Assembly: GCA_021234155.1 (NCBI GenBank)
Contig: JAJEKV010000050.1
Location: 1,381,675-1,445,674, forward strand
Reading direction: 5' to 3'
Length of the DNA stretch: 64,000 bases
Source of the DNA: Isoetes taiwanensis
Lineage: Eukaryota; Streptophyta; Lycopodiopsida; Isoetales; Isoetaceae
A program made the position numbers and the translations under genes. The notes beneath the pieces are model-generated. The model had not been told where the DNA came from. It was given only the letters and a program-made list of their open reading frames with translations, and did no database searches. Of this stretch, positions 1-64,000 are shown piece by piece (the stretch's first letter is position 1; the number at the start of each line of letters is the position of its first letter).

Positions 1-2682
1 CACGCTCATTGGCAATATAGATCCAATTTGTGGTGTTATCAAGAGTGGCACCATCCTCCCAATTGGAGCGGCGAACAAAACGAGGATCCCACCTGAGATC
101 CGTCGAGATCTGAGGCGGAGTCCAGCCAGCATGGCCACCTTGGTCCAAAAGGGGTGACGCCAATCAGAGGTCAAGAACCTGGGGCGTGGAGGAACACCCA
201 GGGAAGCATAGGGAGAGGGGATCATGCCCGTGGCGTGAAATTGCTTGAGCACGCTCCCGAATTCACGGACAAGAGCCGGATCAAGAGCTTTGCACCAATG
301 GTCCCAAAAGTATGTGGAGCCGAGAATTTACAGGAGGGCTATCCCAACCCGTGGGGACTGCCTTGCTATCCGAAGAGCACGCTTGATTGATTGTAACCGC
401 GAGGTGTCGCATATAAACTTGTGCAAAGGGAAGATCGGGATGTCCCGGATACTTCCTTATTTGTTGCGCCGCTTCAGCTTACCAGAGAGGCAAATGATGA
501 GCGAGCTCAGGCATGTACTCTTGATGAAGAGCGTGTGTCTGATCATGATCAACCCGGATAGGGGTTATTATCCAAAAGCAACCATTGAAGGGTGGGGTCA
601 CCACGAAAGTTCCAGTGTGGCCCATCCCGAAATCTCTCACGTGTATCGGCCCGGATAGAAATCATGAAAAATGTAGGCCATTGGCTGAACAACTTCGGAA
701 GGTGATGAAAACCGGATCCGCGGTGAATGAGATCAAAGACCAAAAGGGCCAAAGATAAACCTTTGTCTTCAATAGAGAGGTCCGGCGGATCCGAAGAAAA
801 TCTGCGATCTTGCGCAGGGGAACATTTACAGGACCATCAGCCCCATGCCACTTCAGAAGAAAGAGGTGGCGGCGGGCAACCACATAATCCAGATAACTGG
901 AAGGAACAGGGTAATCAATAGGCAATTGGCTAGCTATGGTAACATAGCCGCCCGGTTTTGGTCACGAGCCTTATCGCCAGATGAATAGCTTGTCAGTTTT
1001 GTTGTTCGAGGTCACGCGGATCCGGTTGTCCTTTTCTAACAGAAGGCGGGACTGGTCACGGACCCGTTTCTGAGAAGTGTTGACCTGTGAGGAGGATTGC
1101 CCAGGAGCATTGAGTCGAAGCACGGCAATCTCTGCGTCATCAAGAATTTTACGTTTTTCAACCTCCGTAGTTTCCGATCTTGAGAGATGTGAGCTGAGAG
1201 GTCTGCGTGGAAACCTGAGCCGTCAAAGAGGCAATTTGTGCGTCACGCGCTGTAAGGTCTTGGGCTTGAGTGTTGTAACTCCGAGAGAGTTCTGTATACA
1301 GCGTGTCGAGTTTGGCAATGTCTTTATCCTTGTCAACCAAGAGAGTCTCTCGTGCCTTGACCTGCTCCAATAATTCTTGAATGGTAGTCCGCAATTGTGC
1401 TGCTGATCGAAAAGCGAGTAATCTGATTTTGGGCAGCCTTGAGATCTTCTCGTACCTGTAAAAGAGCCCCGTGCTTGTCTTGAAGCTGGGTCTCCAGAGT
1501 CTGAACTTGCGTGGTAGCTGCATGAAGGTCACGGTGAACCGCGTCGGAGGCCTCCAGGGCCGTTTGAACCCCATTCAGGAGAGCTTCCTGGGATTCTTGT
1601 AACTTGAGAGAGCAAAGCTGAACATCCTGGCCGATCTCGATACAAAAGCCGCCGAGGGTCTTTGTGGTGGTGGAGCCTGCTGTTGCCTTGTTTGCGATGT
1701 TTGTGAGATATGATGTGAACTGGAATGCTTTGATTCTGTAGCGGAGGAGGAGACAGTGACATGTGAGTGCGGTTTGACATGACCAGAAGAAGAAGGGCGT
1801 GAAGTGCCGACTTGGTGAGTCTGAGGAAGGGACCGCTGAGTGGAATCATGAGAATGAGGAGGTGTGGGAGGAAAGTAATGACAGATGAGGGCTTGAAGAT
1901 GGCCTCCCACGGAAACTTCAGAGATAGAAGTGGCAACGGTCAACTTCTTGGAGAAGACGGTAGAACAACAATTGGGGCCAATCAATGTGGTGGTTGGAGC
2001 GAGTAGCAGTGATCACCATATTATAGAAAGGCTTATTGATATGGGTGTTCTTGATAGAATACCCAAGGAACTTGCGCCATAGAAACTTAACAAAAATTTC
2101 ATGGGGCTTGTCAATATTTGTCAGGCGATGCACGTTTGCTTGATAAGCAGGAGCACCAAACTCAGTGACATCTAGATCCTGTATGGCAGACCAAGATAAA
2201 CAAGGGATTTGCAAAGGAATATGGAATACCTCGAAATCAAAAGGTGCGGGTCGTGAAATGGTGGTGCCATCGACCCGATGAGTGTATCCATGCGGGCTGT
2301 TGACGATGTGAGCGAGGGAACCGCTTAACCGGTGCGGATTTGGGAGCGGAAGTTCCATTTGAGAAAATTCATAAAGCTTCTGGCGTTCTGCGACTTCTCG
2401 ATTCGGGCCAACAAGGGTTTCACGGAAAGTGGGCGTCAAGAAAGATACCGACTCGAAAAGAGCTTGCGGTTCCACAGGAGCAAGAGTTTGAAGTGTCGGA
2501 AATTTTGGTGCAGCCATGGCAAAGAGCTTCGAAAAAGAACGATGATTCAAAGGCGGAGAGCAAAGAACTGAGGACGAAGGCGCAGAGAGACGAAAAGGTT
2601 TAGGGCGCACAAATGGAGGCGAAGGGGTATGAGGAGGGCGAAACTGCAACCGTTGATGGGGCCAGGTGTCGAAAGATGCCAA
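1..2682 (-). pseudogene. third ORF downstream of pol with long coiled coil; unrecognised
   Basis: Minus-strand coding-like sequence continuing beyond the window edge. Possible starts are at 2,682 (MASFDTWPHQ) or 2,516 (MAAPKFPTLQ). About 200 globular residues follow (for example PHGYTHRVDG, FDFEVFHIPLQIP, HIDWPQLLFYRLLQEVD), then a Pro/Ser/His-rich linker (about 1,600-1,900). Next come about 200 residues of heptad-like coiled coil (1,160-1,640; for example LLEQVKARETLLVDKDKDIA). Further blocks read RRHLFLLKWHGADG, FHHLPKLFSQWPTFF and FGSVLKQFHATGM down to position 1. Frameshifts and at least one in-frame stop (near 470) show decay. The architecture recalls the extra ORF or plant-mobile-domain-like proteins of some plant retroelements, but I do not recognise it. 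Confidence 0.55.
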
Positions 2683-3011
2683 GGAGGCGATTGAGAGGCA
2701 AAAATTCGGCTAAGTCCCCAAACAACAAAGGGAGAAGCAATGAGCGGTGGAGATGAGGCGGAGAGAATGATCGGATGTGACAGGTGGCCAAAGGACACAC
2801 ATTAATGTTCGACGGGCTTGAAAAGAAGGAATGGCATTTAATGCTGGCAACTCGAAGTGGGATATCATTAAAACGAATGTGTCAGAAGGTACCATGGCTA
2901 GATATGCGGTGGGAGAAAAGATTCTCATTTTAGAAAGCTTGACCTTGCATTGCAAAACACGTTGGCAATTTTTTGATTGGTCCACGCCGACAAAGGAGTT
3001 CCTCGGTTGGC

Positions 3012-3019
3012 TATATAAG
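3012..3019 (+). promoter_or_regulatory. TATA box candidate, antisense to the retroelement
   Basis: TATATAAG on the plus strand lies 42 bases before the ATG at 3,061, in a spacer between the integrase and the third ORF. It is a good plant core-promoter match by sequence alone; no transcription evidence is available. Confidence 0.35.
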
Positions 3020-3060
3020 ACGAACCGGAGGAAGCTTAAGGCATCCAATGGCGCTTCGGT

Positions 3061-3315
3061 ATGTCTGCGGCTGGTTTGCATGATAACTGCACTATGCCTT
3101 CGAACTGTCTGGAGTGGATTACCTGTAAGATGGATTGTCTGGACCTCTGGCGCTGCCACAACCGTGGCATGGCGATGGACGGGTGGTGTGCCGGGATGGC
3201 TGAGCATCCCGATCCGAAGACCAACGGGATGGAGGTGATTCTGCACCTTCGCTGGGACCCGGAGCATAACCTCTACCACATTCTGCGCATCACCTCTGCT
3301 CCAAACCCGGAGTAG
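3061..3315 (+). CDS. small Cys-rich ORF (84 aa), antisense in Ty3 spacer, hypothetical
   Basis: An 84-codon plus-strand ORF follows the TATA candidate. It has a GC-rich composition unlike its surroundings and seven cysteines (for example LEWITCKMDCLDLWRC). A short overlapping upstream ORF starts at 3,048. Sequence after the stop contains an AATATAAAT-like polyadenylation signal near 3,438. A longer minus-strand ORF (2,710-3,573) covers the same DNA, so one of the two is a shadow. Antisense extra genes are known in some plant Ty3 elements, which makes this worth listing; it may be chance. No function is assigned. Confidence 0.25.
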   Translation: MSAAGLHDNCTMPSNCLEWITCKMDCLDLWRCHNRGMAMDGWCAGMAEHPDPKTNGMEVILHLRWDPEHNLYHILRITSAPNPE

Positions 3316-3598
3316 AGGGTTTTTCCTCTTAGGACTTAGTAGATAGGGCTCTGAGCCCGTTTTTGTATATAGGGCAGTGCCCATAGCGGAAGTAGCTGGG
3401 CTGTGCCCACATTTTGTAAAAAAATTCCACCTATAATATAAATATGCCGCTGGTTTAGTCACTACCTGTTGTGTTTGCATCTTGAACAGCATCTGTTTGT
3501 TGATTTTCATTTTCTGTGGTATGAAATGTTTTGAGGCGAAAGCCATTAACCAGTGTAGGTAATGGAGTGCCATCTAACTCAGGGCAATTTGGAAAAGC

Positions 3599-4811
3599 TT
3601 ATTTGGGTTGAACCACTTGAACAATTTGATAAGGGCCAAGCCATCGAAACTTTAGCTTACCCGGAAAATTTTTGTACCGAGAATCATAAAGAAGAACCAA
3701 ATCTCCTTCTTTGAATGTTTTTGTCTTCAGACGTTTATCATGTAAGGATTTTTGCAACTGTTGTCCATGAAGAACACGAATATAAGCATCCCTTCTAAGT
3801 TCATCCAACTGTTCCAATTGATAAACCCTTTCTTTGAGTGCAGCAGGCGGATTATGGGCTGTAGCTAGTTGAAAACGGAGAGTTGGAAGGATGTATTCAA
3901 ACGGCATGAGAGCTTCTTGACCATAAACCAATTTGAAAGGAGTGTGACCTGTAGCTATTTTGAAACAAGTATTGTAAGCCCAAAGAATAGTAGGAAGCTT
4001 GGTTTGCCAGTCAGTGCGAGAAGCGTCACAAATTTTCTTGAGAATTGTGACCGAGTTTTGTTGGTGCTTCGCCAAACCATTCCCTTGAGGATAGTAAGGT
4101 GTGCTCTTGTGATGATGTATCAGGAGATAATCCGTCAGCTCCTTAATGGTATGATTGATGAAATGGACACCACGATCACTGACCAGCTCCGTGGGGCAGC
4201 CAAATCGCGTGATGATTTGTTGATAAATGACCTTGGCTGTGCTTGCCGCAGTGTTGTCTGGAAGTGCGCAAGCTTCCGCCCATTTTGTAGCGTAGTCAGT
4301 GAGAACCAGAATGTAGCGAGACGCGGGTGTGCCGCAGAGGGAGGGTCGATGGGTCCCACAAAATCCATCCCCATTCTTTGAAGGGAAATGGCGTGGCACC
4401 AACGTCAAAGGGAAGAGCGTCACGGGCCGTGGGCCGTCCCACACGCTGACAGGCATCACACGTGCGGGTGTGGGCGTGAGCGTCTTTGAAAAGCGTGGGC
4501 CAAAAATAACCAGCAAGAAGGATTTTGCGTGCCGTGGTGTCACCATGAAAATGACCACCACCGAGCCCTTCATGGGCTTCTCGAACAATGTCTGGGACCT
4601 CATGAGGGAGAACACAGCGTCGAAGGATGGTATCCTTACCCTTCTTGTAGAGATGTCCTGCAACCATGGTGTAGTCACGGACCTCGCGGAGAAATTGATG
4701 TCGACGGGATTGTCGCTTGGCGTGAGAGAGCGTCGCGTCCTCTGGTGGAAGAGCGCCTGTGAGAAGGTACTGCTGAAAGTCATGGAACCAATGTGGGGTT
4801 GCTGTGACCAA
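3599..4811 (-). pseudogene. Ty3 integrase, catalytic Glu replaced by Lys
   Basis: DDE-type integrase. The N-terminal HHCC zinc-binding region lies at about 4,440-4,590 (REAHEGLGGGHFHGDTT, then CDACQRVGR). The catalytic core begins after a frameshift near 4,330-4,375 with LTDYATKWAEA (first Asp) and SDRGVHF (second Asp). At the third catalytic position, after YYPQGNGLA, the residue is Lys where this family has Glu; the complement at about 4,061-4,066 reads AAG CAC. The C-terminal half (QLEQLDELRRDAY, GDLVLLYDSRYKNFPGKL, RWLGPYQI) is in one long frame. The stop lies at 3,599. The frameshift and the lost Glu each would disable it. Confidence 0.88.
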
Positions 4812-4835
4812 AAAGAGTTGCGTCGGGGAAAGGCG

Positions 4836-5311
4836 TCACGAGACTCCGGTGGAGGGATCATCGCGGTGGATGCGTGAAAGATAATCAGGGACAACATGAG
4901 ATTTGCACGCCTTGTGAACAATTTCAAAAGGTGCAAATTCTTGTAGAAGGAGGACCCAACAAGCAATGCGGCCCGTGGGCGTGGATTTGTTGATCAAATA
5001 AAGGAGTGCTTGGTGGTCAACAAAGAATTTGATCGACTGCAAAAAAGATAGTGACCGGAAGCGTTGGACACGAAAAATTAAACCCAAGGCTTCACTTTCG
5101 ATTGGCGAGTAGTTTAATTTCAGTGAGAATTGAGTTTTAATTTTGCATATATTTGGTTTGGTTCGTTGTGCGCATCATATTCTTGAGAAAGAACAGCTCC
5201 AATAGCAAACGCCGAGACATCGACATGAACATGAAAGGGCTTGTCCCATTGAGGAGGAACAAGAACAGGGGCTGAGTAAGCAAAAGCTTCAAGCTGTTGG
5301 AAAGCAAACAT
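4836..5311 (-). pseudogene. Ty3 RNase H domain
   Basis: The segment at 5,120-5,311 reads YSAPVLVPPQWDKPFHVHVD then AFAIGAVLSQ, the start of the RNase H-like domain with its first acidic residue. The segment at 4,836-5,087 reads FFVDHQALLYLINK, then FEIVHKACKSHVVPDYLSR, its end. The two lie in different frames, and the middle of the domain near 5,090-5,120 is damaged. It would degrade the RNA strand during reverse transcription. Adjacent to RT on one side and the integrase zinc finger on the other, as expected for Ty3 pol. Confidence 0.8.
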
Positions 5312-5479
5312 CCGCTGGGAATTCCAAGCCCGGTGGATTCATCACCCGTGAGTTTATGAATGGGATCCGCAATGGCTGCTAGTCCGGGGAATGAAGGTGG
5401 AGTAATAATTGACCTTACCGGGAAAGAGCGTGTCTCTTTGATATTGGTCGGTGCTTGAGCTTTGAGCACACAACCGATT

Positions 5480-6140
5480 TTGGCGGGGATCCGTGGTGAT
5501 ACGCTTGGCGACCACGTGCCCTAACAGAACACGGAAGTGGCATAAAAGGTGCATTTCTCTGGATTGAGACTAATCTTGGGACTCATCACATTTACGAAAG
5601 ACGAGTTCCAATTTATCCAAATGGTCAGCCATGGAATCAGTAGGCGGAGAAGTCATCTTGAAAAATTTGCAAGAAGGGATTTTCCTTCATAAAATCATGA
5701 AAAGCGGAGAGCATGATACGTTGAAACGTGGATGGAGAGTTTGATAATCCAAAAGGAACCACCTTGTAGGCAAAAGTGCCTACCGGGGTGGTGAAAGTAG
5801 TCTTGAGTTGATCAGATTCTTTGATTGAGATCTGATTGTAGCGGAAAAAACCATCCATGAAGGAGTACATCTCATGTCCGGCCAACCTCTTCAGAACCAC
5901 AGTGCGTGAAGGGAAGTGGGAAATGATCGCGCTCGGGTGGCACGATTGAGTTTTGGTAGTCCACGCAAACGCGGATCTTTCCATTGTGTTTGAGTGCAAT
6001 GGCGATGGGGCTCACCCATTGAGAATGTTTGACCTCATAGATCAAAACTGCGGCAAGGAGTTTATCAATTTCCGCCTTGGCGCGATCCGCGGTAATTGGG
6101 GTTGGCCGATCTTTGTCGTTGCTATACGGGGCGTGCATCG
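5480..6140 (-). pseudogene. Ty3 reverse transcriptase
   Basis: RNA-directed DNA polymerase. The N-terminal part (5,872-6,138) contains IDKLLAA, HSQWVSPIAI and GKIRVCVDYQN. A second frame (5,637-5,999) contains MDGFFRYNQI, KTTFTTPVGTFAY, VPFGLSNSPSTFQR and the catalytic box FQDDF; both catalytic aspartates are kept (codons at 5,652-5,663), with Gln at the x position. A third frame (5,354-5,554) continues with RVLLGHVV and KVNYYSTFIP, the typical thumb/connection segment. At least two frameshifts separate these blocks. Family assignment is firm; activity is excluded. Confidence 0.88.
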
Positions 6141-6599
6141 ATTTGGTAGGAATGGTGAGTCCCCAAGGCTTTGTTGATTCCCGAAGGTCTCTGTAGCTCA
6201 GGCGAAAATGTGTTTGAACTTTTTGAAGAGCGTGATGGCCTTTACGATAGGGTGTCGGAAGATTTGCGGCTATTCCGGACGGTGATTGTTGCCCTCGTCC
6301 ACAATCTCAACTTCGAGAGTCGAATATGTGGAATAACTTCCGTGTCTGGACAATATGGCGGGGAGGTTGAAGCATAACGGGATCGTGGCTCTGCGTGGTG
6401 AAAAGAGAGGTTCTTTGAGTTTCATCAAGCGAGAGGTTGCTTCATGGCCGGCGTGTACATCTCTGGGAGCTGCGGGGAGGTTCGGCATCGAAAAGTGATC
6501 AACACGTTGGATGCGGTTGCAAGGAGCAGGTAGGGGTCAAGCAAAGGCAGCCCAACTGGTCACGATCAAGCGTCATTTCTCCCCAAGGATCAGCATATT

Positions 6600-7560
6600 G
6601 GGGTAGGATGATGAGGCGCACTTCGCGGTGGAGCTGAACTTGATAGATATTCGGGAGGCGTGAGGAATCGGTGCCGGAGAGAGGGTTCAGCATTGTCGGC
6701 CGAAATGATCTTCCGGTTTCCGGGTCCATAGTGGCATTGAGGTGACCATCTGTGATGACTAAGCGATCCGTGGCCCAATAATGGATACTTTTGGCTGGCG
6801 GAGAAAAGGTCCGCCGACCAACATTTCATAATCACACGGATCTTCTCAGCCTTCCAAACACCAAATTCAAGGGAATCGAGATCACCAATGTTGATGTGAA
6901 GAAGAGGCGTGACGCCTTGAGGTCGCGTGATATGGCCATTGGCCAATTTGATGTCATATGGGGCACGATAGAGTTGTTTGATGCCCATTTGTTTGCGGAG
7001 TTTATCCGTGATGAGATTGACCGCACTACCTCCGTCAATTTGAACATGATTGACTTGTTGATTGCCCACCGTGGCATGTAAAGTGGGGGTAGAGGTAGCA
7101 ACAGCCCCAACCAAAGCAGTCGGGGAGTGGTGGCGGTCCTTGAGCGGGGATGAGTTTCAAAATTGTTGCCAAACTTAAAGGAATTTTGATTTTTGCTAGC
7201 TCCTCTTGGAGTTTCAGAGGCACATGAGAAAAAGGATCTGTTGGATCCACAGGTGCTGGAGTGCGTGGTAAGGAAGCAGCAACTTCTTTGAGTAGGTCAA
7301 CCTCGGCAGCTATATTTGGATATGTCTGAGAGCGTGGAGGTTGAGACGTGGAAGGTGCTTCTTGTCTTTGTTGAGCTCTAGTGGTGGCATGAACATTAGC
7401 CAACGTGCGGCCTTCAGCAGCTTGCATGAGGTTCAAAATGCTTTGGCGAACTTTAGGCATGACATGCGGCATAAGTTTCTCCAAGTGGGGTGCAAAGTGA
7501 ACCTTTTTTCGCGTCTTCATGAGGAATGGTGTCATTCGCAAAGGCGGGTTGCGTGCCATT
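6600..7560 (-). pseudogene. Ty3 pre-protease linker and retropepsin-like protease
   Basis: Aspartic protease that would cut the polyprotein. The segment 7,140-7,560 encodes a basic linker ending in a conserved-looking helix (KLQEELAKIKIPLS). The protease core reads HVQIDGGSAVNLIT at about 7,010-7,045, where Asp-Gly-Gly replaces the commoner Asp-Ser/Thr-Gly; this variant also occurs in plant Ty3 proteins. It is followed by KLANGHITRPQGV and HINIGDL, fitting a retropepsin fold. The frame then degenerates toward 6,600. The linker and protease frames do not join without a shift, so the product is not made from this copy. Confidence 0.7.
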
Positions 7561-7599
7561 AGGAATAATGGTTAAGGGGCGTGGCATACAGTGCGGCGT

Positions 7600-9384
7600 G
7601 AAACCAAACCAACCCAATTTGATGGCTGATTTGGAGGATTAAGAGCACGAAAAAATTTCTTCACGTGCTTGTTGATCCATCCGAGGTTGATTGGCGGGAG
7701 GAGGAGGTTGATAGCGTGATTGCTTTGAGGCGCGAGGTGGCTTCGAAGAAACGGGGCCAGACGCCTTGTTTTCGTTGGCAATCCGAGTTGGTAAAAGCGT
7801 GAGGCGGAATCCCGATGTGGTCCGGTTGGTGCCGGGAAGCCGCACTGAACTTGTGGAAGTTGAGGACACGCCGTGGTGGTATGACCCCATTCTTGACAGT
7901 GATAACACTGAACTTTAGAAGGATCAAAAGGAGGGCGTGTGTTGGGTCCCGTTGTTGCTCATGTTGCCGATAGAGTTGATTGGGTTGCGCTGCGCAGTGG
8001 TGGCTGGCGATATTGCGATTATTCTTTGAGGTGTGGTTTGCACTTGATAAAACCAGCTTGTTGCGGAAAGGTGTAGGATGAGTGCGAGTGCACTCTTCCG
8101 TGGCATGATTGCACATGTTGCATCTTTTACAATGAGGCGGGCCATTGGTGGAGTTGCACTCATTCGCCAAGTGGCCTTGATATTTGCAAATATGGCACCA
8201 GATCTGACTGCGCTGCGGATTGGCGTGTTGAGGTTGGACAGCAGTCTGTGGAACCATGACGGGTGGAATGAAAGGGAGCTCCTGAAGAGCCACGCCTCGG
8301 GAGGAAACATTGACTGAGTGATTGACAAGGTCGATAGCCTGCTCCAAAGTCTTGGACCTTGTGTATTCGATCATGAGTCGGATAGTTGGAGGAAGTCCTT
8401 GGAGAAACCAGACCAAGATCGGCTCGCGTGTAGGGGTACTCCTTGAGTTTGCCGAAAGCGAGAATGTGAAGGCGACCGCAAAATCGAGGCGGACTCCGTG
8501 GGCTCTTGTTGAAGGTCATTGAGTTGATCATCATCCGTGGTCCCATAGTGAGAAAGAAAAGCAGTTCTCATTTCTGAGCAATCTTGTTTCCAGTGGCTTT
8601 TGTTGGACATGAGCCATTGATAAGGGGAGCCACGCAGTGTGGTGGAAAAGATGTGGAATTTCAGTTGAGGTTGCGCATGACCATTCAGGACAGCCAGAGC
8701 CTCAAATTCTTCCATGTGGGCCTGAGCACTTTGGTCTAATGGTTTGCCTTTCGTGTTGCCAAAGGTTGGATAAGTCAGCTTAAGGGTCTGAAAGGTAGAG
8801 GTGAAAGTGCTTGGCTGGACAGGAACTGGATAGGGAGTGTATTGAGGTGGAGTTGGAGGTGGTATAGTGCCTGAAAGACCCTGATGAAGGGGTTGCTGAG
8901 GTGGAGGTACTGGAGGTGCCTGATCATTGGTTTTGAGGTCTGTAAGATTGTAAACAGGAAGAGCGGTGGGAAAGGTAGGGAAGGGAAATTCCTGTGGAGG
9001 AGCAAAAGAGACATGTGGATATCCTTGCCCACCCGGGGGAGATGATGGTTGTGAAGGCAGAGGCGTATGGCCAGACGAATGATGGATGTAGGCATGTTCT
9101 GGGGTATGAAAGTAAGGTTGAGAAGGTTGAGCCTGATAGGGCTCCGGATAGTGATGAGGTGACTGAGGCTGTGAGCAATGTTTGCATGCTTGGGGCGGGG
9201 AACTGGGACGAGACAGGACCCGAGGGGTGGGTGGCGCCGACTGAGCCCTAGACCGAATGTGGCCGCCCTCAATGTCATAAGCAGATCCATACATGTCGCG
9301 AACAGCTTCCCTTCGATGATGGCGCTCCAAGCGAGATGCCGTCTGGGAAAGGAGTTCTTCTGGCGTGAAGTTTCGGACAGACAT
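7600..9384 (-). pseudogene. gag: Ty3 gag with three CCHC zinc knuckles, frameshifted
   Basis: Nucleocapsid/capsid precursor that would package element RNA. The chosen start is the ATG whose complement lies at 9,382-9,384, giving MSVRNFTPEE; an upstream in-frame ATG also exists. The first half is Pro/Gln/Ser-rich, followed by a capsid-like block containing TLRGSPYQWL and LSHYGTTDDD near 8,560-8,640. A frameshift near 8,400 moves the reading to another frame, which holds two C-x2-C-x4-H-x4-C knuckles (WCHICKYQGHLANEC and CKRCNMCNHATEEC, about 8,090-8,210). A third knuckle (CYHCQEWGHTTTAC, about 7,865-7,910) sits in yet another frame. Three knuckles are more than the one usual for this superfamily. 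Confidence 0.8.
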
Positions 9385-9600
9385 GGCGACAGAAGAAATG
9401 AAAATCGAATCAGACCCAGCAGCGGCGACAGTGTTTGTTTTGGGTTCTTGGCATACGTCTTGCAGCAGCAGTCCATGACCGCCGGATGCTACAAGCCAGC
9501 CATGCTCAAGATCATGAAACAAGAAAAAGACAAAATATGTACAAAGAATGCGGGAAATGTGCGCCAAATGAGGCTCTCCAAATTTGAGATCAAACCTGAG

Positions 9601-9800
9601 TACATCTGAAGAGGCTCCGGTCTAATATAGTGTAGACCGCAAATCTGAGCCGTACACTAACTAAATCTAATCCCTACACTTATGTTAATCTAATCATGCC
9701 AAGTGTCAGTCTGCCACCACTGACACCTAACATGTGCATGCACCTAACATGTGCATGCACAATGTTAACCACTAGGTGGTTAACATAAATATGCCAAAGA
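9601..9800. repeat. cluster of palindromes and a 17-bp tandem repeat
   Basis: Three structured motifs occur in 85 bases. GTGTCAGT (9,703-9,710) pairs with ACTGACAC (9,719-9,726). A 17-bp unit is repeated in tandem at 9,726-9,759 and contains the palindrome GTGCATGCAC. An 11-bp perfect stem with a 3-base loop lies at 9,762-9,786. The cluster sits between the Ty3 gag leader and a LINE-like 3' end, so it may belong to an LTR or to a LINE 3' UTR. Confidence 0.6.
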
Positions 9801-9819
9801 GTTGAAGAACTGCTGAATG

Positions 9820-9897
9820 CTCCTTCTGGATCCCATAGGCCGATTGGTCTCAGTGGACGATAAAAATCATTCATTCATTCTTTCTTTCTTTCTATTT
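9820..9897 (+). mobile_element. LINE-type 3' end with CATT/CTTT tail
   Basis: The sequence from about 9,828 (CCCATAGGCCGATTGGTCTC, then GTGGACGATAAA) matches the 3' terminus found in the other LINEs of this window (15,985-16,040 plus strand; 19,405-19,452 and 50,811-50,870 minus strand). It ends in a short microsatellite tail. Only the end is seen; it could be a truncated LINE or a SINE that shares the LINE tail. Confidence 0.55.
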
Positions 9898-10390
9898 CAA
9901 AAAATCTTTTGCAGCCAAATTGGGGCCCATGTTACTGACTATTCCAAAGTACCACAACATTCTACATGAATACGGCAACTAAATCATAGAAAAAATTATA
10001 TTAAAAAACGTATACAATTACTAAAGAAACCCCTTGTAATTATGCTAGATATTAGCTTTCTTGATCTATAACATTCCCTTTTTGAATGTCTTACATCTCT
10101 CTCTCTCTCTCTATTCTAATATTAGCCAATTCTCTATAACTTCTTGTAGAAGTGAAATGCCTAGTAGCATATATCTACCTCGCACGAATCAAACCCTGAT
10201 ACACAGCAGCCAGTTCTTCGTGTCTTGCCACAGATTATTTCTAGCTAATGTACAGCACTTACACTGGAACACTATCCATTTCAATAAGCAACACATCCAT
10301 AGTTGGTAGATCACGCGTTAGCCCCAATTTCGTAACACGTGATTCGTGATTAAAAAAAATAACAAGAAATCACGCAGGTTAGCTTTGCCA
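9898..10390. other. AT-rich non-coding sequence
   Basis: No coding potential or structured repeat apart from a short (CT)n run near 10,078-10,092. Confidence 0.5.
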
Positions 10391-10535
10391 AAAAAAAATA
10401 TATATAGGTGAGTTTTCCCCCCCATAAAAAATTCCATGGTTCTCCCTTCGGCTCCAACTCCGTCCCTCTCCAAATCCATCTGGAAGCAGCTCCAACTCCG
10501 TCCAAATCTGTCGAATTCTGGTCGCCCTGCTCCAG
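10391..10535 (+). other. possible promoter and first exon with 5' splice site
   Basis: A TATATATAGG stretch at about 10,398-10,408 is followed by an ATG at 10,436. A 100-base open segment follows, encoding a Ser/Pro-rich N-terminus (MVLPSAPTPSLSKSIWKQL), and ends in CCAG|GTAAGATC at 10,535/10,536. This has the form of a first exon, perhaps with a targeting peptide. No convincing second exon follows in the next 1.3 kb, so this is either a gene fragment or chance. Confidence 0.25.
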
Positions 10536-11895
10536 GTAAGATCTTTCATCCAAGTTCTTTCTTTTTCATGCTTTCAACTTCAAGTTTTCTGTAGCTTCTG
10601 ATTCTGTTTTCATGGGCGACTAGCATGCTGATTTGACATCATTAGTTAGCGTAATCTGATCTAGATGGCTTAGAGTAGCATCCTGCTAAACTATATTCTG
10701 AAAATTCTTTATCAAGTGATGTCTCACTTTCTACTATAATCAATCAAGTGAAGTTCTATTGCAACACGCTTTCCCTTTGCTGCAGCCCAGACCCAGTGCA
10801 AAGGATTCTGACAAAATTTATCCTCAGTATTCCCAAACATTTTTAAAATAGGGTGGCAAAATTGTGATATTTTGATTGATGTTCTTTATGAATTTCTGAA
10901 TCCATGGTTTAAAATCTCATACCTTTTGGCCAGTAAGTAAGGCACCTAGAAGAAGATAATAAGCCAAAGCCTATGTTGTAAGATGGGTTCCACATTGTGA
11001 AGGGAAGCGTGGCTCTTCCTCTCCTACATTTCATGTTCTAAGCAAAAACTTAATGATATGCGGCCAAGCCAGTGACAACAAAACAAGATGAGTGTGGATT
11101 GCTTGTGACATTTCCGGCAAGCAACAAGCTAGACTGAACTCATTATTAAAGCATCTCTGAAATTATAATTATTGTTTACATTGAAGAATTAGAATTAGAC
11201 TTCCTGGTTGAAATTAGAATTATTGTTTACATTGCAAAATTAGAATTAGACTTCCATTGCAGGATAAGCTATGGACTTTCAGGGACATATTTCAAATTAT
11301 ATAAAACAGCGCGCAACACATGTTTTATACTAGGGTGAAGTTTTAGTAGGTTAGAGTAGGTGTTTGAGAATTTTGATTGTTTGTATATTTGAATTCAACA
11401 TGTTCGAATTAGTAAAGAACAAGTCTCAAATTGTTAAAAATTAAATGTTTTTTCTGGGCAAAAATATAACACGTTATCACCTCTGCTAATAACTCGTTAT
11501 ACGTGATTTTCACGTTAGCCATTAGCTAACTACTAACTGCTTACTCCCAACTATGAACACATCCACGACCAATTTGATTGATGTCATTCCTTTACGCTTT
11601 AGAATTTCAGTTTCATAATGTAGTAAGCGTATTCCACCTTGAATTGAAGAGCCTACGATGTAATCAGGACCTCTTCTTTGAGCTTTGGACAGTGATTGAT
11701 GGGAATGACACTGAAGATGGTAGATGGGATCCAATTAGAAGATGTATAGTATAGGAAAAAAATACAAACAAGATGAATTAAATCTAAACAAAATATGTTT
11801 TTGGTTTCTGCGAAAACCTTATATGTTCTCTTGGGTAATAGATACTTTTGTTAGATCTTTTGGTATTTATAAAATGGATAAGGACGACTGCTCTT
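10536..11895. other. AT-rich intergenic or intronic sequence with short tandem repeat
   Basis: No gene seen. A roughly 50-bp unit (containing ATTATTGTTTACATTG) is repeated in near tandem at about 11,160-11,265. CACG(CG)TTAGCC occurs near both 10,311 and 11,511, possibly marking the ends of one inserted unit. Confidence 0.4.
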
Positions 11896-13420
11896 ATGAT
11901 GAAATCAAAACTTCGCTATTGGGAGGTGCAGGAGCTGGGGGCGGCTATCATTGAGCAAGACAAGGATCTCCATGCAGAGGCTCATGAACAGCTAAAGTGA
12001 TGCATGCATGAATTGGCCATGCAACAGCAATTCCAACAGGAGATTAGCTCTAGGCTCCAGAAAGTAGAGGCTGCAGCACAGGCCGCATTATTCCCACATG
12101 CTCAATAACATGTACGACGTCAGCCAAGACTACACACTGTTGCACCACCAGGCCACTCCATGCCACCACCACCCCAGCACAGGTCACAATCCATGCCCAC
12201 CCATCGTACACAGCACCTATCGCGGCATCTGGCGTTGATCCAACTATCAGAGAGCTCCAAGAACAAAGATGGAGGAGCCACAATGTGGTGGTGTATGGCC
12301 TGATAGAGCAAGTGGGAAAAAACCTTAATAACCGACTCTAAACGATGATCCTTGCTCGTATGATGTTATACATGCCCGTGCACATCACTAGAGTGAGCTC
12401 CATGGAGCCCAGCATCCTGACTATGCTCGAGTGGTCATACTCACAGTCAGGAATGTGCAAGAGCGGGCAGCCATCTTGCATTGGGGCAAGCAACCGAAGG
12501 GGACCACCCTTTATATTGACCAGAATCTGACCCCTGCACAACAGGGAAAAAATTAAGCATACAATATATTTTTTCATAAAAAATGGTTTGGCTATTTTTC
12601 AAAATTTTACAATATTTTATGATATAAATTTGGCTAAAGTTATTATTATTATTGCAGTTATATATATTTGGACATGGCGAAACTTTTGAATTATGTACTA
12701 TAAACATTCACTTGGCTATTTTTTTTAATGGAAAAAGCAAAAACTGTAAATTAAATTCTGTAGGTTTAGATAATTGTACTACAATTATAAATAAGAATCA
12801 ACAAGGAACATACAATAATATTGAAAAACTTTTAACGGAAGCTCACAACATAGCTTATAACATCCATAGTCTGAACTATATACAATGCAACAACACCTTG
12901 TAGATATGGTGATCAAATTGCACTTATCTCTAACCCTTGAAGGAAGATGTTATGCAAGAAGCTCGGGCATCGAGAGGGATATTGGCTCGAGATGCATATG
13001 TGGTATATATAATAGAAATTCATAGTTTAAAAAACTACTATCACTGATGATGGTAGGTGGGGATGTGTATAAAAGTCTATAATAAGAATTCATTTTTGTT
13101 TGGCTATTAATGATTTAATATATAAATATTATAATATAAAGAAAGGCTAATCCCTTTTTCTTTAAGGAAAAGGGGGAAAATAGTTTGGCTAATCCTAAAA
13201 AATTAATGGAGTAATTGTTTTAGCTATGGCTATTTTTTATTTTTTTTTAAAGAACTCTCTCTTCATAAAATTCGCCGCAAAAATTGCCTAGAGCCCCTAA
13301 AAAATCGCCATTTGGCTATATATAGCCACTAATTTTTTCCATGCTGCACAACAGGAAGACCACATGCACGAGTTGGACAAAGTCAAGAACTTCCGCAGGC
13401 AAGGACGAGCTGCATGACTG
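11896..13420 (+). pseudogene. LINE ORF1-like fragment, split by a small DNA transposon
   Basis: Nucleic-acid-binding ORF1 of a non-LTR element. The first part (11,896-12,110) has coiled-coil-like and Gln-rich sequence (EISSRLQKVEAAAQAA). Then come a Pro/His-rich segment, the RNA-binding-like block HNVVVYGLIEQVG (about 12,284-12,320), and VRNVQERAAILHWGKQPKG then LYIDQNLTPAQQ (about 12,445-12,545), which match the end of ORF1 proteins. The frame is broken by a stop and shifts. Reading resumes after the insertion at 13,344 with AQQEDHMHELDKVKNFRRQG, so the insertion interrupted an older LINE. An endonuclease segment follows on the same strand. Confidence 0.6.
12546..13343. mobile_element. small non-autonomous DNA transposon (MITE-like), TSD CTGCACAACAGG
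   Basis: This 798-bp AT-rich insert interrupts the LINE ORF1 reading. The 12-bp direct repeat CTGCACAACAGG is perfect at 12,534-12,545 and 13,344-13,355. Terminal inverted repeats of 11 bp (GGAAAAAATTA at 12,545-12,555 and its exact complement at 13,330-13,340) lie at the ends, with three extra bases before the right duplication. TTTGGCTA/GGCTA motifs occur about nine times, concentrated near both ends (for example 12,588, 12,629, 12,711, 13,098, 13,182, 13,312), like subterminal transposase-binding sites. A 16-bp perfect palindrome TGGCTATATATAGCCA lies at 13,313-13,328. No ORF of note is inside. The superfamily is not clear; the long duplication is closest to Mutator-like elements (usually 9-11 bp). 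Confidence 0.7.
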
Positions 13421-13436
13421 ATCTGGAGTAAGATAC

Positions 13437-14154
13437 ATGTCCTTAGGCCACCATCCTCAAGATCCTCATGCTGAAGTCGCAACCACTCCAAGCCATGTCC
13501 CTGCTTCGCTTGCTACAGCCGCACACCCCTCTCTGGTGGCTTCACCTGCCGCTGCCAACACACTGCATGAAGCTTCCACCTCTACCGCCCCCGCATGTGC
13601 CGCTCCCACAAACAAAGAGGGATTGTGCCTCCACATGGTCTCCTGGAATTGTCTGGGCTTCCCATGGCAAAAGAGAGATAGTATCAACTCGATTGCCGCA
13701 GATATGGACCTCATTTTCCTCATGGAAACATGGGAGCATTGCAGGACACAGGCTACCTGCCTTGCCATGATATCAGAGCTATTCCGTCTTCAATAAGTGC
13801 ACAGGAAAGAGGGGATATGGGGGGGGTCACCTGCTATTATCGAACAACTTTGGCACAGTCAGTCTCCATGTGCAAGACAGACATGCATAACTGATACCTG
13901 TGGGTGCATGTGCAGAACTACATCGACAACCTTCTCTTTGTGGCGCCTGCTACCTTCCGCATGCCAAGAGCAACTTCTATCACACCCACTCGGATGTAGA
14001 TAGGCTGGACCCCTATGTCGATCTATACGATGATATACATCAGCACAAGGAGTTGGGTATTGTCATGCTTGTTGGGGACTTCAATGCACACACCAGTGTA
14101 GAGGAACCCACGAGATTACACACCAATTGGCAAATAGAATTGTGGTTAGGTTAG
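13437..14154 (+). pseudogene. LINE ORF2 apurinic-type endonuclease fragment
   Basis: Endonuclease domain that nicks target DNA for reverse transcription. After a Pro/Ala-rich lead (13,437-13,610) the sequence reads HMVSWNCLGFPWQKRDSI, then MDLIFLMETWEH, the two N-terminal motifs of this fold, including the metal-binding Glu. In another frame (13,900-14,154) it continues LCGACYLPHAKSNFYHTH, then GIVMLVGDFNAHTS with the GDFN motif at about 14,071-14,088. At least one frameshift separates them. No reverse transcriptase follows in the next 1.4 kb, so the element is internally deleted or this is a truncated copy. Confidence 0.75.
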
Positions 14155-14166
14155 AAAAGTCAGTGT

Positions 14167-14487
14167 CACTGGCCCCTCATGTTGAGATGTGTTGATCGTC
14201 CTCATTCTCCATACTTGTCTGCCTCATCATCATGGTCGTGCATTTCATTGTCTGTTTTATCATCATTGGTGTATGCCTCATCATGGTTGTGCATCTCATT
14301 GTATGTCTTGTCATCATTGTCGTATGCCTCATCAACGTTGTCATCGGCGAGGTAGATGTCATCGCCGTTGCCATAGCCGCATCCACAGCTATCATACCCG
14401 TTATTATAGCTATCATAGCAATCTTGAATTGTTGTAATAGCTGTAGCTAGGGTGTTTAAACATCCACATTGTGGGTCTAGTTGTGGG
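14167..14487 (-). other. possible exon with acidic 17-residue repeats, unrecognised
   Basis: A minus-strand open segment preceded by a pyrimidine-rich tract and CTCCAG (complement near 14,485-14,500), which looks like a 3' splice site. It encodes a Cys/Tyr/Gly segment, then two 17-residue acidic repeats (of the form DEAY-ND-DKT-NEMHNH), ending in a stop near 14,187. The 51-bp periodicity is visible in the DNA at about 14,220-14,330. It could be a real exon or simply a decayed triplet repeat. Confidence 0.25.
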
Positions 14488-14489
14488 AC

Positions 14490-15550
14490 TACCTGGAGAA
14501 TGAAGAATAAAAAGGGGTTAAACAAGAAAAAGTTAATTAAGTAGGGGTCTTCCAATCCTATCAAATTAAATTGAATTAAATTCCAATCTTAAATAAATGA
14601 AATTGAATTGACTTTTGATCAACAATATAAAAAACCAGGTAATCAGGTTGTTCAGTATGTGCCCAATTCCTTCTTAAGAACACTAGCATCCTACATGTTA
14701 AAATCAAGAATTTTTGCTAGGGCAAAATAATTCTAGAGTTTTTTGATCAAAATCTTTTTTTTTTTTTATATACTTTCCTGGATAAAATTTAAAATTTCAT
14801 AGGCCTCTTCCACCTAGCTTACATTATATAGGAAGTATACGTGTTAGGTTTTTAAAGTGTGTCCTACACTGGTCTAATGGTGATGGAGTACCTCGAGAAG
14901 TGTTCTAAAAAAAAATGTGGCAAATTTCAACTCTTCTAGATAGAGCTCCATATTCCTATTATCGGGGCATGGCAGAAGTTGCTAAAGATTGGTACGCGTC
15001 TTCTCCTGAAGAATGATGATGTTGCATCTCCTTCCACTGACATGCAAACAATTTCCATTAAAATTTCCACTAAGAGCTTCCCTACTTAAATAATAAAAAA
15101 AGGACCTTTACTTTAGGTTAAAAGGCAAGGGTACCATTGCCAAAAAAAGACGCCTTTTGTCCGAAGTTTATCCTAATCTTTAAACCCTCGCAGTAGCCCA
15201 GGCATGTCAAGAGAGTGTGGTATATTACATTCACATGTTCACATTCCATCACATTTTAAGCATGGAATGACCGATGGATATGGTATTTTAAGCTTTTAAG
15301 CTTGAAATGTGACAGAATCTGCTGAATTTGTTGGGCATCTTGTTGAAGTTTAGGCTATTGGAACTTAAACAAGGAGATTGAGGCCATAGCCAATTGCCAC
15401 CATACATTGAACAACTTAATATCATATTTCTTTCTAAAGAAACTAACTTTGCTTCTCCTCGTATTCAAGCCCCTAGAATGGGCATGGTCTATGGCCTTCA
15501 TGTATCTTCTTGATAGTCCATTGAAGGAATAAATTAAGAATCTTATATTA
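14490..15550. other. no gene recognised; weak inverted repeat at 15,243-15,322
   Basis: AT-rich sequence without convincing coding potential. CCATCACATTTTAAGC (about 15,247) pairs imperfectly with GCTTGAAATGTGACAG (about 15,300), forming a possible hairpin with a roughly 35-base loop. Confidence 0.4.
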
Positions 15551-16060
15551 ATGGGACAACTTGAATTTACATGGAACAAGCTTGTAGCTATTGCATCAAT
15601 TCGCATGGGGTCCCACAGGCTACGGATTGAGACAGGTCGATGGGAGCGGCCGCAATTGCCGCGAGAAGCGAGACTATGTGCCTGTTGCCAGTTACAGGTT
15701 ATTGAAGATGAAAGCCATACTCTTCTGAGTTGCCCTGCTTTTGAGATAGTCCGGAATCATTTTTTGACCTTAGCATTCTATTCCACGCTTCCACAACTTC
15801 TCAGCGCACCATCTGTGCATGACTTGGCATTATACATACTTGAGGTTCTAGATAAACGTCTGCAATTACTGAGCCCTCAGTAGTCATTATCTAAGCTTGT
15901 CTAGTATCATCATTACTGCAAAGGTTTTTCCCTTGAAAACCTTTCGAGGCAGGGGTTTTTTAATCCTAGTAGTAATGATTATACTAGCCCATTGTATGGG
16001 TCCCATGACCTATTGGTCTCCGTGGACGTTAAAAAAACTATTCTATTCTATTCTATTCCT
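15551..16060 (+). pseudogene. LINE ORF2 C-terminus with zinc-binding motif, 3' UTR and ATTCT tail
   Basis: The ORF (15,551-15,883) reads HRLRIETGRWERPQLPRE, then CACCQLQVIEDESHTLLSC, a CxxC...H...C module typical of the C-terminus of many LINE ORF2 proteins. The 3' UTR follows; it contains GCAAAGGTTTTTCCCTTG and ATCCTAGTAGTAATGATTA, and ends in CCCATGACCTATTGGTCTCC, then GTGGACGTTAAA. The tail is four to five copies of ATTCT (16,037-16,060). A homologous but more decayed copy lies on the minus strand at 50,799-51,785. Confidence 0.8.
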
Positions 16061-17398
16061 TAGATACGATTGAATTATTTCTTCACATTTGCAACTTCAC
16101 ATTTCTCAGCTTTTTCTAACACATCTCTCAGCTTTTTCTAACAAGGGAACATGCATGCAAGAAGTCTGTTGTGACATATATAAGACTAAGTCTACCAAAA
16201 ATGTTACCATAGGATGTGCATGCAAAGGGTTGGTTGTGACATGTATAACTCCAAGTCTACCAAACATGTTACGACACAAGCATAATGTCCCTCCACTGTT
16301 GGAGTCAAGTCAAAAGTACTGAGCTCATTGCAGTCAAAAGTACTAAGCTCCTATGGTTGGAAACATTTAGAGGACCATTAGATTACTCTAATAAATTCAA
16401 TAAACACTCTGGATAAAAACATATTGTTCATGTTGTAGATAACCTGTTTTTGTCTAATGAATAATAAATAATAAAATTGCTAGAAATTACAATCTAAATG
16501 AAGATTGCTCTGTTTTACAGACTGTTTTCATAAAAAAATAGCTTCTGCAAACATTGTTATTCAATCTCTATTTTTCTTGGATGCCCTCTTCACAGAGGGA
16601 TTTCGAGTATATCCACCCTAAAAACCACTTTTGTTTAGGTGCATATACACAAGAGGGCATCTTCGGTCATCGAGAGCTGTTGGATACGCATATTCACGAG
16701 TTATGCCGGCCTCTGGGTCTAGATAGCGATCCTCATTTGTGGGGTATGTTCTTATAAGTTGGGGTATACTGTATAGCAAATTTTGTGAAATGCTATGGTT
16801 TATTTGCATGCCATTATTGTTTGCCACCTTATCCAGATGATTGCCATTTCGTCAAACAACATTTAATGCTTGCTTTAGCTTTTTGTCAATGGCCCCCGGA
16901 GCTAATTCAACAGTCCTGAGATGTGAGTCACGCACCCATCCATGACCATGCATGCCCCCATGGAGATCCCACAATCGAGACATTGCCATCTTGTCTTTAT
17001 CGAAACCATGTCTGACATTTCTTATTGTAGGGGTCTACTTTAATTTAAATATTGAGTCGGCAGATATGGTGGGGGGTTTGATGTAGAAATTTTGATTTCA
17101 CACGGTTTGATTTAAGCCACCTTACCCACAGGAAACTGGAGGGCAAGAATCGGCTTATGTTGCTTATTTGCATCCCCATTGTTTTTAGATTGTTATAAGA
17201 CTTACATACACGCTCCCTACATTCAGACACTCGAGTTTTAGCTCACCTTAAAAAATCGCAATTTAAAGCATTGGGTTTGAATGTGTTGTGTTCTAAATAG
17301 TAGAGTAAAATTTATCTAAAAGCCTCTATTATAAATATAAATATTTGGAATGAGTTCTTTAGCATTACCATGCCCATTTATGTTTGCAAATAATATTG
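16061..17398. other. mostly non-coding; short direct repeats and one unassigned ORF
   Basis: An imperfect repeat with a roughly 70-90-base period occurs at 16,090-16,290 (CTCAGCTTTTTCTAACA twice; TGTGACAT...AAGTCTACCAAA twice). An open segment at 16,554-16,757 (GAYTQEGIFGHRELLD, then HIHELCRPLGLDSD) is flanked by AG and GTATG and could be an exon of an unknown gene. Nothing else is seen. Confidence 0.35.
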
Positions 17399-17760
17399 TT
17401 TTTTTTTTTTTTATGAACGTGGACCTTTATTACTCACAAGAATATAAAGAGTACATGGGGGACTCAAAACCCAGTGGAGAAGATGTTTACTAGAGCAACA
17501 CTACCCACCACATACATAACATAGAAAAGCAGAGAATATATATCACCACGAGCAATGTTTGCTATGAGTAAGTCTGAATTTGAAGATATCGCTCCAAAAT
17601 GACACCCTTGATGTCATCCTTTAAGGAAGAGCACTTGTACGCCTTTACAATGCGACTACGAGCGTCGCTAAGCACTTGCGCATCTGAAAAGACCTGTCCC
17701 TTGAAGATGAGGAGATTTCGTCTCTTTCACATACAATATTGTCAATGATGTGTGGTTATA
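17399..17760 (-). mobile_element. L1-type LINE 3' fragment with poly(A)
   Basis: Read on the minus strand, it encodes KRRNLLIFKGQVFSDAQVL, resembling the W-WK-RN-IF end of plant L1 ORF2. It continues to a stop after LERYLQIQTYS, with a 3' UTR ending in AATAAAGGTCCACG, then a poly(A) run (T-run at 17,399-17,412). A stop precedes KRRN, so it is decayed and strongly 5'-truncated. Confidence 0.6.
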
Positions 17761-18611
17761 TTTGCGCATTTTGCTTGTGTATATCTATGGTCTCCACATT
17801 TCCATACATGCTAACAATTTTGTTCCAAATTGTAACATGTAGGTCACAACTATTTTGTACAATGCTTCCTTGTATATGCTTACCCATTGATAAAATTGTC
17901 CATAAAGAATTGATTTGATGTTAAAAGTTGTATGCTTGCTTTTTTCTTTTTGTTTTGGTTTTCTTTTTTGTTTTCAATATTCTTGCGAGGGATTCAATGC
18001 TGTTTGATTGCTGCAGAGGCCAATGATGCCGATAAATGCAACTTTAACTGGATTTATCCCACCCACATGCAATTGTCCAAAATAGGCTAATGTACATCTT
18101 AGTTAAGCTCCACTTAGTAATAACAATAAAGGCAAGAGTACAAACAGACCTATTAAAGTATTTTAAAATGATGGGAACATCATACAGTATAGAAATTTCA
18201 AATACACGAACTTTCTCTGTCTTCCGTGACATATATGTGATTTCAAGTTTTGTCGAAAATCGTTGAGGAATTATGGGATTCATATGAAATCTTACCTATA
18301 TTATTAGAAATATTGTATAAAGTTCAAAGAAGCCATTGTTGCATGTCTGCTTATCAGCCATTTTTTCTAAAATTGTTGGTACATTAGTAGGAATGAATGT
18401 GCAAGTATATCCAATACATACTATGATACACCTCCAAATGTATTACAATACAACATCCTTTTTTCGTTGCTTTACATACTCCTCGGTTGACATCAGAGAT
18501 TTGCCAAATATACATACCAGCTACAGACACATCACAAAAGCCATTTACAAATTATACATAGTAAACAACAAATGATACATGGTGCATAATGACTTTACCT
18601 CTTGTACGTAC
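17761..18611. other. AT-rich sequence, probable intron or flank of the GABA transaminase remnant
   Basis: No coding signal. The expected last exon of the transaminase (a short C-terminal helix) was looked for here on the minus strand and not found. Confidence 0.4.
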
Positions 18612-19258
18612 TTCAGCCTCTGTAATTATCAATGGGGGGGACATGCAAATGGCATTTCCAACTACCCTCACAAGCATCCCACCTTCAGTAGATCTTTCCG
18701 CAAAATATCCAGCCACATCTAGAGTCACAGGCAAAAGCTCCCAATTGTCAGAAAAGCGGCTGTTCTAGCTAAAAACATCTTATATACACAATATAGAATA
18801 ATGTTTTTATTGACATGTGGGACCTTTGGGTTGGGGGTGAATAACAAAGATTCTTCTTACCCCATTCAGCAGGAAATAACTTGTCCGGGGATTTTTCATC
18901 CGTAAATTCTACACCCATTATTAGTCCTACACCACGTATCTGCTTAAAGAAACATCAAAGCTAGTAATTGCTACTTACTTCATCCAAATATTACAGCTAC
19001 TTAAAAACCATAGGAAATCTAGGACAAACCTGGCAACTGAGATGCAACTCGTGAAGTAACAGGCGTACTATGCTAAGAAACACGCATATTCCCCCATGTC
19101 CAAACTAAGTGGCAGTCTAGCACAGGACACGAGAATACTTGATTAAAAGTAAAAGTGCAGTACATACCTCCCCTATTATTGGACTGCTTATAAAACCATG
19201 GATTCCATCTTGGAAAAGCGGGGCAACTCTTTGGGCATGTGCCATGATGGCAATCTCT
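18612..19258 (-). pseudogene. GABA-T/POP2-like: GABA transaminase (class III aminotransferase), 3 C-terminal exons
   Basis: Mitochondrial pyridoxal-phosphate enzyme that moves the amino group of 4-aminobutyrate to pyruvate or glyoxylate. Three exons splice in frame with GT-AG sites. At 19,168-19,258: IAIMAHAQRVAPLFQDGIHG, then SSPIIGE. At 18,861-18,939: IRGVGLIMGVEFTDEKSP, then LFPAEW. At 18,612-18,718: VAGYFAERSTEGGMLVRVVG, then ICMSPPLIITEAE. A phase-1 intron joins the last two exactly, restoring Asp. These match the C-terminal small domain of plant GABA-T, with no stop or frameshift. A LINE begins 130 bases upstream, and the earlier exons, including the cofactor lysine, are not found, so the locus is a remnant or is split by insertions. 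The last exon is also missing. Confidence 0.8.
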
Positions 19259-20580
19259 CTGCAAAAGGAAAGAAAGCATTTTTTAACACATTACACATTA
19301 CACTGAGCATGGACATATATAAAGTTAGTTATCATAGATAATAACATTCTTAACATTGACCCACTCTGGGTTTGCATGCATGTGATAAGAATAGAATAGA
19401 ATAGAATAGATTTTTTATCGTCCACGGAGACCAATTGGCCTATGGGACCCAAACAAAAAGAGAGCAGCAAGCACATTACTGTCAGGATTAAAAAGGGAGG
19501 AAACTTGGATATGTATAAAACAAAAGAAGACATCGAACACCGAACATGTATAGATATCGAACAAAAGAAGACCTCGAACCCCAGCTTCATATCTTGTATA
19601 TCCATTCTACTTGGTTGTTCTACGCTCATGGACGAAATACATTGTCACTGTACTTTTTGCTTTTCCTTCAAAACAGTATATATATACCATGTACTTCGTA
19701 AATACATGTTTGAATAGTCAATCCCTGAAAGCTAAAAGCTTTTGGAGACCTTGTATCTCGTAAATTCGCCAAAATTTTTGTAGATGTCAGCTTCATGATA
19801 ACTACATGCTCATGTATTTCTGCCTAACAAAGGCGTAATTTACATGTTCTGGTCTCGAAACATGTACCATCGCAGATATAACTAAGCCTGGCAAAATAAG
19901 CCATATGATGACAAGGTACATAATGACGAATGATGATTGTAGGTCACAGGGGCAGCTCATATACATCAAGATGATTAGTTACCATTCCTAATAATTTTTG
20001 GTGCTACAGTGGCAGTTATCAGCATGGAACTAGCCCAAAGCAGGAACTTGCCCAATCCATTAAGGTGCAACGTTACTGTATGGATAGGCACTAATATGTA
20101 GCATGGCCAATGTTTAGCCACATATCCAACAATTATTCATCTAGCAGACGGGCACTAGTCCTTAGTGTCCAGCAAGAAATCCACTCTTAAGCTGAAAAAT
20201 AGCCATATTTGTGACACTTAATAGTGGAAGAGTTGACAGATAAGTTACCTTTATCATCATTTATAAACCCGTACATGAGATTTTCACCTCATAGGGGTCC
20301 TCATTTGATCTCCTATGATAGTTTTGATTTTCCATTAATTCTTCAAATATTTATAGTCCATAGACGAGTTACCTTTCCCATCAATTCATTAAACCATACA
20401 TGAGATTTTCACCTCATAGGGCTCCCCTTCAATCTCTTGACCATGATAATTTTGATTTTCCATTAATTCTTCTAATATTTATTCATTGCATCACAGACAC
20501 TTTTGGCACTAATTTTGTTATATAGACATAACAACAAATATCACTTAGACCACTTAGACATCAAGGTCTTGTTATGTTGT

Positions 20581-20920
20581 TCATAAGACTCTATTAGATT
20601 GACTCACCTGTGCACCGGTCTCCCTCCTTGAACCATTGCAGCCCAGCCTTAATGCGAGCAAATTGCACCTGTTCAGATTCCATCTGCTGAATGCTACACA
20701 AAATTTGCTTCTCCACATGACCATCTGATGGGGCAACAGAGCTGCATGCTTCAAGTTGTCGATAAAAAGCCAGCAGAAAAAATCGGTTAGCAGAAGCCCG
20801 TTCACGACCCCAACCTTTAGCAAAAGACTTCCAAAGAAATAAAGCATCAACAATACCGCCATGCCTATGCGTGAGAGAAAGAAGTGAACCACACTGCCTC
20901 TGACCGCCAAAAATCATCAT
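20581..20920 (-). pseudogene. L1 ORF2 segment between endonuclease and RT
   Basis: Reads SIQQMESEQVQFARIKAGLQ, then WFKEGDR, matching the conserved R-K-x-W-x-x-x-GD-x-x-T region just before the polymerase domain of plant L1 ORF2. The following domain is absent. Confidence 0.5.
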
Positions 20921-21499
20921 CCTTCAAGAAAAATGTATTCAGCTTGGAATATATCTTATAAGCAGCATGCACCACCGTAAGAGAGCAAGAGAAATACTGT
21001 GGATTATGGTCAGAAATCGCAAAGATTCAACAGTTCTCACGATGAAAAGCAGCAACGGTGGTTGCTACCAAAGCATTATAGTAGCCTCTATCATCTTGCA
21101 TATGCTCTACCACCACCCAACCAGCCATTACACCAAGTAAAACTTGAGGGACCCTCAATCTCATTTTTCTATAAAAGCCAGCTTTTTTTAAATCTTGTAT
21201 TTTATTCCATTAAGTTCAACGGTGCCATTACTATAACTTTTCAAAGCAACACTATTTGTGGCAATGGATTATCTCTCAAGATCTTTCTAATGACAACCCA
21301 TTGTTATATCTTTTGGGATGTAAATATATAAGAAAAGAGCAAAACCATATTTTTAAGGTTCAAGCTCAACCATGTTAAATCACCCACCATAATCCACGCA
21401 AACATTTTCATGAGTAGATCAAAGTTATAGGGAAAAACGACAGCAATGAAGTTGTTAATGCTTTGCACATTGCAGTTTGATGTAGAGTACTCATTCTAT

Positions 21500-22066
21500 T
21501 GGAATTCTTATGGGGACAAAAGGGAGATCTCAAATTACCTCTAATGTCTATGAAGCCACAATCTTGCATTAAGCGGTGCCATTGCTCCCGTTCAAAGCCC
21601 CTGCACTATCGCACCCGCCACTCTTGCTCAAGCTCAACCATGTTAAATCACCCACCATAATCCACATAGCGGGGGCCTAACCGTAATTTGGAACATAAAG
21701 AAGCCCACAATGCGCCTCTCTGACGTGGTCGATTACGCGCATACACATTAACCAATCCCCATTCTTGCCCTTTATCAAACCACTGATTATGATCCACCGG
21801 CCACATCTGTCAACCTGAGTAAATGACACTGTAATAGTCCTCCTCCATGCTGTAAGGACACCAGCCTTTGCCGAGTCTGCGGCCGCCACTAGAACATTGT
21901 ACTACCTATTGATTACTGCCGCAACTTTGTAGGCATCCTCTTTCTTGCATTTATGCTCTTGCAAACAAATGAAATCTGAGTCCCATCTAGCCAGGGCCAT
22001 GGACAACCTGCTCCTTTTAGTAGGGGAGGAGGCAACCCCCCGCACATTCCAGGAGATTAACTTCAT
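21500..22066 (-). pseudogene. plant L1 ORF2 endonuclease start
   Basis: The ATG complement at 22,064-22,066 opens MKLISWNVRGVASSPTKRSR, then WDSDFICLQEHKCKKEDA, the classical first motifs of plant L1 endonuclease. After an in-frame stop it continues AKAGVLTAWRRTITVSFTQV and RWIIISGLIKG, then a GDLT block in place of GDFN near 21,640. Decayed by several stops. Confidence 0.75.
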
Positions 22067-22149
22067 CGATCAGGTGGTTGTGGAGGATGTTCTAAGTCCA
22101 TATCAACCTGTATATGAGACTCATTATCCACTTGATCAGCCCAATATCG

Positions 22150-22951
22150 CTACGATGCTATTGGACGCGTAGTGACAGTGGTGAGGAGTGTTGGTTCAAC
22201 AGGGTTAGGAGAAGCAGATGCAGAAGGCCGTGGTGCAAAGCTATTCCTCCTCCGAGCAGCTTTTTTCATGCGAGCAATGGACCATTCTTCTTCAATGCAC
22301 TCTTGCTTGCATGGAATCACGCCCAGCCTCTCTTGCTGGTCAGAAGAAAGACAATTATGGGTTGCGGGGAGTGTGCCAATGGCTAGGGTAGAAGACGAAG
22401 AAGGGGTGATGGCAAGGACAGGTGCAGGAGCGGTTGAGTAGGGATGGCCGCAGAGGAAGTAGAAGTAGGGGAGACAGAAGCAGAAGGAGGGATGGGAATG
22501 GAGGGTCTGCACACACGATAAGCAGAGAAGGCCTCAACATCGGGAAACATATTGGCAAGCTCTAGGCCATTAAGCAAAGATAATTTATATTTAAAAAAGA
22601 GTGGACCACTTTTAACAACCACAGACTTGGGGAGGGAAGCCTCATCAAGAAGGGAAATACAAATACGAGGACCATTGGTAATCGAATGAGCAAGGTGCAA
22701 CCCTAATCCATTGGCAATGGAGACCAAGAAGTCTGGAACCTGCAACTCAATTGGGAAGTCCTCCAATGCAAACCAGCATGGCATACGACGTGCACCAGAC
22801 TTATTAGGAAGAAATCCAGGGGTGTATACCTGATACAAGAGATAATGCCCCCACAAAGAATCCATTCCACGCTCCACTAGTTTATCAACAGCAATAGGCG
22901 ACCCGAACATCACTAAGAAATAATTGTTTTGCCTATCCAAGACTTTCAGGG
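22150..22951 (-). pseudogene. plant L1 ORF1 (DUF4283-like RNA-binding domain)
   Basis: The frame at 22,383-22,940 begins inside the domain (RQNNYFLVMFGSPIAVDKL), then reads YTPGFLPN, RMPCWFALEDFPIELQVPDF, LVSIANGLGLHL and GPRICISLLDEASLP. These are the successive conserved blocks of the DUF4283/RRM-like domain of plant L1 ORF1 proteins. The usual CCHC knuckle after the domain is not seen; a Pro/Ser-rich tail follows in shifted frames. The beginning is cut at 22,951, where the repeated segment starts. Confidence 0.7.
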
Positions 22952-23830
22952 ACGATAGTTTGTAATATGTGCGTTACTACAAAGGTTTTTCCCTCGTTTG
23001 AGTTTTTTTATCCTAGTAGTAATGACTAAATATAGTAATGATTAAAAATACCTCTATATACACAAGTCCCTTGTTATTTAGGGGTTGTATGACGCCGATT
23101 GTCGTTTGTTTAATTGAGTTAAAGATGTTGTAGTTTAAAATACTTCATGTGAACTTAACATAGTGTAGTGCATCATTGTACATTTTCTTACATCTATATT
23201 CATAGAGATTTTGCATACAGTATGATGATAAAGAAGTAAGAATAAAATGACAAGTAATCATATTATAATTCAACCAAGTTGTGCACATGAAACTGAATAG
23301 GTGCATTTTGGTGAACTTTGTGGGATGTTTTGCTATAGTCTTTCCAAGTTGTGTGCATAAAAGAAGGGGTCTTTGCTTCATTTTCCGCGTTGGACGAAGA
23401 TGTAGGTAAAGAGTGCAAAGGCAAGGCAATTGCTGAACTCCAAGAATTAACATCAAAGTTTTATATGACTATTTCAGCATGAAAGGTGGTTAATTTTCAA
23501 TACATATATAAGGCAGTATCATTTTATTTTGAAGGTAATATTTCTGCCCCAGGAAAAAGCGTCAGAACGACACGTGTCTTTGAAAAAAAAAACGAAAATT
23601 AAAAAAAAAAAGTGACGTCCCTTTCTTTTGCCATGCAAGCAACCCCTTCAGAGCAAGCAATCCGGCCCTGCTTAATTTCGGCCCTGCTCAATAGATTTCC
23701 TCTTTCCCTTTCTTGCTGGGTCTTTGATTCCTTGCTCTGCTCTGGCTATGGCAGATCCGTCTTCTTTGACGCTATTTTTTCTTTGCTTGAGAAGAGCCAT
23801 GGTGTTGACGCGTGTTAAGGCTTCTCAACT
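22952..23830 (+). repeat. repeated segment, copy 1 (pairs with 60,484-64,000)
   Basis: Starts with CGATAGTTTGTAATATGTGC, carries a LINE-3'-UTR-like block (CTACAAAGGTTTTTCCCTCG, then ATCCTAGTAGTAATGA), then about 430 bases of AT-rich sequence, a poly(A)-like junction near 23,578-23,612, and a pyrimidine-rich leader ending in an ATG near 23,748 (MADPSSLTL). The same order recurs from 60,484, where two extra inserts are present. Identity by eye is high but gapped. Confidence 0.75.
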
Positions 23831-24052
23831 GTGGATCTTCAACAATGGCAGATTAGGAAGCCCTCTGGTGGTTTTAGCGACTTAGGATTCAAAGTTCTTT
23901 CTACTGGAGGTATGTTCTATTCCCTTCCCATCAACAAGAGCCATAGCCTGGCCCGAGATGCTGTTATCCAAGCAGATCAAGCAATAAATTTGGGTTCCCG
24001 AGATGTGGTTTCCCTCATTGTCAAGGCTCTGGCAACAGCTCAGCTGAGATAA
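23748..24052 (+). pseudogene. unrecognised coding-like remnant
   Basis: Possible start MADPSSLTLF at 23,748. Another frame reads VFFDAIFSLLEKSHGVDAC, stop, then GFSTVDLQQWQIRKPSGGFS, LGFKVLSTGGMFYSLPINKS and LARDAVIQADQAINLGSRD. The first part recurs in copy 2 near 63,905, with the same stop codon after the Cys. I do not recognise the protein. It lies immediately before the aquaporin remnant, but any link is unknown. Confidence 0.3.
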
Positions 24053-24229
24053 TCTTGTAAACGAGGAGGACCCAAATCAGGAGACCGCCATAGCTTCTGG
24101 CTTCTTCAATGCCCTTCCTTTGTTTTTCACTTCCATATGTGCCTTTGGCTTCCCAAGCCTCTGGAATGGGCGTCTAAGCCATTTTTCAAGCCAATTAACT
24201 TCTAAGCTTAGTGTTCCGGAAGGAAGCAT

Positions 24230-24470
24230 GTGAGATTTATCTCCAGCAGGCCTAGTTGGCCAAAGCTCTAGTCCATGTAGTTGCAGCTACGACACATAAC
24301 TCGGGGGGCATATAAATCTGGCAGTTGCATTTGGGTTAGTTGTTGGAGGCCGCATTACAGTGCTCAGAAGACTTCTATACTGGATTGCTCAGCTAATTGG
24401 AGCAACTCTCGCATCCATTTTATATTGCCATTATGCATCCCATAATTATTGTTCTGTGAGTGCCAAAGAG
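24230..24470 (+). pseudogene. TIP-like: aquaporin pseudogene (tonoplast intrinsic protein type)
   Basis: Water/solute channel of the vacuolar membrane in its intact form. SPAGLVG near 24,240 and then, after shifts, [29 protein letters not shown] and [20 protein letters not shown] match the second and third membrane segments and the first half-helix loop of TIPs. The pore motif Asn-Pro-Ala is Asn-Leu-Ala here (codons at 24,315-24,323). Two frameshifts flank GGH, and the rest of the gene (second NPA loop, helices 4-6) is absent. A CACTA transposon starts about 125 bases downstream. Confidence 0.7.
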
Positions 24471-24593
24471 TTCAGGGAGTTCTGCCAGCAGGTATTACTT
24501 CAAACTTATGCTAATGCCGATTTTGTGCAGAAAAATGGCATTAATCTATTCCAATTGTTTTGGCATACTCTACATCCAAATTAGTGGGGAAAT

Positions 24594-24605
24594 CACTACA
24601 AGAGG
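24594..24605 (+). repeat. CACTA left terminal inverted repeat
   Basis: CACTACAAGAGG; ten of the first eleven bases or better match the inverted right end. Preceded by the AAT duplication. Confidence 0.85.
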
Positions 24606-25849
24606 ATGGGGGTATAGTGTCAACCCTTGTGACAAGTCCTAGACGTAGTGTCAAATTTGTGTTCCATCACTACTATCTTGACATTAATAAAGTGCTTGTG
24701 TTGTGTCAACATTGTGTCTAATGTGATAGTGTCAAATCTTTTGTCAAAAGCAATGACCTCCTTTGTCAACTTCTATCGCATGTTAAGCAGGTCATTGCAA
24801 CAACTTTTGAACAATATTTAAGCCAAGTTGTGCCAACTTTTCTAAGACTTATAACAAACGATTATTCAAATTTTATCTAATATTTTAACTTAACTTTGAG
24901 GAGCATTTTGTCACCTTATATTGCAATTTAAGTGGTTGTTGCAACAATTTTTAACAAATTTATAACTCCATCATTATAACATTTCTATGAGATTTTATAA
25001 TATAATGCCATCCAATTTGTATCTAATATATTAGTAGAATTGAGTCATATTCATATATCATTAAAGATTTAGTATTGTACCAAGGAATGTTACTTTGATA
25101 GAAAAGACTCATCCGACATGGTCGATGAAGGGAATAGATAATGGTGAAGTGGTACCTCTATTAACTTGAACAAGGAGCAAATTTATAGGAAGATAAAAAA
25201 ACAATACTCACACCAAAATGATCTTATATACCATAGTAGTCATAGCAATAAGATTAACAATGTTGATTAATCACATGTGGCAATCCTATTAAGATCGCTC
25301 AATATCCTCTATCTCATCCTCTCATCTTATAGATATAAAACAAAGAGCCAAATTCCTAATTGCTTCCTGGATGGATCATGTGCATGTTCTGGTGAATCTC
25401 TTCGCCTTCCATATATAACTCTATTATGTCCAAAGAATGAATTGGCTTAATTGAATGGAGATCCGAGCACATAATCTTTACTCTTTATCAACTACCTCTC
25501 TTTGTGAAAGTTCTATGAATGGAGATTCTAAAGGAACATGTTCATCAAGATCATCCTCAAGCAAAACTACACCTTCTCGAGATAACCTTCTCTCGTGCAT
25601 ATATTTTCACTCCTCCTCATCAACAAAGATCATCATCATTAGCATCATCATCATCATTAGCATGATCAAAGTCATGGAGAGCTCTTCCATATTATTTTCA
25701 GCTATAGATAGATCAATTACATGCCGAAGCTCTTGGTTGACACGTATGACAATCCACCGCTTGTCTCATTAGATTTCCTATGGAAAATATCTCGCCGACT
25801 GACTTTGAAAAACAAAAAGTGTTCCTTCATTTCACCAATACCTTTTGAA

Positions 25850-28450
25850 GAAATCCACTGAAATCCTGATGGATGAGTCCTAACCGCCAAGGTTGCAAAT
25901 TCAAGAAAGGAGAGAGAAGGGATGCACACCAATATCCTAGAGCGCAAGCTCCCCAAAACAAAGGCAAATTGAAATTGTATTGAACGTATGTATGAATACA
26001 AGATATGTGCGGGCAAGTAGGGGGCCAATAATCGCCTCCCGCTACCAACCACACATACTATGCCGCAATCAATTAAGGCAAGCAGGTGCCGTGAGCTAAT
26101 TAAAGCAAGTGGATGGGCTGGTGTAGGTGCTTCATGAAGTGCCGATTCAATACTACAGTCAGCACCTTAGCGTGTCGAGGTCACGTCAGTACAAGCAATG
26201 TCTAGCAGCAAGATGGTGATCCGAGTATCATATATCTTCATTAATTCTCCTTGATGAGAGGTCACCATCTCCATGCTCAACCCCTCCTCCCCGAGATGAG
26301 ATCCGAATCTATCAAGACCAATATTGTCGATGTCAGCCAAAGAGCCTGGCTACTTGCGCCAAAGGCTTAGTCAAGAGATCTCATGTATTGTCCCGTAGGA
26401 ACATGCTCAATCTGAATCTCGCTATCAGCCACAAGGTCCCTTTACAAAATGATAATGCTTGGGAACATGCTTAGGATTTTGATGTCGAATCCCCAAATGA
26501 GCACCAATCAATGCCACCTTTGTTATCCATGAGCATCCTTTTTGCCGGGTCCGTGGCGCGCTGCCCAATGCCCCACAAGAAAGTCCTTCAAACCAATGAT
26601 TTCACCGTCACGATGCCGTGCAACATACTCCGCCTGCTGATGAAAGAGATACATGGCCCCTGCTTTCTTACTGATCCAAGCAGCAATGATAGCATTGCGC
26701 GTAAAAACAAAATGCCTGATGTGGACCTCGAGTTGTTCATCATATCACAAGGAGGAATCACTATATGTCACACGAAAAAGCATCACTATTGCTGCTATAT
26801 GTAAGGCCATAATCAGCATCTTTAAGTAGCGGAGAATGTGCTTTGGCCATTTTGCTTATGACCCGGATCTCGGCCAAAATTGGCCGAGCTATAACAACAA
26901 ATGCAATATCGTCTCCGTGCAAAACCATGCAATACATGAGGCTTCGCCAATCAATTGTTTAAATGGAACTTTTGCCATAGAAAGATCGTCAAAGATCGGG
27001 ATTGTGGGACAATCTTTCTTAGTGAGAAGAGTACCGATTCATAGGAACTTTAGATGGATTGTAATCACCATGCCAGCCAAGCATTTCTTCAATGTAATTC
27101 TTTTGAGAGATATGAAGAACCTGCTGTTCGTCTCTGTAATTCGTAACCCAAACAATACGGTGAAGCTTCACCTGTCTACTATTGGAAACTTAGCAAAACA
27201 AGCCTTGTCTTGAATTCAGCAATGTGCTCATTATTGCTGCTTCATGAGGCAAGGAATCATCCACATACAAAGCAATGATGAGTAAGAACTTGCCTTTGAC
27301 GACTCGATGTAGATAGATTAGAATCAAATCTTACCGGGCCGAACTTTGGTCTTTGAAGAAAAGAATCTATGGTCTGTACCAAGCACGGATGCTTGCTTTA
27401 ACCTACAAAGTGCCTTCGCTAATTTGCATATTAAATGCTCGGGCCAAATTTCTTTGACATAACCCTCGAGGTTGCTTCATATATATATTTCTTTCATCAA
27501 GTTTGCCATTAAGAAATGCCGCTGGACATATCCGCTTGATGAACCTCAAGATTATAATGAAAGAATGCAAGAAGAATTTTAATGCTCATCATCTTGACCA
27601 TCGAGAAAAATGTTTCCAAAGTAATCAATGCCATATTGCCGGGTTGAAACCCCTCAAGGTGCAACCAAGCTGCTTTGTAGCCGCTGATGAGCTTACCGAT
27701 GGAGCTTGCATTTGTAGACCCATTTGTTACCAAATAACCTTCCCGATCATGAGGAAGAGGAACCAAATCCCAAGTGCCATTTTTGAACAATAGAACTTAC
27801 TCAAGCAGCCATTACGAAATAGCTTCACGATAGTCACGGGTTCACCGGACAATAGCAAAGACCACAAAACCTATAATGCCGGGCATAATTTCAAAGATAG
27901 AAAGTAAACTTCCTTTACTCCTCGACAAGTTCTTCTTCAACTCCTCCTTGATCAGGATGACAAAATCACCTCCCGGATCGATGGGCCAAGATCTCCTCCC
28001 CGGATCGGATGTGTCAAGATCCGCGGCCGGATCGTGAAATGGTGTCAGAAGCGCCGCAGGCCGGACCACGCAGTGTGCCGGAACTCAGCCGCAGTGCCGA
28101 ATATCGAAATCAATCCGGATGGATTGAAGCTATGCATGCCATCCGTTATCCATGCGTAGATATCAAGAAATTCCACATTAGGAGTTTTTGAACCTTGCCG
28201 AATGTCAAATATCTTCATAAAAAATAACATCACACTAACACAAAGCTTCGTATCCGACTGACCAGCCTATAAATCCATGCTTCTCAGACCGGGTCGAAAA
28301 CTCCAAAGATCATTTCTTGCCGGTATGCCTAAGTTTCTTACATTTGCTTTGGGAATAAGCATAAAGGCAAAGACATCCAAAAAGACACGCAGTTTACACA
28401 AATTAGCCATTACATACCATTTCACTCATTGGTTCCATCAAGCCAAGAAC
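25850..28450 (-). mobile_element. Ty1/copia retrotransposon remnant nested in the CACTA
   Basis: Minus-strand pol in copia order. The RT N-terminal part (27,509-27,790) reads NGTWDLVPLPHDREGYLVTN, then FFSMVKMMSIKILLAFFHYN and LEVHQADMS. Next come AFLNGKLDERNIYMKQPRGY and LICKLAKALCRLKQAS, and an intact YVDD box (codons at 27,256-27,267) in ALYVDDS. RNase H remains follow (GSLMYCMV near 26,950; KKAGAMYLFHQQAEYVA near 26,650; YHFVKG and EIQIEHVPTGQ near 26,420). A purine-rich tract then precedes a probable 3' LTR at about 25,850-26,230. Stops and shifts are frequent. A second LTR and a clear integrase or gag were not found. Confidence 0.75.
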
Positions 28451-31080
28451 CAAATGTGATAAAAAATGTAAAATGATGAAAAAGATGAGCAAATCCAAAG
28501 ATACGCGGCCAAATAGGGATAGATGAGGCTTAATACTTACCCTGCTCACAACCAGCGTATCAAATATTGATTTATCCAGCCTCCCAAGATCGACTTAAGG
28601 AGCTGGCTCCTATTCCACACAATTAATCCATGTATTATTAACATTCCACATAAACCATGCTAAGTATCAGAAAAACACAAATAAAGAAAACGCTCCAACA
28701 ATCACATTAAATACTAGCAAGAAATCCTATAAGGGTACTCGTATATAGGTAGGGAGCAAAGATAACGCCATAAAGACTTAAAAGAAAGGCTATATAAAAG
28801 TTAAGTTTCCAACCTAAACTGAGTCTCCGAGCAACAAAGCACAATCTTAACCAACTAATCTTATCAATGGGTTTTAGAATAAATGGTGAAATATGAATAA
28901 TGAATCCATACAAATGGGTTTTAAAGGGTAAACAGTAGTTTAGTCAAGGTAATTGTATGGCTTGAAGTGTGACAGTATGGCCTGAACTCAACATAGAAGG
29001 AGCAATCGTAATCGGGATTTGGTAAAACACTGTGCTTTTCCATGGTCTTGAGTCATATCCAAGCCCGGTAGATCCCGACAAAAGATTAGGCCCACCGGCT
29101 CATCTGGCTTTGTCATGCATTTGAACACGTGGAAAATACCTTCTAATAACACCCGCTCAGCTGGGCTCAAAGAATAGCCATATAGAGTTCTAAACCTTGT
29201 AGTCGGACTAAACACGATTCTTGTGTAGATAGCAGATAGCCAATGGGAAACTTGAAAGCAAAACCAAAGATTCTTCCACACAACTAAGACTAGTAAGTAA
29301 ACAAATGACTACCAAAGCATCACGGATTTTCTCATGGATCCTGCCCAAATAACCCACTTTACCTCTGATTAAGCTCTTTTCTTCTATAACTAGGATTGAA
29401 ACGCTGGCCAAAAGCTTCCGGGAATTCTTTTGATACAAAAGACGCTTTTCCCTTTTGTTATGTTATAACTCAAAAGTTGAGGAAAGTATCCTCACTTCCC
29501 TATTAATAATAAAGATCTTTCTAATCTTAGCTTTACTATTTAAGTTCATATCCCGTATTTCGTCAAGTAGCTAGCATAATACGAACATCGATTTACCTTT
29601 AATTTCAACCCTTTGATAATCTCTTCCATAATTAATTATCTCTAACCTATGGTTGCAAACTTTAAACGCTAACCTTCCATCAACCCCCTAGGTGTGTCAC
29701 ACACGCCTACTTATCCGGGGTTCGCTCATGTTTCCACCTTCATGAATGACACCTTGTGAGCCACTAATGTTTTCTCAAAATGACTAGGCAATACCCTCAG
29801 AGCACGAAAATGTAATTTTCTAGTATTCTTGTTATAAGATCCCCATTATGGTACAAAAATATCATTAACCCAACAATGAAATCAGAATATTAGAAAAATG
29901 ACTCCTAGCAAGTATACAATGAAGTGAATCTTCCTAATATTAGCCATCGACAACCTTAACACTATTGGTTCGATACCAAGAACCAATAATCACACCATGC
30001 ATATCAATATAGAGTATATTTCCGTTCCATTACGCATCATTGGTTCTATTACACGCCGGCGGCTAATATAAGATCCCTATTACAAAGAATCATTACATCA
30101 ATATGAAATCGAGAAAACAAAATGATAAAAGATGAGCAACCCAAAGATAGCTTCATAAATTCCGATTCGCTCTGAATATTGCCCGCTATCCGGGCCTGGC
30201 CACATTTCCGCATGCTGAATGACACCTCGCGGAGCCACTAATGTTTTCCCAAAATGACTAGGCAATACCTAAAAAAATAATGAAGTGAGCCTTCTAATGT
30301 TCTGGTGTTGAGTATAAGGTTCCCATCAGGTACAAAAATCGCTACTCCCTCGAAAATGTAATACGACTCCAGCGCATAAATTCAAGAAAGCTTTCTATCA
30401 CTAGCCATTGCACAACATTGGTGTCTATTGCCTAAAACACAATATTCACACCATACACAATGGTATAGATAATGTGCCAGGCATGCAATTTTGAAACCGC
30501 ATGGCTCAAGTAATCCCGTAGGTATAGCCAAGGTCCGAAGCTAGGCAAAATTGCCTCAGCCTCGCACATTCTCTAATGTAATGCTTTGGGGCAGCAGGTA
30601 TTAGCTGAAAGCCACTTCCCAGACATTACGAAAACCATTGCCCACCTAATGAATATAGAGATTACACACCACTAGTTTTAACAAGGTAATATAAGATCTC
30701 AACAATGGTTTTAATACTAAGGTAATATTAAAATCTCAACAATGCCGATTCATCATTACCCCCAACAATGCAATCGAGAAAAGAAGAAAATGATGAAAAA
30801 TAGAAAACAACCCAAAAGAAGATACGTCAAACAGAAATATGGCGCGAGAAATTACCTGGTTCACAGCGAGAATAAATCTTTGAATCATCTTCTTGAATAA
30901 CCACTGCCTATCTAGGGTTTTGTTCACAGTCGCCACAATCACCAAGAGTCGCCAATACGATCAGTAAGTATACAGAAGCTTCAAGCAACGCAAAATGTTA
31001 GCAATAAATTTTCCATTTTTGTCTTTTCCTTGCATTTATGCTGTTCTGCCAGCTTCTAACGTCTATCTATTGGTGTTTAT
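28450..31080. repeat. diverged tandem duplication inside the CACTA
   Basis: Blocks recur with about 500-base spacing. GAGCCACTAATGTTTTC, then CAAAATGACTAGGCAATACC, lies at about 29,760 and 30,234. AAATGATGAAAAAGATGAGC-like sequence lies at about 28,470, 30,120 and 30,790. A GTAA-flanked segment lies at about 28,545 and 30,860 (minus-strand 5' splice-like). Minus-strand open segments (28,988-29,281; 30,736-30,945) look somewhat coding but are unassigned. Confidence 0.45.
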
Positions 31081-31089
31081 AGTGTCTTC

Positions 31090-31288
31090 TAATAGGCCCG
31101 ACAAGGGCAAAAATGTGTCGACAGGAGTCTTCTGGAGATAAGCTGGAGAGTTTCTGGGCGGCCAATGTGCCAGAAGATATTTTGGCTGCTCTTATGACGA
31201 AATTGCAGAAACGGATCCAAAGAACTAGCAAAGGCCAAGATGATTCAGAAAAGAAGATGCAAAAGAAAAAAGAATGGAAAGGAGAGGT
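31090..31288 (+). other. possible exon, Lys-rich, unrecognised
   Basis: Bounded by TTTATAG (before 31,081) and GAG|GTAAAAC (31,288/31,289). Encodes LESFWAANVPEDILAALMTK, then KSKG-type basic sequence with KKMQKKKEWKGE. It lies on the same strand as, and 590 bases before, the receptor-kinase pieces, but does not resemble that family. Confidence 0.3.
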
Positions 31289-32386
31289 AAAACATTGCTT
31301 TAGTTTCAAGCATTTCCTCTGATAGATAAAACTACCTGCAAATTTGGGCAATTAGTTTTAATCTGATAGATAGCTTTAGTTTCAGAGACAAAAGAGGACC
31401 TTACATCAGAAAAATAGAGCATGCAACTAAGTGTAGAATGTTATCTGTTTTGATTTCACAGAATACCACTCCAATTTGTATGAAAACTATGCATGAGCCC
31501 CATATGTGCATATTTTTTAAGGAGATGAAATTTACTTTTGTTTAATCTTTTTTAGAATTCCAGGAACTATTATGCATGAATTGATATGCAATTTAGAGTT
31601 CAAGCATCATAAAAGACTTTGAACAACAAGAGGGAGCCAGCTCCATTGTAATTTATGCTTGTTCTAGCTCAGGTATCTGCTTGCAGAGCTAGCCACTTTG
31701 TGCGGCAACATTTATATCACCAGTGGGCTGGCAGAAGCTAAGGTCCACCACCTTGTGATCATAAGTCTGCTGCTTCTGCAGTAGGACCTGTAAGATTCTT
31801 AACTCTCTACATGCTCTTTGACAAAGTCCATTCCTGGAATAATTATGTATAAGACTATTTTTGGCAATTTACAGGAACATTGCAAAACAACCAATTTTAT
31901 GGGTTGGATTCCCTCGTCTATGTTTGCTATATCCCTTCCTTCAAGTAAGTGTTTTCCCTCTTGGAGATAAAAGAAGAACAGTGCTTTCAGCAATCAACAG
32001 TAAAGCTTTTCGTTTTATTCTTTTGCATATAAATAAATGAAATGTCAATATTTTGATGCTGTAACTACAAAATTTTCTAATTAATTACCTTTTTGGCAGA
32101 GATCTCATGGTAATCTATTCAGTGCATCCCCTGCTTCCACCTCAATCTCTTTTAGCATCATCACCTTCTCAAGGTGCTACAACTGGACTTCCTAAGCTGA
32201 GTCCTGCAAGTGGATATGTTTCACCTTAATATCACTGTTAAAGTAAACAGGCAAATGCAAAGACTGTTCTGAAATTTGGTGGAAGAATTAACTTCGGTTT
32301 GGTTGTAGCATCTATCCTTGCAATAGCTGTGGTTGTCCTGATAGTGATGTTCTTTCCTCGTGAGGATATCAAAAGATGATAGATAT

Positions 32387-32424
<38 letters not shown>

Positions 32425-33154
32425 TTATTAACGTCATAATGAAGACCCGCCAAGGGTCTATGAGACCCGTATAACATAAACAGAATTAAGACCTTCAGGA
32501 GGGAAACCCTCCTGTTATCTAAAGTATGGAAACAAAATATTAAGTTTAACAATTGAAAATCAAAAATCTGTTCAGATAGGATTTGATGGAGACAGTCCAT
32601 TCGCTCCCGTGGCTGCTGCAAAATACTATAATACCTCTTGGCCTGCTTTAGTTGCTTGCTGCTTGGCCTCTTCTGAAAGACTTTTTTATGTTTCCATGGC
32701 TGCTGATCGTTTTATCTTCTTAGACAGTGCCAAAGTTACCCCTTTAGGGTCAGGATACTTCCTCTGTGGTGAGTCTAATAACCTCTTATCATCGCTTTGT
32801 CTCAGATGAAAAGAAATCAGTTATTTCTGTTTGCTTCAGGCCCATTGGATTCTTTTTGTTTGAGAATACTTCTCCCTTTCTAGAGATAGTTCATATACAA
32901 AGTGAGATACACATTTCTGATCGTAATACTCTACCAGCTGTCGAGAGATGTGTGGATCTCTAAAAAGACAATGATATCTGCCTCTAATAATGCAATAGGT
33001 TGGGCAGGTAAAATAAAAATGTTCTTCTTAATTCACCATGTTTAGATCGCAATACTACCAGATCCTCACGACCAATCTTTTCGGCCTCTACCAACCTCAA
33101 TCTCCAGCTGGTGAGATGACACACTCTAAACTGCCCCATAGAGTATCTCACTCT

Positions 33155-34850
33155 TTATTCAGCAGATCCATCTAAATATCCAGGTCTTATAATGAACCCA
33201 TCCACTGATATATTTAGGAAGTTATCCTTATAGAATTTCTTTTTAGCAGGCAGCTCTTTGATGGGATTCGTCTCTGTATTTGAAACATACAGATACTCCA
33301 AGTCATGGCGTATAAGCTGATTGATTTCTTGCTGAGTAAAATTCAGATTGTCATCCATTATACCACACAGTGGCGCGTGGGATATTTCCTCAGCAGAGAA
33401 ACCCATCTCCTCAAACAATTTAGATGTCCTTGTGAACTAACAGCGCTTACCTTATTCACAATGTTTTAGACTTACACATATGCCAGCTTAGAAGCCTTCT
33501 TGACCTTCTTGTGACTGTCCAAGACGGTGTAACTTATGGGCACGCTTTTCACTGCTTGGCAAAGGTAATCTCACCCTTCAGAGGTTTTGCATTAAACTCC
33601 AGCATTATATCATAAAACAATGTTTGCTTCTAATCATTCTAGAGAGAAGAGAATTTGGAGCCTTCTAGTTGACCCCAGTCATCGGGCTCAGAGGTCAACT
33701 CCCCCATATTTGTGCACTATATAAAGCTGCCGCTTCACCAAACGCGTCGCAACAGGAAGAGCTTTGTATGAACATCTTGGAAATGGAGTTGGTAGCACTG
33801 TTTTTCTCCAGCTGTACAAGAGAAGCATATCCTTTTTGCAATCCTTGCCTGACCAGCCTCCCCCTCAATCTGAATAGAGGGCCAGCAAACTCTACCCCCA
33901 AATAGGTGTATGTAGAAACAATTTCTACAGGTTGTCCTTGGAAAGTAAAAGAGTTATTTTTCCAATTTTCCAAGAGGTATTAAAAACCATCACTTTGGTC
34001 TTGCTGAGATTTACTTGCAGCCTTCTATCTTTTGCAAAAGGCTTCTAGGGCAGCCAAATGTTTTGGAGTCCTTGAGGAGATGGGTGAGATTAGAACCACA
34101 TCATCCCCGTGATAGAGCAAAATGGGAATGCATTCCTGAGCGAAAGCATGGAGCCTTCTCCTACTTCTAAACACTGAACAAAGCTTCAAGCCCATCAATG
34201 TAAAGTCCAAATAGAGTAGGAGAGAGGGGGGGCAATCTTTGTTTAACCCCAACTGTAATTGAAAACTTCCTCTGAAAACTGCTCATCTATTTTCACTCTG
34301 CCTATTACATTTCCTCGTATAATGTCAACACTGCCCAGATCAGCCTGCGGAGAAAGCCCTTAACGTTTTGAGCCTCTGAAACAACCTGTTCAGGAACAGT
34401 ATCAAAGGCTTCGAAAATCAACAAAAACAACAATAAACTTTACTTTTCCTTGCCTTTGCTTCCTCAATGATTGCCCTTAAAGAAAAAATATGATCAATTG
34501 TGGGAAAAGTTTTTCCGAAACCAGCTTGTCCCTTTGGCTCTAAGGCTGTGATTTTCTGCAAAATCACTATGACCATTTCCAATGCGATCCATACAGTTTG
34601 CTATCATGCCCAATCATAATTAGGCTTATAATTAGTAGGATCTATAGAATCAAATTTTATGGTGGATAGGCTTTATAACATTATTTGACCAAACCAGCGG
34701 AAAACCAATGCAAATAGCTTCATTAAATAGATCTGCAATCATTGGAAAGCAATGTCTAGCCCCATGTATAATCATTTCAGCTTGCAATTCTTCCCAATCT
34801 TTTGTTTCTTTCCTGTGTTTAGCTTTTGTATGGCCCTTCTTTCCCAATGA
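33155..34850 (-). pseudogene. LINE reverse transcriptase and C-terminal region
   Basis: The N-terminal RT block (34,650-34,847) reads ADLFNEAICIGFPLVWSNNV, then IKPIHHK. The catalytic block (34,025-34,252) reads LLLYLDFTLMGLKLC, then PILLYHGDDVVLIS, where HG replaces the Ala of the usual YADD. The C-terminal block (33,695-33,973) reads FQGQPVEIVSTYTYLGVEF and AAALYSAQIWGS, the typical after-RT segment. Frames differ between blocks. Confidence 0.75.
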
Positions 34851-35359
34851 GAGAGACCGTGAAAAGGTAGAAGTTTGAGGCTCCTGATCTAGCTCACATC
34901 CTGAGAACTGTTGGTTCTTAACATCTAAGAGAGAGTTTGCATATGCTGACCATACCCCTAAATCTTTTAAAGGACAATCTGATTTTTAGCTGCCAATTTC
35001 CCTCCAAAACTGCCCAGAAGCATTACTATAAAGAAGATTTAGCATGTGTTCTCTTGTTTTGGATTCGAAGCCCTCTTTTATGCCGTGGTCAATCTTTTGT
35101 ACTCAGCTTTAAATTTCTTCTGGCAGGTACTGATATCAGGGCTGAAGTTCAAAGCATGTTTCAACTTCCTGTGCAATGTTTTACAGTCATGGTCATACCA
35201 GCCATTTTGAGGCATAGACCCAACTTTTTGCCCGCCATTGTTCTTTAAGTGCTCCCTAACAGAATATGGAAAGCAACCTTTTAGAAGCTTCTAGTATGGC
35301 ATAAGATAAAGCCAGCTTTATTCTAGTGATCCCTTCCTCAATACCTTGGAGGCAAGAAT

Positions 35360-36050
35360 TCAAAACATCATTATAGATCGTGTCCATGCAGTGATCAAAT
35401 TCAAAATGATAATCAAGTATCCTATCGAATTGGTTTTATTTCTGCTTGGGTATGTGCCATTTAATGGTGAAACTAAAGGAACATGATCTCCTTTTAAAAA
35501 ATTCTTATCAATGTAAAAAGGAATCAATCCTACATATGAAGTCAGGGAACCAATAATATAGTCCACAACACTATTTCCCCAGTGAAAAATATGTGTGTAT
35601 TTGGCAGAATCAGGCCATTGGAGGATTGTATATAACCAGGTTATGAATCTGCCCAAGATTCAAAAAAGATGGCGCCCATATTCAGTTATGGGCATTCTCT
35701 TATATCAGCAGATGTTCTTGCTATACCTAATTCCTTAGGATGAATCTCTCTCGATTAGAATAATAGGGTCGAGCTAAAATCCTCACTGAGGTGGACCTGT
35801 TCATCTCTTTGTTCGCATTAAACTCACTCAGCCAAATCACATCTCCACAAGTGGAAAATTCCGCACATCCATATAGAGTGCTTGATATGGGAGGCTCCTC
35901 TTGAGTCAATGGAACGCCCTCTTGGTCAGCATATTTGAGGACATGGAAGGATGATAAATATGAAATCTCTCCTCCTGGTCACGCCCTCTGGTTTCTCCTG
36001 CTGCAAGACGGGCCAAAATTTCATCGCAAGTATTAATGCCAGCTTATGAA
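35360..36050 (-). pseudogene. LINE endonuclease fragment
   Basis: The block at 35,727-35,909 reads CGDVIWLSEFNANKEMNR, a GDFNA motif with Ser-Glu at the catalytic place. The block at 35,360-35,656 reads HWGNSVVDYIIGSLTSYVGL, then KGDHVPLV, matching the S-x-x-DY and SDH ends of the domain. Upstream bases to 36,050 give GRDQEE- and LPCPQI-like remains in mixed frames. Confidence 0.65.
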
Positions 36051-37002
36051 AACTCATTCATCCACCGCTGATGGCAGCAATGAAGGAGAGCTGGGAGCAG
36101 ATAGATATGCCTGGGCAGAAATCATTTTCTTTTACTTCTCCTGCTTTGGAGGTCGTAAACCCCTCAAGAAGATAGGGGTCCAAGCAAGGAATAACAAGCA
36201 AGACCACAGTTGTAATAGCTGCTACAGAGCATACTGTAGCAGACCTTCAAGCAGCTACAAAACAGCTTTAGTCAAGATAACCTTATCTGGGAAGGTGCCT
36301 TTTGGACGAAAGTATATATATATGAGACTTCTAGTGGAAAATGCAGGGACTTCCATTTTATTGCCTCGCTGCTTATTGCAGAATCTGGTTTGTAGTGTAT
36401 ATACCATGGCATAGGAGGGTCGCTATGGTTACCCAAGGCATATTGTGGCAAATCTTCTATAAACAAAGGCCGCAGTAAATGATTTTATTTGCTATATCAA
36501 CTTCAAAGACTCATAGCCTCACAAAATATTAGGATTTTCCTTATGTAAAATTATGCTTTTTGGGGAACTCGCTTTGGTCTTCGTGCATCATGAATAAACA
36601 CTTGTCGAAGTTTCCTTTAGGTCGGGTTACCGCAGGCATTTCATATATAGAAATAATCAATCCTTGTCACTAAGAAACATTTATGCATGAGAAACTTTCA
36701 CTCTATGCTTATTAATTAAGTTGCATAGACTTTTTTGAAGGCAAGAATGATCTCAGATTGTATTCAAAGATAAGAGTGTTTACACATACAAAGTGAGTCC
36801 AGAGCTGCTATCACTTCTCCAATCCATGATAAGTGTACCCGCACTCTAGCCCAGCATTTTGGAGCCCTTCAACTTCTTCCACAGGGATACTATAGGAGAG
36901 AAGGCCCGCCTCTAGGCTAAATTTTATAAAGAAACGTCTAAGACCTTATTACGTGAGGCTCCACAATAGGCCTGAGTAGATATTTTAAGCAATCGGGTCA
37001 CC

Positions 37003-37139
37003 GTGATATACGTTAATCTTGTCTCCACCGCCCAGGATCAAGAGCAGGGTTCAAGTCAGCCGCCTCCCATTCAAGAATGGCCACAAGAGATCTTAGTGAG
37101 AAGGAGCTACTTGAAGCATTCTCCTAAAAAATATCCTCA
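37003..37139 (+). other. kinase-gene flank with basic open segment
   Basis: An open segment starting at 37,003 runs into the INSLDIPLSS kinase block. The part before it (SYLKHSPKKYPQRTAMV) does not align with the family and may be intron or filler. Confidence 0.25.
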
Positions 37140-38793
37140 AAGAACTGCCATGGTGTCTATACGCATTAACTCGCTCGACATTCCATTATCAAGTAGTAAG
37201 CATTGCTGTGTATAACCTTCTTCCAAGCAATAAGAAAATATGACAGCTCACAACCACATCCCATCGCGACAAAGGAGGGCGCGGGCTTTTTCCCACAATG
37301 GCACGGCCTCCCTAGTCTCAGCCTGTGGGCGTGTTCCCATGGCAAACCACTGTGAGGCCTATATTCCAGTATCGAAGTGGGAGCAGCCATCATTCAAGCC
37401 ACAATCCTCCCCTTGCTGATAAGGAGGGACATTTCACAAGCTCAATCCAAAAATGTAAAATGACTAAAGGTATTCTCGTAGCTCTTGGTCGTGGAATAGT
37501 TTTCTGACTCTCACCACTTCTATCCAAAACTAAGACGAAGTTCCTTAAAGTTGTGTCTAATATTGCTCACACATACCAATATTATTGAGCTTGTTGGCTA
37601 TCAGGTCGGCAGCATGGACAACGCTCTTTTGGTCTATGATTATATCGCAAGTGAAGGAATGCCGTATGAAATGCCGCGACAGACCGGGACGGAAGTTCAA
37701 CAAAACTGGCCATGGAACCTCGCTGATGAAGATCGCTTGGGAACCGCAAGGGCTCGAGTATGCTACATAAATTTCTCCAGATGTAACAAGATATCTCAAG
37801 CAACATTGCACACTGACCTCGCTAAGCTTATCTTGCAGTATTTGCATGAAGTATGCTTGCCTCAAGCATCACCCAATGTAAATATCAAGTCAAGAATATC
37901 CTTCTTGATGATGAGTCAACCCATGTGTTTCGTGATTGTGGGCTTGGTAAATATCGTGCCACTAAGCTCAACGCCAAGTTTCACAAATACTTTGACTCTT
38001 TGTCATCTAATTTCCAAATATGTATTATCAAAGCAAAATACCTAGATATATTTATCTTTTTGACACAAGTCAAATGCAAATATTGTCTCAAATTAGCTAA
38101 TACTTAGATGCAAACTTGTCGCATTGTTATTAGTTGTTTTACGCCTAGATGGAATATAGCTATCATGTCGCTACTTAGCTTGTCATGATGATGATGCTAT
38201 ATTGTTATTATGTGCTATATTTGTCTATCATAATGTGGTCACAACATTAGTTATTCTTAGACATAAACTGTCACAAACTTCTTACTAGTTGTCTTAATGT
38301 GGATAGAATTATAGATGCTACTTGTCACTACTCAAGGCGATGATGATGCTATGTTGTCATTATAGGCTTTATTGGTCTATTACAAATGTGGCTCATAATA
38401 CTAGCTATTTTTTTTAATACAAACTAGTCACAAATATTTATTGGTTGTCTTATTATAGATGTATTCTAGCTAATATTTTTCACTCAGCTTGGGTTATAAT
38501 GTTGATGTAATGTTGTTCAGATGGGCTGCTATTTATTTATCACAATATTGTTAAAATATTGTCACAAGTTTGATATCTCTTTTTAGACTACCATGTAGTT
38601 TCAAATTGTTTTTGTGTCAATATTATGTCATAAATTGAAGCTACAAGCTTGACAATAACATTTGACGCTATTGTGGCACGCTTGTGACAAATGATCACGC
38701 ACATATAGTGTCAAGACCCAGACAATAATTGAGTTTTCGTTGTCTTGCTTGTGTCAAGTAAAACGGACGTTACACGAGACAATTATAGGTACC

Positions 38794-38805
38794 CTTCTTG
38801 TAGTG
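38794..38805 (-). repeat. CACTA right terminal inverted repeat
   Basis: The complement reads CACTACAAGAAG; followed by the AAT duplication. Confidence 0.85.
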
Positions 38806-39931
<1,126 letters not shown>

Positions 39932-41478
39932 CTACATTCATGTATTTCACCTGCCGGAGTTTAGTTCCAAAAGGGGTCTTACACTAGGAAAATAAAATCT
40001 AACGTGTTCTTGAACTTTTGTACATGATCTTTGTCCTTTGGTGGTTTTTTTATTGTAGCATAGAAAGTACATACATGGAAAAAGAAAGTGATCTATAAGG
40101 AAGGCTATCCATAGGTGTGATGGTAGAAAATTGATTTTGACATTTATAGCAAGCTTCCAAAAACCTAATGTTATTGTGCAGTCAAAGGCAACTCACTTGT
40201 TAGTTCTACGGTTATCTATGCTCACTAAAGCTATATGGACTGTAATTCACGGGATGCTATGGAGTATTCAATGAGTTGGATATTTGAACTTGCATCTTCA
40301 CAGCTTTGAAAATGCTTCATCCTTTTCAATTCATGTTATAGTTTATAGATTGCATGCCAATTCTTTCACATGTTGTTGAAACGTCGCTTCACATCTATTC
40401 TATTCTATTCTCTTTTCGACATGAAGTTCCTGTGGAAGTAAGCACAAAAATCATGTATATTTGGACGTACAGTGGCTATATGCAATTATCTACTTTGTTA
40501 AGCTAGATATGTTGGCTATAGACTATTGGTCCTGGGTAAAATAACAGAAGCACCTAGTAGATACCGTCCTAGCTATCTACACTAGATTCTAGAACATGCA
40601 ACTCCCTTGCCATATTGCTTTTAAAATAAGGTTTACGAGATTTCCAATGATTTCCCATCTACAACCTACAAAAGCATGATAGGATCCTCAGCCTTAAACA
40701 AAAAATATTGCTTTTTACAAAAATGATCTTCCCATATGCCCAACATTCTCTCAATCTAGATTCTTATATCTCTAGAATGATGTTCCGTCTTAGAAATTTA
40801 TACATATATGATACAATGTGGTACAATTATTTGGCCAAATATCAATCTTCGCTACAAGCACCTTTACCATGATGTACAACTGTCTAAGCAAATTACACTT
40901 CAGTCATGCTTATAATGTCAATTCGTCAAATGTTTTTGTGTTCACACTGCGTTAGGATGTCAACATTGCCACAAGGCCTACCAAGAAAGATGTTGGCAAC
41001 ATTTGGGCCTATAAATAATTTGACGACTGTCAGACTAAATAGTGTTTTTGCAATGGTAATGGTGGTAATAACAAGTGTATGCCTATATTCATACAAAAAA
41101 TGGATCATACACAATCATGTTCTTGCAACATGTTGATGTATATAAGACAAATTTCTATACTTCATGATCCTTGTAATATCAATCGCTTGAAAAGTCAATT
41201 CATTACGTTTGAAATATGTTTTAAACCCATGATCAAAGCAATATAATTGCATCGTGACATCTTTTTTAATTAAAGCAATAATTCAAAATCCATCTGTATA
41301 ATAGGATTATTATCGCTAAAAAGCTCTTATAATGTGATAACTGACTAGGAAGCAAATAACAAAAAACACTTTGGATCTGGCCTTGAGATCCATTCCCCCT
41401 TCTCGTTATAACCTCCACCCAACACTTCGCTTTACTGCTAATTAGTAGGGAGTTAATGCTCAAGGTTGATTTAAAAGG

Positions 41479-42050
41479 AAGGAAGGAAGGAAGAAAGGAA
41501 GGAAGTATATTTTAATGTCTGCGAGGCCAAACCAGCCTATGAGTCAGTACATGCACTACACAAAGCAGATAAAAACAAGTCCCTACTACCGGATGAAAAA
41601 ACCCCACATGGGAAGAAAATCCCGTAGTAGGCTCTCGATCCCCCTCACCCCGCAATGGATACTCACCTGGAGACCGCAAAATGTAGGATCTAAGATATGC
41701 AACCATCGGGCATGCATGCCGCTAGTGATGCAGTTGGTGTTTCGTGAGCATCTAAGAACAACATGTGCTGCTCGGATATATGTATATGCTCTACACTCCC
41801 CGCAGAGCATGGTGCTTATCCTCTATTGTTCGCGATGCGTAAAACACTAGCGTATTTCTCATGTCGTGATTCTTCCATCCACTCCAAAATGGCCCGCTTC
41901 AATTCCGAGATGATGGGGATCTGTCCTCAATGAGACAATAGCTCTCCGCTTCTTCATATAGATATATGTGCTTTCTCAAGCCCTAGTGTGGGCTATGTTC
42001 CAAATATAAGCAGAATGCTCGCTTTTCTTAGGCTTCAAGTAAGAGGGTTG
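41479..42050 (-). mobile_element. LINE 3' fragment with CTTC tail inside the 3.2-kb repeat
   Basis: The tail (AAGG)n lies at 41,479-41,506. The terminus read on the minus strand gives ACTCATAGGCTGGTTTGGCC, then GCAGACATTAAAA, the LINE-type end seen elsewhere here. Upstream, GIEAGHFGVDGRIT resembles the RIETGRW region of the LINE C-terminus at 15,551. The matching place in copy 2 is about 53,100-53,700, so this insertion predates the duplication. Confidence 0.55.
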
Positions 42051-42796
42051 TATTCCATGTAGGAGTGGTAGCAGCTTTTCATGTGCTGATCCCTTCTAGA
42101 TAAGGAGTCCATAACAATCTTGGCAGAGAGAAAGAATGGCTAATTACCAAAATATTTAGATTTCTTTTCTTTCTTCTAATAGACGTAATGCATAGCTCTT
42201 ATCAAAGACGCATTGTAATATTCATATGCTACTACCATATCTTATTTAAAAAGTAATCTAATCATAATTAAAGTTGAAGATACATCGAATATATAATATG
42301 ATTCAATGTTTATTAGAGCACCTATCATGTAGCATTTTGGGTCACATATGTAGCCCCAAATTATGGGCTATGCGCTATTTTATACCATACTGTGAAAAGT
42401 CAAGGCACCGATGTATAAGATAGTTGTATGACCAGATAGTTTAGTGTGAGGTATACTTGCCGCACGTGAACTCTATCATCTTGCGACCATGCAAATGCCA
42501 TTCTATAAGAACAACTAGGAAAAGTGAATCTCTAAAGTGTGGCTAACGAATAAAACTTATACAAGTTCAAGAAAGGAGAATGTGCTCATTTCATTCTATA
42601 CAATTGAATAGAGTTTCAATTAGTGTTAACACACACTTAACACCACATGTATGTACAAATCATTTACATATCATATACAAGTAATTGGTCTTTATCTTGG
42701 CCATGATGTGCCATTAGTCTTTTTCAAAGAGGCATCACCGGGTGGTAGGGTTAATTTGGGGACGCGAATATGAGCCATCAAAATCGTATTCAAATT

Positions 42797-43054
42797 TCAT
42801 TCCATGGTCGTGAGTTGACCAGCCCTACCAAATTTTGGGTGGCAACTGCTGTCACAAAGAGTGGCACCTCTTCTTTGATCAAGTACTTCGCCTCGGGTTT
42901 GTCTCAAGGACCTCCTCTTTTTATGCAATAGAGCTCTTATTGTCGCTCTTCGATTTGAATTGTTTTCTTCACCACTAAACCTTTGCCTGCTGAAAGTGTC
43001 TGCCTCTTTCTTCATCTTCTTCGAGCATCCGATTCGGTGATTATCAAATGCCAT
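42797..43054 (-). CDS. 85-aa basic ORF downstream of a TATA box, hypothetical
   Basis: Begins MAFDNHRIGCSKKMKKEADT and contains many Arg/Lys residues. It lies about 115 bases after the minus-strand TATATAAG at 43,168-43,175. In copy 2 the ATG and the first five codons are conserved (near 54,715), but the frame diverges, and four bases of the TATA box are missing. Weak conservation argues against a maintained protein. No function is assigned. Confidence 0.2.
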   Translation of the reverse strand: MAFDNHRIGCSKKMKKEADTFSRQRFSGEENNSNRRATIRALLHKKRRSLRQTRGEVLDQRRGATLCDSSCHPKFGRAGQLTTME

Positions 43055-43167
43055 TGTAACCAGCTTTGACGCTCGGAATTCGCTTCCCCTCGCTGACCTT
43101 AACCTTGATCAAGGCTCCCATCTTGATTATGCCCTCTCATACAAACCCTTCTAACCCTAAACTAGTT

Positions 43168-43175
43168 CTTATATA
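43168..43175 (-). promoter_or_regulatory. TATA box candidate of the 3.2-kb repeat
   Basis: TATATAAG on the minus strand, followed by a TTTAGGGTTAG leader. Copy 2 lacks ATAT at the same place. Confidence 0.35.
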
Positions 43176-43190
43176 GCATCAGAAGATTGG

Positions 43191-43640
43191 GTACTTTCAT
43201 TCCGAAGTTATTGTTCAACTTAGAGCGCCACGCAGGCCAAATATTTCTTTTCCTAATTGTAGTGTTTAGTTACATTCTTTAATATTACGTATTCTTTGCA
43301 TTCTAACATTTTTAATTGCACTTTATTTGCTCGACAAAAACAAAATTGCGGGCAACAAATTAAGTTTGGCCAGGCCGACATCTCAAACATCCGCCAGAGT
43401 GCTCTCAAGAGGTACCAAACTGGCAGAGTCCTCACAGGTCATGGAGACTGATTGCCAGCTATAGATTCGACATGCAAAAAAGGAGAAGCATAAAGGATTA
43501 GATGGAGCAAAAGAATAAAAATTAAATATAAGAATAGCTTTGGAATCTATAGATCGTGCGAACCCGTGAAAAGATCCCACATATATCTAACTCCAAGCAA
43601 AAAGATCTAAAACAAAGAAATGTACGAGATGAAGCAATGT

Positions 43641-43642
<2 letters not shown>
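43191..43642. other. spacer without recognised features
   Basis: AT-rich spacer between the 3.2-kb repeat and the next (AG)n tract; no coding signal. Confidence 0.4.

Positions 43643-43722
<80 letters not shown>
43643..43722. repeat. (AG)n microsatellite at a LINE 3' junction
   Basis: Pure 80-bp AG tract directly preceding a minus-strand LINE 3' end. Confidence 0.95.
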
Positions 43723-43726
<4 letters not shown>

Positions 43727-46095
43727 GAAATTTGAAAATGAAATGTTGTATTTATTACGCCCTCAGAGACCACAGTCTATGAGACGCATCAATGTACATA
43801 TTCAACGGTATAAAGATATCCTCTAATGCATCTTCGACAAGAATGCATACCTTCCCATCCTCATCATGTATACATTACAATCTTAATACTCATTAACCTG
43901 CTCTCTCTCAGATCAATATTTCCTCAAGTATTTCCCAATGTGATGTCCAGTATATCAAAGAATTCCAGCAAGGAGTTTGAAATGGATATTGTACTTATCT
44001 CAATCCTCGAAAAGTATGATTCCGCACCTTACGCATGACATGTAATTCATCTTCTACTTCTCCCATATTGCATACTTTGCAAAATCTCAATTCATGGGAA
44101 TATTACTCCAACGGCCCTACTTCAACCCCAAGCCTATGGGAGCTAAGCCGCGATCCCGCTTATCATCCGTCTCAAGCGCCAAAAGACACACCTTCCTTGA
44201 GATATTTGGCCCTTGGAGAGTGGGATTTATATATCAGCTCTATAGAAATGTTTTTGTCCGACCTCCGCTTCTTCCATGAGCCGCTCATGCACCCACTCTC
44301 TTTAGATTGCCCTTATTCTCACGTATGCCATGAATGTCCATCCCCCACTCTCATCCATTCTAATATCCGAGTACCATCCCTTGTCTCTTATTTCTTCTAA
44401 TGCTAGCCTTGGTAAGCTATCTTCGGGTATACATCAGGCCAGCAACTTATAAGAGATATGTAAGCTGCTCGCGATAAGGCTTCAAAATTTTTAGTGGCAT
44501 GATGCCACACTCTACCAAGATATCATATGGAGTTTGAGCTTTAGTACTCCAATTCTCGCTCTCAAGAACTTTCCTCGCTTTCAACCTTTTCCTGTGATTC
44601 TACGTATAATCCCTACCATACTCTCACAATCTATAGAGCAAACCGCTTTGGACCAAAGATTCTCGATATAATGTAATGCCTGTGCTAAAGTCCCATATTT
44701 CTCGCTTCACTTTACGCTTCGTATGCTATATATAATGCTTTCAGCTCCATTTACTTATGCTCAATAAATAGAGTTCCGTACCATGCCCCTTGTCCACATG
44801 TATCCCTAGATACTTATATGAGGTGACAATTTCCACAGTTCTTATGATAGAGGAATTTAAGATGATCTACTCTTTTTATTTGCCCCAAATACCATCATCA
44901 TCTTAGTTTTTGACATATTTACTCTTCATATACTGCTCATGTGAAATGTGCCAACAAGATCTAAATGCTTCTCGCATGCCTTCCAATCGGAACGTGGAAA
45001 GAAGAACAACATCATCAGCCAAGATAAGAGCAATGTAATCCATGCATCTAAACAATGGGAGTCCCTCCCCATATTCGACATCCAAGTCGAGTTGGTCTAT
45101 GAATAGGCTAAATAGGTGTGTGGGCGCATAATGGGCACCTCCTTGTTTTACCTAATATTATTTTCTACCAAGACCAAGCAAGACGGGCTTCAAATGTAGG
45201 GGATGATAGCCGTATCAAAACTTTTTATCATAAAGTATCTTCACGATGTCTAAGCTCAATTGGTACCCCCTAGGGCTCCATTCTCCTCTCCCATAAATTA
45301 CTACTTAGATACCGCGGTCAAATGCCTTAGCATAACAATCTTAAAGAGCATAAAGGGTTTTTCTTACCCTTAACCTAATCTCCGCTAAGCTCGCAGTAAA
45401 CTGCTAAATTATCAATCAGATCTTTTTTGGTCTAAAGCCCGCCTGCCCGCGCTGGCTCTAACATTATGTTTTTCAGCCCAGTGCTCAATTTACAATTCAA
45501 CATAGCAGCTAAATAATTTGGCATATAAACCACAACTTAATCATTCGGTAATTTCAGATCATTCTCATCTCCAGCTTTTATGCAAGGATAACTCGTCACC
45601 GCCAAGCGCGAGGGAAACCCTTACAAAACACATTATTAAATAATGACAACAATGCAAATACGTATTGAGTTACCTGCCCATTTGAACATTTCAGCTACTA
45701 GCCCAATCTGAATCACCGCTTCCATTGGCAAGATGATCAACCCTTCTTCTAAGTCCTCCAAATCAGCACCGTACTTACATCCTGTGTTTCAATATTACTG
45801 GCATTACCTCGCATGTAATACAGCTTAATGACTTGGCTTACTAAAATGTCGTTGCTCCCGCCACCTGCCGCCTGTTCCTGACCGCTGCTCACCACCCGCC
45901 CTGTCTTTGACCGAGCGGCTGATGCCGAATCGCCCATTCTCCCCTGCCCGGCCGCTCTTTGCCTGCTATTTGTTCAACCAAATGGTTGCAATGGTGTCCC
46001 CATTCCTTCCGCCGGGCCCGCAACACCGGGACCCGAATCTCCCGGTCTCGTCAGCCGAATGGTCGGGCCACCAGCCAGAGGCTCTGTTCACAAAT

Positions 46096-46098
<3 letters not shown>
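43723..46098 (-). mobile_element. LINE remnant A, 5'-truncated
   Basis: The 3' end read on the minus strand gives TCATAGACTGTGGTCTCTGA, then GGCGTAATAAATAC, matching the other LINE termini here, with the (CT)n tract as tail. A polymerase box is seen near 45,006-45,020 (ALILADDVVLLSTFRLEGM). The remaining frames are heavily decayed. The left block 43,826-44,900 is the expected C-terminal half of ORF2, but no single frame survives. Confidence 0.6.

Positions 46099-46140
<42 letters not shown>
46099..46140. repeat. (AG)n microsatellite at a LINE 3' junction
   Basis: AG tract of about 36 bases followed by AGAAAGAG; separates LINE remnant A from LINE remnant B. Confidence 0.9.
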
Positions 46141-49100
46141 GAGACTTGTCGAGTCCGCACCGTCAAAGTTCCGAGCAATTCATCAACTGTCATGAACACT
46201 TCCATTTGAACCATCCATGTTCATCAGGGTTTCTAATGTTTTAGTTCATATAGCCCTCTGGTCTCAAGGACCGCCAAATATCCTCCCAACCCCAGCTTGT
46301 GGTCCAAAGGTCCTGAGAGCAACCAATGGCATCCTCCAAGTTTCGATGCTTGAGATTCCCAACATAGCAAAGTCATCTCAATGTCCACACCCGGCCCGTG
46401 CCTGTGCTCCCCATCTTTCCTACTTCCACCCCCAATGGTGCTAACTAAGTCTCAACCCGTGACATCAAGTGTCTTTAAAATATGACAATCTTTCCAAGTA
46501 AGGTGTGGTGCCTCCATCATATCTAGATTAATGCAATCTCTATAAAAGATCATCTTGGTTCCGTGTCTTTCCCATAACTTCTCGCTTTCCTTATTAAAAA
46601 AATGTATTCTTCAATTCTTCTTCAATCTGCATTTCATCTAGTTCCATCCCCATTTCCGCCTATTCTCCTGTATACTAGCATACCATCCCTTCGCATCAAG
46701 CAGAATCATCGCCAAATGGGTAACCTTATCGATCCATTTTGCACCCACCCTCGATACTTTAGTGTCTCGATGCAATGCTTCTCCAACTCTAGTTAGCATC
46801 ATTCCAAACAAATTAGCATCATTGGAAGGGAGTCTCAGATTTTCACATCTCCAGTTCTAAGAAGAAATTTCTTGACTTTCTCGACTTTTCCACAGCTCCA
46901 ATGATAAGTCGGTCCCCAAGTTTCACAACCATATAGTACCACCGACCAACCAAAGATATATAAAGCATCTTTTAAGTTTCCAACGGCCACTCAAGCTGCA
47001 TTTCCTTTGTAGTGCAAAAGTGATTTTTATTCCCGCTGCTCATTCTCCTCGCTCAACCGCAAAGATCTAACCGTGAAGTTATGATCAACCACAAGACCCA
47101 AATATTTGTAATTTTGCCATTCCACTGGCTTCCTTTATAATGAAAATAATAGTCCCGTGATCCGTGCCAAAAATCAAAATTTTTGTTTTACCCAAGTTAC
47201 CTTCTCATTTCCAAGAGGCATCACAAACCCGCAAGCTTATCTAAGTTTTTTCAGATATCTCTGCACTTCTCGAGAGAACATAACAATATCATCTCAGATA
47301 CAATAATAAGACAAGCACATATCCCAATGGTAGTTCCACTACCCCCTATGTTCATGCAGCCACTTCCAACATCTATATATAAAACCAATAATGTAGGTGA
47401 CAAGTATCCCCTGCCACACCAATATTACTACTCACTCATCCCGCATTGTTGATTCAAGGAAACATGACTATCAATTGCCATATAGCATCAAGAATCGACT
47501 TCTAGTTCTATTGGGACCCCATACGCATGTGTTCCCATATATTTTCCTTCTTAGCATATTTAATGCTTTTTGTCGATCCACAAAACAAGCAAAAAGAGGT
47601 TTTTCGCTTTCTTATTGAATCCATCACCACCCTTTATTGTGACTAAATGGTCCGGTGGTCGCATCTTTTAGGCCCAACTCGCCTGCCCTGAGCCCGCACC
47701 TCATTTACTTTCACCCATCTACTAATACTATGCTTCAACCAATGTAGCAAATAGCTTGGAAAACAAGCTTCCAATCATTGTCATTCTGAGTAATTATTCG
47801 ATCTTTTCGTGATCCCGCGCCTTTTATGTATAGGCATTAACCTCGCGATCGGTTATGACGCCGTGGAAAACCAGCTTTCAAAGCTTTATCTATTATTTTC
47901 ACCATTGTTTAATTTCCTCTCACGTACACGCCGGCTTCCATTTAATCATTTCTACATTACGCTTTCAAAACTATCACCGCTTCCCACAAGATAAACTCTC
48001 AGATCCTTGAACATCCACCAAACTCAAAACATGTTTGTCCTCGCCCATGTTATCTTCCGCACTTCTGCTATGATATAACTTGTTTATCTCACATCAAAGC
48101 ATTTAATTCCAAACATTTTCATGATTCTTTTTCACCTTAATTTCGACCTCAAAAACTTTTGGATTTTCCAATACTCACCAACTAATACTTGTCTTTTTGC
48201 AATAACTTCTCTTCTTTTCTTCCTCGACTTACTTCAGATCATCTCTATCTTGCATTTGTCCTGCAGATATGGACATTCAAATTCCAACTCCTTTGCCTTC
48301 TGCATTCTCAAGATCATACCATTCTATTACATGGTATTCTCATCTCTTCTGTGAAACAAAGCAATCAAGTGTGCAGCATCAATACATTGTGGTAAGTAAT
48401 TTGTCCATATCATTTATATCCTCTCGCCACACTACATCTTTTAAACGCTTGCTCGCAGCGAGTTTACTCATTCATTTTTACTCCCATGCATATATCCCAA
48501 AGATGGTACCTAACATTGGGCGAGGTAATACAACCTCAGATTCTTATTTGCATATGCATAACTACTCGAAATGATCTCGATATGTATAAAAGTATCATCC
48601 ACAAAGAAATTTATTATATTGGGCAACATATGTATTCCAACCAGAGCAAAAAATCCACTAAGACCGGGATACCATTCCCTAAAGATCCCTTTGATGTACA
48701 TTTTCGTGAATTGGAAATTTTCAATTCCATTCAAGATAATCAAATCAAGACCACTACATGTTCAAAATGTATGTCTTTGAGGCCGAATCTCGTGGATAAC
48801 CATCATCCGCTTCCTAGATAATCCACTTGTATACATCTCCTCTCAGACAAGTGTGCCTATCCAAATGGGATCACCAATTTGTCGCAACATGTTCTGCCTA
48901 TCTCTAATTCTACTATTAAAGTCTCCCATTATCACTATGTTCCGCCATAAAATCACGCATCTTGTCAAAAATGAATGGACTACCCTATCCATATTATCGC
49001 ATATAGTAGATTCCCCGGTGGATAATAAATCGCTATATAAAGTGTCTTATCTACTCCCTTAGTTTGCGTACCAAATATAATAAGTTACTTGAGTTCTTTC

Positions 49101-50596
49101 TTAACAACCCAGAACATGTGTTGTAGTTCATTTCCTAATAACATTATTCCACCATATCCTTTCCGGCCTAACCTTTCTTATTCCAAACTCAATGCATTAA
49201 TGTAAAATCCTTCATGTCCGAAGACCATGCTCCTCATGTTCATGTGTTTCCACTACAAAATAACATCCCATGATTCGAGAATGTCATGTAGCAAAGCTTA
49301 TTTCTATCAACTTTACCATTGACGCCCATCGCAGCAAAACCTCGATGGTCCTATGCTTATTCAGATAATTGCCTTCCCTTCCCTCCAAAAGCCGCTTACA
49401 CTTTGTCGTAGCCTCCTTCATTTTTGCACCTCTTCCACGCGAACCGTGTCAGGAGATCATCATTAATCCATATATTCTCGCCCTTCAAGAAAGCACGCTT
49501 TTGCATGACTTTGCATTTAGCTTCTTCATTAGCAAATCTAACTGACAATATTACGTACCATAATCCTTCTTCCACCGACATGCACTTACTACACCTCTTG
49601 GAGACTTGCGCGATGTGAAATAAACCTCCACATCCACCTAGTATTTTCCTCTTTCCTTTCTCCGCCAATCCAGTTGATCCCAACATTCAAGGCCCTTTTC
49701 TTGTTCTTGTTTCTTCAATTAGCTCATTCATTCTCGATTAAGGTTATGAATAACCTCGCCAAAGTCGTTTCGATCATTCATTCAACATGATCTGCCGCAG
49801 TTTCCCGCGATTGTAACTTCATTTTGTAATGCTAAGAAATTTGCATCCGATAAAGAGCCATTTCTTTCTCTAATTTGTTTCTGTGACTAGAATTTCGCAT
49901 TTAAGAGATTGAAGAGCATCAGTCATACCTTTGAAGAAGCTTTTAAATTCTCAAGGCTTCGCTTTGGTACCTCTTTATGGGATTTTCCATCATATCCATC
50001 ATTCTAAGCATAACATTGAGAATTTGACCCAATAAATATCATCCCATTTCCACCATAGTACCAAATCCAATCCAAAATCTTGCATACTTCCCATTAATCG
50101 ACCAGATTTTCCCTCACAATACTAGAATCCCTTCCTCGCTTTCAGATTCCCCTGCTTTCACTCTTTGCTTTTGTTGTTCCCGAAGCCCCGTACTTAGCCT
50201 CTTAGTACCTCGTAGAGCATAAAATGACCAGCCAGAATTTGCTGTGGTCGCCACGGTCAAGGCAATCTACCTCGTAGCATGCCAAACAAAGCACTATCGC
50301 CAGAGATTTTACGTAATCGCCAATAGCGCACGCATTTTCCGCCAGACCATATTTTCCAGCGTAGCGATTCTCGCCCGCACTTCGCACTCCATATTTTCCA
50401 CATGATTCCGGGCAGATCCGGTGTTTTCCAAAGAAACCCATTCTCTCGATTCCCACTCCAAAGATACCCAAGTTTTCCAGATTTTTTTATCATTTTTCCT
50501 TCCTTGGGCTCACATCCCATTTAGACGATCTACAAGAGTCGAATCCGCCTCGACCACCGACTTCCACATCTTTTAGGTCTCGCATCACAAGCTTCA
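46141..50596 (-). mobile_element. LINE remnant B with ORF1, endonuclease and RT
   Basis: Minus-strand order from right to left: ORF1 end (49,420-49,686; VILSVRFANEEAKCKVMQKR, then LKGENIWINDDLLTR); endonuclease with IVIMGDFNSRIRDR (GDFN codons at 48,915-48,926) and a later block GIENFQFTKMYIKGIF; RT with DDIVMFSREVQRYLKKL (about 47,250-47,293). The span of about 4.45 kb is near full length for a LINE with two ORFs. Many stops are present. The 49,700-50,590 part is a possible leader or ORF1 N-terminus that I cannot assign. Confidence 0.7.
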
Positions 50597-50640
50597 AGAG
50601 AGAGGAGAGAAAGGAGGTAGAGAGAGGAGAGAGAGAGAGA
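50597..50640. repeat. imperfect (AG)n tract at left end of repeat copy 2
   Basis: GAGAGAGG-type purine tract ending in pure AG, at the same relative place as the long AG tract before copy 1. Confidence 0.85.
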
Positions 50641-53600
50641 CTATATCTACGATTTCAATCTACCAAGTTTAGTTCCGTGTTGGGTCTTACATTAGGAAAA
50701 TAAAATCAACGCGGTTAAACCAGACATGCATCTTGCTCCTTCTAAGGGTTTTAATCGTGAATATAGAAAGCACATACATGGAAAAGAAAGGATCTATAGA
50801 ATAGAATAGATTTCTTTAACGTCCACTGGCACTTCACTAGGTCACGGGACCATATTAAACGGGCCAAGACAATCATTACTATTCGATTAAAACCCCTACC
50901 TCTAAAGGTTTCACGGAAAACCTTTAAAGAATGTGACGACACTAGACAAGCAGATAATGACTACCGAGGCCTCAAAGAATTGCGCACGCTTCAAGCATGT
51001 ATAATGCCAAGTCACATGCACGATGGTGCCTCTAAGAAGCTGTGTGGAAGCCGGACAGAATGCTAAGGTCAAAAATGATCCTGACTATCTCAAAAAGCAA
51101 CCCGTAGAGTAAGGCTTTCATCTTCACACCTGGAATCGCAACAAAACATAGTCTCGCCGTGGCAATTGCGGCTGCTCCCATCTAATTGCCCCAATCCGTA
51201 CCGTGGGACCCCGCGGCGACTGATGCAATAGCTACAAGCTTGTTCCCGACAATGAAGCAAGCAATGTTTGGGGCCCCGCTGTGCCAAGGTGGATTTATGC
51301 ATGATAATGACCGCTTTCACTTGGGCTGCACCTGCACTATACCTTTTTTGAGAAAAATGACCATTGAGATATTGTTGCGTAAAGTCGATCGTGAATCGGC
51401 AAGTATCGCAAGGTTTGCTAATACCTTAACGGGTAAAACTATAAAGGTAATGTTCTTTCCAACATCGCTTCAAACGCCGAGGAGATTCACCATAGCAAGT
51501 GCAAGAACAAGATACCTAACATCATCCATGTGGTGCAACCTGCGCATATAGTGGAGATGGCGCCATGGCGTAATGTTGAAGAGGCCAAAACCCGTCTCTT
51601 GTAAAAGAATAGCATAGGGCACCGTTGTTTTAACTCCAGGTCAGAAGTGAGAAAGGACTTTTGCACCCGCCCAAGTTTCCCAAGCACTAGCACTAATGGC
51701 GCCCCCACACTTCAGAACTACAAGAAAAACAGCTCTTACCAAAGCCCGAACAAGTGGGCTCTCGCGCCAATCATGAATTTCTCGCACGAAACCATAGGAA
51801 AGAAAGGCTATCCATAGGTGTGATGGTAGAAAATCGATTTTTTGGCGATTTATGGCGCTTTCCAAAACCTAATGTTATTGTGCAAATAAAGGCAACTCAC
51901 TGTTAGTTCCCACGGTTATCTATGCCCACTAAAGCTATATGGACTGTAATTCAAGGGATGCTGTGGAGTATTCAATGAGTTGGATATTTGAACTTGCATC
52001 TTCACAGCTTTGAAAATGCTTCATCCTTTTCAATTCATGTTATAGTTTATAGATTGACAATTCTTTCACATGTTGTTGAAACGTTGCTTCACATCTCTCT
52101 CTTTTCGACATGCAGTTCCCATGGAAGTAAACACAAAAATCGTGTATATTTGATGTATAGTGGCTATATGCAATTATCTACGTTGTTAAGCTAGATAGAC
52201 TATTGATCAAGGGTAAAATAGCAGAGGATTCTAGAACATGCAACTCCCTTGCCAGATTGCTTTTAAAATAAGGTTTACCAGATTTCCAATGAATTCCCAT
52301 CTATAACCTACAAAAGCATGATAGGATCCTCAGTCTTAAACAAAAAATATTGCTTTTTACAAAAATGATCTTCCCATACGTCCAACATTCTCTCAATCTA
52401 GATTTTTATATCTCAAGCATGATGTTTTGTCTTAGAAATTTATACATATACGATACAATGGGGTACAATTATTTGGCCAAATATTAATCTTCACTACAAG
52501 CACCTTTACCATGGTACATCTATCTAAGCAAATTACACTTTAGTCATGCTTATAACGTCAACTCGTCAAATGGTTTTGTGTTCACACTACGTTACATCAA
52601 CTGCGTTAGGATGTCAACATTGCCACAAGGCCTACCGTAAAGATAAGCTGCAAAATTTGGGCCTATAAATATTTTGACGACTTACTCAACTAGTGCTCCT
52701 CAAGAATGGTAATGGTGGTAATAACAAGTGTATGCCTATACCATACAAAAATGAATCATACACAATCATGTTCTTGCAATATATTATGTATATATAAATT
52801 TAGTACCTCTATGATCCTTGTAATATCAACGCTTGAAAAGTCAATTCATTAATGCTAAATATGTTTGAACCCATGATCAAAAAGCAATATAATTGATCGA
52901 AATAATTAATTCAAATCCATCTAGACAATAGGGATTATCGCAAAAACTCTTATAATGTGATAACCGACAGGGAAGCAAATAACAAAAGTTTTGGATCTAG
53001 CTCGAGATCCATTCCCCTTCTTGCTACAAACTTAATCTTCAAAGACTTCACTCTACCTAATTCAAGAGGGGAGTTACTACCAAGGTTGCATTTAAAAAGG
53101 ATGGAAGAAGGCGAAGGAAAGTATATTTTAATGTCTCAGGAGGGCCAAAAACCGTAACTTATGAGATGCTATGCATGCACTACAAAAGCAGCATAAAACC
53201 AATACAACAAAAATGCAAATGTTACTATACAATGTGTCCCTACCACTGGATGAAAACCCCCACGCGGGAAAGAAAAATCCCGTAGGAGGCTCCTCGATCC
53301 CCCCTCATTCCGCAATGAATACTCACCTGCGGATATCCGCAAAATATAGACGCGAGACGCAACCATCGACGATGCCAGTGATGCAAGTGTCTTATATCTA
53401 AGATCGGCATGTGCCGCCGGATATGTGTATATGCTCTATTAATTCCCGCAGAAAGCATGGTGCCTAACTTTCATCAAGTTGCGATGCGTAAACACTGCAT
53501 ATTTCTATGTACCTCTCTCCATTCGCATCTAAATGCACTGCTTCACCTCGGTGATGATGGGGACCCCCATCCCCGACGGAGGCAATAGCTCTCTGCTTCT

Positions 53601-54840
53601 TCATAGATATGTGTGCTTTCAAGTACTAGTGTGGGCTATGTTCCCCGCTACTGACTAACCCTCGCATGTGGTAGTGCTCTGTCTTAGGCTTTGCAAGAGT
53701 GGCTGCATTCCACAGAGTGGTAGCAAAGCACTCATTCATGTGCGCATCCTGTCCCTCGGGATAAGGAGTCCATAATCTTTGCAGAGAGAACAATGGCTAA
53801 TTACCAAAATATCTAGATTTCTTTCTTTCTTCGAATAGATAGAAGTGCACAGCTCTTACTGCACGATTGTAATATTCATATACACACATATATCTCATTT
53901 AAAAAGTTAATCTAATCATAATTAAAGTTGAAGATACATCGGATATAACATGATTCAATGCAGAGCGATAGAAGCACCTATCATGTAGCATTTTGGGTCA
54001 TTATTATGTAGCCCTGAAATTATGGCCATGGGCATTATGGATACCATAATAAAAAGCTGAATATATGTATACCATATTTAGTGTGAGGCATACTCTGTCG
54101 CTAATCGTGAACTCTATCATCCTAGCTTTTGCGACTATGCAAATGTCATTCTTTTCTATAAGAACAACTAGGGAAAAGTGAATGTCTCTGTCGTATAACA
54201 CAATAACTTATACAAGTTCAAGAAAGAGAACGTGCTCATTTCATTCTATACAATTGAATACAAGCCAGTTAGTGTTAACACACATTTAACACCACATATA
54301 TGTACAAATCATTTACATATCATATATACACGTAATTGATCTTTTTATCTTGGCCACGATGTGCCATTAGTCTTTTTTGAGCAAAGATCACCGTGGTAGA
54401 TTAATTTGGGACGCAATATGAGCCACGCACCATACCAAATTTCATTCCATGTATTGCCTGAAAGGACCAAATTTCTAGCAGCAAATTTGGGTGGTAACCA
54501 TTGTCACAAAGAGTACCCTTCTTTTGCTTCTGGCGCCTCTAGCTCGGCTCTCCGGGTTTGTCCGTTGACTCCCTCTTTTTTTGCCGCAATAGAGCTCTTT
54601 CGCTTCGATTTGAATTGTTTTCTCTTCACCACTAAACCTTGCTCGCTTTCGAAGTGTTCATTTTTCTCGGCTTCCTTCTTCTTGAGCATTTGAGATTCTC
54701 GAGATTATCAAATGCCATTGTAACCAAAATTTTGATTGTTCGAAGTCGCTTCGACCTTAACCTTGGACCGCTCTCCTATCTTGATCAAGGCCCTCCGCCA
54801 TACAAAACCCAACCCTAAACTAGTGTTCTTAGCATCGTAA
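50641..54840 (-). repeat. 3.2-kb dispersed repeat, copy 2, carrying a 1-kb LINE insertion
   Basis: Collinear with 39,929-43,190 over its length, with many small gaps, after removing the LINE at 50,799-51,785. The similarity ends at AACCCTAAACTAGTGTTC and AGCATC near 54,836. The region 54,406-54,720 corresponds to the ORF region of copy 1 but is frameshifted. Confidence 0.8.
50799..51785 (-). mobile_element. LINE fragment with ATTCT tail inserted in repeat copy 2
   Basis: Tail AATAGAATAGA at 50,799-50,810, then the terminus (GACGTTAAAGAAATC on the minus strand). It matches the 15,551-16,060 LINE: AAGCTTGTAGCTATTGCATC, GGGGTCCCAC, ATGAAAGCC and GACTTGGCATTATACAT are shared on the minus strand. 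Copy 1 of the repeat lacks it, so it inserted after the duplication. The C-terminal protein is frameshifted, so it is a 5'-truncated dead copy. Confidence 0.8.
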
Positions 54841-57800
54841 AAGGTCACGACGCAGTTCCTCGATATTCGACCTTTTCATTTTTTCCCCGCCTCTTTTCGG
54901 GCAGTTTTTGAAAACCCGCCGCTGTAATGAAAGAATAAGATGGGCATCACAAGTTTGATTAAAACCCGGAACGCCACGGAACTACGCCTTATGTCGGGTA
55001 ATTAGAAGTCTATCCGAGAATCAAAAATTGCTATCGAAGTTGCCTCGCTGGAACCACTTCAAAAAAGAGAGAAGTCAATAATTGATGAAGTTGTCAGCCG
55101 CTAAGTGAAAAAATTCTTCTCATAGATCTGGTCAGCCACGCCGAAAAAAATCTCTCGTGATCTTCTCAAAAGAAAACTATGGAACTATTCCAAAGAAATG
55201 CCACAACGTAAAGGTACTTCATGGAATGCCATCATTGTATCTACTGCGGACATGCGGTGGGAAATTGGATATGGCTCTGAACTTTAAATAACATGCGATG
55301 GATGGAGTCCGGCTAATACCAAGTACATTTGTGGCTATTTTGAATGTGTGTGCTTTTCCACTCTAAGCACCGGACCGAACGCGACACACTCACACATGTG
55401 TACCCAACTTGAATTTGATTCTTTAGACTTATTGGAATGTGTATAAACCGTAGAAATCTATAAGCACTTTAGACTAGTTATGTAAGCACTTTTAGATGTT
55501 TCAACAAATGCAACATGAAGGTATTGCTTACTATCAAGAATTCCAATTTCTATGAAATTAGAAATGCTTTAAGACAACTCTTGAGTGAGGTAATCATATC
55601 CTTCCGCCAAACACACTATTGTATAGGTTTGTTCAATGCATTATATAGCATGCTTCTCTTGGATCTTAAGGCAATCATGGTTTGACATACCCGCACTTTT
55701 ATAGAGCCTAGCAATTCAAGGAAGAAGATCAACAATACCAAGTTCCTTCTCAAGTTTAAAATGCAAATCCATAAACCATTACTAACATCATATTTCATGT
55801 TACATCTCAAGAATTTTCCACGTTATTACCTTTTTAGATCAAGTGCTCTTATTTGTCTTTTCTTCCGACTTTTCTCGAACCGAAAGTACCACCGCCAATG
55901 TGATTTTGACCTCCTTGATTCTCCTCCATAATTAGAACCGCCAAGTAGCCTTGAGTTTTCTCGGCCGCTCCACTCCTCACGATTTTAGGAATGGACTTTA
56001 CCGATCTACACGGTGCCATGAGAATCGCGATTGCTATTAGCAAAATAGTAAGTTATCACGCATCTTTAACACTAGAGTCGCCACATGATGTACCGTAAAA
56101 GGTGCATTTGCAATCGCTGTTTTAAAAATTCATATAAAATCAAAGGTTCAATAATCGGGCCAAACTCCTTTCTTATATGTTAATATATAGCGCTCATATT
56201 GCATGGGAAAAAATACCTAAAAATCTAAGTTGGTCCCCTCGCTTGTGAGAGTTACACTTGTGTAAATGCAAGGGGTCAAGTCTGCTTTTGCTTTATGTTT
56301 AGATAAAGTAAAACCGCCTCAAGAAGAAGATTTTTTATGATTTTTTTCATTATTTTTGTATTTTTCACGAAGTTGTAGTATAAAAATACAAAATCGCGAT
56401 CTCAACTGTAAATCGGTGAAGGAGACAGTGGTTGTTTGAATCAAGTGTGGTCAAAATCGTTGTTGTCTTCAAGGAACCAATATTGGTTTCCGTAAAGCCG
56501 CTCCCAAATCAAATCTCTAACTTTTTGTAAGGAAATAAATTTTGACCTAAAAATTTTGAATATAAGTGGCAGACAACTCTGTTTTATCTAAGAAAATGTC
56601 CATTAGCCTTACGATGAAGTTTTAATTTTCTTTTTATTTTTTCATTTACAAGTGACTGATAACTTTTGTCTATATAGGAGTAAAATAATTCAAATTCATC
56701 CTCCAAAAATCATATTATGAAAGGTTACCATAGTATAGAATCACTCTAAAAACAAACACGCTAAAAGCACATCGCTTAATTCACAAGAAATCAAGAAAGG
56801 TTTGTTTTCCCGACCATTACTGGTCCACCTTCTTTAAAATTAAGAACCTCATCTTAATCGCATTTCAATTAGATATAAGCACCTTCATGAACCACTGGAC
56901 CCATTAAAAATAATCAATGCTCATTATCTTGAGGCTTAGGAGTAAACTTCTTCTAGTGTCCATTCCAAGACCGTTAGGATTACTTGTTCCGTGGGATTTC
57001 AATAAACCTATGTATTGAATGGTGAACTCAAACTTGTATTTTCAAACTTCCCAAGTTGTGGAAGTAATGCAAAAGAATGAAGAACAAATATAAAAAGCTA
57101 TAACTATGAAAAATAAAGGTAGACCTACACGCCTATTTCCTTCTCATAGTCCACATGGCTTAAGATTATTCAAAAGCCGTAACATCATCATCTTAATTGG
57201 TTTTAAACTCACTTTAAGAATATATAGATTCCATGTATAGTATTCTATTCAAAAAGTTATCAAGGTTATAATTGCCTTATTTAATGTTAATGTTGAAGCA
57301 CAAGCAAATTGAACCTATACGAAATTCCACTCATTCTTCCAAAAAAATTATGTTAGAGAAGTGTAGAAAAGCACATATCATTGTATACTTGACAAATGAA
57401 CAATAAATAGAGTTTGTAATGATACTTCTAAAGAGATATACTTCTATACCCAATTATCTTAATCAGTGGACCATAATGGTCCATGCCTATTTATATTCAT
57501 GTCTTACATATAGTAGTATATTATTTTTAACATCAAATCGAGATCTATGCTTTTCGCTAATGAAGTTTAAGTCCATAAAAATTATAGTCTATCATGAAAG
57601 ACAAGCTAAAGTTACTATTATTATAAATTCCAAAAATAGAACTCCTAAGTAGCAAACACGGTCCTAAGTTTATGATAGTAAAGAATAAGAAGATTTCATC
57701 GCATGTTTTGCACCAAGACTATACAAACTATATTTTGAACTTGTATCACATGTTTTGTCAATCATGAGTTGAAAAGAATGTTACTCATTTAAAATATAAG

Positions 57801-60036
57801 GCAAGCCTAAGAACAAACTAGAAATGGTCCATTTCTATTTTAAATCGTGATCTTCTACATAATGTGTTACTTTTAACATAAGATTCATGTCTATGTTCCC
57901 AAGTAAGGATCACATTCATTAAGAAAATATTGCCTATAATAAAAGATGAGCTTTTTGTACTATTACCTTAACTAAGTTCCACTTTATGTAATCGGCAACC
58001 ACTTCTAAATATAAAGAATACGTGAGTTATTCACCATATTTGCTGATGTACCTTTATTATGTAGATATAAGTGGAATGTATGGAATGTATCATTTATTGC
58101 CCATAGAAAGCTTATATATGAGTTTAGTTACACCATTTTAGTTCTATTTTGTCCCGGATTCTCGCGGCCAAATCTTCTTCGTGAAAAATTGAGATCAAAG
58201 GCTAATGACTTCAAAAAATTATCGGGATTATGGCTCTTGTGAGTTAACAACTTATGGCCACAAGTCTTAATAGCCAAAACTTGTTATTAGTAAAGGAGAA
58301 ACAATTCACAACCTCAAATGTTTTTGAGCGCTAAATATGGCTTGATGACTTCATATAATGTCATCTAATAGCAACGTAAAACATGAAAAACATGCACCAA
58401 CATGTTTTATAATAAAACAATTACTTTCAATTTAGAAACGCTTGGACCCCTTATGCTAGAAAGTTTAGAAATGCGCCGCCTAGCGAAAATCAATAATTTA
58501 TAAAGTTTGGGCAATCACCACAACATATAAGTAAATCCATCGGGTCATGAAATTCTCCATGGCTATAAAGAATCGTCAAGTGAAGATTCCAAAAGCTGCG
58601 GTATCTTATGAAATGGAAATTTCTCATAGGGATATCCGGGTTTAAGTGGTAAAGGGTATGCTGACCACTCGTGGATGAACCTGTGATAGTTCCAAGAATA
58701 ACTCTAGTGTTAAGAACTCAAATGATATCCATTATATAAGGCAAAAACCTACCAATTTTTGTTATGCATTCCACATGTATGTTGAGTTGCAAAAGATAAT
58801 GAGTTGCAAAAGATAATGCCTTTGTTTTGGCCCTTATCAATAAATTCAATATGTTGAGCACAATTATATGAGTTCTAATTTTTTTGGCGTAGCGTTAATT
58901 ATGACAGTTTCTGTATATGCTTATGATTATTCGTACCGTGTAGTGACAACAAACTATTATGATATATACAAGTAATGACGGAACAAACCATACCGGGGTA
59001 AGATCGAAAGTATATACAAATGCATACATGCTCAGACTACTTCAAATGGTTAGAGGAAAATTCATGAGGTTTGTTTTGTTACAAAGTTGGTAGAGTATCA
59101 ATGACGGTGCATCATGTGTTAGAAAGTAAGTATAGCATGCCATGTCATGTAGTCTACCCTATGCCGCATTTATTTGCACGAGATTGCCGCATGGTAGCCT
59201 AAAATGATTTGGCAAGCTAGTATCCGTGATGTTCTTAGCAACAATCCCACAGACTTTTAACAAGGGCAAAGAATCCATGCTTGACTTCTCTAAGAATAAC
59301 AATTTTGACTATTTCAAGATGGTATTAAAGTTGTTTCAAAGATCGCGGAACTCTGCTTTGGGATTTTGGATCAGACATCCGTAGCATGACTAGTTGAGAT
59401 CACGTGGATACGCCCATATCAACAATTGGATAGCAATGTAATGCACATAATTTGATCTTTCAGAGTATATAGCAAGCAAATTTTTTCCAAATACGCCATC
59501 CAAATGCTTCAATTTGATTGGAAGGTAAGGGACCATAATGCATCATGCATCCTGAATCATAGTAGCAGCCTATGCCGTAAGACCTTTGTTGAAACTAACC
59601 ATAAATCAATACCTTAAATAGAGCCGTGCAGACTGCCCAGAAAAGAAGAACTTATATGAGCCGGTTGTTGCTATCTTTAATAGTAGAAAGCATGTCACTT
59701 GGCACCCATGTCAGTAATAGTAAACATGCGTCAGAAAGAAATAACTTACACGTCCATAAACTACTTCTAACAGATTAGCCTGGAGGTAAAGCCATTGCAA
59801 TAATCTCAAGTTGGTGAGGAATAAATCCCTATAGAAACTTCCAAGTTTCTCCTGGCCCCCTGGCCCAGGCCATTCTTCTTTTAGTACGTGGCTTGTTGGG
59901 CAAGAAAGGGAAGAGATTCCTTGTTGGGAAGACGTGCCTGGCCGTATGTTTACAGTATATAGATGCTGCACAAACTTAAACGATACTAGATGGTGCGCAA
60001 ATCTAAATCTACACAGGCATTTTCAAGTTTTGAGCG
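54841..60036. other. 5.2 kb of AT-rich sequence with nothing assigned
   Basis: No ORF with a recognisable domain. A minus-strand open segment at 55,849-56,043 (EENQGGQNHIGGGTFGSRKV) is Gly-rich and basic but unassigned. Loose direct repetition occurs between about 57,480-57,650 and 57,830-57,980 (TACTTTTAACAT-A, then TCTATG). GAGTTGCAAAAGATAATG is repeated in tandem at about 58,780-58,820. Confidence 0.45.
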
Positions 60037-60489
60037 ATGTCAATTTGCCAGTATGGCTCGAATGGGAACAGAAGGGCCTCAAATGACAGGCAAGTTGCTG
60101 AACCCAGAACGCAGGCCAACACTAGTCTTGGGCGCTATGATATCTATTCTAAACGCATTGAGATAATCGCGACACCTGTCGGTGATAGAAGCGACATGTA
60201 TTATGTTGAAAGCAAGACTGCTGAAATGGTACGCCAAGGAGATAGCCAGAAATACACTTTGACCAAGTCCTCCCATAAAAATAAATGTCGCGACCATTCA
60301 ATCGACCGCTTTGGGAGTCCGTTGATCCCAAGGCCCTCAAGACTATTTGACCGGGATGGAGAAGCCACGTAAGAAGAGGAAGATGACGACGAAGAAGAGG
60401 AGGAGAAGAGGGCAGCCAAGAAGTTACAAGTAACTCGAGCACAATTAAGAGAAATTCGCAGAAAGTATGGTAATAATGTGGGTCGATAG
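60037..60489 (+). pseudogene. ORF of 150 codons with one internal stop, unrecognised
   Basis: Opens MSICQYGSNGNRRASNDRQV, continues RYDIYSKRIEIIATPVGDRS and SPLIPRPSRLFDRDGEAT to a TAA at 60,370-60,372. In the same frame it then runs through an acidic stretch (EEEDDDEEEEEK) to LREIRRKYGNNVGR and a TAG at 60,487-60,489. The acidic and basic C-terminus in the same frame suggests a once longer protein interrupted by a nonsense change. The segment repeated at 22,952 begins right at the last codons. I do not recognise the family. Confidence 0.35.
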
Positions 60490-61490
60490 TTTGTAATATG
60501 TGCATTACTACAAAGGTTTTTCCCTCGTTTGGGTTTTTTTATCCTAGTAGTAATGATTAAAAGTAGCTCTATATATACACAAGTCCCTTGTTATTTAGGG
60601 GTTGTATGACGCCGATTGTGGTTTGTTTAATTGAGTTAAAAATACCGCTTAACTTATGGTGCATTTATCGCTCCCCATTCGACTTGGATCTGTGGGGTAT
60701 TTGACTGGGTAATAGGGGTATTAAACTCTGGTTTCTAAGATGCACACTTATTCCATGTTTAATACCCCCAAATACCCCTAAAAGTTAAAAAAATATTCCA
60801 CAAGCTCTAATAATTTCCAAATTAAAAAAATGTTAAAAGGGGTGGGCTCTCGAACTCAAGCAAGAAAAGAAATTGAAAACCAAACTAACTAACCATCCAA
60901 GTATCCACATACGTTGTTAGTCCAACAAAGTTGATTCTCATATTATAATAAACTATAATAATTATGGAGGCGTATTCGCTCGCCGCTTTTCTCGAATCCA
61001 ACCCCTTTCTGGGAGCCAATATTTCACTTCTAAGTGAACTTAACATATGTAGTGCATACTATACATTTTGTTAAGCACCTATATTCATAGAGATTTTGCA
61101 TACAAAGATGATGATAAAGAAGCAAGAATAAAATGACAAGCAATCATATTATAGTTCAACCAAGTTGTAAGTACATGAAACTCAAAGATAGGCATTTTAG
61201 TAAACTTTGTGATGTTTCGCTATAGTTCTTCCAAGTTGTGTGTGCATAAAAGAAGGGGTCTTTTGCATCATTTTCTGCTTGGATCTAAGATGTAGGTAAA
61301 GAGTGCAAGGCAAGGCAATTGCTGAACCCAAGAACTAACATCAAAGTTTTGTATGACTATTTCAAAGATGAAAGATGGTGAATTTTCAATACATATAAGG
61401 CAATATCATTTTATGTTTGAAGGTAATATTTCGCCCCAGAAAAGCTGAAAAACCCATTACACTCTGTCTTTGAAAAAAAAAAAAAACCTT
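60484..61490 (+). repeat. repeated segment, copy 2, proximal part
   Basis: Matches 22,953-23,590: CGATAGTTTGTAATATGTGC, ACAAGTCCCTTGTTATTTAG, GAGATTTTGCATACA, AAAGAAGGGGTCTTT, AGGTAAAGAGTGCAA. A roughly 385-base extra block (60,640-61,025) is absent from copy 1. Confidence 0.8.
60640..61025 (-). mobile_element. tRNA-like SINE candidate inserted in copy 2
   Basis: This block is missing from copy 1. On the minus strand it contains TGGTTAGTTAGTTTGG (60,880-60,895), resembling an A box, and GAGTTCGAGAGCC (60,845-60,857), resembling a B box, about 30 bases apart as in a tRNA promoter. An inverted repeat (GGGGTATTTG...GGGGTATTA and complement, 60,700-60,782) lies downstream. Ends and tail are not resolved. 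Confidence 0.4.
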
Positions 61491-62195
61491 TTTAACTGCT
61501 ACAAATGCACTATTATCCTAAGACCTTACAAGGTAATAAGAAGATCCATTAGCGTTCTTTAAACATAATCAGTTTTGTTTAAGCCCTATTACGGTATTTT
61601 AAACAAGGAACCCAATTAATATCAATGCATAAACTATATCCCAAAGGACTACATACTTAAATGCTTCAAAAAATGTTTCATTAGACTTGTAGATATTTAA
61701 AATATGTAATGATAATCCCCCAAGTTTCAGAATGTACACAAATATCATAAATAATTTCCATTAAATCAAAATAGGTCAAGTTTACAGCATATTAACTACC
61801 TTATTTAAATGCTTCAGAAAATATTTCGATATCCTTGTAAATATGTAAGATATACATTGCTAAAACCATGTGCTCGTGAGTGTTACCGTGAAATGTTTTC
61901 AAGAATGATTTCCACAATATACAATATCCATAGTACCACAAAATAGGTCAAGCAGCCACCAAATGTACCAAGAGGTCTTTCAAAACCCAAAATAAAATGT
62001 CCGTGACTGGAACAAAATATCAGTATAGAGCAAAGAAATCACACTGCATCCACAAACAAAAACAAGCATAAGAATGGTTGTAATGCATGGGATAGCAAAA
62101 TATGGGTTTTGAGGTTATCCCCCTTCACTATGTCAGCATTTAAGGCATAAGGCCATAATTATGATCAAATGTGTGCAGCCATAACAAGACTACTA

Positions 62196-62810
62196 ACTTG
62201 ATCTAGATTTTAGTAGTCAGGTCTATCTATTTTATGGAACCAGCAAAATCATAAGTCAAATAACTCTTCTTTATTTTAAAGAAAGCTAGGAAGACCATTA
62301 TGCAACCTTATTTTAGATCCGAACTGTGAGTCCCCATATAAGACAGTCAGATTTATTCATATTAAGATCACAGCAGATTATTACCATCTACTATTTTATC
62401 TGTTCACCTAATTCATTTCAGTTACCTTACAAAAATCATTTAAGCAAATAGGCTAGAGAATACTTTCAATAAACTAAACCTATCCACCCTTTGCATTTCG
62501 ATGGTCTAGATCTAAGTAAACTGGTCTTTCTATTTTATGGATGCAACATCAAAAACATAGATCAGTCATCCCTTCTTTATTTACAGCAAGCTAGGCTGTC
62601 CTATATACATCTTAATTTAAAAATGTATATCCTCAATAAGACAGCCAAATCATTTATATAAGGGGCCATCTAATTATTACCATCTACTACTCTATCTGTT
62701 AGCTCATTTCATTTCAGTTTCCATACCAGAATCACTTAAGCATATAGACTAGGAAAAACTTTCAAGGGAATTTCATAGAAGTTAGTGTAGATCCATTAGA
62801 TCTGAGATGT
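62196..62810. repeat. roughly 310-bp tandem duplication
   Basis: Two diverged units share GTCTATTCTATTTTATGGA-like sequence, CTTCTTTATTT, AAGCTAGG, TTATTACCATCTACTA, CATTTCAGTT and AACTAAACCTATC. A smaller roughly 150-base duplication (AAATGCTTCAAAAAATGTTTC and its relative) lies at 61,660-61,860. Confidence 0.6.
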
Positions 62811-62918
62811 AAAAATTCTCAAAGATAAATTAAACTAAACCTATCAAACCTTTGTAGTCATTCAAAGGATATTGGCCATTTCGCTGTAGTGACCTCGTAT
62901 GCTGTGCTATCATGTTGT

Positions 62919-63246
62919 TTAAAATTGCCTCAGATCAATAATCTTAGGAGCAGATTCGCCATTGCCACTTTCATTCCCCTTCTGCTCATCATTCATCATT
63001 GGATCTAAAGTACTCGCCATTGGAGTGGAACTATTGAAGTGTCGGAGTTACCAATACGTAACCGGGTGGAAGCTGGAAAATTTTCTTACTCGATTTTTCT
63101 GCTATTCTCTTCCTAGTGGGATATTCGTATCTTCTTCTTCTCAGGCATATTCTCTGCTAGCTTTATGCCCACCCAGACCACAGAACTTGATAAAGATGAT
63201 CCGAAATTTCAGGTTTTACTTAAATTTTGTATGCCTTTTATATGCA
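62919..63246 (-). other. TATA box and 33-aa ORF, hypothetical
   Basis: On the minus strand TGCATATAAAAGGCA (63,232-63,246) is a good TATA box. About 215 bases on, an ATG (complement 63,018-63,020) opens MASTLDPMMNDEQKGNESGN and stops at 62,919-62,921. It could be a first exon or chance. The longer plus-strand ORF at 62,962-63,405 overlaps and looks like a shadow. Confidence 0.2.
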
Positions 63247-63755
63247 AGTGCACCGCCCCTCGCACGGCTACCCGCCTTTGTTTTTACATACTGGAACAGG
63301 AAGATGGCCGTGAGGTCCCTTTCCTTTACTGCCATATCACTTAGCTTCACGATTCGTCTGATAGTTTCTTCTTTTGCCCTAGTTTCTTCTTTTGCCCTAA
63401 CATAACCGATCTCATCCATACGTTAGTTACAACTTTAATATTTAAAATGTAATATGTCTATATTTTAAGCCTATATCAACATGTTAGTTAATCCAAGTTA
63501 AAGTAGCATACCCATCAATGGTTAGCAACACCACTTCCCATTTTTTATCTCCAAGAGGATTTATGCCCCAATCAAATTGTTTTAATATACCTATTCTTTT
63601 GAAATATAGGGCTACCCATTATACTCCAGACCATGGTACTTATTTTGCCATTCATAATAGCTGGATATCCCTTGATACAGATATAGCTCCTTCTTTATTC
63701 TCATGATGTTACTAGGTTTGTGCAGTACCTTCTATTTCCTATATCAAACCTAGAT

Positions 63756-64000
63756 AGTAAAAAAAAAAAAGTGACATCCCTTTCTTTTGCCTTGCAAGCA
63801 ACCCCTGCAGAGCAAGTAATTTGGCCCCTCAAGCCAATCTCTACTGCCAATAGGTTTCCTCTTTCCCTTTTTGCCGGTCTTTGATTCTCGCTTCCTCGCC
63901 TCGCTATGGCGCATCCGCCTTCTTTGACGCTATTTTCTTTGCTCGAGAAGAGCCATGGTGTTGATGTGTGTTAAGGCTTCGACTATGGATCTTCAAATAA
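63756..64000 (+). repeat. repeated segment, copy 2, distal part
   Basis: Matches 23,605-23,850: GTGACATCCCTTTCTTTTGC, TTTGACGCTATTTTCTTTGC, GAGAAGAGCCATGGTGTTGA. The ATG near 63,905 opens MAHPPSLTLFSLLEKSHGVD then a stop after Cys, as in copy 1. The segment runs off the window. Confidence 0.8.

Follow-up and report, generated by a model that had tools for sequence, protein, structure and literature searches.

A CACTA transposon of the Pack-CACTA kind very probably carrying a captured SRF-type receptor kinase gene fragment in Isoetes taiwanensis

The sequence between positions 24594 and 38805 (14,212 bp) of the window, by which we mean the whole 64,000-nucleotide stretch of Isoetes taiwanensis DNA that was analysed, is very probably a Pack-CACTA element, a non-autonomous transposon of the CACTA (En/Spm) type, that carries a piece of an SRF-type gene. 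The receptor kinase cargo is one contiguous 1.98 kb genomic fragment with its introns included.

Results

Ends of the element and the insertion site

The first-pass annotation had proposed a CACTA transposon flanked by an AAT duplication, and the analysis bears this out. Terminal inverted repeats starting with CACTA, a 3-bp target-site duplication and subterminal repeats of a short motif, the features of the CACTA (En/Spm) superfamily, are all present. The sequence CACTACAAGA lies in inverted orientation at the two ends, at 24594–24603 on the plus strand and at 38796–38805 on the minus strand. These are its only exact occurrences in the window, among eight matches with at most one mismatch; in shuffled sequences the one-mismatch pattern was found 4.02 times on average, and eight matches were reached in 4 of 100 shuffles. 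The motif GTGTCAA/TTGACAC occurs ten times in the window, always within the element and never outside it, and eight of these copies lie in the first 300 or the last 800 bp of the element. The left terminus (CACTACAAGAGGAT) and its subterminal region extend over 24594–25064 on the plus strand, of which at least 24594–24981 is common to all ten relatives that were fetched. The right subterminal region and terminus (TCTTGTAGTG) occupy 37988–38805 on the same strand, as is evident from the motif, the genome matches and the relatives. The two copies of the AAT duplication are read directly at 24591–24593 and 38806–38808, in agreement with the overlaps of the flank matches, which measure exactly 3 bp at six paralogous places.

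Immediately to the left of the insertion an aquaporin (MIP) exon-like stretch is located (24300–24488, plus strand; PF00230, E 1.5e-11), which belongs to a multicopy flank family. Besides the window's own, 21 right-flank matches are listed, and seven of these begin exactly where the flank itself begins. One of the seven, C114:223028, abuts an element end and represents the same insertion. At the remaining six, the left-flank and right-flank matches overlap by exactly 3 bp, as is expected of empty sites: C114:193081-193083, C1034:34023622-24, C1078:9241086-88, C907:3698496-98, C246:109554-56 and C1057:1446501-03; the AAT at these places is deduced from the match coordinates. Empty sites, which had been suggested as a check, have thus been found at the paralogous level, and no allelic one was seen among them. 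Host sequence running through the supposed ends, which had been named as evidence against the transposon, was encountered only in the form of these six sites.

Relatives of the element and the transposase

Both ends of the element are high-copy in the host genome (1.66 Gb). The 40 of 443 left-end candidates that were scored show 88–93% identity apart from the self-match, and the 40 of 141 scored for the right end show 82–89%. The two match lists yield 16 proper pairs, namely the window's own and 15 others. A search for the same termini elsewhere in the genome had been suggested; in all ten relatives fetched from these 15 pairs, CACTACAAGA termini and identical 3-bp duplications are present, and the 300–800 bp beside the ends recur in the same arrangement. 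The internal region at 29703–31467 is common to a part of the family, with long matches in E1057b, E1061, E1050, E1032a and E1032b and shorter parts in E701 and E723.

No Pfam transposase domain was detected in the six frames of the window element; such whole-frame scans also missed a copia relic that was later found with smaller pieces. A remnant of the C-terminus of a TNP2-type transposase is recognisable at 25618–25886 on the minus strand by DNA homology to the relatives. It is 86.6% identical to E701 1092–1359 and overlaps a part of the DUF4216 stretch. The relatives were scanned for TNP2 domains as pieces of eight of them rather than as whole elements. DUF4216 was found in an open reading frame of E701 (E 8e-7, 29.9 bits) and in E1050 (E 3e-6, 28.2 bits), both just below the Pfam cut-off of 30.6 bits, and DUF4218 in E723 (E 2.7e-15, 56.6 bits against a cut-off of 27). 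Through these domains of the relatives a TNP2-type transposase is evident at the level of the family. Transposase_21 was absent from the Pfam matches in the scanned pieces of the eight relatives; in the host genome it gave 167 matches from the 150 of 2311 candidates that were scored.

The captured fragment and its donor

A search for the parent gene, as had been advised, located an SRF-type donor at C1064:2005424-2007403. The cargo matches it contiguously with 94% identity, introns included, which supports the proposed capture from an SRF-type gene; the breakpoints correspond to positions 1501 and 3480 of the donor stretch L040. In the window copy the fragment lies on the plus strand in three parts. 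The first (31783–32391; L040 1501–2076, 88.4%) contains the last LRR exon (approximately 31876–31945), an intron and the proline-rich and transmembrane exon. The second (35907–36735; L040 2086–2929, 82.7%) covers the juxtamembrane region and the start of the kinase domain, and the third (37428–37989; L040 2922–3479, 83.7%), with its end defined in the clean copy, contains two kinase exons. The annotation had claimed capture of ectodomain, membrane segment and kinase. The membrane exon is indeed present, but most of the ectodomain is missing: what remains of it is its last LRR exon together with the proline-rich stretch. The kinase ends soon after SDCGLAAL, without its remaining part.

The receptor kinase exons are clear in the relative on C1061 and in the donor gene and obscure in the window copy. 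In the window no Pfam kinase match was obtained with whole frames or smaller pieces, and a PDB search with the kinase exon returned only E values of 0.45 and 0.8. Pfam detects an LRRNT_2 domain and a kinase domain at the donor locus, where the kinase sequence continues past the breakpoint. LRR-like, proline-rich and membrane stretches are read in its translated frames, with about six LRR-like stretches counted and exon boundaries set by eye. The coding frame of the donor shifts between the membrane and kinase stretches, which calls for a short intron or a frameshift. We take the donor to be SRF-type from its motifs and from the domain order given in the available part of PMC1855328. The C1064 gene could also be closely related to the actual parent instead of being the parent itself.

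The cargo is present at five loci that represent four insertion sites, the window and C114 sharing one insertion. This distribution suggests a single capture followed by spread. The donor breakpoints are alike in the three copies compared (3480 in E1061 and E1050, 3479 in the window). A host gene fragment thus lies between CACTA ends in an element that is non-autonomous and has nevertheless been mobilised with its cargo, as is characteristic of Pack-CACTA elements.

Beside the SRF fragment, and in opposite orientation to it, lies sequence that probably comes from a second host gene (31619–31785, minus strand). This piece matches C1056:20218352-20218823, inside a 578-aa open frame; it has no Pfam match and may be REF6/ELF6-like. 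The junctions of the SRF fragment show 3 bp of microhomology (AGG) on the left and about two extra bases on the right. Other foreign DNA is found in the family: E1061 holds further pieces that match three other sites of the genome at 97%, and E1082 holds a piece of an RCC1 gene.

Further sequences are nested in the element. A copia-type reverse transcriptase (RVT_2) relic at 27244–27737 on the minus strand was detected in two frames (E 6.8e-7 and 0.065, both below the Pfam cut-off), and nothing corresponds to it at the same place in E1061 and E1050. Two later insertions, both on the minus strand, break the captured fragment in the window copy. The 3.5 kb insertion at 32392–35906 splits the membrane exon. 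It is also present in E1057b, where it has an internal gap, and in C114, and is absent from E1061 and E1050. No Pfam match was found in one open reading frame and three frames of its cleaner copy; the label LINE-like is a reading of the letters by eye. The retroposon-like 0.7 kb insertion at 36736–37427, with a run of 37 T at its left end in C114, is restricted to the window and C114 among the five cargo-bearing loci.

State of the window copy

C114 contains the same insertion in a far cleaner form, and consensus error in the window copy is therefore suspected. Much of its decay may be of this origin, although the evidence is mixed. That the 455 private substitutions in 5406 columns and the 140 private small indels represent real decay is possible but rather doubtful. 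Real decay would fit the raised rate of C-to-T changes at CG sites (10.8%, compared with 3.2% for A/T transitions) and the CG density of the right flank, which is below that of C114 (17.4 versus 27.5 per kb). Over 672 bp, the left flank and a paralogue share 95% identity, which means that noise is not uniform, and adjacent differences are in excess elsewhere too (30 against 5.7 expected in E1050 and 8 against 2.9 in E723). On the other side, C114 shows 12 private differences in 1334 columns where the window shows 113. Identical runs of 50 or more number 10 in the window copy against 1.3 expected, compared with a slight excess in E1050 (9 against 6.1). Tetramers were ranked by how often they are altered in three comparisons; in two of these, CG-bearing ones make up most of the top group (75–100%) and AT-rich ones most of the bottom group (5–15%). 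The CG density within the element is not reduced (17.1 versus 15.7 per kb), and where C114 has its run of 37 T, the window has 6 T. Until better sequence is available, interrupted reading frames on this contig are no safe sign of gene death.

The excess differences of the window were also assessed by sequence context, and this test was mixed overall. Within the element CG is enriched (OR 3.5) and CHG is not (OR 1.1). In the right flank CHG (OR 6.8) and CG (OR 3.1) are both enriched, and in E1050 CHG is enriched (OR 4.7) with CG at an OR of 0.7. In older left ends CG is enriched in E1066 (OR 9.7) and E723 (OR 4.4).

Discussion

Possible function of the cargo

It is improbable that a cargo copy is transcribed and spliced to give a truncated receptor, or yields small RNAs with an effect on the parent SRF gene. 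Each of the five exon-like stretches of E1061, with boundaries set by eye, is free of stops and has indels in multiples of three. The pairwise comparison of E1061 with the donor, in which the K1 stretch may contain some intron, gives a dS of 0.039 and a dN of 0.007. In the soybean element Tgm-Express1, fragments are spliced as exons, according to the available part of PMC1947982. However, a 34 bp deletion in E1061 follows the membrane stretch and removes an apparent GTAAG splice donor, and read-through at this point runs into a stop only a few codons on. E1057b retains the GTAAG site, but the 3.5 kb insertion cuts its membrane exon. When changes are polarised against paralogues, the stem on the capture side carries 2 N and 3 S, E1061 none and E1057b 5 N and 1 S, with six exon changes unassigned. 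The pairwise ratio is low, but the polarised changes do not point to purifying selection acting on these exons. The cargo also has neither a start exon nor the C-terminus of the kinase. The narrower proposal, that one copy would yield a spliced membrane protein acting as a decoy in the pathway of the parent SRF gene, or that the copies would counter this pathway through small RNAs, is less probable still. The decoy reading is weakened because the copy on C1061, the most open one, no longer has an apparent splice donor; another splice route or another copy would be needed. If true, it would mean a mobile, multi-copy SRF receptor without most of its ectodomain and the C-terminal part of its kinase.

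There is next to no chance that a resident SRF gene or pseudogene occupies this locus and that the CACTA-like ends match by chance: the SRF-like exons do stand in the right order, but the ends recur with their adjoining sequence in the ten relatives, six paralogous empty sites exist, and the SRF-type gene that extends beyond both breakpoints sits on C1064 without CACTA ends.

Origin and comparison with known systems

We propose that an ancestor of this Pack-CACTA-type transposon captured the SRF piece once, possibly through aberrant excision or end-joining repair between neighbouring elements. Its movement would have been catalyzed in trans by a TNP2-type transposase from the very many other CACTA elements of the genome, and the SRF fragment would be a passenger without selected function. 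The first-pass annotation had considered such a capture notable. It is less so, since CACTA elements are well known to capture genes (PMC8903248, PMC1947982), and the element illustrates cleanly a process already described, not a new one. No paper on an SRF gene within a CACTA element was found among those listed in our literature search. The case is unusually complete: the donor gene is identified with its breakpoints, the bases at the junctions can be read, and sister copies, a second foreign piece and empty sites at paralogous places are available. Since all these parts are found in one genome, the mechanism is open to direct study.

The donor has the motifs HRN and SDCG in place of HRD and DFG, and such replacements occur in the SRF family. 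In the STRUBBELIG-RECEPTOR FAMILY (SRF, LRR-V), a SUB domain is followed by six LRRs (PMC1855328). In common with the receptor kinases of this family, the donor has an LRR N-terminal domain, LRR-like exons, a proline-rich stretch, a membrane segment and a kinase. Of a gene with this architecture, the element keeps just the central part. It resembles the Pack-CACTA elements of Arabidopsis and maize, as presented in the available part of PMC8903248, in its non-autonomous CACTA ends around host coding DNA, its target duplications and its spread with the cargo. Pack-CACTA cargo in maize often comes from more than one locus, and the window element likewise contains two pieces. It differs from the elements presented there in its transposase remnant and nested later insertions, and in that the donor stretch is placed to the base in the same genome. 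Soybean Tgm-Express1 (PMC1947982) is likewise of the CACTA type and combines fragments of several unrelated host genes whose exons and introns are preserved, whereas here the fragments are those of an SRF-type kinase and a second probable gene, known from their sequence.

Boundaries of the element and its relatives

The first-pass annotation placed a CACTA transposon at 24591–38808 of the window. These coordinates are correct provided that the duplications are included; the element proper spans 24594–38805 (14,212 bp). The CACTA termini and the AAT duplication are borne out: the decamer CACTACAAGA lies at 24594–24603 (+) and, inverted, at 38796–38805 (−), with no other exact match in the 64 kb, and AAT is found at both borders. 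With one mismatch allowed, the decamer has 8 matches in the window against a shuffle mean of 4.02. All ten window occurrences of GTGTCAA (both strands) fall within the element, and eight lie either in the leftmost 300 or in the rightmost 800 bp of it.

In the 1.66 Gb host genome, where the window occupies C1057:1381675-1445674, the first 307 and last 306 bases of the element each have at least 40 copies (best 40 of 443 and best 40 of 141 candidates scored, respectively). Left and right ends are paired in proper order within 25 kb in 16 cases among the matches listed, namely the window element and 15 others of 2.1–20.9 kb. The suggested search for copies with the same termini was carried out at the sequence level on 10 of these 15. 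All ten end in CACTACAAGA and are bordered by identical 3-bp duplications (ACT, AAC, TTA, ATA, TAT, TAT, TCC, GGT, TAA, and TGA); the two TAT relatives share their flanks and represent one duplicated region. The interiors of the relatives vary widely. Antisense TNP2 transposase pieces remain in some of them (DUF4218 in E723, E 2.7e-15; DUF4216 in E701, E 8e-7, and E1050, E 3e-6, both slightly below the Pfam cut-off), and the sister element E1082 (C1082:2445496-2451668) contains an RCC1-repeat gene piece (PF00415, E 1.8e-29). Transposase_21 has at least 167 matches in the genome, from 150 scored candidates out of 2311; many of those listed have open frames. Since these genes are so numerous, it is plausible that transposase is supplied to the element in trans.

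Insertion site

The sequence flanking the element is one of a multicopy family, in which an aquaporin exon was recognized (PF00230, E 1.5e-11). The genome was searched with the left flank up to 24593 (best 40 of 75 candidates scored) and with the right flank from 38806 (21/21 scored). Seven of the 21 other right-flank matches start at the first base of the flank. The match at C114:223028 abuts an element right end and is the same insertion as that in the window. At the other six the left and right matches overlap by exactly 3 bases (C114:193081-193083, C1034:34023622-34023624, C1078:9241086-9241088, C907:3698496-3698498, C246:109554-109556, and C1057:1446501-1446503). From the match coordinates, we interpret these as empty sites at paralogous positions, each of which would hold a single AAT. 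The remaining 14 right-flank matches start further into the flank and are uninformative in this respect. The anticipated empty sites thus have paralogous candidates at these six places; an allelic one was not seen among the left-flank (best 40 of 75) and right-flank (21/21) matches.

A long (GA)n microsatellite (39500–39980) lies immediately right of the element. Long open frames at 1918–9621 resemble gypsy-type retrotransposon proteins by eye.

Origin of the captured fragment

The receptor-kinase part of the cargo is readable in E1061, a 7.7-kb sister copy on C1061. It comprises NIANNQFMGWIPSSMFAIPSFK, a proline-rich and membrane stretch, ATNSFSQDNLIGEGALGRVYKAE, LRHTNIIELVGYC, and a further 38-residue stretch; the kinase was confirmed by Pfam. 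The proposed alignment to the parent gene was performed with 1981 bases of this cargo (27/27 candidates scored). The top match beyond the element family is C1064:2005424-2007403 (locus L040), with 94% identity over 1.98 kb, introns included. Upstream of the captured stretch, L040 encodes LRR-like stretches as well as an LRR N-terminal domain, and the kinase sequence continues downstream past SFGYSAPEYAMSG. No CACTA ends were found within the 5 kb examined. Because it has no CACTA ends and has further exons on both sides, L040 is a resident SRF-type gene. The annotation had also considered a resident full SRF gene at the window locus; the gene with further exons was found on C1064 instead. The frame of L040 shifts within 36 bp after GTAAG, between the membrane and kinase stretches, which requires a short intron or else means a frameshift; given this, and with exon boundaries set by eye, we do not claim that the gene is intact. 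We take donor and cargo to be SRF-type. The name was assigned from motifs of the kind seen in this family and from the domain order of the family, as given in the available part of PMC1855328, and not from a tree.

The captured segment starts with a few bases of one LRR exon, followed by the entire next and last LRR exon, the proline-rich and membrane stretch, and a kinase part ending shortly past SDCGLAAL. Of the proposed capture of ectodomain, membrane segment and kinase, the last LRR exon, the proline-rich and membrane stretch and the kinase up to SDCGLAAL are thus present; the rest of the ectodomain and the kinase past SDCGLAAL are not. The donor breakpoints are L040 positions 1501 and 3480 in E1061 and E1050, and 1501 and 3479 in the window copy. 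Their identity speaks for a single capture, which would have preceded the spread to five loci at four insertion sites (window, C114, E1057b, E1050, and E1061; C114 is counted with the window by its right flank).

Three SRF-type paralogues lie on C1064 about 100 kb or less from the donor (L053, 1906225-1909880; L049, 1929962-1933626; L050, 1960188-1963852) and a fourth on C952 (L046, 16658976-16662807). All four lack about the same 0.94-kb stretch, corresponding to L040 2366–3306, which encodes the kinase N-lobe. The frame is open across the joint in L046, L049 and L050, ending in QDLVAYLNYCRCLHEVCLP or QDPVAYLNYCRCLHEVCLP.

The SRF piece adjoins, in opposite orientation, a piece with a 97% match to C1056:20218352, where the matching stretch sits within a 578-aa open frame containing LPCAACGVLCFTTICIVQP. 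The LPCAACGVLCFTTICIVQP stretch is, we presume, reminiscent of REF6/ELF6-type demethylases; Pfam gave no match for the 578-aa frame. E1061 contains extra pieces with 97% identity to places on C1048 and C1028, neither of which is present in C114, E1057b or the window copy. A 3-bp microhomology (AGG) marks the joint between the C1056 and SRF pieces, and about 2 extra bases sit between the SRF piece and the terminus; end-joining would leave such microhomology and filler. In the window, the cargo is split by a 3.5-kb insertion (32392–35906), present also in E1057b and C114 and absent from E1061 and E1050, and by a 0.7-kb insertion (36736–37427), which C114 alone of the other four cargo loci shares. 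A copia relic occupies 27244–27737.

The five exon-like stretches of E1061 are each open, with dS 0.039 and dN 0.007 relative to the donor. E1061 lacks 34 bp after the membrane stretch, including the apparent splice donor, and read-on reaches a stop. The changes assigned to the capture side (stem, 2 N + 3 S; E1061 exons, 0; E1057b, 5 N + 1 S; six exon changes remained unassigned) make no case for selection on the captured exons. The SRF fragment is best read as a passenger.

State of the window copy

In an alignment of 5406 columns, private substitutions number 455 in the window copy, 8 in E1057b, 30 in E1061, and 124 in E1050, and private small indels 140, 3, 19, and 42, respectively. C114, taken as the same insertion from the right flank, the 0.7-kb insertion and 7 changes that it shares with the window, has 12 private differences over 1334 columns versus 113 in the window. 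Consensus error in the assembly probably accounts for this excess. In its favor, 10 identical runs of 50 or more were observed between difference clusters versus 1.3 expected, a 37-T run is shrunk to 6, the most altered tetramers are mainly CG-bearing in two of three comparisons, and CG density within the element is not lowered (17.1 vs 15.7 per kb). Genuine decay is favored, however, by C-to-T changes raised at CG (10.8% vs 3.2%) and by a right-flank CG density of 17.4 per kb against 27.5 in C114. Also counting against consensus error are the 95% identity of the left flank to a paralogue, an excess of adjacent differences in E1050 and E723 too, and the mixed outcome of CHG/CG context tests. 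Relative to C114, window 24594–39430 carries many clustered differences and the shortened T run, and consensus error is probable there. In E1050 (C1050:1639661-1653524), CAG/CTG is scarce (5.4 and 3.2 per kb, compared with 10–15 for E1061 and E1057b) and CCG/CGG is more frequent, a further sign of motif-linked error or mutation.

Comparison with known elements

Gene fragments are carried by Chenopodium CACTA elements (PMC8978399) and by soybean Tgm-Express1, in which five host gene fragments are spliced as exons (PMC1947982), according to the available parts of these reports. The proposed route of capture, reviewed in PMC13317346 in the portion at hand, consists of tandem insertions and aberrant excision. 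Pack-CACTA elements hold coding DNA, in maize frequently from several loci, as described in excerpts of PMC8903248. Like these, the window element has CACTA ends around host coding DNA. It belongs among the known gene-carrying CACTA elements of the Pack-CACTA kind, of which it is a new member.
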